Shown here: one piece after another, positions 1 through 64,000 of the stretch
Numbering within the stretch: position 1 is the first letter of the stretch
How the letters are laid out: each line of letters starts with the position of its first letter
Source: Caulobacter sp. D5
GTDB taxonomy: Bacteria; Pseudomonadota; Alphaproteobacteria; Caulobacterales; Caulobacteraceae
Reading direction: 5' to 3'
DNA: 64,000 nt
Assembly (NCBI RefSeq): GCF_003185805.1
Contig: NZ_QHJY01000033.1
Coordinates: 1 to 64,000 of the forward strand
Position numbers and translations under genes: made by a program
Notes under the pieces: model-generated
What the model was told of the DNA's origin: nothing
Database searches by the model: none
Seen by the model: only the letters and a program-made list of their open reading frames with translations

Positions 1-3303
<3,303 letters not shown>

Positions 3304-3305
3304 TC

Positions 3306-5297
3306 ATGGTCCCCGCCGTCCAGTTCCCGCCGGTCGAGCCCGAGCCGCAGCCGGTCACCAAGATCCTCATCGTCGACGACGACGAGCGCAACGCCTTCGC
3401 CGCCGTCCAGGCGCTGGAGAGCCTGGGCCAGGAACTGGTCATCGCCCGCTCCGGCGAGGAGGCCCTGCGGCGACTGCTGACCGACGACTTCGCCGTGATC
3501 CTGCTCGACCTGCACATGCCGGGCATGGACGGCTACGAGACCGCCGCCCTGATCCGCCAGCGCCGGCGCACGCGCAGCGTGCCGATCGTCTTCCTGACCG
3601 CCGTGTTCCGCGACGAGACCCACATCTTCAAGGCCTATTCGGCCGGGGCCGTGGACGTGGTGTTCAAGCCGGTCGATCCGTTCATCCTGCGCTCCAAGGT
3701 GCAGGTGCTGGTCGACCTGCACGTCAAGACGCTGGAGCTGGCCCGCCAGGCCGAACACCAGAAGGCCTTGCTGGAGGAATACGCCCGCGTTCAGGTCGAG
3801 AAGGCCGCGGCCGAGCGCTCGCTGCGCAGCAACGAGGAGCGCCAGCAGGCGATCCTTAGGGTGCTGCCGATCGTCTTCCATTCCCGCCTGGCCGAACCGC
3901 CCTACACCCCGCTGTCGCTGAGCGACAACGCCGAGCGCCTGACGGGCTTTCCGGCCGAACAGCTGCTGGGCGAGGTCGCGCTGGGCATCGACCGGGTGCA
4001 TCCCGAGGACCGCGCCGTGGTGGCCCGGGCCCAGGCCGAGGCCATGCGGATGGGCTCCTACACCTGCGAGTACCGCTGGCTGCGGGCCGACGGCGAATAT
4101 CGCTCGTTCATCGACCAGGGCGTCCTGGCCTTCGACGACGACACCGGCCGCGCCCTGGTCTTCGGCGCCCTGTTCGACAACACCGACCGCCGCGGCCTGG
4201 AAGAGGCCCTGTCCCACGCCCGCAAGATGGAGGCCGTCGGCCAGCTGACCGGCGGCGTGGCCCACGACTTCAACAACCTGCTGACCGTGGTGCTGGGCAA
4301 CATCGACCTCGTCCAGCGGCGCTGCGGCGACGCCTTTCCCTACGTCCGGCAGATCACGGCGGCCCGCCAGGCGGCCGAGCGCGGCGCGGCCCTAACCCGC
4401 CAGCTCCTGGCCTTCTCGCGCCGGCAACGGCTGGACCCGGCGACGGTCGAGCTGAACGACCTTGTCCGCGAGTTCTCGTCCCTTCTGCGCCAGGCGGTGG
4501 GCGACGCCGTGACCGTCGAGGTCGAGCATTCGACCGAACAGGGCTGGGTGCATGTCGACGTCGCCCAACTGGAGAGCGTGCTGCTGAACCTGGCGGTCAA
4601 CGCCCGCGACGCCATGGACGGCGCGGGCCTGCTGAAGATCCTCGTCCGCACCGGCGCGGCCGGCCACCAACTGGTGGTCAGCGACAGCGGCCCCGGCATG
4701 TCGCCCGAGGTGGCCTCGCGCATCTTCGAGCCGTTCTTCACCACCAAGGAGGTGGGCAAGGGCTCGGGCCTGGGTCTCTCGCAGGTCTATGGCTTCGTGC
4801 GGCAGTCGGGCGGCGAGATCGAGGTGACGACCAGCCCCGGCGCCGGCGCATCCTTCCGCATCGACTTGCCGGCCTGCGCGCCGTCGAACGTGGAAATCCC
4901 GGTCGAGGGCCCCGCCGCCAGCGTGCCGGTCGGCACCGAGCGGATCCTGGTGGTCGAGGACGATCCGGCCGTGCTGGCCCTGGCGGTCGATACGCTGCGG
5001 CCGCTGGGCTACCACGTCGCCGCGGCGCGCAACGCCGCCAGCGCCCTGCGCCGCTTGCGAAACGGCGACGGCTTCGACCTGCTGTTCTCCGACGTGGTCA
5101 TGCCCGGCGGGATCACGGGCCTGGACCTGGCCCGCAAGGCCCGCGTCAAGCGGCCCAGCCTGAAGGTGCTGCTGACCTCGGGTTTCATCGGCCAGGAGGC
5201 CGAGGACTGGGCCAACGAATACCCGATGATCGACAAGCCCTATGCGCCCTCGGCCCTGGCCGCGCGGGTGCGGGCGATCCTCGACGCGGTGAGTTGA
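3306..5297 (+). CDS. Hybrid histidine kinase REC-PAS-HisKA-HATPase-REC
   Basis: This is a 663-residue protein starting at the ATG 2 bp after the stop of the preceding kinase; the frame extends upstream but only inside that gene. Order of domains: REC (acceptor Asp68 in LLDLHMPGMDG), coiled coil (about 135-170), PAS fold of the PAS_3 type (about 175-300, ending in a DNTDRR linker), HisKA with His320 in GGVAHDFNNLL, HATPase_c (GKGSGLGLSQVYGF) and a C-terminal REC (Asp596 in FSDVVMPGG). The AHDFNNLL H-box followed by a C-terminal REC is typical of the HWE-independent, NtrB-like hybrid kinases common in alphaproteobacteria. No membrane segment is seen, so it is probably cytosolic. Close spacing suggests co-transcription with the upstream kinase and possible phosphorelay to its own N-terminal REC (inference). 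No output domain is present. Confidence 0.9.
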   Translation: MVPAVQFPPVEPEPQPVTKILIVDDDERNAFAAVQALESLGQELVIARSGEEALRRLLTDDFAVILLDLHMPGMDGYETAALIRQRRRTRSVPIVFLTAVFRDETHIFKAYSAGAVDVVFKPVDPFILRSKVQVLVDLHVKTLELARQAEHQKALLEEYARVQVEKAAAERSLRSNEERQQAILRVLPIVFHSRLAEPPYTPLSLSDNAERLTGFPAEQLLGEVALGIDRVHPEDRAVVARAQAEAMRMGSYTCEYRWLRADGEYRSFIDQGVLAFDDDTGRALVFGALFDNTDRRGLEEALSHARKMEAVGQLTGGVAHDFNNLLTVVLGNIDLVQRRCGDAFPYVRQITAARQAAERGAALTRQLLAFSRRQRLDPATVELNDLVREFSSLLRQAVGDAVTVEVEHSTEQGWVHVDVAQLESVLLNLAVNARDAMDGAGLLKILVRTGAAGHQLVVSDSGPGMSPEVASRIFEPFFTTKEVGKGSGLGLSQVYGFVRQSGGEIEVTTSPGAGASFRIDLPACAPSNVEIPVEGPAASVPVGTERILVVEDDPAVLALAVDTLRPLGYHVAAARNAASALRRLRNGDGFDLLFSDVVMPGGITGLDLARKARVKRPSLKVLLTSGFIGQEAEDWANEYPMIDKPYAPSALAARVRAILDAVS

Positions 5298-5304
5298 AGG
5301 GCGG

Positions 5305-6060
5305 CTAGCCCATCCGGGCGCTGATCAGGAACCGGCTGCGGCTTTCGGCCGACTTGCGTTCAAGCGCCTGGCGCTCCTGCTGCTCGGTGGCGTCGAGCAT
5401 GGCTTCCAGCAGGCGCGAGAAGTGCAGGCGCATGGCCTGGCGGGCCGCCTTGGCGTCGCGGCGGCGCAGGGCCTCGACCACGGCGGCGTGCTCGTTCTGG
5501 CGGGCGTCGCCGTCGTGATGGCAGATCGACTCGTGGGTGCGGCGCACCTCCGGATCTTCCATGCGGAACTTCCAGAGGGTCTTGATCGTGTGGATGATGA
5601 CGCGATTGCCCGAGGCCGAGGCGATGGTCATGTGGAACTCGCGATCCACCGCGGTCGACCGGGCGTCGTCGTCGCCGGCCTCGACCATCTCGATCAGCAG
5701 GGCGTCGAGCTTGGCGAGATCCGCGTCCGAGATGATCGGCGCGGCCAGGGCGGCGGCCTCGGACTCGAACAGCGAGCGCGCCTCGGTCAGTTCGAAGGCG
5801 CTGACCGTCGGCAGGTTGTCGCCGCCGGCGCTGTCGGGTGCGACCGGACCGCAGACATAGACCCCCGAGCCGGCGCGGATGCGCAAGGTGCCCCGAGCCT
5901 GGAGCGCGATCTCGGCCTCGCGCACGGTCACCCGGCTGACGCCCAGCCGTTCGGACATCTCCCGCTCGCCCGGCAGCCTGGAGCCGGGCGGAAACTCTCC
6001 CGCCCGGACCATGCCGGCGATCTTGTCGGCGATTTCCTCGAACAGCCGGCGGTCGGCCAT
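5305..6060 (-). CDS. GntR family transcriptional regulator, FadR/FCD type
   Basis: A 251-residue protein with an N-terminal winged HTH (about 1-75; PPGSRLPGEREMSERLGVSR) and a C-terminal all-helical FCD domain (about 85-220). The FCD domain carries the acidic/His residues that bind a metal and carboxylate ligand (DREFH, HESI, EHAAVVEAL, AMRLHF). The start is supported by an AGAGGGG ribosome site. FadR-type regulators of this kind often sense uronates or related acids; that ligand is inferred here from the neighbouring lyase, ExuT-like carrier and SDR. Its own upstream region and the two other promoters of the locus carry AACCAATTT-like sites, so it is probably the local repressor and is autoregulated. 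It lies 96 bp downstream of the TonB receptor on the same strand. Confidence 0.88.
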   Translation of the reverse strand: MADRRLFEEIADKIAGMVRAGEFPPGSRLPGEREMSERLGVSRVTVREAEIALQARGTLRIRAGSGVYVCGPVAPDSAGGDNLPTVSAFELTEARSLFESEAAALAAPIISDADLAKLDALLIEMVEAGDDDARSTAVDREFHMTIASASGNRVIIHTIKTLWKFRMEDPEVRRTHESICHHDGDARQNEHAAVVEALRRRDAKAARQAMRLHFSRLLEAMLDATEQQERQALERKSAESRSRFLISARMG

Positions 6061-6097
6061 GGCGCCCCTCTAAGACGTTGTTGCGTCGCCAGATTTG

Positions 6098-6134
6098 CCC
6101 CAATCGGATTAAAATTGGAATAGCAAATTGGTTT
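6098..6134. promoter_or_regulatory. Candidate GntR operator between regulator and TonB receptor
   Basis: Between the end of the TonB receptor gene and the start of the GntR gene are CCAAT...ATTGG arms (6100-6104 and 6114-6118) and an AAATTGGTTT box (6125-6134). The same box occurs in opposite orientation at two other promoters in this locus (9131-9187 and 14554-14580). Assignment to the neighbouring GntR protein is inference. Confidence 0.45.
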
Positions 6135-6156
6135 GCACCACGGCCGCCAATCGGCC

Positions 6157-9057
6157 CTAGAAGCGCGCGCGTATCGAAGCGAAGAACTGCGGCCCGAAGT
6201 ACTGGTAGTTGCGGGTGCTGCCCTGGATCGGCATCGAGTCGACCTTGACCTCGTTGAACAGGTTGAGGCCCTGCAGGCGGATGTCGACCTTCTTGTTCAG
6301 CTTGTACTGGGCGGTGAAGTCGAAGGCGTCGCCGCCCGAGATGTAGCGCAGCTGAGCGTTGCCGCCGACGAAGTCCTGATAGTAGCGCGAGCGGTAGCGA
6401 TAGATGCCCTGCAGGGTCAGCGGGCCAGCCTCGTAATAGAGCTGGGCCGACAGCACGTGCTTGGAATAGCCGTTCAGGCCCGCGGCCGGGATCATGCCCT
6501 CGGTCACCACGCCGGTGTCGGGGTCGATGACGTCGCCCAGCCGGATGTCGTGGTTCTTGAAGTTGGTGATCGCGTAGTTGTAGCTCAGCTTGCCCCCGAA
6601 GCCGTCCAGAGGCTTGGGCAACCAGCTGAACTTGTTCGAGAGCGTGAACTCAGCGCCGTAGACGTGGCTCTTGTCGTCGCTGTTCTGGGTCTGGGTGACC
6701 GGCACCGTGACGTTCTGGCCGTCGATGACGAACTCTTCGTCGATGGTCACCGGGATGAAGCCGCCGGTGAACTGCTTGTAGTACAGCGTCGTCGCCAGGA
6801 TGGTGTCGCGGTTGTAGTAGTATTCCAGCGCCACGTCGGCGTTCCACGACATGATCGGCTTCAGGCGCGGGCTGCCGCTGGCGACGATTTCGCCGATGGC
6901 CTCCTGGATCGAGGTGAAGTCCGTGCCGTCCTGCAGGGTGATGGTCCGCCCCGCCGCCAGACTGCTGGGGGCCGGCCGCGACATGGCGCGGTAGAGCGCG
7001 ATGCGGCCGATCGTCTTGGGGTTCAAGTCGAAATTGGCGTTGACGCTGGGCAGCACGCGGAAGCTGGAGGCCTTGATCCGGGTCGGGTCGAACTCGCCGG
7101 TCTCGACCAGGCGGATCGAGCCGTCGCTGTTGTTGACCACTTCCAGGCCGGCCCGCAGCCCCTTGGAAACGACGCTGGTGTCGACGACGCGGACGCCGAA
7201 GTTGCCGCGCACCGGCATGCCCGCCGCCTCACCCTTGTAGGAGGCCATGACATAGCCTGACCACACCGTCTCGGTGACGTCGGCGTTGGCCACCGAGCGG
7301 GTGTCGCCCGTGCCGCCGGGATCTTCCGTGCCCAGATAGTTGCGGAACTGGCAGAGGGTGTCGAAGGTCGCCCAGCTGTGGATCGTGTTGTTGGGCGCGT
7401 CGGCCAGGTAGTCCGACTGCGGGAAATTGGTGCGGCAGGCCAGGTTCACCGCCCGGTCCACGGCCAGGCTGGCCTGGTCGATGGTCACCAGGTCGTCATA
7501 GGTGGTGTAGCGGCGGCGCGAATAGCGCAGGCCCGCGTCGACCTTGTTGATGAAGCCGTCGAGCGCGTAGCTGGCGTCGAAGCGGGTCGCGAAGATGCGG
7601 TCCTTCTTCTCCTCCTCCTCGCGGGTCAGGCGGGCGTCGTCGCTGAACAGCGACCAGTCGTCGAGGTTGAAGCGCGGGTCGATGGTGATGGTAGGCGCAA
7701 AGCCGTTGCGGGCGTCGTAGACGTAGGGCACGCGCTGATTGTTGATCGCCGTGCGCACGCCGTAGATGTCGAGCGGATCCGAGCGCAGGCGAACCGAGCG
7801 GGTAAGGTCGGTGCGGGTGGTCTGGCTGTAGGAGATGTCGGCCTTCAGGGTCAGGCGATCGGTGGCCTCGAACTCGAAATTGCCGCCGCCGCCGATATAT
7901 TCCTCTTCCCGCTGGAACAGGGTCGAGACCGACTGCAGCGTGCTCGAGCCCTCGGCGTAGAGCAGCCGGCCGTCATCGTCGTACTGCACGTTGTGCAGGT
8001 TGTAGCGGGTCTCGGCCAGGCCCAGGTCGTGGCGGTCTTCCTGGTAGTTCCGCTTGGAATATTCGACGTCGAAATTGGCGTCGAAGCGGTCGTTGGGCTG
8101 CCATTGCAGAGCGCCGAAGAAGGCGTCGCGCTTTTCCTTGGCGGTCAGTTGGCGATAGGTCATCGAGTTGGGCGTCAGGTAGAACGGCGTGCCGGCGGCG
8201 GCCTGGGCGCGGCTCACCTCGGTGCAGTTGCCGGTGCTGACGATGCTCGGGTTGCAGGCCACCCAGGTGTTCGACGCCACATAGGACTCGGCCGGGTCGT
8301 CGACCTGGTTGCGCTGGATCCCCAGTGAAATGCCGACATCGCCCAGCTTGCCCAGCTCGTACTGGTCGACATAGCTGGCCGTGCCGCGCCAGCCCCAGGG
8401 GTCGGAGCCGGTGATCCGCTTCTGGTAGGGATTGTAGTTGCCCTTGAGCTCCACCTGGGCCAGCCGCTTGCCGTAGTCGAGCGGCTTCTTGGTCTCCATC
8501 TCGATCGTGCCGGCGACGCCGCCCTCGATCAGGTCGGCCTGCTGCGACTTGTAGATCTTGATGCCGTTGAACAGTTCGGACGGGAACTGGCCGAAGTTGA
8601 CGGCGCGGTCGCCGCTGCCGTTCGAGGCCTCGCGGCCGTTGAAGGTGGTGGCCGACAGGAACGAGCCCAGGCCCCGCAGCGAGACTTCCGTCGGGCCGTA
8701 GTTGCCGCGGTCGGCGGTGGCGCCGGTGATGGTCATGATCGCTTCGCCGATCGACTGGCCCGGCAGGTCGCCGATCTCGTTGGCCGACAGGGCGTCGACG
8801 ATGGCCGTCGTGTCGCGCTTCACCGCGATCGAATTCTGCATGGTCTGACGGACGGCGCTGACCACCACCTCGTCGACCGAATTGTCGGTGATCGGCTGAT
8901 CGGCGGGCGCGGTGGCGACCGCTTCCTGAGCCGAAGCGCTGGCGGCCAGCGCGATGGCCGAGGCGGCGACGCCGCAGCTCAGAACCGACCGCAGGACCGC
9001 GAACCGCGCCTGGATGCCCAGAGTAGACTGGACGCGCGGAGTATTGGCGACGTGCAT
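6157..9057 (-). CDS. TonB-dependent receptor (Caulobacter type) of the uronate locus
   Basis: A 966-residue outer-membrane receptor. The N-terminus has a long signal peptide ending near SASAQ (about 44), then a TonB-box-like DEVVVSA, a plug domain containing ALSANEIGDLPGQSIGEAIMTITG, and a large beta barrel ending in aromatic Phe (FFASIRARF). Length above 900 and this plug motif match the Caulobacter/Xanthomonas sugar-related TonB receptor family. The start has a GGAGGGAG ribosome site 6 bp before the ATG. The upstream region holds ACCAATTT repeats. The substrate is probably an oligouronide, inferred from the neighbouring lyase, acetylesterase and ExuT-like carrier. The energy-coupling TonB/ExbBD genes are not in the window. 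Confidence 0.93.
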   Translation of the reverse strand: MHVANTPRVQSTLGIQARFAVLRSVLSCGVAASAIALAASASAQEAVATAPADQPITDNSVDEVVVSAVRQTMQNSIAVKRDTTAIVDALSANEIGDLPGQSIGEAIMTITGATADRGNYGPTEVSLRGLGSFLSATTFNGREASNGSGDRAVNFGQFPSELFNGIKIYKSQQADLIEGGVAGTIEMETKKPLDYGKRLAQVELKGNYNPYQKRITGSDPWGWRGTASYVDQYELGKLGDVGISLGIQRNQVDDPAESYVASNTWVACNPSIVSTGNCTEVSRAQAAAGTPFYLTPNSMTYRQLTAKEKRDAFFGALQWQPNDRFDANFDVEYSKRNYQEDRHDLGLAETRYNLHNVQYDDDGRLLYAEGSSTLQSVSTLFQREEEYIGGGGNFEFEATDRLTLKADISYSQTTRTDLTRSVRLRSDPLDIYGVRTAINNQRVPYVYDARNGFAPTITIDPRFNLDDWSLFSDDARLTREEEEKKDRIFATRFDASYALDGFINKVDAGLRYSRRRYTTYDDLVTIDQASLAVDRAVNLACRTNFPQSDYLADAPNNTIHSWATFDTLCQFRNYLGTEDPGGTGDTRSVANADVTETVWSGYVMASYKGEAAGMPVRGNFGVRVVDTSVVSKGLRAGLEVVNNSDGSIRLVETGEFDPTRIKASSFRVLPSVNANFDLNPKTIGRIALYRAMSRPAPSSLAAGRTITLQDGTDFTSIQEAIGEIVASGSPRLKPIMSWNADVALEYYYNRDTILATTLYYKQFTGGFIPVTIDEEFVIDGQNVTVPVTQTQNSDDKSHVYGAEFTLSNKFSWLPKPLDGFGGKLSYNYAITNFKNHDIRLGDVIDPDTGVVTEGMIPAAGLNGYSKHVLSAQLYYEAGPLTLQGIYRYRSRYYQDFVGGNAQLRYISGGDAFDFTAQYKLNKKVDIRLQGLNLFNEVKVDSMPIQGSTRNYQYFGPQFFASIRARF

Positions 9058-9130
9058 GTTTGCTCCCTCCCCTTCTTTTCTTATGCCGGAACCGTGCGAC
9101 CTGACCGCAGGCGCGTCAAGGCGGATTCTC

Positions 9131-9187
9131 AGACCAATTTTGGAAATATTTAGGCCAATTTGAACCGGCCGATATGCATACCAATTT
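9131..9187. promoter_or_regulatory. ACCAATTT repeat cluster in the TonB receptor promoter
   Basis: Three copies of a CCAATTT core lie 75-130 bp upstream of the receptor start: ACCAATTTTGG at 9133-9143, GGCCAATTTG near 9153-9162 and ATACCAATTTT near 9178-9187. The spacing between successive cores is about 20 and 27 bp. The first copy is a near palindrome. The boxes match those in front of the GntR gene and the lyase gene. Confidence 0.5.
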
Positions 9188-9258
9188 TCAACAGGCAGGC
9201 GCGCGGAAGCGACCCCGGCCAGGGCCGTGGCGCGAGGCCGCTCCCGCGTCCTCCTCGC

Positions 9259-10137
9259 TTAAGGAACCAGTTGGCTGCGCAGCGCCGGCACGGCGGCGGC
9301 CAGGTCGTTGGCGACGAGCCGGGCGAACACCCGCGCGCCGGTCTCGCCGACGTGGGTGTAGTCGAACTTGCGCACCAGCTGGCCGCGCGGCCCGGTCTCG
9401 GTCGTCGGCACGTCGGGCTGGCGCGCTTCCTCCGCCGCGCGCGGCGGCAGGGTCGTGCCGGCCTTGGCGGCGGCCACCTCGTTCTCGAGCGGCTCGGCCT
9501 GGGCCAGCTTCATGGAGTCGACGGCGCCCAGCTTGCGCACGACGGCGGCGCTGGACTTGTTGAGATCCACCAGCGGCGCCTTGGTCTCGGCGGCGACCTT
9601 GCGCACCTCCTCCGACCAGGGCTCCAGCGTGTTCTTCAACTGGCCGCTGGCGAACTCGCGGCGGGTCAGGGGCGTCAGCAGCACCGGCTCGGCGCCGGCC
9701 GCCCTCACCTCCTCGACGAACCGCTTCAGGTTGGCCGGGAACTCTGTGGTCATGTCGGTCCAGCGCTCGCCCTTGGACGACTGGTCGTTGTGGGCGAACT
9801 GGATCAGCACGTAGGTGGCGGCGTAGCCCTTCACCCGCGCCTCGTTCAGCGCGATGTCCCACGAGCCCTCGGCGCGATAGCTGCGGGTCGAGCGCCCGCC
9901 CCGGCCGAGGTTCAGGCAGTTCAGCGACGACTTGACGTGATAGTCGCAGAAGGCAGAGGCCCAGCCGCTGCCCGGAGCCATGGTGGAGTCGCCGACCAGG
10001 ATGATCTTGTAGGGCTTGATCGGGGCGGCGTCGGTGCGCGGCTCGCGGTCCTTCTGCGGGCCGGGCGGCTGGGCCAGGACGGCGGCCGGAGCCGCCGCCA
10101 GGACCAAGGCCGCGAGCATCGCGGTTCTGATTTTCAT
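9259..10137 (-). CDS. SGNH-fold acetylesterase (rhamnogalacturonan acetylesterase-like)
   Basis: A 292-residue secreted esterase with a signal peptide ending near VLAQ (about 23). Family blocks are visible: block I VGDSTMA with nucleophile Ser51, block II Gly in LGRGGRST, block III FAHNDQ with Asn117, and block V DYTHVGETGA with Asp259 and His262. This arrangement is that of rhamnogalacturonan acetylesterase (CE12-like), which removes O-acetyl groups from pectin. A strong AGGGAGGAT ribosome site precedes the ATG. It is the last gene of a probable operon with the lyase, carrier and SDR, 39 bp after the SDR. Because the lyase looks alginate/heparinase-like, the real substrate may be another acetylated uronan; that is open. 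Confidence 0.85.
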   Translation of the reverse strand: MKIRTAMLAALVLAAAPAAVLAQPPGPQKDREPRTDAAPIKPYKIILVGDSTMAPGSGWASAFCDYHVKSSLNCLNLGRGGRSTRSYRAEGSWDIALNEARVKGYAATYVLIQFAHNDQSSKGERWTDMTTEFPANLKRFVEEVRAAGAEPVLLTPLTRREFASGQLKNTLEPWSEEVRKVAAETKAPLVDLNKSSAAVVRKLGAVDSMKLAQAEPLENEVAAAKAGTTLPPRAAEEARQPDVPTTETGPRGQLVRKFDYTHVGETGARVFARLVANDLAAAVPALRSQLVP

Positions 10138-10176
10138 TGGATCCTCCCTCTCTTGTCGTTGTGCTCGCGGCCGGCC

Positions 10177-10926
10177 TTACGAGAAGGCCAGCCCGCCGTT
10201 GATGTCGAGATTGACCCCAGCCAGGAACGAGGCGTCCTGCGAGGCCAGAAAGGCCACCGCGGCGGCCACCTCTTCAGGCGCGCCCTCGCGGCGCAGCGGG
10301 GTGTTGCCGGCGACGGCGGCGCGGCCTTCGGGCTTGGAGAAGATGTCGTGGAAGCTGGTGCCGATCAGGCCCGGGCACAGGGCGTTGACGCGGATCCCCC
10401 GCGGTCCCAGCTCCTTGGCCCAGCCGCGGGTCAGGGTCATCAGCGCGCCCTTGGAGGCGGCGTAGACGCTGGCCCCGGGGCCGCCGCCGTCGCGGCCGGC
10501 CAGCGAGGCGATATTGATGATCGCCGCCCCGTCCGGAATGTGCGGCAGGGCCGCCTTGGTCACCAGGAAGGCTGACTTCAGGTTCAGGGTCATGACCTGG
10601 TCGAAGAAGGCCTCGTCCATCTCGGCGAGGCTCTTGCGGGCGACCATGCCGCCGGCGAGGTTGACGAGAATGTCGATCTTGCCGGTGACGCCCGCCGCGG
10701 CGGCAACAAGGGCGGCGACCTCGGCCGCATCGGTGACGTCGGCGCGGTGCAGCACCGCCTTGCCGCCGGCCGCCTCGATGCGGGCCGCCGTCTGCTGGGC
10801 CGAGGCTTCGTCGCCGCGATAGTTCACCACCACGGTCGCGCCCTCGGCGGCCAGTCGCAGCGAGACCTCGCGGCCGATGTCGCGGCCGCCGCCGGTGACC
10901 AGCGCGACCTTGTCCTTGAACCTCAT
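10177..10926 (-). CDS. SDR-family oxidoreductase, possible uronate (DEH) reductase
   Basis: A 249-residue classical short-chain dehydrogenase. The dinucleotide motif is TGGGRDIG (11-18), the structural motif is NLAGG near 89, and the catalytic tetrad is Asn115, Ser141, Tyr155 and Lys159 (YAASK). It is cytosolic with no signal peptide. The Arg in the TGGGRDIG loop and a basic/acidic residue after beta 2 (NYRGDE) leave cofactor choice open, with NADP(H) more likely. It lies 13 bp after the ExuT-like carrier in the lyase operon. In alginate pathways an SDR reduces the unsaturated uronate product DEH to 2-keto-3-deoxygluconate, and that is the most economical role here (inference). It could also be a KduD-like dehydrogenase. 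Confidence 0.88.
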   Translation of the reverse strand: MRFKDKVALVTGGGRDIGREVSLRLAAEGATVVVNYRGDEASAQQTAARIEAAGGKAVLHRADVTDAAEVAALVAAAAGVTGKIDILVNLAGGMVARKSLAEMDEAFFDQVMTLNLKSAFLVTKAALPHIPDGAAIINIASLAGRDGGGPGASVYAASKGALMTLTRGWAKELGPRGIRVNALCPGLIGTSFHDIFSKPEGRAAVAGNTPLRREGAPEEVAAAVAFLASQDASFLAGVNLDINGGLAFS

Positions 10927-10939
10927 GGGGTCCCCTCTT

Positions 10940-12208
10940 TTACTGAATGTCGGAAGCCGGCGCGGAGACGGGGCTTTCGCGCCCGCCCAGCAGCCAGAGA
11001 GCGATGACGCCCAGCGGCACGATGGCCGCCGCCAGGACGAAGATCGGGGCGTAGCCGTGCCGGGTCATGACCGGCACCAGCCAGGTGGTGACCAGGGTGC
11101 CGGCCACCGCGGCGGTGCCGCCGACGCCGGCGATCGTGCCCACGGCCCCGCCGCCGTAATAGTCGCTGGGCAGGGTCTGGATGTTGTTGATGGCCACCTG
11201 GAAGCCGAACAGGATCACGGCGATCAGCAGCACCGCGCTCAGCGGATCGGCCGCCCGGGCCGTCAGCAGCAGGGCCGGCAGCATGATCACGCCGCCCAGG
11301 GTCACCGCGAAGCGCCGGGCGCTCAGGGTCTTCCAGCCGCGCCGGATCAGCGCCCCGGACAGCCAGCCGCCGCCGAGGCTGCCCAGCATGGCGCCGACGA
11401 ACGGCACCCAGGCGAACAGGCCGATCTTGCGCACGTCGAAGCCGAAGCTTTCCGCCAGGTAGATCGGCAGCCAGGAGACGAACAGCCACCAGACGGGGTC
11501 GAGGAAGAAGCGCGAGACGATGATCGCCCAGCTTTGCTTCTGGCGCAGGAGTTGACGCAGGGTCGGCGACCAGCCGGCCTTCGCACTGGCCTCGCCGCGA
11601 TCGGCGATGTGGGCGCGCTCGGCTTCGCTGAGCCACGGGTGAGCGCCCGGGTCGGCGCGGTAGATGAACAGCCAGGGCAGCAGCCACAGGAAGCCCAGAA
11701 CCCCGACCACCAGGAAGGTCGCCCGCCAGCCCAGGAGCTCGAACAGCAGGGCCACCAGCGGCGCGGAGATGATCGCCCCGATCGCCGCCCCGGAATTGAA
11801 GATGCCTTGGGCCAGGGCGCGTTCGCGCGGCGGGAACCACAGGGCGTTGGCCTTGACCGCGCCGGGCCAGTTGCCGGCCTCGCTGATCCCCAGGGTCACG
11901 CGCAGCAGGGCCAGCAGGCCGAACGACCGCACGAGGCTGTGGGCGGCGATCGACAGCGACCAGACCAGGATCGAGACGGCGAAGCCCATGCGGGTGCCGA
12001 TGACGTCGAACACCTTACCGAACAGCGACTGGCCGAAGGCGTAGGCGACCATGAAGATGGTCACCAGCAGGGCGTAGTCAGCCTTGTCGGCGCCGATGTC
12101 CTTCGACACCGCCGGCCACATCACGGCCAGGGCGTTGCGGTCGATGTAGTTGATGACGGTCGCCAGCCCGACGAGGCTGACGATCAGCCAGCGAAGCCCG
12201 CTCCTCAT
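10940..12208 (-). CDS. MFS transporter, hexuronate (ExuT/ACS) type
   Basis: A 422-residue inner-membrane carrier with about 12 hydrophobic segments. The N-terminal NYIDRNALAVMWP and the mid-protein GISEAGNWPGAVKANALWFP are signatures of the anion:cation symporter branch that includes hexuronate carriers. Its start overlaps the stop of the upstream lyase gene by four bases (ATGA), which implies translational coupling. The SDR follows after 13 bp. Proton-coupled import of a uronate monomer released by the lyase is the likely role. Specificity is inferred from family and neighbours only. Confidence 0.9.
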   Translation of the reverse strand: MRSGLRWLIVSLVGLATVINYIDRNALAVMWPAVSKDIGADKADYALLVTIFMVAYAFGQSLFGKVFDVIGTRMGFAVSILVWSLSIAAHSLVRSFGLLALLRVTLGISEAGNWPGAVKANALWFPPRERALAQGIFNSGAAIGAIISAPLVALLFELLGWRATFLVVGVLGFLWLLPWLFIYRADPGAHPWLSEAERAHIADRGEASAKAGWSPTLRQLLRQKQSWAIIVSRFFLDPVWWLFVSWLPIYLAESFGFDVRKIGLFAWVPFVGAMLGSLGGGWLSGALIRRGWKTLSARRFAVTLGGVIMLPALLLTARAADPLSAVLLIAVILFGFQVAINNIQTLPSDYYGGGAVGTIAGVGGTAAVAGTLVTTWLVPVMTRHGYAPIFVLAAAIVPLGVIALWLLGGRESPVSAPASDIQ

Positions 12209-14421
12209 TGGCCGATGTCCTCGCCGTCGAAGCGGCCGAAGTGGCCCTTCCAGCTGAAGGGCGCGCCATCGACGTCGGCCTTGTGGGCGGCGCCAGGCTC
12301 GGCGCTGTCGGCGATCGCCAGGACGATCGTGCGGCCGCCGGCCAGGACGATGGTGACGACGTCGGCGTCGGCCGTCCGCACGTGGCGCAGGGCCTCGATG
12401 CGGCTGGTGCTGCCTTCGGTGGTCTCGGCCGACGGGTCGTAGGCGCCGTGCGGCTCGAGCACGCCGACGAAGGTCGTGTCGGTCGCCTCCTTCACCCGCT
12501 GGATCAGCACCGGCTCGCGGCGCAGGTTGAACTTCGGATCATTGGCGCCGCTCTCGCCCAGGATCACCTCGGCCCCGGCCGGCGGCAGCATGCGCCAGGT
12601 GTAGAAGCGCTCGCCGTTGATCCAAGTCAGGCGGGCGTTGGAGGCGTCGGGCGCGCCAGTCGCGTCGACCCACAGGTGCTGGTAGCCGTCGTCCTTGCCC
12701 AGCACCGGCCGCTCGGCGAGGTTCTGCTTCAGCGGGAAGCCGGCGTCGATGATATGGCCGGAAAAGTGCAGCGGCAGGTCGTATTGGGCCGGCTTGTCGC
12801 CGTGCACCTTCAAGAGGTCGAGCACCAGCGGCGGGCCCTTGCCGCCAACGTCGATCTGCACGATCGACCGGCGGAAGGTCACGCCCGGCCAGGCGCCGGC
12901 CATCTCGGCCGTGCTGACCTTCGCCTTGCCTTCGGCGGAGAAGAAGATCTGCCTGGGCGCCAGAGTGTTGGCGACCTTGACCTTGCCGTCGAACTGGCTG
13001 GTCTCGTTCACCACCAGGGTGTTGTGGGCCACGGTCTGCTTGGCCCAGGTCTCGTTTTCCTTGAGGTAGCGACCGCCGTCCTTGGCCTCGATGTTGAGGA
13101 AGCGGGCCGCGCCGTAGTCGGTGACGATCGCGCGGCCGGCGTCGTAGAGGATCCAGTTCAGCTTGTCGTAGTGGCCGTGCCCCATGCCCTGGGCCGAGTT
13201 CTTGACCGCCACGACCTCGTCGTCATCGCCCGGACCGGCGCGCATCACGGCGATCGCGCCCTGGTCGCCGTCGGGACCGTCGCGGAACAGCATCGAAGCG
13301 TAGGGGAACGGCTTTTCCTTGCCGGCCGCCAGGTCGCGGGCCACGGCCAGGCCGTCCGGCGTCAGGGTGGTGCGGCCCTGCCAGCGGGCGATCGACAGCA
13401 GCGACGGATCCCTGGTCGCGCCATAGGCGATGGCCACCGACTGGTAGAGCTCGTCGGTCTTGAGGCTCTTTTCCAGCAGGGCGTCGTTGAACGGGAAGAA
13501 GTAGCCGTCATAGGTCAGTTGCACCGCCGCCTGGACCGCCTTGGTCAGCACGCCGCCGCGATATTCGAAGATCTTCCGCTGCGGCTCGTTCTCGTCGATG
13601 GCGTGGGCGAACAGCACGAAGGGCTGCAGGGCGTAGCGCTGGTAGTATGGCCCCTCGGCGTAGTAGCCGTCCGGCGAGAACAGCTGGTCGATCTGCTTGA
13701 GGAAGCCGACCTTGCCCGAGCGGTCCGTGCCCTTCAGGGCCTTTTCCACCATCACCTGGTCGCGCAGCACGTAGCCGGTCATGCCGACGGCGGCGCAGGC
13801 CCAGGTGGCGTGGTTGTGGATGATGTCGAAGACCTGCGGCTGGTCGTCGGCGATGAACTTGGCCATCGGCCGGAAGACGCCTTCGTCGATGGTCTTGCGG
13901 TCGGCGTCGCTGAGGGTGTCGCGGATCGCGTCGTAGCCCTGGATCGAATAGACCACCCAGACCGCGTCGTTCAGGCTCTGCCAGAACAGCTTGCCGGCGG
14001 AATTGTTCTTGGCGGCCGGGTGCAGGCCCAGGGTCGGATAGAGCTTGGCGTATTCCAGCAGCATCCGCCGGGCGTAGTCGGCATAGGCCTTGTCGCCCGT
14101 GGCGCGGTACAGCATGCCCGCGCCGTAGATGGCCATGTAGTTGCGCTTGTGCTGCTCGTGGGTGCGGCCGCCGCCCGGATCCTTCGGCACGGGCACGTCG
14201 ATGCCGGCCTTCATGGCCGCGTCGACCTCCTTGCGCACGCGCTTCAGTTCGGCGGCGAACATCGGATAGCGCTCGCCTTCGCTGCGCATGGCCGCCAGAT
14301 CCGCGCCCCCGACCAGAACAGGCCCCTGCCCGCTCGGTTGAGCCATGACGCCGACGGGCAGAGCCGCCGAGACCAGCAGGGCCAGAACCAGGCCGCCCGC
14401 GCGTCGCCGAATGTGTCGCAC
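12205..14421 (-). CDS. Alginate lyase / heparinase II-III family polysaccharide lyase
   Basis: A 738-residue secreted protein with a signal peptide ending near VMAQ (about 28). It has an N-terminal alpha/alpha toroid (about 60-350) followed by a heparinase II/III-like beta sandwich (about 370-720). Motifs: IIHNHATWA (Asn/His pair as in PL17 oligoalginate lyases), EGPYYQRYALQPF with candidate catalytic Tyr, and GMGHGHYDKLNW with a His as in PL15/PL17. Family members act exolytically on oligoalginate and release unsaturated monouronate. Length fits PL17 and PL15. It starts with GTG preceded by GAGGGAG. It heads the operon lyase-MFS-SDR-esterase, with operator-like boxes 70-160 bp upstream. Substrate could also be another uronan. 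Confidence 0.85.
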   Translation of the reverse strand: MRHIRRRAGGLVLALLVSAALPVGVMAQPSGQGPVLVGGADLAAMRSEGERYPMFAAELKRVRKEVDAAMKAGIDVPVPKDPGGGRTHEQHKRNYMAIYGAGMLYRATGDKAYADYARRMLLEYAKLYPTLGLHPAAKNNSAGKLFWQSLNDAVWVVYSIQGYDAIRDTLSDADRKTIDEGVFRPMAKFIADDQPQVFDIIHNHATWACAAVGMTGYVLRDQVMVEKALKGTDRSGKVGFLKQIDQLFSPDGYYAEGPYYQRYALQPFVLFAHAIDENEPQRKIFEYRGGVLTKAVQAAVQLTYDGYFFPFNDALLEKSLKTDELYQSVAIAYGATRDPSLLSIARWQGRTTLTPDGLAVARDLAAGKEKPFPYASMLFRDGPDGDQGAIAVMRAGPGDDDEVVAVKNSAQGMGHGHYDKLNWILYDAGRAIVTDYGAARFLNIEAKDGGRYLKENETWAKQTVAHNTLVVNETSQFDGKVKVANTLAPRQIFFSAEGKAKVSTAEMAGAWPGVTFRRSIVQIDVGGKGPPLVLDLLKVHGDKPAQYDLPLHFSGHIIDAGFPLKQNLAERPVLGKDDGYQHLWVDATGAPDASNARLTWINGERFYTWRMLPPAGAEVILGESGANDPKFNLRREPVLIQRVKEATDTTFVGVLEPHGAYDPSAETTEGSTSRIEALRHVRTADADVVTIVLAGGRTIVLAIADSAEPGAAHKADVDGAPFSWKGHFGRFDGEDIGQ

Positions 14422-14493
14422 TCGTCTTACTCCCTCGATGCCGCCAGCTCTGTGGCTGGTCCGCAGGTTCGAGAAAACGGCATACGGTAGAGC

Positions 14494-14508
14494 GGACCAT
14501 TTGTCCTA
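14494..14508. promoter_or_regulatory. GGACCATTTGTCCTA site upstream of the lyase operon
   Basis: This 15-bp sequence contains a GGAC-N5-GTCC inverted repeat and lies 73 bp before the lyase GTG. An identical 15-mer lies upstream of cyoA at 21437-21451. The function is unknown; a shared regulator is possible. Confidence 0.35.
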
Positions 14509-14553
14509 ACAAATTTTCAGATCTCAGCCCATTTTTGGTCCGCGATATTGCCT

Positions 14554-14580
14554 ATACCAATTTAGACCAATTTGGTTTGA
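14554..14580. promoter_or_regulatory. Tandem ACCAATTT boxes upstream of the lyase operon
   Basis: Two direct boxes, ATACCAATTT (14554-14563) and ACCAATTTGGT (14566-14576), lie about 135-160 bp before the lyase start. The second is a near-perfect 11-bp palindrome. They match the boxes at 9131-9187 and 6098-6134 and are the best candidate for the binding site of the GntR protein encoded at 5305-6060. Confidence 0.5.
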
Positions 14581-14679
14581 CGCTCGTTCGACGGCTTACG
14601 GCCATGGCGCAGCGAGCCCGGCGCCCCTGCGGGCGTCGGGATCGGGATGAGCATCAGGGATGAGAACGGCGCGAAGCCG

Positions 14680-15213
14680 TCAGTTGATCCGGCGCTTTTC
14701 CAGCTTCCGGGCCAGGGTGCGGCGGTGCATGCCCAGGCGCCGGGCGGTCTCGGAGATGTTGAAGTCGGTCTCGACCAGGGTCTGGTGGATCCGCTCCCAT
14801 TCCAGATTCTTCAGCGAAGTGGCCCGCTCGCCGATGGCCGCGCCGGCGTCGCCTTCGCGCTTGTCGAAGGCAGCCTCGATGTCGTCGGTGTTGGAGGGCT
14901 TGGCCAGGTAGTGGCAAGCGCCCAGCTTGATGGCCTCGACCGCCGTGGCGATGCTGGCGAAGCCGGTCAGGACCACGATCAGCATGTCCGGATCACGGGC
15001 GATCAGCGCCTGGACGCAGGACAGGCCCGACTCCCCGGCCAGCTTCAGATCCACGACGGCGTAGCGCGGCTCGAAGGTCTCCAGCGCCGCCAGGGCCTCG
15101 TCCAGGCCATGGACATGCACCACCTCGTAGCCCCGGCGCTCGAAAGAGCGCTTGAGGGTGGCGGCGAACTTCTCGTCGTCCTCGACGATGATCAGCTTGC
15201 GCTCAGCGGGCAT
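14680..15213 (-). CDS. regA: Redox response regulator, RegA/ActR/PrrA family
   Basis: A 177-residue response regulator: REC domain (1-120) with acidic pocket Glu11/Asp12/Asp13 and acceptor Asp55 in VVDLKLAGESG, a short linker, and a C-terminal Fis-type HTH (about 135-177; ISETARRLGMHRRTLARKL). Length and HTH match RegA/PrrA/ActR, which controls respiration, and in some species photosynthesis and nitrogen fixation, in response to redox state. Its start lies inside the end of the upstream regB-like gene (11-bp overlap). It is the last gene of the cyo-SURF1-regBA operon. A direct role in controlling the upstream oxidase genes is inferred from the linkage. Confidence 0.93.
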   Translation of the reverse strand: MPAERKLIIVEDDEKFAATLKRSFERRGYEVVHVHGLDEALAALETFEPRYAVVDLKLAGESGLSCVQALIARDPDMLIVVLTGFASIATAVEAIKLGACHYLAKPSNTDDIEAAFDKREGDAGAAIGERATSLKNLEWERIHQTLVETDFNISETARRLGMHRRTLARKLEKRRIN

Positions 15214-16558
15214 GACGCCTCCGGATCTGCAGCGAGGCCAGCGGCAGGGTCAGAACGACGCTGGCGCCGCCCTCGGGGCGGTTCTCGGCGCCGACCGCGC
15301 CGCCCAGCTTGCGCAGGACGTTGACCACCAGAAACAGGCCAAGGCCGCCCCCTGCCCGTCCCTTGGTCGAGTTGTAGGGCTTGCCGAAGTTCTCCAGGGT
15401 CTCGGGCGCGAAGCCCGGACCGTCGTCGTCCACCTCGATGACGATCAGCCCGCCGCTCACGCTCGCATGCAGCCGCACCGCCTCGGGCGAGGCGTCCAGC
15501 GCGTTGTCGAGCACGTTGTGGATCACCTGCTTGAGGGTCGATTCCGCGACGATGGAGGTCGGCGCGACCAGATCCGTCTCGTAGGCCAGGACGTCGCTGT
15601 TGCGGGTGGCGCGCCACTCGGCCACCACCTCGTCCATGAAGGCCCGCAGGGTGCTGACCCGGACCTCGCCGCTGCGCGCCTCGCCGGCCGACAGCAGGAC
15701 GCCGGTGACGATCTGCTTGCAGCGCTGGACCTCGCCGCGCATGTCCTCCAGCTCCTGAGCCAGCTCGGGGTGCTTGGCGAACACCTTCATCCGCCGCCAG
15801 TCGCTCAGGATGACGTCCAGCGTCGCCAGCGGCGTGCCCAGTTCATGCGCGGCGCCGGAGGCCAGCAGGCCCATGCGGACGATGTGGGTCTCTTCCGCCG
15901 CCCGCTGGCGCAGCTCGGCCAGGTGGGCGTCGTGGCGGCGAAGATTGGTGTTGATGCGCGAGACGAAGGTCACCAGCAGCACCGCGTCCAGCACCACCCC
16001 CATCAGCATGCCCATGATGAACAGGCCGAAGAACGCCTGGTCGCTGAGGCCCGTGGCGATGACCGGACGGTTGAAGGCCACCAGCATCAGGAAGCAGAAG
16101 CTGGGCAGGAAGACGATCGCCCAGGTGGCCCAGACCTCGAGCAGGACGACGCCCAGGATCACGTGCATCAGGTAGAGGGTCGTGAAGGGGTTGGTCGCCC
16201 CGCCGCTGAAATAGAGCTGGGCGGTCAGGGCCAGGGCGTCCAGCGCCAGGGCCGAGAAGAGGTCGTAGGGGCCGAGCGGCTTGGCGCTCTTCAGGCGCAG
16301 CAGGCTGGCCAGGTTCAGCACCACCAGGGCCGCCAGCACAAGCATCATCGCCGCCAGGGGCAGCTGGAAGCCGAGGCTGAAATGCACCGCCAGTATGGTG
16401 ACGACCTGACCGACCACGGCGATCCAGCGCAGGTGGATCAGCTGCAGCATGTTCTGCCGGGCGATGGCGTCGGCGGGGTTCGCCGCGTTGTCCGCGGCCC
16501 GCGCCCCTGAAAGCCAGCCCGACATGCCGGCGATCAGGATGCGGGCGGTCGGCGTCAT
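15203..16558 (-). CDS. regB: Redox sensor histidine kinase, RegB/PrrB/ActS family
   Basis: A 451-residue membrane kinase with about six transmembrane helices (40-200). Diagnostic features are the quinone-site motif GGATNPF (119-125), the H-box GAAHELGTPLATL with His238, and the redox-box cysteine Cys280 in EVQRCKQIV. All match RegB, where ubiquinone binding and the cysteine control autophosphorylation. HATPase motifs (NVLDNALDA, DDDGPGFAP, GGGLGLFLV) follow. It overlaps the SURF1 gene by four bases (ATGA) and the regA-like gene by 11 bp. Placement directly downstream of the quinol oxidase genes puts the sensor of the quinone pool together with an enzyme that oxidises it. Confidence 0.93.
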   Translation of the reverse strand: MTPTARILIAGMSGWLSGARAADNAANPADAIARQNMLQLIHLRWIAVVGQVVTILAVHFSLGFQLPLAAMMLVLAALVVLNLASLLRLKSAKPLGPYDLFSALALDALALTAQLYFSGGATNPFTTLYLMHVILGVVLLEVWATWAIVFLPSFCFLMLVAFNRPVIATGLSDQAFFGLFIMGMLMGVVLDAVLLVTFVSRINTNLRRHDAHLAELRQRAAEETHIVRMGLLASGAAHELGTPLATLDVILSDWRRMKVFAKHPELAQELEDMRGEVQRCKQIVTGVLLSAGEARSGEVRVSTLRAFMDEVVAEWRATRNSDVLAYETDLVAPTSIVAESTLKQVIHNVLDNALDASPEAVRLHASVSGGLIVIEVDDDGPGFAPETLENFGKPYNSTKGRAGGGLGLFLVVNVLRKLGGAVGAENRPEGGASVVLTLPLASLQIRRRHAR

Positions 16559-17295
16559 GGGGCCTCTTTAACCCGGTTCCGGCGCGCGTCGAACAGAACA
16601 TAGGCGGCCGCCCCGCCGGTCAGCAGCGCAAGGCCGAACCAGGTCAGGGCGTAGACCAGGTGGCTGTTGGGAAAATTGACGACGGTCAAGCCGCCGATCG
16701 GCCAGCCGCCCGGATTGGCCGTCGCATCGGCGTCGACGAAATACGGCGCCGTGGGGCCAAGCCCCTTGGCCTTGGCGATGGCCTGGACGTCGCGGGAGTA
16801 CCAGCGGCCGCCCGCCGGATCGTTCTTGCGCAGGAAGCCGCCGTGCGGCTCGGTCAGGCGCAGCAGGCCCACGACGCTGACCGGACCGGCGGTCTGGGCG
16901 GCCAGGCGCGTTCCGGACGCGCGGTGATCGGCGGAAACGAAGCCGCGATTGACGAGGACGTCGAAGCCCTGGTCGGTGGAAAGCGGGGTCATGACCCAGA
17001 AGCCGGGCCCTTCGCGGGTCACGGCCTGAACCAGGGTCTCGCGGTCGTGCAGGAAGCGACCGGTCAGGCGCACCCGACGATAGCCGTCGGAGGCCTGGCT
17101 GATCCCCGCCCATCGGTCGGGACCGGGGGGCGGGGTCGGCTCTGCGTGGATGCGCTGCTCGACCCGGGCGATCAGGTCGAGCTTCCAGGCCCTGCGCTGG
17201 ACCTGCCAGCCGCAGAGCGCCAGGAAGATCGCGGTGAAAGCCAGGCAGAGCCCGGCCAGGGCGATCGTCCGGGCGCCGCCGCGGCGGGCCGTCAT
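16555..17295 (-). CDS. SURF1 family protein
   Basis: A 246-residue inner-membrane protein with one transmembrane helix at each end (about 8-28 and 215-235) and a periplasmic domain between. The WQVQRRAWK segment after the first helix, GFWVMTPL, VNRGFV and the terminal YALTWFGLAL are SURF1/Shy1 hallmarks. SURF1 helps insert heme a/o-type cofactors during heme-copper oxidase assembly. The ATG at 17295 overlaps the cyoD stop by one base; a longer frame exists but would run into cyoD. Its position between cyoD and regB suggests it serves the quinol oxidase rather than a cytochrome c oxidase (inference). Confidence 0.92.
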   Translation of the reverse strand: MTARRGGARTIALAGLCLAFTAIFLALCGWQVQRRAWKLDLIARVEQRIHAEPTPPPGPDRWAGISQASDGYRRVRLTGRFLHDRETLVQAVTREGPGFWVMTPLSTDQGFDVLVNRGFVSADHRASGTRLAAQTAGPVSVVGLLRLTEPHGGFLRKNDPAGGRWYSRDVQAIAKAKGLGPTAPYFVDADATANPGGWPIGGLTVVNFPNSHLVYALTWFGLALLTGGAAAYVLFDARRNRVKEAP

Positions 17296-17696
17296 CAGGG
17301 GACTTCCCGCATGTCGTGGGGCATCGGGGCCATCATGTGGGTGTCGAGGTTGTGCATGACCCACAGCGAACCCGACAGCGTGATCACCACCACGACGAGG
17401 GTGAACACCAGGGCCAGCATGGTCCAGCCGCCTTCCGAACGCGAGTTCATGTGCAGGAAGTAGATCATGTGGACCAGCACCTGGATGATCGCCAGGCCCA
17501 TGACGGCGATGGCGGTCATCTGGTTGGTCGGCAGGACGTGGCCCATCACCAGCCAGAACGGGATGGCGGTGAGGATCACCGCCAGCACGAAGCCGATGAC
17601 GTAGTCCTTCAGCGAGCCATGGGCGCCGCCGTCGTGGTCGTGCCCATGGTCATGAGCGTCATGCGCGTGGTGCGCATCGTGGCTGGCCGCGCTCAT
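17295..17696 (-). CDS. cyoD: Cytochrome o ubiquinol oxidase subunit IV, His-rich N-terminus
   Basis: A 133-residue protein with three predicted membrane helices and the CyoD motif VHMIYFLHMN. The chosen ATG gives a four-base overlap (ATGA) with the cyoC stop. The first 26 residues contain nine histidines interspersed with Asp and Ala, which is not typical of the E. coli subunit and could bind metal. CyoD aids assembly and CuB loading in the E. coli enzyme. It sits between cyoC and SURF1. Confidence 0.92.
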   Translation of the reverse strand: MSAASHDAHHAHDAHDHGHDHDGGAHGSLKDYVIGFVLAVILTAIPFWLVMGHVLPTNQMTAIAVMGLAIIQVLVHMIYFLHMNSRSEGGWTMLALVFTLVVVVITLSGSLWVMHNLDTHMMAPMPHDMREVP

Positions 17697-18316
17697 TTCA
17701 GGACTCCGAGCAGATAGACGAACGAGAAGACGCCGATCCAGATGACGTCGAGGAAGTGCCAGAACATCGACAGGCACATCAGGCGACGCTTCATCTCGAC
17801 GCCGAGGCCGCGCTTGGCGACCTGGGTCATCAGGGTGACGAGCCAGATGATGCCGAAGGTCACGTGCAGGCCGTGGGTGCCGACGAGCACGAAGAACGAC
17901 GACAGGAAGGCGCTGCGCTGCGGGCCGGCGCCCTCGTGGATCAGGTGATGGAACTCATAGAGTTCAAGCGACAGGAAGCCGAGGCCGAAGAGGCCCGTGA
18001 TCGCCAGCCAGATCAGCGTCGCCGGAACCTTCTTGGCCTGGGCCGAGAGCATGGCGAAGCCATAGGTGATCGACGAGAACAGCAGCAGCGCGGTGTTCAC
18101 CGCCACGATGGGCAGGTCGAACAGATCCGCCCCCGAGGGGCCGGCCGCATAGTTGCGGCCGAGCACGGCGTAGCACGCGAAGAGGACCGCGAAGATCAGG
18201 CAGTCGCTCATCAGGTAGATCCAGAACCCCAGCAGGGTTCCGTTCTCCGGATGGTGGTCCTCGGTCAGGTGGAAGCGGGTTTCGCCCGCTTCGGTCAGGG
18301 TCTGGGCGTGGGCCAT
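17693..18316 (-). CDS. cyoC: Cytochrome o ubiquinol oxidase subunit III
   Basis: A 207-residue protein with five predicted membrane helices, matching the CyoC length and fold. Motifs include GFWIYLMSDCLIFA, FLSSFFVLVGTHGLHVTFG and FWHFLDVIWIGVFSFVYLLG, characteristic of heme-copper oxidase subunit III of the quinol branch. It starts 2 bp after cyoB and overlaps cyoD by four bases, consistent with coupled translation. The subunit stabilises subunit I; it has no metal centre. Confidence 0.95.
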   Translation of the reverse strand: MAHAQTLTEAGETRFHLTEDHHPENGTLLGFWIYLMSDCLIFAVLFACYAVLGRNYAAGPSGADLFDLPIVAVNTALLLFSSITYGFAMLSAQAKKVPATLIWLAITGLFGLGFLSLELYEFHHLIHEGAGPQRSAFLSSFFVLVGTHGLHVTFGIIWLVTLMTQVAKRGLGVEMKRRLMCLSMFWHFLDVIWIGVFSFVYLLGVLK

Positions 18317-18318
18317 GG

Positions 18319-20316
18319 TTACGCGAGGCTCCGCAGGGCTTCGGTGCGGGCGTCCTCAACGCGGACGACCTCCTCGGCCGGAATGTAGTAGTCACGCTTG
18401 AAGTTGAAGGTGTGGGCGATGGCCCCGCCGACCAGGGCGACGAACGACGCCACGGCCAGCCACCAGATGTGCCAGATCATCGCGAAGCCGACGACGATGC
18501 TGATGCCGGCCAGGATGATCCCCGCGCCGGTGTTCTTCGGCATGTGGATCGGGATGAACCCGGTGGTCGGACGCACGTAGCCGCGCTGCTTCATGTCATG
18601 CCAGGCGTCGACCTCGTGGATCACCGGCGTGAAGGCGAAGTTGTAGGCCGGCGGCGGCGACGAGGTCGACCACTCCAGCGTACGGCCGCCCCAGGGGTCG
18701 CCGGTCGGATCAGCCAGTTGCTCGCGCTTCAGATAGCCGACGACCATCTGCAGAACGAAGGCGATGATGCCGATCAGGATCAGAACCGCGCCGAAGGCCG
18801 AGATCACGAACCAGATCTGCAGGCTGTGGTCCTCGAAGTGGCTCATGCGGCGGGTCACGCCCATCAGGCCGAGCACATAGAGCGGCATGAAGGCGAAGAA
18901 GAAGCCGATCTGCCAGAACCAGAACGAGACCTTGCCCCAGAACGGGTCGAGCTTGAAGCCGAAGGCTTTGGGGAACCAGTAGACGATGCCGGCGAACATG
19001 CCGAACACCACGCCGCCGATGATCACGTTGTGGAAGTGGGCGATCAGGAACAGCGAGTTGTGCAGCACGAAGTCGGCAGGCGGGACGGCCAGCAGAACGC
19101 CGGTCATGCCGCCGATGACGAAGGTGACCATGAAGCCCACGGTCCACAGCATCGGCACCTCGAAGCGGATGCGGCCGCGGTACATCGTGAACAGCCAGTT
19201 GAAGATCTTCGCCCCTGTCGGGATCGAGATGATCATGGTCGTGATCCCGAAGAACGAGTTCACGCTGGCGCCCGAGCCCATGGTGAAGAAGTGGTGCAGC
19301 CACACGATGTAGGACAGGATCGTGATGACGACCGTGGCGTAGACCATCGAGCTGTAGCCGAACAGGCGCTTGCCGCAGAAGGTCGAGACGACTTCGGAGA
19401 ACACGCCGAAGGCCGGCAGCACCAGGATGTAGACTTCTGGGTGACCCCAGATCCAGATCAGGTTCACGTACATCATCGGGTTGCCGCCGAAGTCGTTCGT
19501 GAAGAAGTTGGTGTGCAGGTAGCGGTCGGCGGTCAGCAGGGCCAGGACGGCCGTGAGGATCGGGAAGCTGGCGACGATCAGGACGTTGCTGCACAGCGAG
19601 GTCCAGGTGAACACCGGCATCTTCATCAGGCTCATGCCCGGCGCGCGCATCTTCACGATGGTCACGATCAGGTTGATGCCCGACAGGGTGGTGCCGACGC
19701 CGGCGATCTGCAGCGACCAGATGTAGTAGTCTACCCCGACATCTGGACTGTACGCCAAATTGGAGAGCGGCGGATAGGCCAGCCAGCCGGTGCGGGCGAA
19801 CTCGCCGACGAACAGCGACAGCATCACCGTCACCGCGCCGCCGACCGTCATCCAGAAGCTGAAGTTGTTCAGGAACGGGAAGGCCACGTCGCGGGCGCCG
19901 ATCTGCAGCGGCACGACGAGGTTCATCAGACCGGTGATCAGCGGCATCGCCACGAAGAAGATCATGATCACGCCGTGGGCGGTGAAGACCTGGTCGTAGT
20001 GGTGCGGCGGCAGGTAGCCGGCGGCGTCGCCGAAAGCGATAGCCTGTTGCGCGCGCATCATCAGGGCGTCGGCGAAGCCGCGCAGCAGCATGATGATGGC
20101 CAGGATGATGTACATCACCCCGATCTTCTTGTGGTCGACGCTGGTCAGCCACTCACGCCACAGATAGCCCCAGACCTTGAAATAGGTCAGGGCGGCCAGG
20201 ACGGTGATACCGCCCAGCGCGACCATGGCGAACGTGCCGAGCAGGATCGGCTCGTGGAAGGGAATGGCGTCCCATGTGAGACGGCCGAAGATCGTTTTTA
20301 CGAGGTCCGGGGACAT
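18319..20316 (-). CDS. cyoB: Cytochrome o ubiquinol oxidase subunit I
   Basis: A 665-residue subunit I of a bo3-type quinol oxidase with about 15 membrane helices. All cofactor ligands are present with an +8 offset from E. coli CyoB: His114 and His429 (low-spin heme), His292, His341 and His342 (CuB), His427 (high-spin heme), Glu294 and the cross-linked Tyr296 (WGHPEVYI). The quinol-site residues Arg79, Asp83, His106 and Gln109 are also kept, which separates it from cytochrome c oxidases. It reduces oxygen to water and pumps protons, taking electrons from ubiquinol. It is 19 bp downstream of cyoA and 2 bp upstream of cyoC. Confidence 0.97.
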
Positions 20317-20335
20317 GATGATCTCTAGGCTTTGA

Positions 20336-21373
20336 TCAGCGCGCTTCGGCGGGCGCGGACTTGGGGGCGCAGAGCGCGGCGACGAACGAGCGGATGCCGC
20401 CCTCCCCGCGCCGAACCCGCTTGTCGTATTCGAGGGTAGTGACGTTGGTGGTCCCGGCCATGCCGAGGCCGCCGGCCTTGTCGATGGCCATCATGTCGTG
20501 CTGGCACATCTTGCCCGGCTCGACGCAGCGGTTGACCGCCTTGTCGAACAGGCCGGCCTCGACCGAGGCGAAGCGTTGCGGCGGCACCTTCTCGCTCGGC
20601 TTTTCCAGCACGAGGTAGCGCGTGCCGTCGAGGCGACCGTCGCTCTTGCGGACGTCGGCGGCCCACTTGTCGAAGTCGGCGCGGCTCATGCCGTGGAACT
20701 TGAAGCGCATGTGCGAGAAGCCCTCGCCGCTGTAGTTGGCCGAGAAGCCGTCGAACACGCCCGGCTTGTTGATCACGGCGTGCAGCTTCGTGCGCATGCC
20801 AGGCATAGCGTAGATCTGGCCGGCCAGGGCCGGCACGTAGAACGAGTTCATCACCGACGAGGCCGTCAGGTCGAAGTCGATCGGGGTGTCGACCGGAGCC
20901 GCCAGTTCGTTGACCGTGGCGACGCCCAGTTCGGGATAGATGAACAGCCACTTCCAATCGAGGGCGACGACCTGGACCTTCAGCGGCTTGACGCCTTCGG
21001 CGGTGCGGCCCGGCGCCAGGCGGTCGAGCGGACGGTAAGGGTCGAGCAGGTGGGTGCTGGTCCAGGTGACGGCGCCCAGGATCATGATGATCACCAGCGG
21101 CGCGGCCCAGATCACGATCTCGAGCTTGGTCGAGTGGTGCCAGTCGGGGTCGTACTTGGCGGTCTGGTTCGACTGCCGATACTTCCACGCGAAGAACAGG
21201 GTCAGGAAGATGACCGGCACGATGATGACCAGCATCAGCACGGTCGACAGGATGATCAGGTCGCGCTGCTGAACGGCGATATCGCCCGACGGGTTCATCA
21301 CGACCCAGTCGCAGCCGCTCAGGGCGAGCAGCAGGGGCAGCAGGGCGAGCTTCTTCAATGGACTCGGAATCAT
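20336..21373 (-). CDS. cyoA: Cytochrome o ubiquinol oxidase subunit II (lipoprotein)
   Basis: A 345-residue protein with a lipoprotein signal (LLALSGCD, lipidated Cys21), two membrane helices and a periplasmic cupredoxin domain. The CuA-binding cysteines of cytochrome c oxidase subunit II are absent, as expected for a quinol oxidase. A longer start at 21397 is possible. The ATG at 21373 gives a signal peptide of normal length and has an AGG 9-12 bp upstream. First gene of the cyoABCD-SURF1-regBA operon; the shared GGACCATTTGTCCTA site lies 64 bp upstream of this start. Confidence 0.95.
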
Positions 21374-21436
21374 GGGGAACCTGGACTTCGGACGCATTGG
21401 CCGGCGCGATAGTCTAACGCAGGAGGGGGCGACATT

Positions 21437-21451
21437 GGACCATTTGTCCTA
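21437..21451. promoter_or_regulatory. GGACCATTTGTCCTA site upstream of cyoA
   Basis: An exact copy of the 15-mer at 14494-14508 with a GGAC-N5-GTCC inverted repeat. It sits in the 231-bp region between cyoA and the divergent MHS carrier. The regulator is unknown; RegA, an Fnr-type factor or another protein are all possible. Confidence 0.35.
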
Positions 21452-21604
21452 GGGCGCCGCAGTGCAGCACGAAAATGAGGAGCCGAAGGCGCATCAAGGC
21501 GTTTGCCAGAACGGGGCAGTTGGTCTCATGCTCTCGTTCAGACCGTCGGAAAGGCGGCTGAAAAGAGTTTGGGACGGAACAACAGGAACAAGGCGCGTAG
21601 CTGC

Positions 21605-22951
21605 ATGAATCAGGATTTCGCACTGCCGACGTCATCGGGCCTCGAGCGCGACGCGCGGCGATTGCACGCCGACCACAAGGGCGTCCGGCCTGGCGAGATC
21701 GCCATCGGCGTGATCATCGGGCGAACCTCGGAGTTCTTTGACTTCTTCGTCTACGCCATCGCTTCGGTGCTGGTATTCCCTCACCTCTTCTTTCCGTTCG
21801 TGGACCGGCTGACGGGCGTCCTGTGCTCGTTCGCGATCTTCTCGCTGGCCTTCGTGGCCCGCCCGATCGGCTCTGCGATCTTCGGCGTCATCGACCGCAA
21901 CTATGGCCGCGGCGTGAAGCTGACCATCGCCCTCTTCCTGCTGGGCGGCTCGACGGCCGCGATGAGCTTCCTGCCGGGCTACGCCACGGCCGGCGCCGCG
22001 GCGATCTGGGCCCTGGCGGCCTTCCGCATCGGCCAGGGTCTGGCCCTTGCGGGCGCCTGGGACGGCATGGCCTCGCTGCTGGCGCTGAACGCCCCTGAGA
22101 AGAAGCGCGGCTGGTACGCGATGATCCCGCAGCTGGGCGCGCCGTTCGGCTTCATGCTGGCCAGCGGCCTGTTCGCCTATTTCGTCGCCAGCCTGGGCTC
22201 GGCCGACTTCCTCGACTGGGGCTGGCGCTATCCGTTCTTCGCGGCCTTCGCGATCAACGTCGTGGCCCTGTTCGCCCGCCTGCGCATCGTCGCCACCGAG
22301 GAGTTCGGCCAGCTGTTCGAAAAGGGCCAGCTGAGCCCCGTTCCGCTGACCAGCCTGATGAAGGCGCAAGGATCCAACGTGATCATCGGCGCCTTCGCCC
22401 CGCTGGCCACCTTCGCCATGTTCCACCTGGTGACGGTGTTCCCGCTGTCGTGGGTCAGCCTGCACGACGACGGCGGCGAGGCGCTGAACTTCCTGCGCAT
22501 CGAACTGGCCGGCGCCCTGGTCGGCGTGGTCGGGATCATGGCCTCCGGCTGGATCGCCGACCGCATCAGCCGCCAGAACCAGCTGGCGCTGTCGGCCGTG
22601 CTGATCGGCATCTTCAGCCTGGCGGCCCCGTGGCTGCTGGACGCCGGCAGCCTGGGCCAGACCGTCTATGTGGTGGTGGGCTTCGCGATCCTGGGCCTGT
22701 CGTTCGGTCAGGCCTCGGGCGCGGTCAGCTCGGGTTTCCTGCGCAAGTTCCGCTACAGCGGCGCGGCCCTGACCTCGGACCTTTCGTGGCTGATCGGCGC
22801 GGGCTTCGCGCCCCTGGCCGCCCTGGCCCTGGCCAGCTTCTGGGGCCTGCCGGCCATCGGGCTTTATCTGGCCTCCGGCGCGGTGGCGACCCTGATCGCC
22901 CTGACCATCGACCGTCGCCGCCGACTGCGCAAGGCCGCCCCCAAGGCCTAA
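21605..22951 (+). CDS. MFS transporter, metabolite:H+ symporter (MHS) type
   Basis: A 448-residue carrier with about 12 membrane helices. The N-terminal RTSEFFDFFVYAIASVLVFP, then ARPIGSAIFG and GRGVKLTIALFLLGGSTA, are the signatures of the MHS family (citrate, proline/betaine, alpha-ketoglutarate and related carriers). The ATG at 21605 is chosen over an upstream in-frame ATG at 21503 because the extra residues are hydrophilic and unlike the family. It is divergent from cyoA and ends at a strong terminator. Substrate unknown. The placement next to the oxidase operon suggests an organic acid fuel, but this is weak. Confidence 0.88.
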   Translation: MNQDFALPTSSGLERDARRLHADHKGVRPGEIAIGVIIGRTSEFFDFFVYAIASVLVFPHLFFPFVDRLTGVLCSFAIFSLAFVARPIGSAIFGVIDRNYGRGVKLTIALFLLGGSTAAMSFLPGYATAGAAAIWALAAFRIGQGLALAGAWDGMASLLALNAPEKKRGWYAMIPQLGAPFGFMLASGLFAYFVASLGSADFLDWGWRYPFFAAFAINVVALFARLRIVATEEFGQLFEKGQLSPVPLTSLMKAQGSNVIIGAFAPLATFAMFHLVTVFPLSWVSLHDDGGEALNFLRIELAGALVGVVGIMASGWIADRISRQNQLALSAVLIGIFSLAAPWLLDAGSLGQTVYVVVGFAILGLSFGQASGAVSSGFLRKFRYSGAALTSDLSWLIGAGFAPLAALALASFWGLPAIGLYLASGAVATLIALTIDRRRRLRKAAPKA

Positions 22952-22980
22952 CCGCGGACGACAGCCTGAACCAAAGAGGA

Positions 22981-23007
22981 CGCCGCGGGCCAGGCCCGCG
23001 GCGTTTT
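22981..23007 (+). terminator. Rho-independent terminator after the MHS carrier
   Basis: A perfect 10-bp stem, CGCCGCGGGC with GCCCGCGGCG, a CAG loop and a TTTT tract. It lies 30 bp after the stop of the carrier gene and just before the convergent TonB receptor end. Confidence 0.85.
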
Positions 23008-23012
23008 CTACA

Positions 23013-25325
23013 TCAGAAGTCGGCCGACAGCGTGACCTGGAAGGTCCGGTGCGAGCCCGGCCGGAAGGTCGCGGCCGTGTTCACCGTGGTGCTGATCGTG
23101 CCCAGGTAGTCCTCGTCGAAGATGTTATCGACGTTGATGCGGGCCTTGACCTGCTTCAGCGGCCCGACGCCGAAGCCGTCGCCGAGATCCACATAGGCGT
23201 TCCAGATGGTGTAGCCGTCGGTCTTTTCGGTATTGGTCATGTTGGTGTAGCGGTCGCTGAGATGGCGAGCCGAGACGTTGACCACGGCCCAGTCGACCGG
23301 CTCCCAGGTCACCCCGCCCTGGAACAGCCAGGTCGGGAAGTCGGGCAGCGTGTTGCCCGCGATGGCGTTGGTGCCGAAGTTGTTCTCGAACTCGGCGCGA
23401 TTGTACGACAGGTTGGTGTTGAAATAGATCTTGCCGCCCAGAAGCTCCGGCTTCCACTGGCCGCTGAACTCGGCCCCGTGCGCCTCCACGGCCCCGACGT
23501 TCTGGTAGAAGGTCTCGGTGGTCGTGCTGCCCGGCACCACCGAGGCGTAGGACTGCAGCCGGTTGTCGAAGGCGGTGTAGTAGACCACGACCGAGGCGTT
23601 GAACGTCGCGCGGTTGGCGCGGTAGCCCAGTTCCAGGTTCTGCGAGGTCTCCGGCTCGGGTCCGGGCACGCTCGGGCTGGCCGCGGAGAAGATGTCGTCG
23701 GCGCCGCGCGGCAGGGCCAGGTTCTCCGAATAGGAGGCGAATACCTGGTCGCGGCTGTTGATCGAGTAGACCAGACCCACCTGCGGCAGGAAGCCGTCCT
23801 TCCAGTTGTCGGTGATCGTCGGCTTGCGCTGGGCGATGTAGTCGGCCGGGTTGCGATAGCCGCTGATCTTGTAGTCGATGTCGGTCGACTTGAAGCCGAC
23901 CTCGACCTTAAGGCGGTCGTCGAGCAGCTTGATGGTGTCCTTGAGGAAGAACTGGGTGGTCTCGCGGGTCGAGACGTAGTTGCGCTGCAGGTGCACCGGC
24001 TCGTTCAGCAGCGGCGTGCCGTCCGGATCGCCGTTGACGGTGTTATAGCGCGCCTGGGTCCGGTGGTAGTCGTCCTTCTCCAGCCAGACGCCCGCCTGCA
24101 CGGTGTGAACGCCCGTCCGCCAGGTCCCGCCGACCGTGACACCCTTGCGGATGCCGTCGACGCCCGACAGGCCGTATTGCAGGCCCTTGGGCGCGGTCAG
24201 GCCCGAGACATAGTTCTTCTCGGCGTTGTAGCTGGCCAGCGAGGTGGCGTAGGCCTCCGGCGAGACGCCGTAGCCGCCCTTGTCCTCGTAATAGGCGGTC
24301 GAGCGGATCTCGAAATTCTCGCCGATCGGCTTGTTCAGCGACAGGCCGTAGAGGTGATCCTGCCGGGCGTTGACCGCGAACTTGTAGTACTGGTTGTAGA
24401 GCGAATTCGAATACTTAACCCCGGTCGTGGTCTCCGGCAGGCTAGGCACGAAGCCGAGATAGGCGAAGTCGCGACCCGAACGGCCGAAGGCGTCGCCCGC
24501 CGTGCCCAGGTACTGGGCCTTGGTGATCGACGGGGAGTCATAGTCGTAATAGTCGTTGTGCACGGTCTGGAACGTCAGGTTCCCGCCGCTCTCGAAGGCG
24601 TAGTCGACCTTGCCCTCGTAGTGCTCGCGCTTGATCGTGCCGGGCCCGCGCCACAGGTCGCCCTTCACCCACGAGCCGGCCACATAGCCCGAGAAGTTGC
24701 CCACCTTGCCGCTCTCCAGGCGCAGGAAGCTGCGACGCAGGTTGTCTTCGCCCCAGGTCTGGCTGGCCGAGCCGCCGGCTTCGGCGTCAGGCGTCTTGGT
24801 GAAGTAGTCGACGATCGGACCCAGCGAGGCGTAGCTGGGCAGGGCGACGTCGCCGGCGCCGGCCGAGGCCTGCACGCGGGCCAGGTTCTCGTTGTCGACA
24901 TAGCGATAGATCGGGCTGCCGCCGAACTGGTCGCTACGGCCCATCGGGATGCCGTCGAGCAGGAAGCCGATCTGCTGGAAGTTGAAGGCCCGCACCGACA
25001 CCGAGTTGCCGAACTCGTACATGCCCAGGGCGTCGTTGGCCTGGACGTTGAAGCCCGGCAGGCTCTCCAGCATCTTCAGGCCGGTGACGCCGGCCGGGGC
25101 CGACAGCAGCGCCTCGCGGGTGATCGAGACCGTGGCCGTGGCCTGGTCGGTGCCGATGGCGACGCTGGCCTCCGACACGCGACGACCGGTGACCACGACG
25201 GCGTCGACCTCTTCGGGCGCGCTCTCCTGAGCCAGGGCCGGCGATGCGCCGCAGAGCACGCTGGCGGCCATCAGGGCCAGCTTCCAGCGCGGCGCGACGT
25301 CGGGTTTCGAGTGGGCTTTGGTCAT
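23013..25325 (-). CDS. TonB-dependent receptor adjacent to the monooxygenase pair
   Basis: A 770-residue outer-membrane receptor. Signal peptide ends near ALAQ (about 33), followed by a TonB-box-like DAVVVTG, a plug domain with MLESLPGFNVQANDALG and a LDGIPMGRSDQFGG loop, and a barrel ending in VTLSADF. The start is set by the CAGGGGAT ribosome site 5-12 bp before the ATG at 25325; an upstream in-frame ATG lacks one. It lies 391 bp downstream of the SsuD-like monooxygenase on the same strand and may import the substrate handled there. Substrate assignment is inference from location. Confidence 0.92.
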   Translation of the reverse strand: MTKAHSKPDVAPRWKLALMAASVLCGASPALAQESAPEEVDAVVVTGRRVSEASVAIGTDQATATVSITREALLSAPAGVTGLKMLESLPGFNVQANDALGMYEFGNSVSVRAFNFQQIGFLLDGIPMGRSDQFGGSPIYRYVDNENLARVQASAGAGDVALPSYASLGPIVDYFTKTPDAEAGGSASQTWGEDNLRRSFLRLESGKVGNFSGYVAGSWVKGDLWRGPGTIKREHYEGKVDYAFESGGNLTFQTVHNDYYDYDSPSITKAQYLGTAGDAFGRSGRDFAYLGFVPSLPETTTGVKYSNSLYNQYYKFAVNARQDHLYGLSLNKPIGENFEIRSTAYYEDKGGYGVSPEAYATSLASYNAEKNYVSGLTAPKGLQYGLSGVDGIRKGVTVGGTWRTGVHTVQAGVWLEKDDYHRTQARYNTVNGDPDGTPLLNEPVHLQRNYVSTRETTQFFLKDTIKLLDDRLKVEVGFKSTDIDYKISGYRNPADYIAQRKPTITDNWKDGFLPQVGLVYSINSRDQVFASYSENLALPRGADDIFSAASPSVPGPEPETSQNLELGYRANRATFNASVVVYYTAFDNRLQSYASVVPGSTTTETFYQNVGAVEAHGAEFSGQWKPELLGGKIYFNTNLSYNRAEFENNFGTNAIAGNTLPDFPTWLFQGGVTWEPVDWAVVNVSARHLSDRYTNMTNTEKTDGYTIWNAYVDLGDGFGVGPLKQVKARINVDNIFDEDYLGTISTTVNTAATFRPGSHRTFQVTLSADF

Positions 25326-25716
25326 GGCTATCCCCTGCTGTTGACCCGGCGAGCCTGACTCCCGACCCCAGGTCAAAAAACAGAAATCGCCATTTACTCA
25401 GCCCACTTTTCTCCGTGTTCCCGAGCCACACAAACGAGATGATTTAATATGCAACCTGACCAGTTCTTGACTGATCGCGCACCACGACTTCGCCAACCGG
25501 CTTCTTTCTGAAAAGCCAGACGCGGTTGGAGATCGAAATCTGCGATGACGCACCACTCGCCTTGGGCGCGACGAGGCTAGTCCATCGCCCCACGCTCCGC
25601 AGGTCAAGGACGAGAAAAGGCGACACGCCACTTGGCCGCCGAACGCTCACGCGAGGGGCGCCCGGCGGGCGACAACGATCAAGCGATCCGCAACCGGACG
25701 ATCCGTCCGGACCGGC
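25326..25716. other. 391-bp intergenic region with a short hairpin
   Basis: The region between the monooxygenase and the TonB receptor is more AT-rich than its surroundings near 25370-25460 (for example TTTAATAT at 25442-25449), as expected for the receptor promoter. Just after the monooxygenase stop is a hairpin with 7-bp arms (CCGGACG at 25694-25700 and CGTCCGG at 25704-25710) but no T tract, so it is a weak terminator at best. No convincing ORF or RNA gene was seen. Confidence 0.4.
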
Positions 25717-26787
25717 TCAGCCGAATAGCGGCCCGTGATCCAGGCGCGGCAGCACGTGCCTGGCGAAGAGATCGGCTTCGGCGATGTGCGGGTAGCCCGA
25801 CAGGATGAAGGCCTCGAGCCCGATCTCGCGATAGGCGTTGATCTTGGCCAGCACCTGGTCGGGATCGCCGACGATGGCCGCGCCGCAGCCCGACCGCGCC
25901 CGGCCGATGCCGGTCCACAGATTGTCCTCGACATAGCCGTCGCCGGCCGAGGCCTCGCGCAGCTCGGCCTGGCGGCGCACCCCGAACGAGGCCGCGTCCA
26001 GCGACCTGGCGCGGATGGCCTCGCCTTCCTTGGCGTCCAGCTTGGACAGCAGCCGGTCGGCGGCCGCCCTCGCCTCTTCCTCCGTCTCGCGCACCACCAC
26101 GTGCACCCGGTAGCCGAAGCGAAGGGTGCGGCCATGGGCGGCGGCGCGGGCGCGCAGGTCCTCGATGGTCTCCTTCACCACCTCCATGCGGTCGGGCCAC
26201 ATCAGGTAGACGTCGGCGCCCTTGGCCGCGACCTCGCGGGCCTCGTGCGACAGGCCGCCGAAATAGAACGGCGGACACTTGCCCGAGACCGTGCGCAGGC
26301 GCGGCGGATCGAGCTTCAGCTGGTAGAACTCGCCCTGGAAATCGATGCTCTCGCCGTTCAGCAAGCTGCGCAGGATCGTCATGGCCTCCAGCGTGCGGGC
26401 GTAGCGCGGCCCGGACGCCAGGGTCTCGCCCGGCAGGTCGCTGGAGATGATGTTGAGGGTCAGGCGGCCCTCCAGCATCTGGTCCAGGGTGGCGATCTGG
26501 CGGGCCAGCTGCGGCGGCCACATCTCGCCGCAGCGAATGGCCAGCAGCAGCTTCAAGCGGCGTAGGATCGGCGCCAGGCCGCCGGCGAAAGCCACGCCCT
26601 CGATGCCGAGGTTGTAGCCCGACGGCAGCAGCAGGTTGTCGAACCCGCCGCTCTCGGCCGCCAGCGCGATGTCGCGGCAGTGGGCGTAGGACGCCTTCAG
26701 CGCCGGATCGGGAACGCCGAGGAACTCGTAGTCGTCGTCGCACAGCGCCGAAAACCACGAGACTTCGCAGGGAGGCAGGGTGCTCAC
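25717..26787 (-). CDS. FMNH2-dependent sulfonate monooxygenase (SsuD/SmoC-like LLM protein)
   Basis: A 356-residue bacterial-luciferase-like (TIM-barrel) monooxygenase. Visible landmarks are WFSALCDDDYEFLGVPD at the N-terminus, LPSGYNLGIEG, NIISSDLPGE, FYFGGLSHEAREVAAKGADVYLMWPD and the C-terminal WTGIGRARSGCGAAIVG. These match the alkanesulfonate monooxygenase group; the FGGLS and GRARSGCG segments belong to its substrate/FMN region. SsuD-type enzymes cleave C-S bonds and release sulfite. The GTG start overlaps the stop of the upstream aldo/keto reductase (GTGA). From memory of the family it is closest to sulfoquinovose monooxygenase SmoC, which fits the reductase partner. A partner flavin reductase is not in the window. 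Confidence 0.85.
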   Translation of the reverse strand: MSTLPPCEVSWFSALCDDDYEFLGVPDPALKASYAHCRDIALAAESGGFDNLLLPSGYNLGIEGVAFAGGLAPILRRLKLLLAIRCGEMWPPQLARQIATLDQMLEGRLTLNIISSDLPGETLASGPRYARTLEAMTILRSLLNGESIDFQGEFYQLKLDPPRLRTVSGKCPPFYFGGLSHEAREVAAKGADVYLMWPDRMEVVKETIEDLRARAAAHGRTLRFGYRVHVVVRETEEEARAAADRLLSKLDAKEGEAIRARSLDAASFGVRRQAELREASAGDGYVEDNLWTGIGRARSGCGAAIVGDPDQVLAKINAYREIGLEAFILSGYPHIAEADLFARHVLPRLDHGPLFG

Positions 26788-27695
26788 GGCAGGGGAACTC
26801 CGCGGCTGGCGGTGAGGATCGCGTACCACTGGGTGCGGCTCAGCTTCACCCGCAGGGCGTCGGCCGAGGCCTTGATGCGTTCGGGCGTCTGGGAGCCGAC
26901 GATCGGGATCGGCCGCGACGGGTGGGCCATGATCCAGGCCAGGGCGACGGCGGCGCGGTCGACGAGCTGCTCGCGGGCGATGACGTCGAGGGCCTCGATC
27001 ACGGCGCGGCCGCGATCGTCGGTCCCCTGCCCCACCAGACGACCACCGCCCAGCGGCGACCAGGCCAGCACGGCCAGGTCACGTTCAAGCGCCTGGTCGA
27101 GCACGCCGTCCGACAGCGGCTCGATGGCCAGGGGCGAGAACTCCGGCTGGATGCTGGCCAGGGCGAACGGCAGGTGGGCCTGCAGGGCCGCCACCTGGCT
27201 GGGCAGATAGTTCGACACGCCGACGGCGTCGATCTTGCCCTGCTCGCGCAGCTTGGTCAGGGCCGCGGCGATCTCGGCAGGATGGGCCAGAACGTCGGGT
27301 CGGTGGATCTGGTAGAGGTCGATCTTCTCGACGCCCAGCCGCTGCAGCGAGGCCTCACAGGCGGCGACCAGATAGTCGGCGCTGGAGTCGTAGGGCACGC
27401 CCAGGATGATGCCGCCCTTGGAGGCCAGCACGAACTTCTCGCGCAGGTGCGGGGCGTCGCGCAGCACCTTGCCGAGCAGGACTTCCGACGAGCCGAAGCC
27501 ATAGGGCGTGTCGGCGCCGTAGACGTCGGCGGTGTCCAGAAGGGTGATCCCGCTTTCCAGCGCGGTCTCGACCAGCAGGCGGGCGTCGGCGACCGATTCA
27601 CCCTTGAAGCGCCACATTCCCCAGGCCAGCGGAGAAACGGAAATCCCGCTCTTGCCGAGCGGACGGGGTTCGTGTGACTGGCGGCTCTCACTCAT
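26784..27695 (-). CDS. Aldo/keto reductase, possible 6-oxoglucose reductase (SmoB-like)
   Basis: A 303-residue TIM-barrel aldo/keto reductase with the catalytic tetrad Asp54, Tyr59, Lys93 and His131 (DTADVYG, ASKGG, IHRPD) and an NADP-binding C-terminus (PIVGSQTPERIKASADALRV). It is cytosolic. Its stop overlaps the GTG of the monooxygenase by four bases, so the two are translationally coupled. In the sulfoquinovose monooxygenase pathway the oxidised C6 aldehyde left after C-S cleavage is reduced by an aldo/keto reductase (SmoB). That role fits the pairing but is inferred. Only 32 bp separate its start from the divergent Gfo/Idh/MocA gene. Confidence 0.85.
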   Translation of the reverse strand: MSESRQSHEPRPLGKSGISVSPLAWGMWRFKGESVADARLLVETALESGITLLDTADVYGADTPYGFGSSEVLLGKVLRDAPHLREKFVLASKGGIILGVPYDSSADYLVAACEASLQRLGVEKIDLYQIHRPDVLAHPAEIAAALTKLREQGKIDAVGVSNYLPSQVAALQAHLPFALASIQPEFSPLAIEPLSDGVLDQALERDLAVLAWSPLGGGRLVGQGTDDRGRAVIEALDVIAREQLVDRAAVALAWIMAHPSRPIPIVGSQTPERIKASADALRVKLSRTQWYAILTASRGVPLP

Positions 27696-27727
27696 GGGTA
27701 CGTGCTTTCAGTTCGGGGGATTTGAAG

Positions 27728-28828
27728 ATGGTTGAGAAGCTCAAGGTCGGTCTGATCGGGGTCGGCATGATGGGCAACGAGCATCTGCGCAACCTCGAAC
27801 TGATGCCGGACGCCCACGTGGCGGCCATCGCCGATCCGACGCCGGGCTCGCTGGACTGGGCGCGGGCGACGCTGGGCGACAAGGCCGACGGCGTCGAGAC
27901 CTTCGCCGGCGGCGCCGAGATGCTGGCCAAGGTCGAACTCGACGCGGTGATCATCGTCTCGCCCAACTTTACCCACCGCACGGTGCTGGAGGCGGCGCTG
28001 GCGACCAACGTGGCGATCCTCTGCGAGAAGCCGCTGTGCAGCGACCTGGCCGACGCCCGCTGGGCGGCCGAGACGGCCGAAGCCCGCACGGCCAAGACCG
28101 GCGCCCTCTTCTGGACGGCCATGGAGTACCGCTTCATGCCGCCGGCCGCCGAGTTCATCCGGCGCGTGCACGCCGGCGACGTCGGCAAGCTGGCCATGCT
28201 GTCGATCCGCGAGCACCGCTTTCCGTTCCTGGTCAAGGTGGGCGACTGGAACCGGTTCGCCGCCAACACGGGCGGCACCATGGTCGAGAAGTGCTGCCAC
28301 TTCTTCGACCTGATGCGCCTGATCACGCGGGCCGAGCCGGTCTCGGTGTTCTGTTCGGGGGCCATGGACGTCAACCACCTGGACGAACGCTATGACGGCA
28401 GGACGCCGGACATCATCGACAACAGCTACACCGTCGTCGAATTCGACAACGGCGTGCGGGCCATGCTCGACCTCTGCATGTTCGCCGAAGGCGTCGAGGA
28501 GCAGGAGACCCTGACCGCCACGGGCTCGGAAGCCCGTCTGGAAGCCCTGATCCCGCCCGGCGACCTGGTTTTCGCCCCGCGCGTGCCGCTGGGATCGCCC
28601 AAGAAGATGGTCCGCGAGCACGTGCCGGTCGACGAGGCGGCGATGAAGGCGGGCACCCACCATGGTTCGACCTTCTACCAGCTGCGGGCCTTCCTCGACG
28701 CGGTCCGCGACGGCGGAGCGCCCGCCGTCACCGCCCGCGACGGCCTGATGGCCGTGGCCATCGGAACCGCCGCCGAGATCAGCGCCCGCGAGAAGCGGGT
28801 GGTGACGCTGGCTGAACTGGGGTTCTGA
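27728..28828 (+). CDS. Gfo/Idh/MocA family protein, possible NAD-dependent sulfoquinovosidase
   Basis: A 366-residue protein with an N-terminal Rossmann fold (GVGMMGNEH, 11-19), the conserved EKP of the family (Glu100-Lys101-Pro102) and a C-terminal alpha/beta domain with TGGTMVEKCCHFFDL, where Lys188 and His191 are the likely catalytic pair. The start is the ATG at 27728; an earlier in-frame ATG at 27674 would lie inside the divergent aldo/keto reductase. The family includes sugar dehydrogenases and NAD-dependent glycosidases (GH4/GH109/GH188-like chemistry). Next to SmoC/SmoB-like genes, a GH188 (SqgA) sulfoquinovosidase is an attractive reading, but an inositol or sugar dehydrogenase is equally allowed by motifs alone. 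Confidence 0.85.
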   Translation: MVEKLKVGLIGVGMMGNEHLRNLELMPDAHVAAIADPTPGSLDWARATLGDKADGVETFAGGAEMLAKVELDAVIIVSPNFTHRTVLEAALATNVAILCEKPLCSDLADARWAAETAEARTAKTGALFWTAMEYRFMPPAAEFIRRVHAGDVGKLAMLSIREHRFPFLVKVGDWNRFAANTGGTMVEKCCHFFDLMRLITRAEPVSVFCSGAMDVNHLDERYDGRTPDIIDNSYTVVEFDNGVRAMLDLCMFAEGVEEQETLTATGSEARLEALIPPGDLVFAPRVPLGSPKKMVREHVPVDEAAMKAGTHHGSTFYQLRAFLDAVRDGGAPAVTARDGLMAVAIGTAAEISAREKRVVTLAELGF

Positions 28829-28843
28829 AACATCCTTCCGGTC

Positions 28844-28944
28844 GTCATCCCGGCCGTAGCGTAGCGAAGAGCCGGGACCCAGGGGCGGCCGCAGTGCAGC
28901 GGCCCCTGGGTCCCGGATAGCTTCTACGAGGCTTCCGGGATGAC
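28844..28944. repeat. Nested inverted repeat (REP-like element)
   Basis: Outer arms GTCATCCCGG (28844-28853) and CCGGGATGAC (28935-28944) enclose perfect 14-bp inner arms, CCGGGACCCAGGGG (28872-28885) and CCCCTGGGTCCCGG (28903-28916), around a 17-bp loop that is itself partly self-complementary. It lies between convergent genes. Elements with this GTCATCCCGG...CCGGGATGAC framing are widespread in alphaproteobacterial genomes. It may also end transcription from both sides. Confidence 0.8.
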
Positions 28945-28958
28945 AAAAGAGGAACTGA

Positions 28959-31241
<2,283 letters not shown>

Positions 31242-31397
31242 GGCATATCCCCAAGGGCCGGCGTTCGGCGTCGGCTTCCAGGGGGAGGTTCGTATTCCTA
31301 CTAATCCGATGGGAGTAGAAAGATATTCTTGGCCGATCCTCGGATTTCCTAAGGGCGGCAAGGCTTCCCTAGCGTCACACCAACCGCCTGACTTCGC

Positions 31398-32963
31398 CTA
31401 CTCCCGCGCCTTCAGCAGCACCGTCGGGAAGTCGGCCGGAACCGCCCCGTCGGCGTCACGCAGCAGGTGGCGGCCGCCCACCGGTAGGGGCAACGGTATC
31501 GACAGGCCGTCCTGCTCCTCCAGCCGCTGGAACAATCGCTCCGTCAGGCGCGCGACCACCGTCTCGTGGCCGGGACTATGGATCAGGTTCACCGTCTCGT
31601 TCGGATCGGCCTGCAGGTCGTAGAGTTCGTCGATGTCCCAGACGCCGTGATAGTGGATGTACTTGTAGCGGTCCTGGCGGATGGCGTGAACCGTCGGCGT
31701 CTGCGGAAAGTTGCGCTCCCAGTAGTATTCGTAGAGCAGTTCGGTGCGCCACGGCGGGTTCTCGCCGCGCGTCAGGGGCAGCATGTCCTCGCCTTGCAGG
31801 CCCTCGGGGGCCTCCAGGCCGGCGACCGCCAGCAGGGTCGGCGCGATGTCGAGATTGGCCACCACCTGCTCGACCACCGTCCCGCCCGGGAACAGCTCGG
31901 GGCAGCGGGCCAGCATCGGGATGCGCATCGACTCCTCGTAGGCCGTGCGCTTGTCGATCAGCCCGTGCTCGCCGAACGCGAAGCCGTTGTCGCCCATGTA
32001 GAGCACCAGCGTGCTGTCGAGATCGCCCCTGGCCTCCAGGTGGTCGAGGACGCGGCCGATGCCCTCGTCGACCGACAGCATCGTCTCGGCGTAGCGCTTG
32101 TAGTAGTGCGCAAGGTCCAGGTTGGTGTGGTACGGGAAATCGGCCCCGTGCCAGCTGTTGCGCTGGTTCTTGACCCAGACGGGCTGGCCTTGCGCCTGCT
32201 CGGGGGGCAGGTTCAGGCTCTCCGGATAGCGGAACTCGGCGTCGTCGTAGCGGCCCAGGTGGCGCGGCGCGGGAATGAACTCGGCGTGCACCGCCTTGTG
32301 GGCCAGGAACAGCAGCCAGGGCTTGTCGCCCTCGCGGCTCTCCAGCCAGTCCATGGCGTAGTCGGTCAGCTCATCGGTCAGGTAGCCCTTCTGGGGCACA
32401 CGCTCGCCGTTGACGTTCAGACCGTCGCCGTTGGGCCAGTAGTCGCCCTGGCCCTTGAAGCTGATCCAGTGGTCGAAGCCGCGCTGCGGGTCGTCGCCCT
32501 CCACGCCCATGTGCCACTTGCCGATGAAGGCGGTCTCGTAGCCGGCCGCTTGCAGGTACTCCGGGAAGAAGGTCACGTCCGGCCGGATCGGGTGGTTGTT
32601 GTCCACCACCCGGTGTTGGTGCGCGTAGAGGCCGGTGAAGATGGTCGCCCGCGACGGCGAGCACAGGGCCGTGGTCACGAAGGCGTTCTTGAAATGCGCG
32701 CCCTCGGCGGCCAGCCGGTCGAGCACCGGGGTCTCGACGAAGGGCTGGGCGCCGGTGAAGCCCATGGCGTCGAACCGATGGTCGTCGGTCAGCACCACGA
32801 CGATGTTGCGCGGCTTGACGCCGGGCTTGGCCTTCAGGACGAGGTCCTTGGGCCGCGGCGACGCGTCCTCTTCGCTCGACGCGTCCCAGGAGACGGCATG
32901 GAACGGCTTGTCCAGGCCCTGGGCGGCCAGCAGCACGCCGCGGGTGGTGGTGTCTTGCGTCAT
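31398..32963 (-). CDS. Cytoplasmic type I sulfatase
   Basis: A 521-residue sulfatase with the formylglycine motif Cys101-Ser-Pro-Ser-Arg105 (CSPSR), metal ligands Asp60/Asp61 in VVLTDDHR, GKWHMG and the late MGDNGFAFGEHGL. It has no signal peptide: the first 50 residues are hydrophilic, so it should act in the cytoplasm. The start at 32963 is preceded by GGGAG and lies 14 bp after the stop of the MFS carrier, implying an operon for uptake and then desulfation of a small sulfate ester. Maturation needs a formylglycine-generating enzyme, not encoded here. The open frame continues upstream only as a reading-frame shadow of the carrier gene. Substrate (sugar sulfate, choline sulfate or other) is undetermined. 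Confidence 0.92.
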   Translation of the reverse strand: MTQDTTTRGVLLAAQGLDKPFHAVSWDASSEEDASPRPKDLVLKAKPGVKPRNIVVVLTDDHRFDAMGFTGAQPFVETPVLDRLAAEGAHFKNAFVTTALCSPSRATIFTGLYAHQHRVVDNNHPIRPDVTFFPEYLQAAGYETAFIGKWHMGVEGDDPQRGFDHWISFKGQGDYWPNGDGLNVNGERVPQKGYLTDELTDYAMDWLESREGDKPWLLFLAHKAVHAEFIPAPRHLGRYDDAEFRYPESLNLPPEQAQGQPVWVKNQRNSWHGADFPYHTNLDLAHYYKRYAETMLSVDEGIGRVLDHLEARGDLDSTLVLYMGDNGFAFGEHGLIDKRTAYEESMRIPMLARCPELFPGGTVVEQVVANLDIAPTLLAVAGLEAPEGLQGEDMLPLTRGENPPWRTELLYEYYWERNFPQTPTVHAIRQDRYKYIHYHGVWDIDELYDLQADPNETVNLIHSPGHETVVARLTERLFQRLEEQDGLSIPLPLPVGGRHLLRDADGAVPADFPTVLLKARE

Positions 32964-32977
32964 CGGCTTGCTCCCGC

Positions 32978-34252
32978 TCAGGCCTGGGCCGTCTCGAGAC
33001 GCGGCACGAAGACCTGCAGCCAGGCCACGGCGATCAGGTAGGAGACGGCGGCGATGGCCAGCAGCGGCAGGTAGCCGGCGCCGCGCTGGAGCAGTTCCCC
33101 CGCCAGCAGCACGATGCCCATGCCGGCGAGGTTGCCGCAGAAGGCGCCGAAGCTGGTCACCGAGCCGACCCGGTCCTTGGGCGTGATGTCGGCGATGGTG
33201 GCGAACATGTTGGTCGAGAAGCCCTGATGCGCGGCGAGCGTCAGGCCCAGCAGCAGCACCGCCAGCCAGTAGTTGTCGACCAGCACCGCCAGCGGCACGG
33301 GCGTCACCAGCAGGGCGCAGACCAGCATCGAGCCCTTGCGGACGGTGTTGATCGAAAGGCCCCGGGCCAGCAGCCGCGAGGCGATCCAGCCGGAGAACAC
33401 CGAGCCGACGGCCGCGAAGCCGTAGACCACGGCCAGGGGCTTGCCGATGTCGTGCATGCCGACGTGGAAGACCCGATGGAAGAAGTCCGGGGCCCAGAAC
33501 AGCAGCAGCCACCAGACCTGGTCCGACAGCGCCTTGGCGCCGGCCACGCCCCAGGTGCGGCGGTCCGACAGCAGCACCTTCAGGCCGATCTTGCCCGTCG
33601 GCCGCCCTGCGACCTCGACCGGCTTGTCGGGCGCGAGCTGCAAGCCGCGCGTCGAGACGAACCACAGGGCCACCCACAGGAAGCCCAGCGCGCCGACCAC
33701 CACGAACGAGGCCCGCCAACCAACGACCGCCGACAGCAGCGGCAGCAGCAGCGGCGTGACGATGGCTCCGACGTTGGAGGCGCCGTTGGAGATGCCGAAC
33801 GCCACCGACCGCATCCGCGCCGAGAACAGCGCCCCGATGGTCTTCACATAGGACGGCGTGCCCATCGACTCCGTCGCGCCCAGGGCCACGCGGGCGGCCG
33901 AGAACTGCAGCATGGTGTTGGCGCCGCCATGGGCCATGGCCGCCAGGCTCCAGGTCGCCACCCCCACGGGCGCGGCCCATTTGACGCCGAGCTTGTCGAC
34001 GATGCCGCCGGTGAACAGGAAGGCGATCGCCGCCGAGAACTGGAAGAGCGAGGCGAGGCGCCCGTAGTCGGCGTCGCTCCAGCCCATGTCCTGCTCGATG
34101 ATCGGCTTGAGCACGGCGATCACCTGCCGGTCCACGTAGTTGAGGATGCCGGCGAAGATGATCAGGCCCAGCAGCAGCCAGCGACGGCGCTCGGCCGCGG
34201 TCTGGGCGGGCGTCTGACCCGCGGTCTGGGACACGGCTGCGGCATCGGTCAT
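32978..34252 (-). CDS. MFS transporter (ACS/hexuronate-like) paired with sulfatase
   Basis: A 424-residue carrier with about 12 membrane helices. NYVDRQVIAVLKPIIEQDMGW at the N-terminus, ATESMGTPSYVKTIGALF and NGASNVGAIVTPLLLPLL are typical of the anion:cation symporter group related to ExuT. It precedes the sulfatase by 14 bp in a probable two-gene operon. Anionic sulfated or acidic sugars are plausible cargo. Its 5' side faces the divergent dipeptidase gene across 276 bp in which no further gene was seen. Confidence 0.9.
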   Translation of the reverse strand: MTDAAAVSQTAGQTPAQTAAERRRWLLLGLIIFAGILNYVDRQVIAVLKPIIEQDMGWSDADYGRLASLFQFSAAIAFLFTGGIVDKLGVKWAAPVGVATWSLAAMAHGGANTMLQFSAARVALGATESMGTPSYVKTIGALFSARMRSVAFGISNGASNVGAIVTPLLLPLLSAVVGWRASFVVVGALGFLWVALWFVSTRGLQLAPDKPVEVAGRPTGKIGLKVLLSDRRTWGVAGAKALSDQVWWLLLFWAPDFFHRVFHVGMHDIGKPLAVVYGFAAVGSVFSGWIASRLLARGLSINTVRKGSMLVCALLVTPVPLAVLVDNYWLAVLLLGLTLAAHQGFSTNMFATIADITPKDRVGSVTSFGAFCGNLAGMGIVLLAGELLQRGAGYLPLLAIAAVSYLIAVAWLQVFVPRLETAQA

Positions 34253-34528
34253 CGAACGGTCTCCAAAGCAAAGCCAAACCCGATGGCGACGCTAGGAATT
34301 ACGCCTTAGACGAGGCCGCGCCGGGCAGGTTGGCAGAATTTCTGGACGCCCTGCCAGCACCGCCGCCGCGCCCAGCTTTACCGGCGGCAATATCCGACAT
34401 GAGAACACCGCATTGGTCGCCGCCGCAAAGCCCGGTCTAGCGTCGCAGAAGGCCGCGCCCCCTCGGGGTCTCTGGCCGCTCCCCTCCCCCGATCGCAAAC
34501 CAGAGCCGACCACAGAAAGCTCGACGTC

Positions 34529-35746
34529 ATGTTCCGTCCCCTCCTCCTCGCCACCGTGGGCCTGCTGGCCCTGGCGACCGCCGGCGCAACCCGCGCCGCC
34601 GATCTCGACGCCAAGGCCGTCCATGCCCGCGTCCTGGTGCTCGACAGCCACGTGGACGTGCCCCAGGACCTGGGCGTCGGCGCGCACGAGGCGGCCGTTG
34701 ACGGCGACGGCCAGGTCGACCTGCCCAAACTCGAGCACGGCGGCGTCGATGCAGCGGTGCTGGCGGTCTTCGTCTCGCAAGGCCCGCGTACGCCGGAGGG
34801 CTACGCCAAGGCCCGCAAGGACGCCGACGCCAAGCTGGCCGCCATTCGGGGGATCGCCGAGCGCCATCCCGACCGCGCCGTACTGGCCCTGAAGGCCGCC
34901 GACGTCGAGGCCGCCGCCAAGGCCGGCAAGCGGGCGATCATCGTCGGCTTCCTCAACGCCTACCCGTTCGGCGAAGACCTGGCGCCGATCGACGCATATT
35001 ACACCTTGGGCGTGCGCAGCTTCGGCTTCGTCCACGCCGGCAACAACGCCTTCGCCGACTCCTCGCGTCCCAGCGGCGGGACCAAGGTCGAGTGGGGCGG
35101 GCTGTCGCCGCTGGGCAAGCAGGCGGTGGCCAGGCTCAACGACCTGGGCGTGATCATCGACGTCTCGCAGCTGACGCCGGACGGTGTGAAGCAGGTTCTG
35201 GCGCTCAGCCGCGCGCCGGTCGTGGCCAGCCACTCGGGCGTGCAGGGCGTGGTCGACAGCCCGCGCAACCTGTCAGACGCCGAACTCGACGCCATCGCCG
35301 CCAAGAGCGGGGTCGTGCAGATCGTCGCCTTCGGCCCCTACCTCGTGCGGCCCGGCGTCGATTTCCCGCCCAAGGTCGCTGCCCTGCGCGCGCAATACGC
35401 CCTGCCGGTCGCCTATGTCCGCCCTGCCGACGGGACCGAGGCGCTGACGCCCGAGAAGCGGCTGGACTACAGCCACGCCGTCAACGCCCTGCTGCCCAAG
35501 GCGACGGTGAAGGACCTGGCCGACTCCGTCGACTACGCCGTCAAGCGCGTCGGGATCGACCATGTGGGCCTGTCGTCCGACTTCAACCACGGCGGCGGCG
35601 TCGTCGGCTGGAGCAACGAGGGCGAAGCCGCCAACGTCACCGCCGAGCTGGTGCGGCGCGGCTATTCCGAGGCCGATATCGGCAAGCTGTGGGGCGGCAA
35701 CTACCTGCGCGTCTTCCGCGCCGTCGAGAAGGCCGCCAAGCACTAG
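34529..35746 (+). CDS. M19 (renal dipeptidase-like) protein with altered metal site
   Basis: A 405-residue secreted or periplasmic protein (signal peptide ending near TRAAD, about 24) of the membrane dipeptidase family. Conserved parts: HVDVP (His41, Asp43), ASHSGV (His235), GIDHVGLSSDFNH and GGNYLRVF. Two ligands of the binuclear zinc site are replaced compared with human dipeptidase: the bridging Glu position in the GxEGG/MENGY segment is Leu142 (GFLNAY), and the His of DLAH is Gln214 (DVSQ). The second change is seen in some bacterial members, but the loss of Glu is unusual. It may bind one metal or be non-catalytic. It lies 118 bp before the amidase operon; relation to it is uncertain. 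Confidence 0.85.
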   Translation: MFRPLLLATVGLLALATAGATRAADLDAKAVHARVLVLDSHVDVPQDLGVGAHEAAVDGDGQVDLPKLEHGGVDAAVLAVFVSQGPRTPEGYAKARKDADAKLAAIRGIAERHPDRAVLALKAADVEAAAKAGKRAIIVGFLNAYPFGEDLAPIDAYYTLGVRSFGFVHAGNNAFADSSRPSGGTKVEWGGLSPLGKQAVARLNDLGVIIDVSQLTPDGVKQVLALSRAPVVASHSGVQGVVDSPRNLSDAELDAIAAKSGVVQIVAFGPYLVRPGVDFPPKVAALRAQYALPVAYVRPADGTEALTPEKRLDYSHAVNALLPKATVKDLADSVDYAVKRVGIDHVGLSSDFNHGGGVVGWSNEGEAANVTAELVRRGYSEADIGKLWGGNYLRVFRAVEKAAKH

Positions 35747-35753
35747 ACGTCGA

Positions 35754-35803
35754 ACGCCGCCGGTTCAGTTGCCGCGATCCGCAACCAACTTTTCCGGCGG
35801 CGT
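35754..35803 (+). other. Extended stem-loop between dipeptidase and amidase operon
   Basis: Perfect 10-bp outer arms, ACGCCGCCGG (35754-35763) and CCGGCGGCGT (35794-35803), with an inner GTTGC/GCAAC stem (35768-35772 and 35781-35785). It starts 7 bp after the dipeptidase stop and is followed by a short T-rich stretch. It may terminate the dipeptidase transcript or form part of a leader of the next operon. It does not show the features I know of guanidine riboswitches. Confidence 0.5.
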
Positions 35804-35864
35804 CATTTCTCGAAGCGTCGCGTGCTGGTCTTGGTGATCTCAAGAGACACCAGGGAATCCAGCC

Positions 35865-36509
35865 TTGACCTACACCCCCGACAACGCCCGGCCGATGATC
35901 GTCGGTCAGCCCGTCCTCGTCGTCATCGACGTCCAGAAGGGCTCGTTCATGGACTGGGCGCCGTCGGAGCGCCTGCCCCTGCTGCCCGACCGGGTGGAGC
36001 GCATGCACCGCGTGCGCACCCTGGTCGACGCCGCCCGCGCGGCCGACATCCCCGTGGTGTTCTTCAAGGAAGTGCACCGCCCCAACATGATCGACTTCGG
36101 CCGCGAGCTGGACGGCCGCGAGGACGTGCACTGCATAGAGACCTCGCCGGGCACCGAGTTCGCCATCGAGGAGCTGGGCATCGTCGAGGGCGACTACCTG
36201 CTCGCCAAGCGCCGCTACTCCTGCTTCTACGGCACCGAGCTGGAGATCCTGCTCAAGGGCCTGAAGGCCGAAACGCTGATCCTCTGCGGCGGCTTCACCG
36301 ACGTTTGCGTGCACTACACCTTCGTCGACGGCCACCAGGGCGACTACTACTGCCGCGTGGTCGAGGACTGCGTGACGGCCTCGTCGACGCCGGCCCACGA
36401 CGCGGCGCTGAACGCCATGGAGTACATGCAGACCGGCGCCCGCCGGATGTCGGACGAGATCATCGACGGCTTCGAGGCCTTCGCCGCCAAGAAGGAGAGC
36501 GCCGCGTGA
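35865..36509 (+). CDS. Isochorismatase-like cysteine hydrolase (possible biuret/ureide amidase)
   Basis: A 214-residue cytosolic hydrolase with the family triad Asp22 (VVIDVQ), Lys115 (LLAKRRYS) and Cys148 (GGFTDVCVHYT), plus the typical cis-peptide motif before the cysteine. A TTG start is chosen because AGGGAA lies 8-13 bp upstream and no in-frame ATG gives the conserved N-terminus. The stop overlaps the GTG of the next gene (GTGA). Family members include biuret hydrolase, ureidoacrylate hydrolase, nicotinamidase and N-carbamoylsarcosine amidase. With allophanate hydrolase three genes downstream, hydrolysis of biuret to allophanate is a natural reading, though residues specific to biuret hydrolase cannot be confirmed by eye. 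Confidence 0.88.
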   Translation: MTYTPDNARPMIVGQPVLVVIDVQKGSFMDWAPSERLPLLPDRVERMHRVRTLVDAARAADIPVVFFKEVHRPNMIDFGRELDGREDVHCIETSPGTEFAIEELGIVEGDYLLAKRRYSCFYGTELEILLKGLKAETLILCGGFTDVCVHYTFVDGHQGDYYCRVVEDCVTASSTPAHDAALNAMEYMQTGARRMSDEIIDGFEAFAAKKESAA

Positions 36510-37327
36510 GCACGGCCGATCCCTACGGCGCCCAGGCCCATGCCCGCGCCCAGGGCGGCGCGGTGGTCGAGGCCATGCCCACCCTGCCCGCCTCGGCCGC
36601 GGCTGATCTGCCCGAAGGCGTCTCGCCGGACGACATGGTCTGGGCCGAGACGATCGCGGCCGGCGGCTACGCCTCAAAGCAGATCGCCCGCGGGACCCGC
36701 CTGCGCCTGACCGACCTGGCCGGCGACGGTTGCGTCTCAATGCTGCTGTTCAACGCCGAGCGACCGGTCGAGCGGCTGAACGTGGCCGACACCCTGAAGA
36801 TCCAGTGGAACGGCTATCTCGGCGCCGGGCGCTTCCTGCTGTCGGACATGGGCCGGGCGCTGATGAGCATCCTGGAAGACGACGCCGGCACGCACGACGC
36901 CTTCTGCGGTCCGTCCACGCCCTGTAGCATCGCCGCCAAGTACGGCCAGGCCGGAAACTACGGCCCGCATCCGTCGAGCCGCGAGCGGTTCGGCCTAGCG
37001 GTCGGCAAGTACGGCCTTGGCCGCAAGGACATCCATCCCTGCGTCACCTGGTTCAAGGGCGCCAAGGTCGAGGCCGACGGGGCGATCACGCCCCAGGTCG
37101 GCCCGTTCGCGCCTGGGCGCAGCCTGCTGTTGCGGGCCGAGATGGACCTGATCGTGGTGCTGGCCAACACCCCGCACGTGATGGACCCGCGCCCGGATTA
37201 CACGGTCACGCCCGTGCGGGCCCAGGCCTGGCGCGGCCCGGCGGCGCCGGCCGACGATCCGATCCGCACCAGCACGCCGGAAGGCCTGCGCGCCTTCCTG
37301 AACGTCGAAGACTACTACGCCCGCTAG
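36506..37327 (+). CDS. DUF1989 protein A (urea carboxylase-associated / CgdA-B-like)
   Basis: A 273-residue cytosolic protein with a GTG start that overlaps the upstream stop by four bases. Conserved parts include the IARGTRLRLTDLAGDGCVSMLLFNA core, CGPSTPCSIAAKYG, DIHPCVTWFKGAKV and VLANTPHVMDP. This is the larger of the two DUF1989 proteins normally found together next to urea carboxylase. Published work assigns such pairs as the two subunits of carboxyguanidine deiminase, which converts carboxyguanidine to allophanate. Here it is followed 9 bp later by the second subunit. No carboxylase that would make carboxyguanidine is present. Confidence 0.88.
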   Translation: MSTADPYGAQAHARAQGGAVVEAMPTLPASAAADLPEGVSPDDMVWAETIAAGGYASKQIARGTRLRLTDLAGDGCVSMLLFNAERPVERLNVADTLKIQWNGYLGAGRFLLSDMGRALMSILEDDAGTHDAFCGPSTPCSIAAKYGQAGNYGPHPSSRERFGLAVGKYGLGRKDIHPCVTWFKGAKVEADGAITPQVGPFAPGRSLLLRAEMDLIVVLANTPHVMDPRPDYTVTPVRAQAWRGPAAPADDPIRTSTPEGLRAFLNVEDYYAR

Positions 37328-37336
37328 GAGGGTCCG

Positions 37337-37957
37337 ATGCGCGAAGACCTCAACACGACGGTGCTGCACGACGAGGTGGTGCCCGCGCGCGCCCCGTGGA
37401 TGCACGACCTCAAGGCCGGCGAGACGCTGGAGATCATCGACCTGGAGGGCAATCAGGCGGTCGACTTCCTGATGTACGCCACCGCCGACGACGCCGAACG
37501 CTACAGCGCCCAGGACACCATCGCCGCTCAGGGCAACCTCTTCCTGCGCGACGGGGCGGTGCTGCTGTCGAACGAGGGCCGGCCGATGATGCGGATCGTG
37601 GCCACCAACGTCGCCTATCACGACACCATCGGCGGGGCCTGCTCATGCGAGAGCAACACCCTGCGCTACGGCCATCACACCAAGAACCAGCACGCCTGCG
37701 TCGACAACTTCCTCGACGCCAACGGCCGGGCCGGCCGCAACAAGCGCGACATGGTCAGCAACATCAACTGGTTCATGAACGTGCCCGTCGAGGCCGACGG
37801 CGCGCTGGGCATCGTCGACGGCATCTCGGCCCCGGGCCTGTCGGTGACCCTGCTGGCCGAGATGGACGTCACGGTGGTGGTCTCCAACTGCCCGCAGATC
37901 AACAACCCCTGCAACGGCTTCAACCCGACGCCGGTGCGGATGGTGGTGCGGGCGTGA
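37337..37957 (+). CDS. DUF1989 protein B (urea carboxylase-associated / CgdA-B-like)
   Basis: A 206-residue cytosolic DUF1989 protein with a GGAGGG ribosome site. Conserved segments are IIDLEGNQAVDFLMY, GGACSCESNTLRYG (Cys cluster), HACVDNFL and SNCPQINNPCNGFNPTPVR. It is the smaller partner of the preceding protein and matches urea-carboxylase-associated protein 2. The stop overlaps the GTG of the allophanate hydrolase gene by four bases, so all four genes from the amidase to the hydrolase are tightly coupled. Confidence 0.88.
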   Translation: MREDLNTTVLHDEVVPARAPWMHDLKAGETLEIIDLEGNQAVDFLMYATADDAERYSAQDTIAAQGNLFLRDGAVLLSNEGRPMMRIVATNVAYHDTIGGACSCESNTLRYGHHTKNQHACVDNFLDANGRAGRNKRDMVSNINWFMNVPVEADGALGIVDGISAPGLSVTLLAEMDVTVVVSNCPQINNPCNGFNPTPVRMVVRA

Positions 37958-39702
37958 CCGCGCGGGCCATCGCGGCCGCCGTCGCCGCCGGCGTGACGAG
38001 CGCGCTGGAGGCGGCCGACGCCGCCCTGGCCCGCATCGCCGCCTATGACGCCGTCCAGCCCCAGGTCTGGATCGAGCGGCTGGATCCCGAGGTCGTCCAC
38101 GCCTACGCCCGCGCCGTCGACGCCCGGATCGCCGCGGGTGAAGTCCTGCCGCTGGCCGGCGCGACCTTCGCCATCAAGGACAACATCGACTTGGCCGGCC
38201 TGCCCACGACGGCCGGCTGTCCGGATTTCGCCTATGCGCCGGAGGCCTCGGCCGTTGTAGTCCAGCGGTTGATCGCGGCCGGAGCGATCCCGGTCGGCAA
38301 GACCAATCTCGACCAGTTCGCCACCGGCCTGAACGGCACGCGCAGCCCGCACGGCGCGCCGCACTGCGTGTTCAACCGCGCCTTCGTCAGCGGCGGATCG
38401 AGCTCGGGCTCGGCCGTCGCCGTGGGCGCGGGCTTGGTCGACTTCGCCCTGGGCACCGACACCGCCGGCTCGGGCCGAGTGCCGGCCGCCTTCAACAACC
38501 TCGTCGGCTTCAAGCCCACCAAGGGCCGCTGGAGCACCAGCGGCCTCATGCCGGCCTGCCGGTCGCTGGACTGCATCAGCGTCTTCACCCACGACCTCGA
38601 CGACGCCGAACTCGTGGACGCCGTCGCCGCCGGCTTCGACGCCGCCGATCCGTTCTCGCGTCCGCTGGAAGACCGCCCGCGCGGCGCCAAGCGGCTGGGC
38701 GTTCCCCTGCCCCAGCAGCGCAACTTCCTCGGCGATGCAACCGCCGCCTATCTCTACGAGCAGGCGCTGGAGCGCTTCGCCGCCGACGGTGCGGAGATCG
38801 TGCCGATCGACATCGACTTCCTCAGCGAGGCCGCCCAGCTGCTGTACGGCGGCCCGTGGGTGGCCGAGCGGACGACGGCGCTGAAAACGATGCTGGCGGA
38901 GAAACCGGACGCCATCGATCCCACCGTGCGCACCATCGTCGAGGCCGGCCTGGGCGTCACCGCCGTCGAGCTGTTCGAGGGCGAATACCGGCTGAAGGCC
39001 CTGGCCCGCCGAGCCGAAGCTATGTGGGACGAGATCGACCTGCTGGTCCTGCCCACCGCGCCGACCGCCTTCCGCATCGCCGAGATGAAGGCCGAGCCGA
39101 TCCGGCTGAACGCGGCGCTGGGCCTCTACACCAATTTCGTCAACCTGCTCGACATGAGCGCCCTGGCCGTGCCGGCGGGCTTCCGCGGCGGCGATGTCGG
39201 CTTCGGCGTCACCCTGATCGGCCCGGCCCACGCCGACCGCGCCCTGATCGCCGCCGCTCGCCCCTATCTGGCGCGGCCAGATGCGCCTGCTCCCGTCCTC
39301 GACCTTGGAGACAAGATGGAAACCGTCACCCTCGCCGTCGTCGGCGCCCACCTGGAAGGCATGCCGCTGCACTGGCAGCTGACCTCGCGCAACGCCCGCT
39401 TCCTGGGCGCGGCGAAGACCGCCGACAGCTACCGCCTCTACGCCATCGCCAACTCGACCCCGCCGAAGCCGGCGCTGGTGTTTTCGGAAGGGGGCGCGCC
39501 GATCGCCGTCGAGCTCTACGAGCTGGACCTGGCCGCCTTCGGCAGCTTCACCGCCGAGGTGCCCGCCCCTCTGGCCATCGGCTCGGTGACGCTGGACGAC
39601 GGCCGCACGGTGAAGGGCTTCGTGGCCGAACCCCGCGCACTGGATGGCGCAACCGAGATCACCGGCTTCGGCGGGTGGCGGGCCTATATCGCCAGTCTTT
39701 GA
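37954..39702 (+). CDS. atzF: Allophanate hydrolase
   Basis: A 582-residue protein: an N-terminal amidase-signature domain (about 1-440) with the Lys75, cis-Ser149 and nucleophile Ser173 triad (FAIKDN, GGSSSGSA, GTDTAGSGRVPA), followed by the C-terminal domain (about 455-582; GAHLEGMPLHWQL, GFGGWRAYIASL) specific to AtzF/DUR1-type allophanate hydrolases. It hydrolyses allophanate to ammonia and carbon dioxide in the cytosol. The GTG start overlaps the upstream stop (GTGA); the longer open frame seen upstream belongs to another gene. The N-terminal 15 residues are slightly short of some homologues. Last gene of the amidase/DUF1989 operon, followed by a large inverted repeat. Confidence 0.93.
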   Translation: MTARAIAAAVAAGVTSALEAADAALARIAAYDAVQPQVWIERLDPEVVHAYARAVDARIAAGEVLPLAGATFAIKDNIDLAGLPTTAGCPDFAYAPEASAVVVQRLIAAGAIPVGKTNLDQFATGLNGTRSPHGAPHCVFNRAFVSGGSSSGSAVAVGAGLVDFALGTDTAGSGRVPAAFNNLVGFKPTKGRWSTSGLMPACRSLDCISVFTHDLDDAELVDAVAAGFDAADPFSRPLEDRPRGAKRLGVPLPQQRNFLGDATAAYLYEQALERFAADGAEIVPIDIDFLSEAAQLLYGGPWVAERTTALKTMLAEKPDAIDPTVRTIVEAGLGVTAVELFEGEYRLKALARRAEAMWDEIDLLVLPTAPTAFRIAEMKAEPIRLNAALGLYTNFVNLLDMSALAVPAGFRGGDVGFGVTLIGPAHADRALIAAARPYLARPDAPAPVLDLGDKMETVTLAVVGAHLEGMPLHWQLTSRNARFLGAAKTADSYRLYAIANSTPPKPALVFSEGGAPIAVELYELDLAAFGSFTAEVPAPLAIGSVTLDDGRTVKGFVAEPRALDGATEITGFGGWRAYIASL

Positions 39703-39714
39703 GCCGCCACTTCA

Positions 39715-39815
39715 CCCGTAAAATCCCCGCGAAAGCGGGGACCCAGGCGTTTTATCCTCGGGCGCCATGCGCTTCAGAAAGGCCTAGGCCCCCGCTTTCG
39801 CGGGGATTTTACGGG
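39715..39815. repeat. Inverted repeat with perfect 26-bp arms
   Basis: Arms at 39715-39740 and 39790-39815 are exact reverse complements; each starts or ends with CCCGTAAAATCCCCGC and contains its own CCCCGC-GAAA-GCGGGG mini-hairpin. The 49-bp spacer has no ORF. The element lies between the convergent allophanate hydrolase and lipase genes and probably also stops transcription from both sides. It resembles REP/MITE-type dispersed repeats. Confidence 0.8.
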
Positions 39816-39829
39816 TTTGGGGGAACGCC

Positions 39830-41095
39830 TCAGCCCTCAGGATCCTGCAACGGCCCCGGCGGAACCAGGCTGGAGCACAGGTTCGCCACCGGCTTGTCGT
39901 GCAGCACCTTCTCGACGAAGGCCGGCGAGTCCGCGCGCGAGCGCATCACCGCGCTGCCGTGGGTGGCGTGCGGATAGTAGCGCCATTCGACGGTGTTCCC
40001 CGCCGCGCACATGGCCGAGACGAAGTTGTACTGGCTGACGGTCTGGGCGTCGGAGTCGGCCAGGCCCGTGCCGACGAAGACCGGGGTCGGGATCTTCACA
40101 TCCGGAAAGTCGCTCAGGGCGTCGGCCCGCGCCTCGAGTGCGTCGATCGGCCGGCTGTAGAGCTTGGAGACCGGCAGCGCGATCTCGCGGGCGAAGGTGC
40201 GCAGGCCGCCCATGCAGGTGGTCTGGGCCTTCTCCAGCAGGGGTTGACCGGCCTGCGCGATATAGTCCTCGGCGCGGATGCCCTGCGGGTCGATCGAGCG
40301 CACCGTGCCCAGGAAGTAGAGGATCTCGTAGGCCGCGTTCCCGCCGGCGTCACGGTCGGTATAGAGGCTGGGGACCTCCTCCTGCGGCGCGCCGCGGGTG
40401 TTGTTGGTGTGGGCCACTACGCCCGTGGCCACCGTGCCCTTGATCTTCAGGTCCGGGGCGTAGGCCGGCGCCCAATAGGCGGCGGCCAGGGCCGCGCCCG
40501 AGCCCTGGGACTGGCCCATGGTCACCACCTTGTTGGCCAGCTGACCCGGATAGGCCTTCAGCACCGCCCGCACGCTGTCGAGCACGGCGAGACCCTCGGA
40601 CCGCGACTGCAGGTACGGATGCGGGCCGGGCGTGCCGAGACCCGCATAGTCGGTGGCGACGATGGCGTAGCCGGCCTCCAGCCAGGCCGACAGGTACTGC
40701 TGGTCGCGTTCGGAGCGCGGCACGAACGACGGGGCGCAGACGTCGGCGACGCCGGTGGTGCCATGGGCCCAGGCGATCACCGGCCAGCCACCGGCCGGCG
40801 GCGCGCCCTTGGGGAAGAACACCGCGCCGGACACCGTGACCATCTTCTTGGCGTCCAGCCAGTCGGTGGAGCTGTAGAGGATGCGCTCGGCCCGGCCGGC
40901 GCCGGCCAGCGCGTCCTCGGCCGGCAGGGTCTCCCGCCTCAGCATCATGCCCGGCAGGGCGGGCGCGGCGCCGGTCCAGCGATAGAAAGGCGTGACGCCG
41001 CCGTCGCCGGCCCAGGGATCAGCCGGCTGAGCCAGAGCGGGTCCGGCGACCATGGCCGCGGCCGCGAGAAGGCAGGAAAGACGGGTTCGAAGCAT
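39830..41095 (-). CDS. Secreted alpha/beta hydrolase, secretory lipase family
   Basis: A 421-residue protein with a signal peptide ending at ALAQ (about 23). The alpha/beta hydrolase fold shows an oxyanion segment AWAHGTTG, the nucleophile elbow GQSQG with Ser196, an acid in GTGLADSDAQ and the His in YPHATHG. The overall pattern (VATDYAGLGTPGPHPYLQSRSEG) is that of the secretory lipase (LIP) family of bacteria and fungi. It acts outside the cytoplasm on esters; substrate unknown. It is transcribed away from the LysR gene at 41455 and could be controlled by it, but the 359-bp gap and the lack of a clear shared box make that tentative. Confidence 0.88.
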   Translation of the reverse strand: MLRTRLSCLLAAAAMVAGPALAQPADPWAGDGGVTPFYRWTGAAPALPGMMLRRETLPAEDALAGAGRAERILYSSTDWLDAKKMVTVSGAVFFPKGAPPAGGWPVIAWAHGTTGVADVCAPSFVPRSERDQQYLSAWLEAGYAIVATDYAGLGTPGPHPYLQSRSEGLAVLDSVRAVLKAYPGQLANKVVTMGQSQGSGAALAAAYWAPAYAPDLKIKGTVATGVVAHTNNTRGAPQEEVPSLYTDRDAGGNAAYEILYFLGTVRSIDPQGIRAEDYIAQAGQPLLEKAQTTCMGGLRTFAREIALPVSKLYSRPIDALEARADALSDFPDVKIPTPVFVGTGLADSDAQTVSQYNFVSAMCAAGNTVEWRYYPHATHGSAVMRSRADSPAFVEKVLHDKPVANLCSSLVPPGPLQDPEG

Positions 41096-41454
41096 CGGCG
41101 GCGGATCCTGGCAGGCGCGAAGGCGCGGTTTCGACGCCCAGTCCGGCCGATCGCCTTAGTTGCCGAAAGCGGAAAGATCGCCTTTCCCGGCTCGCCGCCC
41201 GCTCGTCGCGTGACGGTCGCCGAACGACGAGTTTTCGCCAGCGACGCATCCCGCGCAAAATTCAGGCGCCGGCCATCAGCTTTTCAGCAAACCCCAGGGA
41301 TTTCCGGTTTCTAGCCGCCGGCGATCTTAGCCCCCTCCCGCCCGGTGCTATTGCGGACAGGCGTCGACCGTGGATCGCGAGCATCAGATTGCGTCGCTTC
41401 CCCGGCCTTCGGGAATGCCCGCATGGGCAATCATTGTTGTCGGACGAGCCAAGT
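41096..41454. promoter_or_regulatory. 359-bp divergent region with a LysR-type palindrome
   Basis: The gap between the lipase and LysR genes holds no convincing ORF. A perfect 5-bp inverted repeat, TGCCC-GCAT-GGGCA at 41416-41429, lies 25-40 bp before the LysR ATG, a common place for LysR autoregulation. The rest is GC-rich with no other repeat noted. Confidence 0.4.
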
Positions 41455-42390
41455 ATGGAACTGGGTCTGAAGCGTTTCACCGGCCGGGTCAGCGACAAGG
41501 ACCTGCGCCTGCTGCGCACCTTCGCCACGGTGGTCAAGCACGGCGGTTTCGTCGCCGCCGAGTCCGAGTTGCAGATCGGCCTGCCGTCGATCAGCCGCTA
41601 CATCAAGGACCTGGAGATCCGCCTGGGCGCGCGGCTGTGCGAGCGCGGGCGGCGCGGCTTCACCCTCACCGCCGAGGGCGCGCGGGTGCACGAGGCCTGC
41701 GAAAAGCTGTTCGACGAGCTCGACCTGTTCGAGGCCCGGGTGCGCGACATTCATGCGAGCCCCGCGGGCGCCATCCGCATCGGCATGGTCGACGCCCTGG
41801 TCGGCGATCCCAACTTCCGCCTGCCGGAGGTGTTCGACGGCTACAAGGCGGCCTATCCGAACGTGCACTTCAACATCTCGACCACGACCTCCAACCTGAT
41901 CGAGCAGGCGGTGATCGAGAACAATCTCGACGTCGGCGTGGTGTTCGAGCGCCGGCCGATGGAGCAGCTGCGCTACCACTTCCTCTACGAGGAGGTCAGC
42001 TGGCTCTACTGCACCGAGGATCACCCGGCCTGGCGCCTGCGCGCCCACGACGACCGCGTCGATCTGGAGGACATCGCCTCCTACGACTTCGTCGGCTACC
42101 CGTTCGAACACGAGATGGAGCGCCTGGGGGTCAGCGGCCTGCTCAAGCGCACGGCGACGGTCACCCACATGGAGTCGATCGCCATGATGATCGCCTCGGG
42201 CCGCTACCTCGGCTTCCTGACCGAGCATCAGGTCGCGGGCATGGGCGGCGGCAAGCGCTTCCACAAGGTTGCGCCGGAGACCTTCTCCTACGCCAGCAAG
42301 ATCTCGGTGATCACCCGCCAGGGCCATCCGCCGCCGCTGGTCGCGGCCTTCATCCAGCAGGTCGAGGCGGCCCGCGCCCGGGTGAACTGA
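41455..42390 (+). CDS. LysR family transcriptional regulator
   Basis: A 311-residue regulator with an N-terminal winged HTH (about 15-75; LRTFATVVKHGGFVAAESELQIGLPSIS is the recognition region) and a C-terminal periplasmic-binding-like effector domain (about 95-300; GAIRIGMVDALVG). The ATG at 41455 is chosen because the residues before it are not conserved in the family. The next gene on the plus-strand side is a convergent TonB receptor, so the likely targets are its own promoter and the divergent lipase. The effector is unknown. It is closed by a strong terminator. Confidence 0.9.
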   Translation: MELGLKRFTGRVSDKDLRLLRTFATVVKHGGFVAAESELQIGLPSISRYIKDLEIRLGARLCERGRRGFTLTAEGARVHEACEKLFDELDLFEARVRDIHASPAGAIRIGMVDALVGDPNFRLPEVFDGYKAAYPNVHFNISTTTSNLIEQAVIENNLDVGVVFERRPMEQLRYHFLYEEVSWLYCTEDHPAWRLRAHDDRVDLEDIASYDFVGYPFEHEMERLGVSGLLKRTATVTHMESIAMMIASGRYLGFLTEHQVAGMGGGKRFHKVAPETFSYASKISVITRQGHPPPLVAAFIQQVEAARARVN

Positions 42391-42405
42391 AAACCGGGGT
42401 GAACG

Positions 42406-42437
42406 AAAAAGGGGCGCTCCGCGAGGAGCGCCCCTTT
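42406..42437. terminator. Bidirectional terminator between LysR and TonB receptor
   Basis: A perfect 10-bp stem, GGGGCGCTCC (42411-42420) and GGAGCGCCCC (42425-42434), with GCGA loop, is flanked by AAAAA on the left and TTT on the right, so it can end transcription from either side. Confidence 0.85.
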
Positions 42438-42455
42438 CTGTTTCGACGGTGCTTG

Positions 42456-42550
42456 GTCCTCGTCCTTCGACAAGCTCAGGATGAGGACCATTTAGACGCA
42501 GCAGATCAGTAGGAAACCTCACCCTGAGCCTGTCGAAGGACGAGGTTTCC
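42456..42550. repeat. Pair of inverted CCTTCGACAAGCTCAGG elements
   Basis: Two copies of a dispersed unit face each other: one with CCTTCGACAAGCTCAGG (42464-42480) framed by GGTCCTC/GAGGACC, and one with CCTGAGCCTGTCGAAGG (42523-42539) framed by GGAAACCTC/GAGGTTTCC. This core is a very common repeat of alphaproteobacterial and other proteobacterial genomes. It may act as a REP-type element at transcript ends. Confidence 0.75.
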
Positions 42551-42555
42551 TTCCA

Positions 42556-44871
42556 TCAGAACTTCGCCTTCACGTTCAGGCCCACGGTGCGCGGACGCAG
42601 CGCCAGGCCCTGGGTGACGAACAGAACCGAGGGCTTCTGGATGATGGTGTCCTCGTTCAGCAGGTTCTTGGCGAATAGCGACAGCTGGATGTCGGCGACG
42701 TCCACGCCGATGCTGGCGTCGACCAGGTCGTAGGACGGACGACGGTAGTCCTTGCTGGTCGTCGAGTAGGAGCCGTAGCTCTCGCCCGTATGCGACCAGT
42801 TCACGCTGGCGAAGCCGTCGATGCGGTCGGTGATCGCATGGTCGTAGTCGAAGCCCACCGAGAAGGTGTTCTCCGGCGTGCCCAGCAGCTTGGAGCCGTC
42901 GACCGCGCCGGTGCCCTTGGCGGCCTGCGTGATCTTGGCGTCGGTGACCGCGCCCGACAGGTTGAGGGTCAGGTTGTCGGTCAGGGCCGCGCGCAGTTCG
43001 AACTCGCCGCCCTGGCTGCGGGCGTCGCCGGCGTTGCCAGTGATCACCGAGCCGCAGGTCGATAGGCGCACCGACTGCTGGACGTTCTTCCAGTCGATGT
43101 AGAAGGCCGAGGCGTTGAAGCTCACCCGGCCATCGAACAGGCGGGTCTTGGCGCCGCCCTCGTAGCTCCACAGGCTGTCGGGACGATAGCTCTTGGCGTC
43201 CGAGAGGCCGAGGCTGCGCACGTCGGCCGCGCAGAACGACGTCAGGGCGTTGTTCTGGCCGCCCAGGCGGAAGCCCTTGGCGGCGTTGGCGTACAGCGAC
43301 ACCGACTTGGACGCCTCGTAGGTCACCGCGAACTTCGGCGTCAGCGGCGCCGAGCGGGTGCTCGCGTCGTCATGAGCCGGCGCGCCGTCGGCCAGCCAGC
43401 CGCCCTCTTCCAGCGCATACTGGCTGGACGCCTTGACCTGCCGCAGGCCCAGGGTGGCCTTGAGCTTGTCGGTGACCTTGAACGAGCCCTCGGCGAAGAC
43501 GGCCATCTGGTTGTTGCGGCGCACCGAGTTGAAGTAGCCGATCAGGCCGCCCGGCGTGGCGTAGCCCAGGGCGTCCTGCGTCGTCGTGCCCAGTTCGGAG
43601 GCGACGGCGGCGTCCAGGCCCAGCACGTATTCGTGGTCGAGGCTGGTGATCTTCTGCTTGGCGAAATAGGCGCCGACCTGCCACTCGTAGCGCTTGCCGC
43701 TCTCGGCCAGCGACGGCGAGGCCAGGCGGAATTCCTGGCTGTAGGTCGCCACGGCGTCCTTGTTGCGCATGATCCCCGGCAGGGCCGCGATGGTCTCGTA
43801 GGTGTCGCCATAGCTGTCGTCGAGCACGCTGGCGACGTATTCGCTGTCATAGATCGAGCCGTCGAACTGGCGGTCGAAGCTGCGATAGGCGTAGCCGCTG
43901 ATCGAGGTGAAGGTCAGGTCGCCGAAGCGTTTTTCGACCGTCACGCTGGGCGCGAACAGGGTGTCCTGGCTGGGCTCGCGCACCGGCCGGTTCTCCTGGA
44001 ACTTGCCCAGCGACAGCTTGGTGATGCCGGTGTCGTCGGCGTCGGTCTGCTGCCACTGCACCGTCGAGCTGACCTTCAGGTCGTCGGTCGGCTCCCACAG
44101 GAAGCTGGCGCGCACGGCGGTCGTGCGCTCGGCGTCGACGTTCTTGTTGTCGACGACGCCGGCCGAATTGACGTGGTCGACGAAGCCGCTCTGGTACTCG
44201 CGCTGCACGGCCAGGCGGAACGCCGCGTTCTCGCCGACCGGGGCGTTGATCATGCCGCCGAACAGGTAGTTCACGCCGCCTTCGTCGGTGTGCGAGACCT
44301 CGCCCTCGGCGCTGCTCTCATAGCCGCCCAGCTTCGGCGTCTTGGTGATGAAGCGCAGGGTGCCGCCCAGCGAGCTGTCGCCGTAGAGCGTGCCCTGCGG
44401 CCCGCGCAGCACTTCGACGTGGTCGAGGTCGAACAGCCGCGGCAGGGTCACGCCGGTGAAGAACTGGTTCGGGATCGTCAGCGACACGTCGTTCAGATAG
44501 ACGCCGACGGTCGCCGAGCCCTGCGACGAGCTGATGCCGCGCAGGCTGATGCGCGACAGGCCGCTGTTGCCGGTGTTGCTGAACGACAGGCCCGGGGTGC
44601 TGCGGGCCAGGTCGGCGTAGTTGGCCACGTGCTGCTTGGCCAGCTGGTCGCCGGTCAGGACGCTGATGCTCAGCGGCACGTCGCGCACGTTCTCAGAACG
44701 CTTCTGGGCGGTGACGACCAGTTCGGGCACGACGTTGTCGTCGGCCGACGCCGTCGCGGTCTGCGCCCAGGCCAGGGTCGGCGACACGGCCGCCAGCATC
44801 CCAGCGACCATCAGCGTCGCCTTCAGGCCGCGCTTGCGTCGGCGAGCCGTCACGAAATCCGAATACATCAC
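42556..44871 (-). CDS. TonB-dependent receptor next to LysR
   Basis: A 771-residue outer-membrane receptor. N-terminus with an Arg/Lys-rich start and a hydrophobic stretch (about 18-36, ending AWAQ), a TonB-box-like PELVVTAQKR, a plug domain with STPGLSFSNTGNSGLSRISLRGI and LDHVEVLRGPQGTLYGDSSLGG, and a barrel ending in VGLNVKAKF. Start may be either of the two adjacent Met codons. The plug type is shared with receptors of flavonoid-like, steroid-like and sugar ligands in Sphingomonadales and Caulobacterales. It is divergent from a spinster-type MFS at 45204, with 332 bp between, so the two may form an uptake pair. The ligand is unknown. Confidence 0.92.
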   Translation of the reverse strand: MMYSDFVTARRRKRGLKATLMVAGMLAAVSPTLAWAQTATASADDNVVPELVVTAQKRSENVRDVPLSISVLTGDQLAKQHVANYADLARSTPGLSFSNTGNSGLSRISLRGISSSQGSATVGVYLNDVSLTIPNQFFTGVTLPRLFDLDHVEVLRGPQGTLYGDSSLGGTLRFITKTPKLGGYESSAEGEVSHTDEGGVNYLFGGMINAPVGENAAFRLAVQREYQSGFVDHVNSAGVVDNKNVDAERTTAVRASFLWEPTDDLKVSSTVQWQQTDADDTGITKLSLGKFQENRPVREPSQDTLFAPSVTVEKRFGDLTFTSISGYAYRSFDRQFDGSIYDSEYVASVLDDSYGDTYETIAALPGIMRNKDAVATYSQEFRLASPSLAESGKRYEWQVGAYFAKQKITSLDHEYVLGLDAAVASELGTTTQDALGYATPGGLIGYFNSVRRNNQMAVFAEGSFKVTDKLKATLGLRQVKASSQYALEEGGWLADGAPAHDDASTRSAPLTPKFAVTYEASKSVSLYANAAKGFRLGGQNNALTSFCAADVRSLGLSDAKSYRPDSLWSYEGGAKTRLFDGRVSFNASAFYIDWKNVQQSVRLSTCGSVITGNAGDARSQGGEFELRAALTDNLTLNLSGAVTDAKITQAAKGTGAVDGSKLLGTPENTFSVGFDYDHAITDRIDGFASVNWSHTGESYGSYSTTSKDYRRPSYDLVDASIGVDVADIQLSLFAKNLLNEDTIIQKPSVLFVTQGLALRPRTVGLNVKAKF

Positions 44872-45203
44872 GATTATCCCCTTGAGCTTGAAAGCCTTCG
44901 GACGGGCCTGGCCTCTTGATCGAGGGTGCTGCGGGCGCGGGTTCCTGGCGCTTTCCTCCTCCCGGAAAGGCCGCCCGCGTCTCGCTCAAGCCGGTCTCCA
45001 TGCGAGGATTTGGCAGGAGCCCGCCAGCGAGAATGTCGCGTTGCACAATGATGGTTGCGCGAATTTGGAAGTGAACGGCGACGCTTCCCAAGCGGGCCAG
45101 CGGTTCGTTATCCGGCCCGTCAAGCATGGTTGCTAAGAACGACATCTACCCACGACACGCGCCGTGGTTCGTCGGAGGGGTCAGAGACTCCCACGGAACC
45201 AAC
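44872..45203. other. 332-bp divergent promoter region
   Basis: The region between the TonB receptor and the spinster-type carrier holds no convincing gene. A longer in-frame start for the carrier exists at 45126 but lacks a ribosome site. A TTGCACAATG...GGTTGCGC stretch near 45040-45060 is AT-richer than its surroundings and may hold promoter elements. No clear palindrome was found. Confidence 0.35.
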
Positions 45204-46499
45204 ATGGCCGACGCCGCTATCGCCGACGCAACGCCCGCACCGGCCCCTTCGAAGGTTTCGAGCCGAGCCTGGATCGTCCTGGCCATGCTGACCCTGGTCT
45301 ACACCTTCAGCTGGATCGACCGCTTCCTGCTGATCATCCTGGTCGACCCGATCAGCCGCGACCTGAAGGTCTCCAACACCGAGATCGGCCTGCTGACGGG
45401 CTTTGGCTCTTCCCTGCTCTATTCGCTGGCGGGCTTTCCGATCGCGCGCCTGGCCGACAAGGGCTCGCGCCGGGCGATCATCGCCGCCGCCATCGGGACC
45501 TGGAGCACGCTGACCGTCATCAGCGGCTTCGTGGGCAATTTCATGGGGCTGGCCCTGGCGCGGTTCGGCATCGCGGTGTCGTCGGCCGGCTGCTCGCCGG
45601 CCGCCTACTCCCTGATCTCCGACTACTTCCCGCAGGCCCGGCGCGGGGCGGCCATCGCCGTCTACAGCCTGGGCATCTCGATCGGCATGTGGGCGGGCCT
45701 GACCTTCGGCGGCGTGCTGGAGGACCATTTCGGCTGGCGCAGCGCCTTCCTGATCGTCGGCTTCCCGGGGATGATCGTGGCGGCGCTGTTCTTCCTGATC
45801 GTGCGCGAGCCGCCCCGCGGAACCTTCGACGCCGCCACCGAAGAGAACGCCCGCCAGTATTCGCTGAAGGAGGCGGCCGGCCACATCGTCAGTCACCCCT
45901 GTTTCCTGCCGATCGCCCTGGGTTTCGCCCTGATCTCGGCCTCGGCCAGCGCCTTCGAGAACTGGGTGCCGACCTACATGATCCGCGTGCAGCACATGAG
46001 CTCGACCGAGGTCGGCTCGCTGAGCGGGCTGCTGCAGGGCGTCACCGGCTTCGTCGGCACCCTGATCTTCGGTTTCGCCGCCGACCGTCTGGGCGGCCGC
46101 GACGCCCGCTGGTACCTGTGGCTGCCGATGATCGGCATCGGCGTGATGGGCCCGGCGATCCTGCTGTTCTTCCAGACCAGCGGCCCGACCGCCTATCTCT
46201 GCTACTTCATCGCCGAACTGGCCGGCTCGGCCTTCTCGGCCCCGCTGTTCGCCGCCGGCCAGATGCTGTTGCCGCCGCGCCTGCGCGCCGTCGGCATGGC
46301 CAGCATGCTGTTCGTGCTCAACGTCATCGGCATGGGCGTGGGCCCGTTCCTGACCGGCTGGCTCAGCGACCTGTTCGTCGCCCGCGGCGCGACCGACGGC
46401 CTGGCCTCGTCGATTTCGCTGATGCAGCTCAGCGCGGTCGCCGGCGGCGCCTGCCTGGTGTTCGCCGCCGCTCGGCTGAAGCGCTCGATCCCGGCCTGA
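45204..46499 (+). CDS. MFS transporter, spinster-like
   Basis: A 431-residue carrier with about 12 membrane helices. LTLVYTFSWIDRFLLIILVDPISRDL, FSRLYSLAGFPIARLADKGSRR-like and AARFGIAVSSAGCSPAAYSLISDYFP-like segments are typical of the spinster/ACS-related group often found beside TonB receptors in sphingomonads and caulobacters. The start at 45204 has a GGAA 7-10 bp upstream and removes an unlikely N-terminal extension. It is divergent from the TonB receptor at 42556. Substrate unknown; import of what the receptor brings in is likely. Confidence 0.87.
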   Translation: MADAAIADATPAPAPSKVSSRAWIVLAMLTLVYTFSWIDRFLLIILVDPISRDLKVSNTEIGLLTGFGSSLLYSLAGFPIARLADKGSRRAIIAAAIGTWSTLTVISGFVGNFMGLALARFGIAVSSAGCSPAAYSLISDYFPQARRGAAIAVYSLGISIGMWAGLTFGGVLEDHFGWRSAFLIVGFPGMIVAALFFLIVREPPRGTFDAATEENARQYSLKEAAGHIVSHPCFLPIALGFALISASASAFENWVPTYMIRVQHMSSTEVGSLSGLLQGVTGFVGTLIFGFAADRLGGRDARWYLWLPMIGIGVMGPAILLFFQTSGPTAYLCYFIAELAGSAFSAPLFAAGQMLLPPRLRAVGMASMLFVLNVIGMGVGPFLTGWLSDLFVARGATDGLASSISLMQLSAVAGGACLVFAAARLKRSIPA

Positions 46500-46614
46500 C
46501 AGACGGTCCAAAGGGGTTGCGCCGACGCCTCGCAGGGCGTCTAAACCGCTCCGTGACCCTACGTTATCGCCGCCCCTCGCCCCCTGCCGCGACCTCCGAA
46601 CACGAGGTCCGTGC

Positions 46615-48123
46615 GTGACGAGGCTGAGACGGCGAGGCCTGGCGTCGATCAATTCCGAGGTCCGCGACGGCATCCTTCCCGCCGCCGACGGCGTCACCCG
46701 CGCGCCCGACGCGCCGGCGGTCGATGACCGCAAGCGACCGCCCTACCGCCTGGTGGCGGTCATCATCGCCTGCGCCCTCTTCATGGAGCAGATGGACGCC
46801 ACGGTGCTGGCCACCGCCCTGCCGACCATGGCCCGCGACTTCGGCGTGCCGGCCCCCAGCCTGAGCTCCGCCCTCACCGCCTATCTGCTGGCCCTGGCGA
46901 TCTTCATCCCGGCCAGCGGACGCCTGGCCGACCGCTTCGGCTCCAAGACCGTGTTCCGCCTCGCAATCGCCGTTTTCGTCGGCGGTTCGGTGCTGTGCGG
47001 CCAGGCGACCAGCCTGCCGATGCTGATCCTCGCCCGCTTCCTGCAGGGGATCGGCGGGGCGATGATGATCCCGATCGGCCGGCTGGTGCTGCTGCGGTCG
47101 GTGGCCAAGCAGGACATGGTCTCGGCGATGTCGTGGCTGATCATCCCGGCCCTGATCGGCCCGATCCTGGGCCCGCCGATCGGCGGCTTCATCGTCACCT
47201 ATCTGGACTGGCGCTGGATCTTCTACCTGAACATCCCGATCGGCGTTCTGGGCATCGTCCTGGTCACCCTGTTCATCGACGAGGTACGCGGCGAGACGCC
47301 GGTGCGGGCCGATCCGGCCGGGTTCCTGCTGTCGGGCGCCTCGCTGGGCTGCCTGCTGTTCGGTTTCGAGATGACCAGTCGCAGCGGCGAGCTGCCCCAG
47401 GCCCTGGCCCTGATCGCCATCGGCCTGGTCGCGGGCGGGCTCTATCTGCGTCACGCCCGCCGGCGCGCCGACCCGATCCTCGATCTGTCGCTGATGGCCG
47501 TGCCGTCGTTCCGGCTGTCGGTGATCGGCGGCTCGCTGACCCGCATCACCCAGGGCGCCCAGCCGTTTCTGCTGCCGCTGATGCTGCAGCTGGGCTTTGG
47601 CATGACCGCCGCCGCCAGCGGCTCGATCACCATCGCCGGAGCCATCGGCTCGCTGGCGATGAAGAGCCTGGCGCCGCGCATCCTGCGTCGCTTCGGCTTC
47701 CGCAACAGCATGATCGTCGGCGGCCTGGCGGCCAGCGCGGGCTACGCGGTCTGCGGTCTCTTCCGCCCCGAATGGCCGATCTGGCTGATCTTCCTGACCC
47801 TGATGGTCAGCGGCTTCTGCATGTCGTTCCAGTTCACCGCCTACAACACCATCGCCTATGACGAGATCCCGCCCGAGCGGATGAGCGCGGCGACCAGCTT
47901 CTACGCCACCTTCCAGCAGCTGATGCTTTCGCTGGGCGTTTGCGCCGGCGCTCTGGCCCTGCACGTCGGCATGCTGGCGGGCGATCACGCCTCGCCGCGG
48001 CTGGCGGACTTCACCCTGGCCTTCCTGATCGTCACGGCGATCTCGGCCTCGGCCACGATCTGGAACCGCCGCTTCGCCCCGGACGCCGGCGCCGACCTCA
48101 GCGGACGCCCTCAGCGCGGCTGA
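46615..48123 (+). CDS. DHA2-family (EmrB/QacA-like) MFS efflux transporter
   Basis: A 502-residue transporter with about 14 membrane helices. MDATVLATALPTMARDF in helix 1, SGRLADRFGSKTVF after helix 2, and ARFLQGIGGAMMIPIGRLVL (motif C-like region) mark the DHA2 drug:H+ antiporter family. The GTG start follows a GAGGT at 46604-46608; the N-terminal 40 residues before helix 1 are hydrophilic. It lies 115 bp after the spinster-type gene on the same strand and could be separately expressed; a GACGCC/GGCGTC hairpin sits in the gap at 46524-46541. It has no nearby membrane-fusion protein, so it may work alone. The substrate is unknown. Confidence 0.88.
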   Translation: MTRLRRRGLASINSEVRDGILPAADGVTRAPDAPAVDDRKRPPYRLVAVIIACALFMEQMDATVLATALPTMARDFGVPAPSLSSALTAYLLALAIFIPASGRLADRFGSKTVFRLAIAVFVGGSVLCGQATSLPMLILARFLQGIGGAMMIPIGRLVLLRSVAKQDMVSAMSWLIIPALIGPILGPPIGGFIVTYLDWRWIFYLNIPIGVLGIVLVTLFIDEVRGETPVRADPAGFLLSGASLGCLLFGFEMTSRSGELPQALALIAIGLVAGGLYLRHARRRADPILDLSLMAVPSFRLSVIGGSLTRITQGAQPFLLPLMLQLGFGMTAAASGSITIAGAIGSLAMKSLAPRILRRFGFRNSMIVGGLAASAGYAVCGLFRPEWPIWLIFLTLMVSGFCMSFQFTAYNTIAYDEIPPERMSAATSFYATFQQLMLSLGVCAGALALHVGMLAGDHASPRLADFTLAFLIVTAISASATIWNRRFAPDAGADLSGRPQRG

Positions 48124-48291
48124 TTTTCCGCCCGCGACCGAAACGTCTTTCGCACCCGAAAACGTCGTTCCCGACGCGCGGACCTGCTCGGTCGTTCATG
48201 CCGACAGACGCTTCAGCCCCGCAACAAGGCGCCCCACGCCACATCCCAGGCCACCAAATGCGCGTCCTTCAGGCCGATCAATTCCGTCTGG

Positions 48292-48316
48292 ATATATCGT
48301 ATAATTTATTTTGACC
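48292..48316 (+). promoter_or_regulatory. ATATATCGTATAAT box with adjacent TTGACC
   Basis: An exact 14-bp box (48292-48305) is followed 5 bp later by TTGACC (48311-48316), a good -35 match, 56 bp before the TonB receptor ATG. The same box plus TTGACG recurs at 58986-59009 before the S9 peptidase gene. The arrangement suggests a regulator binding just upstream of the promoter. Confidence 0.5.
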
Positions 48317-48371
48317 TTGTCTGAGTTATATGCGTTCCTCCCTGTCACGAATTTGTCAGGGGAGAGGACAA

Positions 48372-51080
48372 ATGCAGGTCCGAGGGAAGAATTGGTTGCT
48401 GGTCGCTACGAGCGCGGCGGCAATTATGGTTGGAAATCAAGCGTTAGCGCAGGACGCCAAGGCGGACGCCGCAAGCGCTTCTGAAAAGTCAGACAAGAAA
48501 GCCGCGGACGACGCCAATGTCGTCGATACGGTTATCGTCAAGGGCATCCGCGGAAGCCTGAACGCGGCCGCGGAGCGCAAGCGCAAATCCGCTCAGATCG
48601 TGGAGTCGATCGAGTCCGAAGACGTCGGCAAGCTGCCCGACAACAACGTGCCCGAGGCCCTGTCGCGCATCACCGGCGTGCAGATCGAGCGCGTCCACGG
48701 CGAAGGCTCGAACGTCACCATCCGCGGCATGTCGGGCGTGGCGACCACGCTGAACGGCAACAGCAACACTGTCGGCGAAGGCCGCTCCACGAACTTGGCC
48801 GATATCCCGGCCGAACTGCTGAAATCGGTCCAAGTCTACAAGACCCGCACGGCCGACCAAGTCGAAGGCGGCATCGCCGGCACCGTCAACGTCGAGCTGC
48901 GCCGGCCGCTGGATCTGCGCAACGGCTACACGATCGCCGGCAGCATCAAGAACGTCTACGGCAGCACCGGCGACACCAAGAGCCCCTACGCCAGCCTGCT
49001 GATCGGCAACCGCTTCGACACCGCCATCGGCGAGATGGGCTTCCTGATCAACGGCTCCTACACCCGCAACAACTACGAGGAAGACTTCGTCGAGAGCGAG
49101 TCGCCCGACGAATTCTTCGAAGGGTCGGTCTCACTGAACTCGCTGCCGGCGAGCCAGAAGAACATCATCGCTCCCTACGCCGTGAACTACGGCGTCGAGC
49201 AGGGCAAGATCACCCGTCCGTCGATCAACCTGGTCGGCCAGTGGCGCTATAACGAACACCTCGATTTCGTGCTCGAGGGCTCCTATTTCGGAAGCGAGGA
49301 AAAGCGCGCGCGCGATCGCCTGCACGTCACCACGCGCGACTGGAACAGCAGCGTTTCGGACGTAGTGCTGGCCGACGACGGCAAGACCGTTCAGTCGTTG
49401 ACGCTTAGCCGCGCGGCTGGCGTCGACGCCAGCGCCCAGTCCTATTACGAGGAAGTCGACTCCGACAACTACACCACCAACGCCGAGGTCCACTGGCGTG
49501 GCGATCGCCTACAGATCGACGGCGCCGCCCAGTACAATTGGAGCTCGACGAACTACTACGGCATCCTGACCCTGGCGCACTTCCTGGACGCTTCAGGCAA
49601 TCCGATCAGCTCGGTCAATGTCGACTTCAACTCCAGCAATGTTCCGGGCCGTGGCCCCTATATCAACTTCACGGGCACGGATCTGAGCCAGGTCGGCAAC
49701 TATCAGATCTTCCAGGTCCACGACGAGCAGACCTACGCCAAGAGCCGCGAGTTCGTGCTCAAGGCCGACGGGACCTATCGCGTGAGCGACGACAAGCTCC
49801 TGCGCAGCATCGGCTTCGGGGCGCGCTATACGGATCGCCACCTGACCCGCGACTACGGCTATCGCGACGCCTTCCCGGTCACCAGCCTGACCGGCTTCGC
49901 GCCGGGCATCGGCGTCACCACCAGCAAACTGGCCGTCAGCGGCTTCTCGCCGACTTGGTATCACCTGTCGGGCCCCGACCTGATGGCCAACACCGCGGCC
50001 CTGCGCGCGGTCGCCGGCTGGACGACCGTGAAGCCGTCCAACGACGTGGGCCAGAGCTATGTCGAGGACGAGCGGAGCTTGGCGGGCTACGTCAATCTGA
50101 ACTACGCCGTGAAGAGCCGCTTCCCAATCGACGGCGTCGCCGGCGTTCGGGTCGTCGGAACCAAGGGCACGAACGTCAGCACCAAGATCAATCTCGACGA
50201 GGACTGGAACCCCGTCTACACGCCGACCGAGGGTAGCGGCGACTATGTCGATGTTCTGCCCAGCCTTAACGCGGTGATCCACTTCACGCCCAAGATCCAG
50301 CTGCGGATGGCCTATACCTACAACATCCAACGCCCGAACTTCCTGGACATGTCGGCCTGGCGGACGATCCAGGCCAACAACCAGATCATCTATGCGGGTA
50401 ATCCGGACCTAAAGCCCAACCGCTCGGAAAACTATGACGCGTCCCTGGAGTATTATTTCGGGCGCGGCGGCATCGTGTCCCTCGGCGCTTTCCTGAAGAA
50501 GCCGGACGGCTATATCTATTACAGCAACGACGGCACCGAGGACATCAACGGCGTCACCTACACGGTCTACACGAACCGCAACGCCGGACCGGGCGAATTC
50601 CAGGGTTACGAGTTCAACAGCTCGGGCTTCTTCGACTTCCTGCCGGGCAAGTGGCGTAACTTCGGCGCCAGCGCCAACTTCACCTACATGGCGAAGTACA
50701 ACATCAACTACCCCTTCAAGGGCGAACAACGGTTGATACCGGGCGTCTTCGACGCCGACAGCACCTCGAAATACACCTACAACCTGGCGCTCTACTACGA
50801 CACGCCGCAGTTCAGCGCTCGCGTGGCCTACAACTATCGCGCTCGCTACAAGGTCACCGTCTATCAGGACAACCCCGAATACTCGCCGTACAACGACGCG
50901 ACCTCGCGTCTGGATGCGGCTGTCAACTGGACCCCGGTCAAGCAGCTGACTCTGAGCTTCGAGGGCACCAACCTGCTGAAGGAAAACAACAACGTCTATT
51001 GGGGGCAGGACCGCATGCTGCCCCTGGGTGTCCGCGTGCAGGCCCGCACCCTGCAGGTCAGCGCCCGCTTCCGCTACTGA
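48372..51080 (+). CDS. TonB-dependent receptor (Caulobacter type) of the arabinoside locus
   Basis: A 902-residue receptor. The ATG at 48372 has an exceptional GGAGAGGA ribosome site; the earlier in-frame ATG has none. Signal peptide ends at ALAQ (about 27), followed by a TonB-box-like DTVIVKG, then KSAQIVESIESEDVGKLPDN and PEALSRITGVQIER, the diagnostic plug of Caulobacter-type sugar receptors, and a barrel ending in VSARFRY. The first 100 codons are AT-richer than neighbouring genes. The gene shares a promoter motif with the S9 peptidase/DUF5695 genes and precedes the GH27-GH43-DUF885-GH127 operon, so it probably takes up arabinose- or galactose-containing oligosaccharides or glycopeptides (inference). 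Confidence 0.94.
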   Translation: MQVRGKNWLLVATSAAAIMVGNQALAQDAKADAASASEKSDKKAADDANVVDTVIVKGIRGSLNAAAERKRKSAQIVESIESEDVGKLPDNNVPEALSRITGVQIERVHGEGSNVTIRGMSGVATTLNGNSNTVGEGRSTNLADIPAELLKSVQVYKTRTADQVEGGIAGTVNVELRRPLDLRNGYTIAGSIKNVYGSTGDTKSPYASLLIGNRFDTAIGEMGFLINGSYTRNNYEEDFVESESPDEFFEGSVSLNSLPASQKNIIAPYAVNYGVEQGKITRPSINLVGQWRYNEHLDFVLEGSYFGSEEKRARDRLHVTTRDWNSSVSDVVLADDGKTVQSLTLSRAAGVDASAQSYYEEVDSDNYTTNAEVHWRGDRLQIDGAAQYNWSSTNYYGILTLAHFLDASGNPISSVNVDFNSSNVPGRGPYINFTGTDLSQVGNYQIFQVHDEQTYAKSREFVLKADGTYRVSDDKLLRSIGFGARYTDRHLTRDYGYRDAFPVTSLTGFAPGIGVTTSKLAVSGFSPTWYHLSGPDLMANTAALRAVAGWTTVKPSNDVGQSYVEDERSLAGYVNLNYAVKSRFPIDGVAGVRVVGTKGTNVSTKINLDEDWNPVYTPTEGSGDYVDVLPSLNAVIHFTPKIQLRMAYTYNIQRPNFLDMSAWRTIQANNQIIYAGNPDLKPNRSENYDASLEYYFGRGGIVSLGAFLKKPDGYIYYSNDGTEDINGVTYTVYTNRNAGPGEFQGYEFNSSGFFDFLPGKWRNFGASANFTYMAKYNINYPFKGEQRLIPGVFDADSTSKYTYNLALYYDTPQFSARVAYNYRARYKVTVYQDNPEYSPYNDATSRLDAAVNWTPVKQLTLSFEGTNLLKENNNVYWGQDRMLPLGVRVQARTLQVSARFRY

Positions 51081-51091
51081 CCGACACCAAC

Positions 51092-51117
51092 CGGCGTCCG
51101 GCCCCAACCGGACGCCG
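51092..51117 (+). terminator. Stem-loop after the TonB receptor
   Basis: A perfect 10-bp stem, CGGCGTCCGG (51092-51101) with CCGGACGCCG (51108-51117), and a 6-base loop lies 12 bp after the receptor stop. There is no T tract, so it may stabilise the 3' end rather than terminate alone. Confidence 0.6.
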
Positions 51118-51264
51118 TCAACGAGCGGCTCTAGTCCCCCAGCCGCTCCCAGGGGAGGCGGCGATCATCGCCCCTCCCCTTCTTCTTGTCCGCTTGGCGG
51201 AGCCGGGCCGGTTATCACAGTGCGTCGTGACGCAAGCCCCTGGGGCTTCAGATCGTCACCCATG

Positions 51265-51297
51265 AAAAAGGGGCGCGGCCCGATCGGCCCGCGCCCC
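51265..51297 (-). terminator. Terminator of the GH127-DUF885-GH43-GH27 operon
   Basis: Arms GGGGCGCGG (51270-51278) and CCGCGCCCC (51289-51297) form a 9-bp stem. Read on the minus strand it is followed by TTTTT (51265-51269). It lies 27 bp after the GH27 stop. Confidence 0.8.
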
Positions 51298-51323
51298 TCG
51301 CCTTTACGGCCTGAAAGGAAGCC

Positions 51324-52841
51324 TCAGCTCCCTTTCACCTTCACCATCACCACGCCGCGCGCCGGCACATCGAAGGCCTGCTCGCCGGCCGGCAGGTCGA
51401 CGCCGCGCCAGAGGTCGCGCACGGCCGTCAGGCCAGGAACGCCGGCGTCGGCCGCCTTCAGCTCCATCCGGACCGGCTTGTCGCCGCGATTGAACAGCGC
51501 CACGGCCACCTGGCCGTCGGCCAGCGGCTTGCTCCAGACCTCGGTCGTTCCGTCCTTGCGCACCGCCTTGCCCTGCACGCCGCGGACGTCCTGGTCGATG
51601 GCGATCACTTCGCGGTTCTCGAGGATCTTCAGAACCTCGATGCCGGTTTCGCGCAGGTCGTGGCCCATCATCAGCGGCGCCGCCGACATGGCCCACAGGC
51701 TCATGTGGGTCAGGTACTCGTCCTTGGTCATGCCGCCGTTGCCGACCTCCAGCATGTCCGGATCGTTCCAGCCGCCGGGGCCGGCGAACTCGGGCTTGCC
51801 GTTCTTGTCGAAGCCGATCTTGGCCATGGTCGGATAGTCGTCGGTGATGTCGCCGGTGGTGCGCCACAGGTGACCGCCGACCTGGCGCCCCCAGGCCCCC
51901 ACGTCGAAGCGGCCGTACTGGCACAGCGAATAGATCATCGGCCGGCCGGTGGCCCGCAGCGCCGCGCCCATCTCGTAGTAGGTTCGCTTGACGGTGTCGG
52001 CGTCGGCATAGAACCACTCGCCCGAGCACAGGTCGTACTTCAGATAGTCGACGCCCCATTCGGCGAAGGTCTTGGCGTCCTGGGCCACGTGGCCGTAGCT
52101 GCCGGCGTAGCCGGCGCAGGTCTTGGGCCCGGGCGAGCTGTAGATACCCAGCTTCAGCCCCTTCGAATGGACGTAGTCGGCCAGGGCCTTCATGTCCGGA
52201 AACTTGTCGTTGGGCCGCAGCACGCCGTCGGCGCCGCGCTCGCCCTGCCAGCCATCATCGATGTTGACGTAGACATAGCCGGCGTCGCGCAGGCCGAAGG
52301 CGACCATGGCGTCGGCCATGGCCCGCACGGTCTTGTCGTCGATCGCCGCGCCGAACTTGTTCCAGCTGCTCCAGCCCATCGGCGGCTTGGCGGCCAGGCC
52401 GTCGGCGGCGAGTTCGCCCATCGGCGGCAGGCTGGTGGTGGTGAAGGCGCGGGCCTTGGCGTCGGCGGCCGTGCCCCGGCGGCCGTCCTGCTCGACATGG
52501 GCATACCAGATGTCGCCGGCCAGCGAGACCCCGGTGCCCTTCAGGGTCGCGGTCCACTGGCGGGTCGGCTTGTCCTTGTCGTTGAGATTGCGCAGCTCGA
52601 AGGTCGCCACCCCGTCCTTCACGACGAGGTTCTGCATGTCCATCGACCCGTACCAGGCCGTCGTGACGGTCCCGGTCGGCTTGCCGGCCTTCTGCTCGAT
52701 CTTCATCAGGGTGACGCCCGGATAGGACGGCGCGTTATCGAAGGTCCAGACGCCCTCCAGCCCGGCCTTGGCGGCGGGCGCGGCCATGGCGGCGTGCGAG
52801 GCGACGAGCCCCATGGCGAGCGGGATTAGCAGGCGACGCAT
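51324..52841 (-). CDS. GH27 alpha-galactosidase with N-terminal accessory domain
   Basis: A 505-residue secreted protein (signal peptide ending AMAAP, about 21) with an extra beta-rich domain (about 27-130) before the GH27 TIM barrel (about 150-420; PPMGWSSWN, NIDDGWQ) and a C-terminal beta sandwich. The nucleophile is Asp270 (YLKYDLC) and the acid/base is Asp331 (WRTTGDITDD); GGWNDPDML follows. GH27 enzymes remove terminal alpha-galactose, some beta-L-arabinopyranose. The start has AAGGAGA 3-9 bp upstream. It follows the GH43 gene after 135 bp that contain a perfect-pairing 15-bp inverted repeat, and may be partly independent of it. Next to L-arabinofuranosidases, a plant glycan or glycoprotein target is likely. 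Confidence 0.92.
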   Translation of the reverse strand: MRRLLIPLAMGLVASHAAMAAPAAKAGLEGVWTFDNAPSYPGVTLMKIEQKAGKPTGTVTTAWYGSMDMQNLVVKDGVATFELRNLNDKDKPTRQWTATLKGTGVSLAGDIWYAHVEQDGRRGTAADAKARAFTTTSLPPMGELAADGLAAKPPMGWSSWNKFGAAIDDKTVRAMADAMVAFGLRDAGYVYVNIDDGWQGERGADGVLRPNDKFPDMKALADYVHSKGLKLGIYSSPGPKTCAGYAGSYGHVAQDAKTFAEWGVDYLKYDLCSGEWFYADADTVKRTYYEMGAALRATGRPMIYSLCQYGRFDVGAWGRQVGGHLWRTTGDITDDYPTMAKIGFDKNGKPEFAGPGGWNDPDMLEVGNGGMTKDEYLTHMSLWAMSAAPLMMGHDLRETGIEVLKILENREVIAIDQDVRGVQGKAVRKDGTTEVWSKPLADGQVAVALFNRGDKPVRMELKAADAGVPGLTAVRDLWRGVDLPAGEQAFDVPARGVVMVKVKGS

Positions 52842-52930
52842 GCGATCTCCTTTTGTGTGGATCAGGCTGCGAGCGAGGCGCAGCAAAGCTCAGGCCCGGC
52901 GCGACGCCAGGGCCTCGATAAATCGGTGAA

Positions 52931-52966
52931 GACGATTCGCGCGCCCGGCCCGGCGCGCGGATCGTC
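52931..52966. repeat. 15-bp inverted repeat between GH43 and GH27
   Basis: Arms GACGATTCGCGCGCC (52931-52945) and GGCGCGCGGATCGTC (52952-52966) pair over 15 bases with a single T-G wobble position and a 6-base loop. It lies 11 bp beyond the GH43 stop. No T tract follows on the minus strand. It may attenuate transcription or protect the upstream message. Confidence 0.7.
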
Positions 52967-52976
52967 CATAGTCGGC

Positions 52977-54548
52977 TCAGCGCGCGGCCTCGCAGGGCGG
53001 CGCGTGGCCCGAGCCGGGCTTGGGAGAGGCTGCGCTGGGAGCCAGCACCTCCCATTCCTGGACGGCAACGGCGGCGTAGGTTCCGCCGGCCGAGGAGGCG
53101 TCGAAGACCGCCCGCAGGCAGCGGGTCGTCACGGGCGCGAAGCTGGCGTCCTGGAAGGCGCCGACGTCCGTGCCGAAGCCCTTGGGAGCAGCGACCGGCT
53201 TCCAGCCTCCGTCCCAGTACTCAATCCGCCAGGCCTTGGGCGGGGCTACGCCGATACCGGAACCTGCTGGTTGATCGCCCCAGAACCAGATGCGGGCGCC
53301 GTCAACGGTCACCGGCGCGTCGAAGCGGTACTCGACCCACTGGCGCGGCGGATTGTTGGGCGACCAGGTGCCCCAGGTGTCGGGCGGCAAGGGCGAGGCG
53401 TTGGTGATCCCGTCGTTCAGGGCCTTGATCCAGTATTGGACAGGGATCGGCTCGTTGGAGGCCGCGGCGGTCGCCTGGCCGGCGATGTTGCGGGTCGAGG
53501 CCGGCGGGGCTTGCGGACGGCGGGTCGGGATCAGCTTGCGGATGGCCGGCGGGCTGATGCTGTCGTCCCACTCGATCGGATCCAGGGCGACGCTGCGCCG
53601 GAAGTGGCCGCCGCCCGCCGCGTCGGCGGTGTGATAGGCCATGTACCAGCGGCCCTTGAACTCCACCGCGCCCGAGTGCGACGTCGTCGACGACACCGGA
53701 CCCAGCATCACGCCGCGATAGGTCCAAGGCCCCAGCGGCGAGGTCGCCGTGCCGTAGGCGATGCAGGCGTGATAGACGGCCGGCGTGCAGTCCGACTTGG
53801 GCCCGGCGCGATTGCCGGCGTAGAGCATGTAGTAGACGCCCTTGCGCTTCATCAGCCACGGGGCCTCGAAGAAGCCGGTCAGCCCCTCGACCTTCACCTC
53901 GGCCCCCTTGGGCGTGACCATGTCGACGGCCAGCTCCATGCCGCGCAGCTGCCCGAAGGTGCCCCAGTAGATGTAGACCCGGCCGTCGTCGTCGATCAGC
54001 ACGGTGGGATCGATGTTCTGGATGTCGTTGGCGACCGGCGTGGTCTGCGAGATGATCGGGCCGGACGGATGGGCGTCCACCCACGGTCCCGTCGTGCTGT
54101 CGGAGACAGCCACGCCGATGGCGAAGCGGTCCCTGGCGTTTCCGCCGGCCTGCAACACCGGCGCGTAGAGATAGAACTTCCCGTCCCGCCCTTTTACGAT
54201 CTGACCGGCATAGGCGCGGCCTTCCTCGGCCCACTTGAACACGGCCTGCGGCTTGGCGATGGCCGGATAGTGCAGCCAGTCGCCGGACGCCGGGTCCTTG
54301 GTGGCCAGCAGCTGCCACTCGTTCATGATGAAGTCGTTGACGTCGGCCGGCGCCTCGTCGCGACCGGCCAGGATCCACAGCGTATCGCCGTCGACCACCG
54401 GGGCCGGATCGGTCGAGTAGTAGCGGCCGTCGGCCAGGATGGGATTGCCAGGCGCGTGAACCTTCTCCGGCCCCGCCGCACAGGCGGCGACCGGCGACAG
54501 CAGCAGGGCCGCGCCCGCGACCAGGGCGCGCTTCAACTCATTCCTCAT
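52977..54548 (-). CDS. GH43 glycosidase with C-terminal binding module (lipoprotein candidate)
   Basis: A 523-residue protein. The N-terminus (LSPVAACAAG) carries a lipobox-like VAAC with Cys23, so it may be membrane-anchored. The five-bladed propeller (about 30-350) has the GH43 acids Asp47 (STDPAPV), Asp180 (NIDPTVLIDDDG) and Glu228 (FFEAPW). A beta-sandwich module (about 380-515; DGITNASPLPPDTWGTW, WVEYRF) resembles CBM32/F5-8C carbohydrate-binding domains. GH43 enzymes are mostly alpha-L-arabinofuranosidases or beta-xylosidases. The start at 54548 overlaps the end of the DUF885 gene by 11 bp, so it is co-translated. Arabinofuranosidase fits best with GH127 in the same operon. Confidence 0.9.
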   Translation of the reverse strand: MRNELKRALVAGAALLLSPVAACAAGPEKVHAPGNPILADGRYYSTDPAPVVDGDTLWILAGRDEAPADVNDFIMNEWQLLATKDPASGDWLHYPAIAKPQAVFKWAEEGRAYAGQIVKGRDGKFYLYAPVLQAGGNARDRFAIGVAVSDSTTGPWVDAHPSGPIISQTTPVANDIQNIDPTVLIDDDGRVYIYWGTFGQLRGMELAVDMVTPKGAEVKVEGLTGFFEAPWLMKRKGVYYMLYAGNRAGPKSDCTPAVYHACIAYGTATSPLGPWTYRGVMLGPVSSTTSHSGAVEFKGRWYMAYHTADAAGGGHFRRSVALDPIEWDDSISPPAIRKLIPTRRPQAPPASTRNIAGQATAAASNEPIPVQYWIKALNDGITNASPLPPDTWGTWSPNNPPRQWVEYRFDAPVTVDGARIWFWGDQPAGSGIGVAPPKAWRIEYWDGGWKPVAAPKGFGTDVGAFQDASFAPVTTRCLRAVFDASSAGGTYAAVAVQEWEVLAPSAASPKPGSGHAPPCEAAR

Positions 54549-56304
54549 CGGGATAGGGCCCCTTGCCGCCATCGGCGATCAGCTGGTCGATGCGGGCCTG
54601 GATCACTGGGATCGGCGCCGAGCCGATCTCGAGCACGGCGTCGTGGAAGGCCCGGATGTTGAACTTCGGCCCCAGGGCCTTCTCGGCGCGGGCGCGGCCC
54701 TCCACGAAGGCCAGCATGCCCATGTAGTAGGACAGCGCCTGGCCTGGCCAGGCGATGTAGCGATCGACCTCGGTCTCGATCTCGTGGTCGCCCATGGCGG
54801 TGTTGTCGTGCAGGTACTTCTGGGCCTGCTCGCGGGTCCAGCCCTTGGCGTGGAGCCCGGTGTCGACCACAAGCCGCGCGGCGCGCCACATCTGGTAGCT
54901 CAGCATGCCGAAGCGATCGTAGGGCGTCTCGTACATGCCCATGTCCTCGCCCAGCGCCTCGCAATAGAGCGCCCAGCCCTCGCCGTAGACCGACAGGTAG
55001 GTGTCGCGACGGAAGGCCGGCAGGTTCTTGTTCTCGGCCGCCAGCGGCATCTGGAAGGCGTGACCCGGGGCGCTCTCGTGCAAGGTCAGGGCGACCTGCG
55101 AATAGAGCGGGCGCGACGGCAGGTCGTAGGTGTTGACCAGGTAGATCCCCGGCCCGCCGCGGCCGCCGGTGTAGAACGGCGCGATCTCGTCGGGCACCGG
55201 CTTGATGGCGAAGCGGCTGCGCGGCAGGCGGCCGAACCACTGGCTGGCCTTGCCGTCGAAGGTCTTGGCGATCCAGGCGGCGCGGTTGAGCAGCTCCTGC
55301 GGGGTCTTGGCGTAGAACTTCGGATCGGTGCGCAGATAGGTCAGGAAGGCTGGCAGGTCGCCCTGAAAGCCGACCTCCTTGATCACGTCCAGCATCCGGC
55401 CGCGGATCTTGGCGACTTCCGCAAGACCGATGGCGTGGATCTCGTCGGGCGTGTGGTCGGTGGTGGTGAACTCGACGATCTTGGACTGGTAGTAGGCCTT
55501 GCCGTCCGGCAGGTCGTAGGCCGCCAGCGAGGTCCGCGCGCCGGGGATGTACTCGTTGCGCAGGAAGGCCAGCAGGCTGGCATGGGCGGGCGTCACGTCC
55601 CTGGTGATCGCCTCGGCCGCTTGGCTGCGAAGCTGCGCCTGCACCGCGGCGGGGATCACCGACGGCATGGTCTTGAACGGCGCGTAGAACGGCGAGTCCT
55701 GCGGGGTCTTGGCCTCGGCCGCCAGCACCACGCCGGCGTCGCGGCCTTGCAGGGTGATCTTGGCCGCCGTGAAGCCGCGCTTCACGCCGCTGCGCATGTT
55801 GATGATCTGCTGGCCGTAGTAGCGCGGGATCTCGCGCAGCATGGCCACGTAGTTGCGGTAGTCCTCCTCGGTGCGGAACGACCCGCGCGACCACTCGGCC
55901 ACGTCGCCCCAGAAGCTGGTGTCGGCGCTGAGCGGCTTTTCGTACTCGCGGTACTTCTGCTCGGCCAGCAGGGCGTCGATCTGGCCCTTGTAGACGGCGA
56001 AGTTGATCTTGTTCTCGACCGACAGCTGGGCGACCGGCAGGGCGGCGAGCTGGCTCGACACCTCGGTCCAGCGCTTCAGGCGCGCGGCCTGCACGGCGGG
56101 ACCGACATCGGGCAGCCGCTTGGGGGCGTTGGGATTGTCCTCGTCCGGCGCGGCCTGGCTGACCCGCCAGTCGTACTCGGCGGTGTAGATCGCCTCGAAC
56201 CGCTTGTCGGCCGAACCGGCGGCGGTGGCGGTGGCCGCCCAGGCCGGCGCGGCGGCAAGGCCCAGGACGGCCGCGCCGGAGAACATCAAACCGCGACGGT
56301 TCAT
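54538..56304 (-). CDS. DUF885 protein, putative secreted metallopeptidase
   Basis: A 588-residue protein with a twin-Arg-like start (MNRRGLMFSGAAVLGLAAAPAWA) that may be a Tat or Sec signal. The DUF885 domain contains His409-Glu410-Ser-Ala-Pro-Gly-His415 (HExxxGH), a likely zinc motif, then YGEGWALYCEALGEDMG with the probable third ligand Glu, and the conserved C-terminal AMGDHEIETEVDRYIAWPGQALSYYMG. DUF885 proteins are thought to be peptidases of the M32/gluzincin kind. The ATG at 56304 overlaps the GH127 stop (ATGA); the GH43 gene overlaps its end. A peptidase tightly fused into a glycosidase operon is unusual and points to a glycoprotein substrate. Confidence 0.87.
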   Translation of the reverse strand: MNRRGLMFSGAAVLGLAAAPAWAATATAAGSADKRFEAIYTAEYDWRVSQAAPDEDNPNAPKRLPDVGPAVQAARLKRWTEVSSQLAALPVAQLSVENKINFAVYKGQIDALLAEQKYREYEKPLSADTSFWGDVAEWSRGSFRTEEDYRNYVAMLREIPRYYGQQIINMRSGVKRGFTAAKITLQGRDAGVVLAAEAKTPQDSPFYAPFKTMPSVIPAAVQAQLRSQAAEAITRDVTPAHASLLAFLRNEYIPGARTSLAAYDLPDGKAYYQSKIVEFTTTDHTPDEIHAIGLAEVAKIRGRMLDVIKEVGFQGDLPAFLTYLRTDPKFYAKTPQELLNRAAWIAKTFDGKASQWFGRLPRSRFAIKPVPDEIAPFYTGGRGGPGIYLVNTYDLPSRPLYSQVALTLHESAPGHAFQMPLAAENKNLPAFRRDTYLSVYGEGWALYCEALGEDMGMYETPYDRFGMLSYQMWRAARLVVDTGLHAKGWTREQAQKYLHDNTAMGDHEIETEVDRYIAWPGQALSYYMGMLAFVEGRARAEKALGPKFNIRAFHDAVLEIGSAPIPVIQARIDQLIADGGKGPYPDEE

Positions 56305-58676
56305 GCCGTGGCTCCAGCCTTGGCGCTGAACACCCGCACGCCGAACACCGGGCCGGCGCTCGACCGCTCCTTCGGCACGAAGCGCACCTTCACGCTGGTC
56401 TTGCCCTTGGTCAGGGCCTCGGCCAGCGGGTACTCGACATCGAAGAACTTGCCCGGACGGTCGTTGTCGAGGACCTGGGTGGCCACCTTGGTCCCGTCGA
56501 CCAGGATGTCGAAGGTCCGCGCACGCTCCCCACCCCAATAGGTCGCCTGCAGGATCAGCGCCCCGGCCCGCACCTTCATGTCGAACTCGAAGAAGCCGCC
56601 GGAGCGAGCGTCACGGCCGTTACGGCCGCGATAGCTGACCGGATAGGAGATGTCGGAGGTCAGGTTGTGGTCGCGCTCGGGCTGCATCTCGCCCAGGTGC
56701 ATGACGTCGACCGATCGGGCGGCGATGTCGCGGGCCTTGGCCTGGTCGGCCAGGAATGCGGCCTCTTCGGTCTTCCACGAGGCTTCGGTGAAGCGCTTGA
56801 AATAGACGGCGCTGCGACGCTCGTACTGACTATAGAACGGCGCGAAGCTCAGAGCGCCCGGCCGTGACACGCCGTCGACGGTGTAGAGCGCCTTCTTCGG
56901 CTCGACCGGCTTGAAGCCGGCCAGCAGGTCGGCCCCGACCATGGCCGGATCGGCGCTGTTCCATTCGGCCTCGCCGGGACCAAGGTCGGCGGCCAGCACC
57001 ATGGGGCCGCGCAGGAAGGCGATGGTGTTGGCGTCGCCGGGCGCCGCCTCCAGCCGCAGGTCGAGCGGCAGGGCGATCGAGACCACATCGCCGGCCTTCC
57101 ACTTGCGCTCGACCAGGGCGTAGCCGCCCGACAGCACCGGCGTCACCGCCTCGTCGTTGACGCTGACCACGGCCTTGCCATTGGCCCAGCCCGGCACGCG
57201 CAGGGCGATGGTGAAGCGGCCCGGCTTGGCCAGCTTGCTCAGGGTCAGGCGGCTTTCCGGTTCGAACGGGTAGAGGGTTTCGAGCTTGAGGGCCGCGCCG
57301 CGCGCCTTCCACTGGGCGTCGGCCGGGATGTAGAGGTTGACCAGCAGGGTCCCCTCGCCTTCCCAGAAGATCGACTCGCCGTGCTTGGCGTGGCTCTCCA
57401 TGCCGCTGCCGACGCAGCACCAGAAGGCGTCGTCGTCGGTGGTCGAGAAGCCCCGCGTCGATCCGGTCATCAGCGGCGTCATGTAGGTGAAGCCGCCGGT
57501 CTTGGGGTTCTGCGCCGCCATCACGTGGTTGAGGTGCGCCCGCTCGTAATAGTCGAACAGCGAGCCGTCCGGCTTCCAGCTGTAGAGCTGCCGGGTCAGC
57601 TTGAGCATGTTGTAGGTGTTGCAGTGCTCGCAGGTCTGCTCGGTGATGTGGTCGGCGATGCTGTCGGGCGACGAGAAGTACTCGCGGTCGGCGTTACCGC
57701 CGATGACGTAGCTGTGGTGCTGGGTCACGGTCTGCCAGAAGAACCGCGCGGCGGTGGCGTCCTTCTCCTTGCCGGTCAGCTCGTAGAGGCGGCCCAGGCC
57801 GATCAGCTTGGGCACCTGGGTGTTGGCGTGGAAGTTGGCCAGCTTGTCTTCCTGCGCGGCCAGCGGATCCAGGACCTTGCGGTCATAGATGCGCTCGGCC
57901 ACCACCAGCCAGCGCGCGTCCTTGGTGCGGGCGTAAAGCTCGGCGTAGCTCTCGTTCAGGCCGCCATACTCGCAGCCCAGCAGGGTCTGCATCTGGGCGT
58001 CGTCGAGGGCGGCGAACACCTTCTCGAAATAGGTGCCCAGCCCGGTCACGACCTCCAGGGCCTGGGCGTTGCCCCAGGCGGCGTGGATGTCGAGCAGGCC
58101 GGCGAACAGCTTGTGCACCGTGTAGAGCGGCGACCAGGAGCCGTTGAGGTCGAAGCCGCCCGAACGGATGTCGCCCTTCATCACCTCGCCGAAGATCTCC
58201 TCGCCGTCGACGACGGTGCCGTCCTTGCGCTTGCGCTGCAGGGCGCCGACATAGCCGGTGCCGCGCTTGGCCTGGGCGCGGGCCAGTTCTGAGACGATGT
58301 AGTCGGCGCGGCGGCGGCACTCGGCGTCGCCGGTCTGCTGCCAGGTCAGCACCAGGGCGCTCATGTAGTGGCCCAGGGTGTGGCCGGCGATGGTGTCGGA
58401 TTCCCAGCCGCCGTAGATTTCCCCCTTGGCGGGCAGGCCGGCGAAGATCATGAAATTATGCAGCAGCCGATCGGGGCTAAGACGCAGCAGGTAGGCGTGG
58501 TTGACCTCGACCGCGGTCGCGAAGTCGGACGGCAGCAGCCGCACGTCGGAAAGCGGCAGCGGCGCGGCCTTGGTCGGAACGGAAGGCCCCTTGCCGGCGG
58601 CGAAGGCGCGGATCGGCTGGGCGGACGCCATAACGGCGGCGGTGGCGAGCAGCAAATCGCGGCGGCTGGCGGACAT
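56301..58676 (-). CDS. GH127 beta-L-arabinofuranosidase
   Basis: A 791-residue protein with a signal containing SASRRDLLLATAA (Tat-like, about 1-27). The (alpha/alpha)6 barrel (about 45-430) has HTLGHYMSALV, and the metal-thiolate centre Glu350, Cys352, Cys420 and Cys421 (TCEHC and FWCCVGSG), as in HypBA1, in which a zinc-bound cysteine is the nucleophile. A C-terminal beta domain (about 440-780) follows. HypBA1 removes beta-L-arabinofuranose from hydroxyproline-linked arabino-oligosaccharides of extensin and similar glycans. First gene of the minus-strand operon, followed by DUF885 with a four-base overlap. A GGGGTG ribosome site precedes the ATG, and a GTATAC-centred box lies 19-34 bp upstream. 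Confidence 0.92.
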   Translation of the reverse strand: MSASRRDLLLATAAVMASAQPIRAFAAGKGPSVPTKAAPLPLSDVRLLPSDFATAVEVNHAYLLRLSPDRLLHNFMIFAGLPAKGEIYGGWESDTIAGHTLGHYMSALVLTWQQTGDAECRRRADYIVSELARAQAKRGTGYVGALQRKRKDGTVVDGEEIFGEVMKGDIRSGGFDLNGSWSPLYTVHKLFAGLLDIHAAWGNAQALEVVTGLGTYFEKVFAALDDAQMQTLLGCEYGGLNESYAELYARTKDARWLVVAERIYDRKVLDPLAAQEDKLANFHANTQVPKLIGLGRLYELTGKEKDATAARFFWQTVTQHHSYVIGGNADREYFSSPDSIADHITEQTCEHCNTYNMLKLTRQLYSWKPDGSLFDYYERAHLNHVMAAQNPKTGGFTYMTPLMTGSTRGFSTTDDDAFWCCVGSGMESHAKHGESIFWEGEGTLLVNLYIPADAQWKARGAALKLETLYPFEPESRLTLSKLAKPGRFTIALRVPGWANGKAVVSVNDEAVTPVLSGGYALVERKWKAGDVVSIALPLDLRLEAAPGDANTIAFLRGPMVLAADLGPGEAEWNSADPAMVGADLLAGFKPVEPKKALYTVDGVSRPGALSFAPFYSQYERRSAVYFKRFTEASWKTEEAAFLADQAKARDIAARSVDVMHLGEMQPERDHNLTSDISYPVSYRGRNGRDARSGGFFEFDMKVRAGALILQATYWGGERARTFDILVDGTKVATQVLDNDRPGKFFDVEYPLAEALTKGKTSVKVRFVPKERSSAGPVFGVRVFSAKAGATA

Positions 58677-59058
58677 CGAAGCACCCCAAACTTAATACGG
58701 TATACGAAATAAGTCAGACATATTTTCGAAGGTCAATCACCTGATTTTCAGGGATGCGGGAAGCGGCGCCGAAACGCACGCCGCCCTCGTCGTCCAGCCT
58801 ATCAAGCAGGCAAGCCGCGACCGCCATTCGTGCAGCTACGTCAGGGGCTTGGCGGGCTTGCTTCGGTCCTCACGATGGTGCGCCGAAACCTCGCTTGCCC
58901 TACGCATTTATAAGGAAGAAGCGAGGCGCCTCGATCGGGGAACAACCACTTCGCCAGGTGCGTCGGATCAATAAAAAGTCTGATCATATATCGTATAATC
59001 TTCTTGACGCCGCATCGCTGACCGTCGTTTCTGCAACGAAGCGAAACGGGGGTGAGCC
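58677..59058. promoter_or_regulatory. 382-bp divergent promoter region with TCGTATA boxes
   Basis: The region between GH127 and the S9 peptidase holds no convincing gene. On the GH127 side ATACGGTATACGAAAT lies at 58695-58710 (core GTATAC 58700-58705; minus strand reads TTTCGTATACCG), with GGTCAA (TTGACC on the minus strand) at 58731-58736. On the peptidase side ATATATCGTATAAT at 58986-58999 is followed by TTGACG at 59004-59009, as before the TonB receptor at 48292. All three share TCGTATA, so one regulator probably controls them; its gene is not seen here. Confidence 0.5.
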
Positions 59059-61425
59059 TTGCGGACGAAGACGCGCATGTCGCGACGAGCGACTTTGTGG
59101 ATGACGGCGGGCGCCGTCCTGGCCCTGTCCGCGCCTGCGATTACGGTCGCCGCGACGACCAAGCCCGCCTCTAGCGCGACCGCCCCCTCCCCTCAGCCGC
59201 CTATCGCCGAACGCTATCGCAAGGCCGACGCCTTCCTGCGCCAGAACCTCTCCAAGCTGATCGTCGACGCCGACCTGCAGCCCGCCTTCACCGACGACGG
59301 CAAGGGCCTGCTCTATCTGAAGGGCAAGGCAGGCGAGCGATCCGTGCGCTTCGTGGATCTGGCTTCCAGGCAAGACCGCGTCCTGACCGACGACCGCGCC
59401 CTGGCCGCCAAGCTGTCAGCGGCGCTGGGCAAGCCCGTTCCTGCTGACGGCCTATGGCTGGCCCGCCTCGGCTTCGACACGGCTGGCGGCGTCCTGTCCT
59501 TCGACGCCCAGGGCAAGCGCTGGAATCTGTCAGCCAAGGGCGAGCTGTCCGAGGCGCACGAGGCCGAATGGAGCCCGGCGCTGTCGCCCGATGGCCGCTT
59601 CGAGATCGTCGCCCGTGACTTCAACCTCTTCGCCCGCGAACTGAAGACCGGCCGCGAGATCGCCCAGACCCAGGACGGTGCCCGCGAGCAGCCCTATGGT
59701 CGGGGCATCCCGCAACTGGCCGATATCCTGAAGGCCGGCCGCGAGGAGCCGGACATGCCGGTGTCGGTGCGCTGGTCGCCGGACAGCGCCAAGATCCTGA
59801 CCTGGCGGCTCGACACCCGCGGCGTCGAGCGCCTGTCGATCACCCAGCAGAACCCCGGCGGCCTCTATCCGCGCAGCTTCGCCTACGTCTATCCGCTGGC
59901 GGGCGCGAAGGTGCTGCCGCAGGCCACGCGGCTGGTGATCGACGTCGACCAGGCGTTCAAGGATGGCAAGGCCAAGCAGGTCGCGCTGCAGATCCCCAGC
60001 GAGTCCCTGCTCTATCCGGCCGATCCGGACCTGGGCTGGATCGGTGATCGCGTTCGCGTGCAGTGGACCGAGCGCGGCTATGGCCAGCTCGTCATCTATT
60101 CGGCCGATCCCAAGACCGGGGCTGCGACCGTCTTGGCGCGCGAGAAGGTCAAGCCGATCGTCACCGTGACCTCGACCCAGATCCAGCCGCAACCGGACCT
60201 CGGCGGCGAGCTGGTGATCTCCGAGCGCTCGGGCTGGGCCCAGCTCTATCTGGTCAAGCCCGACGCCCCCGACGGCGGCGCGGCCCTGACGACCGGCGCC
60301 TGGGAAGTCCTGTCGATCGAGCACATCGACCCGGCCGCCAAGAGCCTGGTGCTGACCGGCGTCGGTCGCGAGGCCGACCGTAACCCTTACGACCGCGCCC
60401 TCTATCGCACCGGCCTGGACGGCGCCGCGCCGCGCCTGCTGACGCCCGAGCCGTTGGACCACGACACCCGCGTCTCGCCGGACGGCCGATGGTTCGTCGA
60501 CGCCATGTCGAGCCCGACGGAGCCGACCCGCACCGTGCTGCGCGACGCCGCCGACGGAAAGATCGTGCTGGAGCTTGGCCGCGCCGACGCCAGCGCCCTG
60601 GCCGCCGCCGGCTACACCCCGCCCGAGCCGTTCCAGGGCGTGGCCGCCGACGGCAAGACGCCGCTCTACGGCATGATCTTCCGCCCGGCCGGCTATGATC
60701 CCAAACGGCGCTATCCGGTGATCGACAACGTCTACACCGGCCCGACCACCACCCAGGTTCCGGTCGAATGGAGCGAAAGCGTCCTGGCTGGTGGCAACAG
60801 CGTCGCCCAGATCGGCGCGATCGTGGTGATGATCGACGGTCGCGGCACCTCGCGCCGCGGCCAGGCCTTCCGGCTGCCCGCCTACCAGAACCTCGGCGAG
60901 GTCGGCCTCGACGACCACATCGCCATGATCAAGCAGATGGCGGCCAAGCATCCGGAGATGGACGCCACCCGCGTGGGCGTCTACGGCGGCTCGGCCGGCG
61001 GTTACGACGCGGCCCGCTTCGTGCTGCGCCGGCCCGAGTTCTTCAAGGTCGCCGTAGCCTCGTCGGGCAATCACGACCTGCGCCTGGACAAGGCCTGGTG
61101 GCCGGAAGTCTCGATGGGCCTGGCCGACGAGGCCACCTGGGAGCGCAACTCCAACATGTCGGTCGCCGGCAACCTGCAGGGCAAGCTGCTGCTGGTGCAC
61201 GGCGACATCGACGACAACGTGCCGGTCACCGAGAGCCTTCGCCTGGCCCAGGCCCTGATCAAGGCCGGCCGCGACGTCGACCTGGTGATCCTGCCCAACA
61301 CCACCCACGCCGTCGGCCAGCCCTTCTTCCACAAGAAGCTGCGCGACTACTTCACCCGTAATCTGCTCGACGAAGCCCCGCCGCCGCTGACCACCGCGGC
61401 GACCTCGGCTCCGGTCACGCGATGA
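59059..61425 (+). CDS. S9 family (dipeptidyl peptidase IV-like) serine peptidase
   Basis: A 788-residue secreted peptidase (hydrophobic signal about 8-32). It has an N-terminal beta-propeller (DPPIV_N, about 60-520) and a C-terminal alpha/beta hydrolase domain with nucleophile Ser645 (YGGSAGGYDAARF), Asp718 (HGDIDDNVP) and His750 (NTTHAVGQPF). S9B enzymes release dipeptides after proline or alanine. The chosen TTG start has GGGGGTGAG just upstream; an ATG 18 bp later is the alternative. The stop overlaps or abuts the DUF5695-like gene that follows. Placement opposite an arabinofuranosidase/galactosidase operon, under a similar promoter box, suggests joint work on proline-rich glycoprotein (inference). 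Confidence 0.88.
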   Translation: MRTKTRMSRRATLWMTAGAVLALSAPAITVAATTKPASSATAPSPQPPIAERYRKADAFLRQNLSKLIVDADLQPAFTDDGKGLLYLKGKAGERSVRFVDLASRQDRVLTDDRALAAKLSAALGKPVPADGLWLARLGFDTAGGVLSFDAQGKRWNLSAKGELSEAHEAEWSPALSPDGRFEIVARDFNLFARELKTGREIAQTQDGAREQPYGRGIPQLADILKAGREEPDMPVSVRWSPDSAKILTWRLDTRGVERLSITQQNPGGLYPRSFAYVYPLAGAKVLPQATRLVIDVDQAFKDGKAKQVALQIPSESLLYPADPDLGWIGDRVRVQWTERGYGQLVIYSADPKTGAATVLAREKVKPIVTVTSTQIQPQPDLGGELVISERSGWAQLYLVKPDAPDGGAALTTGAWEVLSIEHIDPAAKSLVLTGVGREADRNPYDRALYRTGLDGAAPRLLTPEPLDHDTRVSPDGRWFVDAMSSPTEPTRTVLRDAADGKIVLELGRADASALAAAGYTPPEPFQGVAADGKTPLYGMIFRPAGYDPKRRYPVIDNVYTGPTTTQVPVEWSESVLAGGNSVAQIGAIVVMIDGRGTSRRGQAFRLPAYQNLGEVGLDDHIAMIKQMAAKHPEMDATRVGVYGGSAGGYDAARFVLRRPEFFKVAVASSGNHDLRLDKAWWPEVSMGLADEATWERNSNMSVAGNLQGKLLLVHGDIDDNVPVTESLRLAQALIKAGRDVDLVILPNTTHAVGQPFFHKKLRDYFTRNLLDEAPPPLTTAATSAPVTR

Positions 61426-61433
61426 GGCGCCCG

Positions 61434-64000
61434 ATGAACAAAGCACGCTCCCTTTCCCTGGCCCTGCTGCTGCTCGCCGGCGCCTCCGCCGCCCTGCCCG
61501 TCCCGATGACGGCCTTCGCGCAAGAACCGCCCAAGGAAGAAAAGAAGGTCTTCCCGCCGATCGCCAAGACGGCCTACCGCACCAAGCAGTTCCAGCTCGA
61601 CCTGCGGACCGACACCCAGACCCTGGCGCGCCTGTCGCCGCTGGGCGAGGCCGCCTTCGACTTCACGCCCGGCGCCCGCGAGGCCGAGCGCGCCGAGGAC
61701 GGTTACGTGCACATCGGCGATATTCATCTGCGGGTGCGCGAAGCCGGCGGAACTTGGCGTGACTTCAGCTCGGCCCACGCCCGCAAGCCGATCCGCGCCC
61801 TGAAGGCCGGCGGCGCGGTGCTGGCCGCGGCCGACATCACCGCCTCGTTGGGCGAAGGCGCGCCGGTGCGCGTCGAGCGCCGCTGGGTGAATGACAACGG
61901 CGTGCTGGCCTTGCGCTTCACCCTGGTCAACACCGGCAAGGCGCCGCTGGAGATCGGGGGCCTGGGCCTGCCCATGGTGTTCGACAACATCATCACCGAC
62001 CGCTCGCTGGAGGAGGCCCACGCCCAGGCCAGCTTCGTCGATCCCTATATCGGCCGCGACGCCGGCTACCTGCAGGTCACCCGCCTGAACGGCAAGGGTC
62101 CGGCCCTGCTGGTGCTGCCCGAGAAGGGCACGCCGCTGGAGGCCTATCGCCCGATCCGCGAGGCCCGCGCCACCCGCGGCGACGGCGACATCCTTACCGA
62201 CAAGACCCAGCGCGGCCAGACCGCCGAGGGCTTCTACGACTGGACCGTCGCCAGCCTGGGCTTCGCCGAGAAGGAATGGAAGAACGCCGGCCAGCAGTGG
62301 AACACGCCGACCAGCGTCACCCTCCAGCCGGGCGAGAAGCGCGAAATCGGCGTGCGCTTCGTGGCCTCGCCCTCGATCCGCGCCATCGAGGACACCCTGG
62401 TCGCCAACAAGCGCCCCGTCGCTGTCGGCGTGCCCGGCTACGTGCTGCCCACCGACCAGCAGGGCTCGCTGTTCCTGAAGTCGCCCTCCAAGGTGGCCAA
62501 GGTCGAGAGCTTCCCGGCCGGCGCCCTGACCGCCACGGCGAGCGGCCAAGGCAAGGGCTGGGCGCGCTATGACGTGAAGGCCTCGGGCTGGGGCCGCGCC
62601 ACCCTGTCGATCACCTATGCCGACGGCCAGGTGCAGACGGTCAGCTACTTCGTCACCAAGCCGCTGGAACAGACCATGGCGGACCTTGGCCGGTTCACCA
62701 CCGAGAAGCAGTGGTTCGACGACAAGGCCGACCCGTTCGGCCGCTCGCCGGCGATCCTCAGCTACGACCGCGAGACGAACAAGATCGTCACCCAGGACTC
62801 GCGGGTCTGGGTGGCGGGCATGAGCGACGAAGGCGGCGCCGGCGCCTGGGTGGCGGCGATCATGAAGCAGCTCGACAACCCCGACGCCGGCGAGGTCTCC
62901 CGGCTGGAGCGTATGGTCGACGAGACCGTGGTCGGCAACCTGCAGGTCGCCGACGGCCCGCAGGCCGGGGCGGTCAAAAAGAGCCTGTTCTACTACCAGC
63001 CCGACGAGCTGCCCAACTACTACGACCCCAAGATCGACTGGCGCTCCTGGACCTCGTGGTCGAAGAAGGACGCCGGGGATCTGGGCCGCTCCTACAACTA
63101 TCCGCACGTCGCCATCGGCCACTGGGTGCTCTACCGCCTGGCCCGCAACCACCAGGGCCTGGTCACCCGCCACGACTGGCGCTGGTACCTCGACCACGCG
63201 CGGATGACCGCCGTGGCGATGATGCGCGACGCCCCCTACTACGCCCAGTTCGGCCAGATGGAGGGCGACGTCTTCGTCGACATCCTGAAAGACCTGAAGC
63301 GCGAGGGCATGACCGCCGAGGCGGCCGAGTACGAGGCCCTGATGAAGGGCCGCGCCGACCACTGGAAGACCCTGCCCTATCCGTTCGGCAGCGAGATGGC
63401 CTGGGATTCCACCGGCCAGCCCGAGGTCTATGCCTGGATGCGCTATTTCGGCTACCAGCCGCAGGCCGACGAGACCCGCGAGGTGATCCTCGCCTACGAT
63501 CCGACCATCCCCAGCTGGGGCTACAACGGCAACGCCCGCCGCTATTGGGACTTCCTGTACGGCGGCAAGTACTCGCGCATCGAGCGGCAGATCCACCACT
63601 ACGGCTCGGCCCTGAACGCGGTGCCGCTGTTCGACGCCTTCCGCGCCGATCCGGCCGACCTGCACCTGCTGCGCGTGGCCTACGGCGGCATGATGGGCGG
63701 GATCACCAATATCGACCAGGACGGCTTCGGCTCGGCCGCCTTCCACTCCTATCCCGACATGATGAAGTGGGACCCGCTGACCGGCGACTACGGCATGGGC
63801 TTCTTCGGCCACGCCTATGCGGCGGCGACCTATGCGGTGAAGGACCCGACCTTCGGCTGGCTGGGCTTCGGCGGCGACGTCAGCGAGGCCGGCGGCGTGG
63901 TGCGGATCACGCCCAAGGACGGCGCTCGCGCCCGCCTGTTCGTCGCTCCCGTCGGCGCCTGGCTGACGCTGGAGGCCGGCAAGATCGAGGCGGCGACCTA
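61434..64000 (+). CDS. DUF5695-like secreted protein (3' end outside window)
   Basis: An open frame of at least 855 codons running off the window. The ATG at 61434 is favoured by GAGG at 61424-61427; another ATG at 61422 overlaps the S9 stop. A signal peptide ends near TAFAQ (about 30). The N-terminal half is beta-rich (about 40-360; GPALLVLPEKGTPLEAYRP). The second half has helical repeats with many Trp/Tyr-rich segments (NYPHVAIGHWVLYRLARNH, AWDSTGQPEVYAWMRYFGYQ, HYGSALNAVPLFDAFR) typical of an (alpha/alpha)6 glycosidase-like toroid. From memory it matches DUF5695, a family without an agreed function. Co-transcription with the S9 peptidase is very likely. It may be a new glycosidase or lyase acting on the same substrate. 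Confidence 0.75.
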   Translation, partial: MNKARSLSLALLLLAGASAALPVPMTAFAQEPPKEEKKVFPPIAKTAYRTKQFQLDLRTDTQTLARLSPLGEAAFDFTPGAREAERAEDGYVHIGDIHLRVREAGGTWRDFSSAHARKPIRALKAGGAVLAAADITASLGEGAPVRVERRWVNDNGVLALRFTLVNTGKAPLEIGGLGLPMVFDNIITDRSLEEAHAQASFVDPYIGRDAGYLQVTRLNGKGPALLVLPEKGTPLEAYRPIREARATRGDGDILTDKTQRGQTAEGFYDWTVASLGFAEKEWKNAGQQWNTPTSVTLQPGEKREIGVRFVASPSIRAIEDTLVANKRPVAVGVPGYVLPTDQQGSLFLKSPSKVAKVESFPAGALTATASGQGKGWARYDVKASGWGRATLSITYADGQVQTVSYFVTKPLEQTMADLGRFTTEKQWFDDKADPFGRSPAILSYDRETNKIVTQDSRVWVAGMSDEGGAGAWVAAIMKQLDNPDAGEVSRLERMVDETVVGNLQVADGPQAGAVKKSLFYYQPDELPNYYDPKIDWRSWTSWSKKDAGDLGRSYNYPHVAIGHWVLYRLARNHQGLVTRHDWRWYLDHARMTAVAMMRDAPYYAQFGQMEGDVFVDILKDLKREGMTAEAAEYEALMKGRADHWKTLPYPFGSEMAWDSTGQPEVYAWMRYFGYQPQADETREVILAYDPTIPSWGYNGNARRYWDFLYGGKYSRIERQIHHYGSALNAVPLFDAFRADPADLHLLRVAYGGMMGGITNIDQDGFGSAAFHSYPDMMKWDPLTGDYGMGFFGHAYAAATYAVKDPTFGWLGFGGDVSEAGGVVRITPKDGARARLFVAPVGAWLTLEAGKIEAAT

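Follow-up and report, generated by a model that had tools for sequence, protein, structure and literature searches.

A candidate sulfo-SMO type module for sulfoquinovoside-to-glucose conversion with a GH188 sulfoquinovosidase in Caulobacter sp. D5

Introduction

In the sulfo-SMO (sulfo-ASMO) pathway of Agrobacterium tumefaciens and Novosphingobium aromaticivorans, an SsuD-like sulfoquinovose (SQ) monooxygenase and an aldo/keto reductase yield sulfite and glucose, and in N. aromaticivorans no flavin reductase is clustered with these genes, according to the available text of PMC9594981. Sulfo-SMO clusters are recognized by SmoB and SmoC genes at most 10 genes apart (accessible part of PMC13372026). 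Kaur et al. 2023 (PMC10755693) describe GH188 enzymes that take the place of GH31 in a number of SQ pathways, sulfo-SMO among them; the available portion of that paper presents GH188 as near-universal in the Roseobacter sulfo-SMO clusters, and Sphingomonas Leaf17 is among the clusters in a figure legend.

Here, we analyzed a window of 64,000 nucleotides from Caulobacter sp. D5, the whole stretch of DNA under study. Sequence comparisons suggest, with a probability of roughly 87%, that the window carries a sulfo-SMO type sulfoquinovoside-to-glucose module with a GH188 sulfoquinovosidase. Plant sulfolipid sugars would probably be imported, SQ cut out of them and converted to glucose and sulfite. 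The occurrence of GH188 with sulfo-SMO is already published, and the core of the module is a further example.

Results

Overall organization of the locus

The gene of the SmoC/SquD-type monooxygenase (25717..26787, minus strand; 356 aa, GTG start), a predicted FMNH2-dependent sulfoquinovose monooxygenase, shares 4 bases at its start with the stop of a SmoB/SquF-like aldo/keto reductase gene (26784..27695, minus strand; PF00248), whose product is the proposed 6-oxo-glucose reductase. The gene of the GH188 (SqgA-type) protein, a predicted NAD+-dependent sulfoquinovosidase (27728..28828, plus strand, ATG start), is divergent, with 32 bases separating it from the ATG of the reductase at 27695; both arrangements had been described in the initial annotation and were confirmed. 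Beyond GH188 lie a TonB_B receptor (28959..31241, minus strand; PF00593/PF07715), proposed as the outer-membrane port linked to the module, an accessory sulfatase with a C-S-P-S-R motif (31398..32963, minus strand; PF00884), and an MFS_B transporter (32978..34252, minus strand; PF07690), the proposed inner-membrane carrier. The sulfatase, located between carrier and receptor, was absent from the initial annotation.

Family membership of the GH188 protein and the monooxygenase

The Gfo/Idh protein matches the structures 8qc2 (FlSqgA, 340 bits), 8zn9 (deposited as a putative oxidoreductase, 333 bits) and 8qc3 (ArSqgA, 327 bits), and the next match is an ordinary dehydrogenase at 88 bits (3ezy). 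Eight of the nine residues named in the available text of PMC10755693 could be mapped, and all eight are kept in the window protein and invariant across 35 Caulobacteraceae rows. These substrate residues are K101, Y134, R164, L168, K170, E187, H191, and H311, corresponding to K107, Y136, R166, L170, K172, E189, H193, and H321 of ArSqgA. The residue printed as E163 of ArSqgA in that text is V in both PDB sequences; an E stands one position on and is kept as E162. A GH188 variant with an altered sulfonate-binding Tyr, described in the accessible part of PMC11465081, was excluded, as the window protein keeps Leu. In a tree built from chosen loci, 22 GH188 rows separate from four outgroup rows on a root branch supported at 71/85, with two of the outgroup rows being poor (L168_iolG_part in the wrong frame and L102 doubtful; that Ruegeria gene has a further row in the right frame). 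Bit scores, tree, and kept residues thus support membership of the GH188 family, from which NAD+-dependent cleavage of SQ glycosides is predicted.

The best structural matches of the monooxygenase are 7olf (389 bits) and 7oh2 (386 bits), which we take to be SmoC, versus 243 and 231 bits for the SsuD-type 7jv3 and 1nqk; a search by the codes 7olf and 7oh2 found no paper. Trees were built from 32 and 24 chosen loci, the latter with genome paralogues chosen by HMM and with L008 (no match) and L005 (the window gene itself) left out. The window enzyme falls in a 99/98 clade with 7olf and 7oh2, apart from SsuD and with long branches to the outgroups, and the same clade holds the Ruegeria and Rhizobium SL42 enzymes, whose genes adjoin a flavin reductase and an aldo/keto reductase. 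These placements support a SmoC-type family member, predicted to release sulfite from SQ. Within this SmoC clade, six Rhizobium loci (L105, L106, L109, L113, L114, and L118) and three Nitrospirillum loci (L104, L161, and L164) lack both reductase and GH188, and in Rhizobium WSM4643 the gene lies beside an ABC/arabinonate-dehydratase set. The SmoC clade may therefore not act on SQ everywhere.

The best NCBIfam models, alkanesulfonate monooxygenase for the monooxygenase and inositol 2-dehydrogenase for the Gfo/Idh protein, would suit an ordinary alkane- or methanesulfonate monooxygenase beside an ordinary sugar or inositol dehydrogenase, as would the depositors' names of 7olf and 7oh2, methanesulfonate sulfonatase and alkanesulfonate monooxygenase. 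However, these matches lie far below the curated cut-offs (271 versus 518 bits and 122 versus 355 bits, respectively), and the trees put the two proteins with SmoC-type and GH188 proteins. Furthermore, the genome holds a second such monooxygenase gene on contig C31, on a long branch on the SsuD/SmoC side, outside the SmoC clade and adjoining a PF01613 reductase, which also speaks against an ordinary pair; we consider that account very improbable. The SmoC-type and GH188 assignments made in the initial annotation are hence retained, and grouping with SsuD/MsuD or with inositol-type dehydrogenases was observed for neither protein.

Co-occurrence of GH188 and SmoC and the near exclusion of GH31

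Among 299 sampled Caulobacteraceae genomes, GH188 was found in 42 and SmoC in 53, and all 42 were among the 53 (GH188 and SmoC, 42; GH188 only, 0; SmoC only, 11; neither, 246; Fisher p 2e-41, with kinship ignored). The confinement of GH188 to genomes with SmoC again argues against a chance pairing of ordinary enzymes. Of the 41 other genomes with GH188, 38 were covered by larger regions, with G045, G069, and G289 left out for their partial matches, and these regions were compared together with the 80 nearest named SmoC loci, with some overlap between the sets. In the named loci, GH188 is present in 46, GH31 in 20, both in one, and neither in 15. Because the two are near-mutually exclusive beside SmoC, GH188 appears to substitute for GH31, as had been proposed, with exceptions in four of the 38 Caulobacteraceae loci (L042, L045, L048, and L049), where GH188 is accompanied by a GH31 of another group. 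Two GH31 genes, alternative candidates for the sulfoquinovosidase, are found on other contigs of the window genome.

The aldo/keto reductase

The reductase residues D54, Y59, K93, and H131, presumably the catalytic tetrad, are invariant across 24 rows. The protein scores 173 bits to 7bby, which we take to be AtSmoB, and 169 bits to E. coli YdhF, and its clade is separate from canonical SmoB on a long branch in a tree of chosen loci. A relative of at least 50% identity lies near SmoC in 67 of the 80 named loci; some of the other 13 are on short contigs. The initial identification as SmoB is thus favoured by position, through the overlap with SmoC and its recurrence, more than by sequence, which is remote from 7bby. 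This makes it the weaker assignment of the core: as to the ten-gene spacing of SmoB and SmoC, the window genes overlap, yet SmoB is named mainly by position.

Receptor and carrier linked to the module

TonB_B-related receptors are found in 25 of 39 loci including the window and in 53 of the 80 named loci, and MFS_B carriers recur in 27 of 39 and 54 of 80. Import by TonB and MFS proteins, as first proposed, is therefore supported by conservation, though with a different receptor (28959-31241) and with an MFS carrier at 32978-34252, both outside the interval first annotated. Another TonB receptor, flanking the monooxygenase (23013..25325, minus strand), to which the initial annotation had pointed, is present and lies outside the module: it has no match in the 38 Caulobacteraceae and 80 named loci (118 in all, some overlapping), which rules it out as the module transporter, and the close relative G203 (locus L039), whose other genes are 90-98% identical, lacks it at the corresponding position. 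An MHS-type carrier (21593..22951), also outside the module, was ruled out since it was found in L039 alone.

Flavin supply, sulfite and regulation

No flavin reductase SmoA is clustered with the module, and PF01613 and PF03358 are unmatched on the window's contig. The genome-wide search suggested earlier gave candidates on other contigs, with three PF01613 and five PF03358 proteins over the cut-off. YeiH-type putative sulfate exporters lie near SmoC in 27 of the 80 named loci, which fits with sulfite release; none was found in the window genome, where four proteins encoded elsewhere and scoring over the cut-off, two for PF00174 and two for TauE, are candidates for sulfite handling. The LacI regulator of relatives is best matched at only 50% in the window genome, and no regulator was assigned.

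The sulfatase and its receptor clade

The nearest solved relatives of the sulfatase, 7p24 (305 bits) and 5g2v (291 bits; presumably BT4656), are GlcNAc-6-sulfatase types that act on 6-O-sulfated sugars, and we take both to be S1_11 sulfatases. Of the putative recognition-triad residues, D337 and R339, flanking K338, align with the solved chains and the His is displaced by one residue; a predicted structure (mean pLDDT 33, four rows) was discarded. In L039, L096, L097, and L166, the run of module genes includes a relative of at least 60% identity; in L155 such a relative is found some 7 kb away.

In the receptor tree, from which rows with at most 400 aligned residues or at most 30% identity were excluded and eight loci in the same place as others dropped (L163, L127, L145, L094, L090, L158, L156, and L133), the six sulfatase-linked receptors (five in the gene run and one about 7 kb off) all fall in one 10-row clade with an SH-aLRT of 99. 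Three more members of this clade accompany a PhyH dioxygenase, and L040 has neither gene. PhyH mostly tracks this clade; considered as a possible SQ dioxygenase, it is only weakly related to oxygenases that modify sugars and ectoine. The remaining 60 rows have no sulfatase (>55% identity) and two PhyH (Fisher p 2e-6 for the sulfatase and 8e-9 for either gene, with kinship ignored).

This association, together with the 6-O-sulfated substrates of the solved relatives, would fit a module whose substrate is a modified or other 6-sulfo-sugar glycoside determined by the sulfatase and the receptor sub-clade. The unaltered substrate residues of GH188, the absence of both accessory genes from L040, the distant sulfatase of L155, and the sulfatase relatives that G136, G178, and G250 carry apart from modules of this kind argue otherwise, and a changed substrate seems unlikely to us. 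That the sulfatase is a bystander landed in the operon is a reasonable possibility, if not the favoured one. Most modules lack it (3 of the 80 named loci have a relative of at least 60%), that of L155 is not adjacent, and the twin-arginine start present in other relatives is absent from the window protein and three relatives. Against a bystander, the sulfatase recurs with four Sphingomonadales modules, of which L096 and L166 keep the MFS-sulfatase-receptor order of the window, and the only match of at least 60% in plasmid records lies inside such a module. We infer a role of the sulfatase in the uptake route of the SQ module. A more specific and quite doubtful proposal is a Caulobacterales/Sphingomonadales sub-type, in which a matched cassette of the receptor clade, MFS carrier, sulfatase, and often PhyH would import 6-sulfonated (SQ) as well as isosteric 6-O-sulfated gluco-sugars, all leading to glucose; alternatively, the imported substrate would be a sulfoquinovoside with two modifications. 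Under this proposal, the window sulfatase, whose export signal seems to be lost, would act in the cytoplasm after import by the MFS carrier.

Discussion

In the sulfo-SMO reading of the locus, sulfoquinovosides such as SQ-glycerol would pass the outer membrane through TonB_B and the inner membrane through MFS_B, and GH188 would cleave the glycoside via transient NAD+ oxidation at C3. SmoC, drawing FMNH2 from a flavin reductase whose gene lies outside the cluster, would oxygenate C6 to give sulfite and 6-oxo-glucose, and the aldo/keto reductase would convert the latter to glucose.

Among the matches listed, titles and abstract beginnings gave no report in which sulfoquinovose is linked to a clustered sulfatase or a TonB receptor, and the word 'TonB' is absent from the main text of PMC13372026 and PMC12890257. 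The available text of PMC10755693 describes no sulfatase or PhyH cassette and does not discuss transporters; within this literature, the sulfatase-bearing variant was not found in print. The receptor clade with sulfatase and dioxygenase points to a sulfur-sugar substrate beyond the published schemes examined.

Like that of N. aromaticivorans (available text of PMC9594981), the window cluster is without a flavin reductase. For the window sulfatase, the closest known systems are the S1_11-type 6-O-sulfatases BT3177 and BT4656, as its best structural matches are 6-O-sulfatase types. These Bacteroides enzymes serve glycosaminoglycan and mucin use, and the putative recognition-triad His of the window sulfatase is out of line. 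Agrobacterium has an ABC importer for SQ-glycerol and its own sulfoquinovosidase, presumably GH31, in contrast to the GH188, TonB receptor, and MFS carrier of the window, and the window reductase is remote from 7bby, the presumed Agrobacterium SmoB. In Ruegeria TM1040 (L168) and Rhizobium SL42 (L167), whose SmoC proteins are about 52-53% identical to that of the window, GH188 lies near and opposite to SmoC-SmoB as in the window, whereas their clustered flavin reductase, GntR regulator, and TRAP importer set them apart. Recognizing that Caulobacter- and Sphingomonas-type bacteria may rely on a TonB receptor plus an MFS carrier for this uptake, in place of an ABC or TRAP importer, helps to read such turnover from genomes.

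Gene organization and identity of the core enzymes

With reading frames picked from codon use and homologues, the monooxygenase gene (SmoC; 25717-26787, minus strand) was found to overlap a SmoB-like reductase gene (26784-27695, minus) by 4 bases, and the gene of a Gfo/Idh/MocA-fold protein (GH188; 27728-28828, plus) lies 32 bases from the reductase start and faces a TonB receptor gene (TonB_B; 28959-31241, minus). The receptor, a sulfatase (31398-32963, minus) and an MFS carrier (MFS_B; 32978-34252, minus) form one run with the sulfatase in the middle. A Peptidase_M19 (membrane dipeptidase) gene (34529-35746) adjoins the module, and its relatives occur near the modules of L039, the locus of the close relative G203 (91%), and of the related loci L061 (83%) and L155 (50%).

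As the initial annotation had proposed, the monooxygenase groups with SmoC-type enzymes and not with SsuD. It scores 389 and 386 bits against 7olf and 7oh2, which we take to be SmoC chains, vs 243 and 231 bits against the SsuD-type 7jv3 and 1nqk; a literature search by the codes 7olf and 7oh2 found no paper on these chains. In a 34-row tree with long outgroup branches, it joins 7olf, 7oh2 and the Ruegeria TM1040 and Rhizobium SL42 enzymes in a 99/98 clade that excludes SsuD, and 45 positions are identical across all 26 SmoC rows compared and different in both SsuD rows. The Ruegeria and Rhizobium SL42 enzymes neighbour a GH188 relative, an aldo/keto reductase and a flavin reductase. On a Rhizobium sp. 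WSM4643 plasmid (L169, 8989-10047), a monooxygenase with 75% identity to the window SmoC adjoins a LacI regulator, an ABC importer and an L-arabinonate dehydratase, with no reductase or GH188 among its annotated neighbours; from this neighbourhood, the SmoC clade may act on other substrates besides sulfoquinovose (SQ).

The Gfo/Idh protein, likewise, is GH188-type. Its PDB matches are 8qc2 (340 bits), 8zn9 (333 bits, deposited as a putative oxidoreductase) and 8qc3 (327 bits), vs 88 bits for the next chain, 3ezy. In PMC10755693, 8QC2 is FlSqgA together with NAD and SQ, 8QC3 is ArSqgA, and nine SQ-contacting residues are given. Eight of the nine agree with both PDB sequences (construct offset 13), and all eight are conserved in the window protein; the ninth, E163, is V in both PDB sequences with an E adjacent, which the window protein also conserves. 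The contact residues are invariant across 35 Caulobacteraceae rows. The protein groups with the GH188 rows, 22 in all, in a 26-row tree, on a root branch of only 71/85 with two poor outgroup rows.

The third identification, of the aldo/keto reductase as SmoB, is weaker. The protein is an AKR family member, but it shows no special closeness to 7bby, presumably AtSmoB (173 bits vs 169 to YdhF), and a long branch separates its 27-row clade from three canonical SmoB rows. We tentatively assign it as SmoB because its gene overlaps SmoC and its relatives lie near SmoC in 67 of the 80 best of 578 loci.

Distribution of the module and its glycosidases

Among 299 Caulobacteraceae genomes, a sample from a larger group, GH188 (E below 1e-80; next genome 1.9e-25) occurs in 42 and SmoC in 53, and all 42 fall within the 53. 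At 39 GH188 loci (the window's and 38 others), some of which stop at contig ends, the recurrent ORF clusters are SmoC (34/39), SmoB (27/39), MFS_B (27/39) and TonB_B (25/39), with all others in at most 5/39. The SmoC ORF is missing in L043, L045, L053, L054 and L060, whose genomes carry SmoC elsewhere or just beyond the stretch. In named genomes, the best 80 of at least 578 SmoC loci (Caulobacterales, Sphingomonadales, Rhizobium, Nitrospirillum and others) also contain MFS_B (54/80), TonB_B (53/80), GH188 (46/80), LacI (37/80), YeiH (27/80) and PhyH (6/80).

An HMM built from 7 GH31 rows detected GH31 in 20 of these 80 loci; one (L149) has both glycosidases and 15 have neither. GH188 and GH31 thus mostly substitute for each other at SmoC loci, in line with the proposed replacement of GH31, and PMC10755693 reports mutual replacement across a wider range. 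Both occur in 4 of the 38 GH188 loci other than the window's (L042, L045, L048 and L049), which argues against strict exclusion. The GH31 of these four belongs to the L149 group. It shares 28-31% identity with the GH31 proteins found at five further SmoC loci and might have a different function. It adjoins the GH188 module in all four, and in L042 and L045 an additional MFS gene and more genes in common come after it.

On the Zymomonas mobilis ZM4 plasmid pZZM402 (L170, 1-10627), a GH188 protein with 57% identity to the window's neighbours a class II aldolase, an aldose epimerase and a fucose/arabinose isomerase-family protein, with two MFS carriers, a TonB receptor and a semialdehyde dehydrogenase nearby; this gene set looks like a sulfoglycolytic SQ cluster.

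Transport, flavin supply and sulfur handling

The receptor initially assigned to the module, TonB_A (23013-25325, minus), was rejected, as it does not recur at related loci, unlike TonB_B and MFS_B. The latter two would serve as the module transporters, with direction and substrate presumed. In L039, SmoC comes directly after the MHS carrier (21593-22951 in the window). TonB_A is missing at that site, where the other genes are 90-98% identical; it was gained or lost recently.

PF01613 reductases are encoded on three other contigs of the genome (C290, C495 and C31), and those of C495 and C31 lie near other luciferase-type genes, leaving the C290 enzyme as a candidate SmoC partner by elimination only. 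Five PF03358 proteins exceed the cut-off. No YeiH exporter was found in the genome; two TauE and two PF00174 proteins are encoded elsewhere in it.

The receptor-sulfatase cassette

The window sulfatase carries a CSPSR motif; among solved structures it is nearest to 7p24, a mucin-desulfating sulfatase, and 5g2v, an N-acetylglucosamine-6-sulfatase. Relatives of at least 60% identity lie within the gene run in L039, Novosphingobium L096, Sphingomonas L097 (after the receptor) and Sphingobium yanoikuyae L166, the sole such match among plasmid records; that of Sphingomonas L155 lies outside the run, about 7 kb off the module with other genes intervening. L096 and L166 share the order reductase, SmoC, PhyH, MFS, sulfatase, receptor, and GH188 was not seen on the short L096 contig. 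Within the 299 genomes, relatives of at least 68% are confined to five (window, G203, G136, G178 and G250; next 54%), and no module proteins were found within the 12-18 kb fetched around those of G136, G178 and G250.

A receptor tree of 70 rows (quick method, no bootstrap) places the six receptors with this sulfatase in their locus in one 10-row clade (SH-aLRT 99), together with three PhyH rows and one row with neither; the other 60 rows include the sulfatase (>55% identity) in 0 and PhyH in 2. Fisher p values for the association, which ignore kinship, are 2e-6 and 8e-9. Because this clade unites Sphingomonadales and Caulobacteraceae, whose other receptors fall outside it, the cassette for uptake apparently travelled independently of the catalytic core.

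The PhyH-family dioxygenase adjoins SQ-module genes, mostly MFS or receptor, at L051 (10600-11364), L067, L070, L093, L096, L116, L131, L151, L155 and L166. Beside the module of L166 on plasmid pKN1, a run at 3517-6862 encodes an NtaA/DmoA-family monooxygenase, an FAD-binding protein and a ferredoxin-like protein, near a putative sulfate exporter and a serine acetyltransferase.

An arginine pair at the sulfatase start is present in L097, L155 and three free-standing copies and absent in the window, L039, L096 and L166; the start, read by eye, suggests that the latter four are cytoplasmic. According to PMC10154612, S1_11 sulfatases act on 6-O-sulfated sugars (GlcNAc or, in aquatic bacteria, L-galactose), which they recognize via a His together with an Asp/Arg pair. 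The window protein is a candidate member: an Asp/Arg pair flanking a conserved Lys aligns with the solved chains, and the His is displaced by one residue. 6-O-sulfated glucose would be near SQ in shape, and one importer might, as a guess, take up both. The core module is a further example of the published type, and the receptor-sulfatase cassette is a variant for which no description was found in the literature surveyed.
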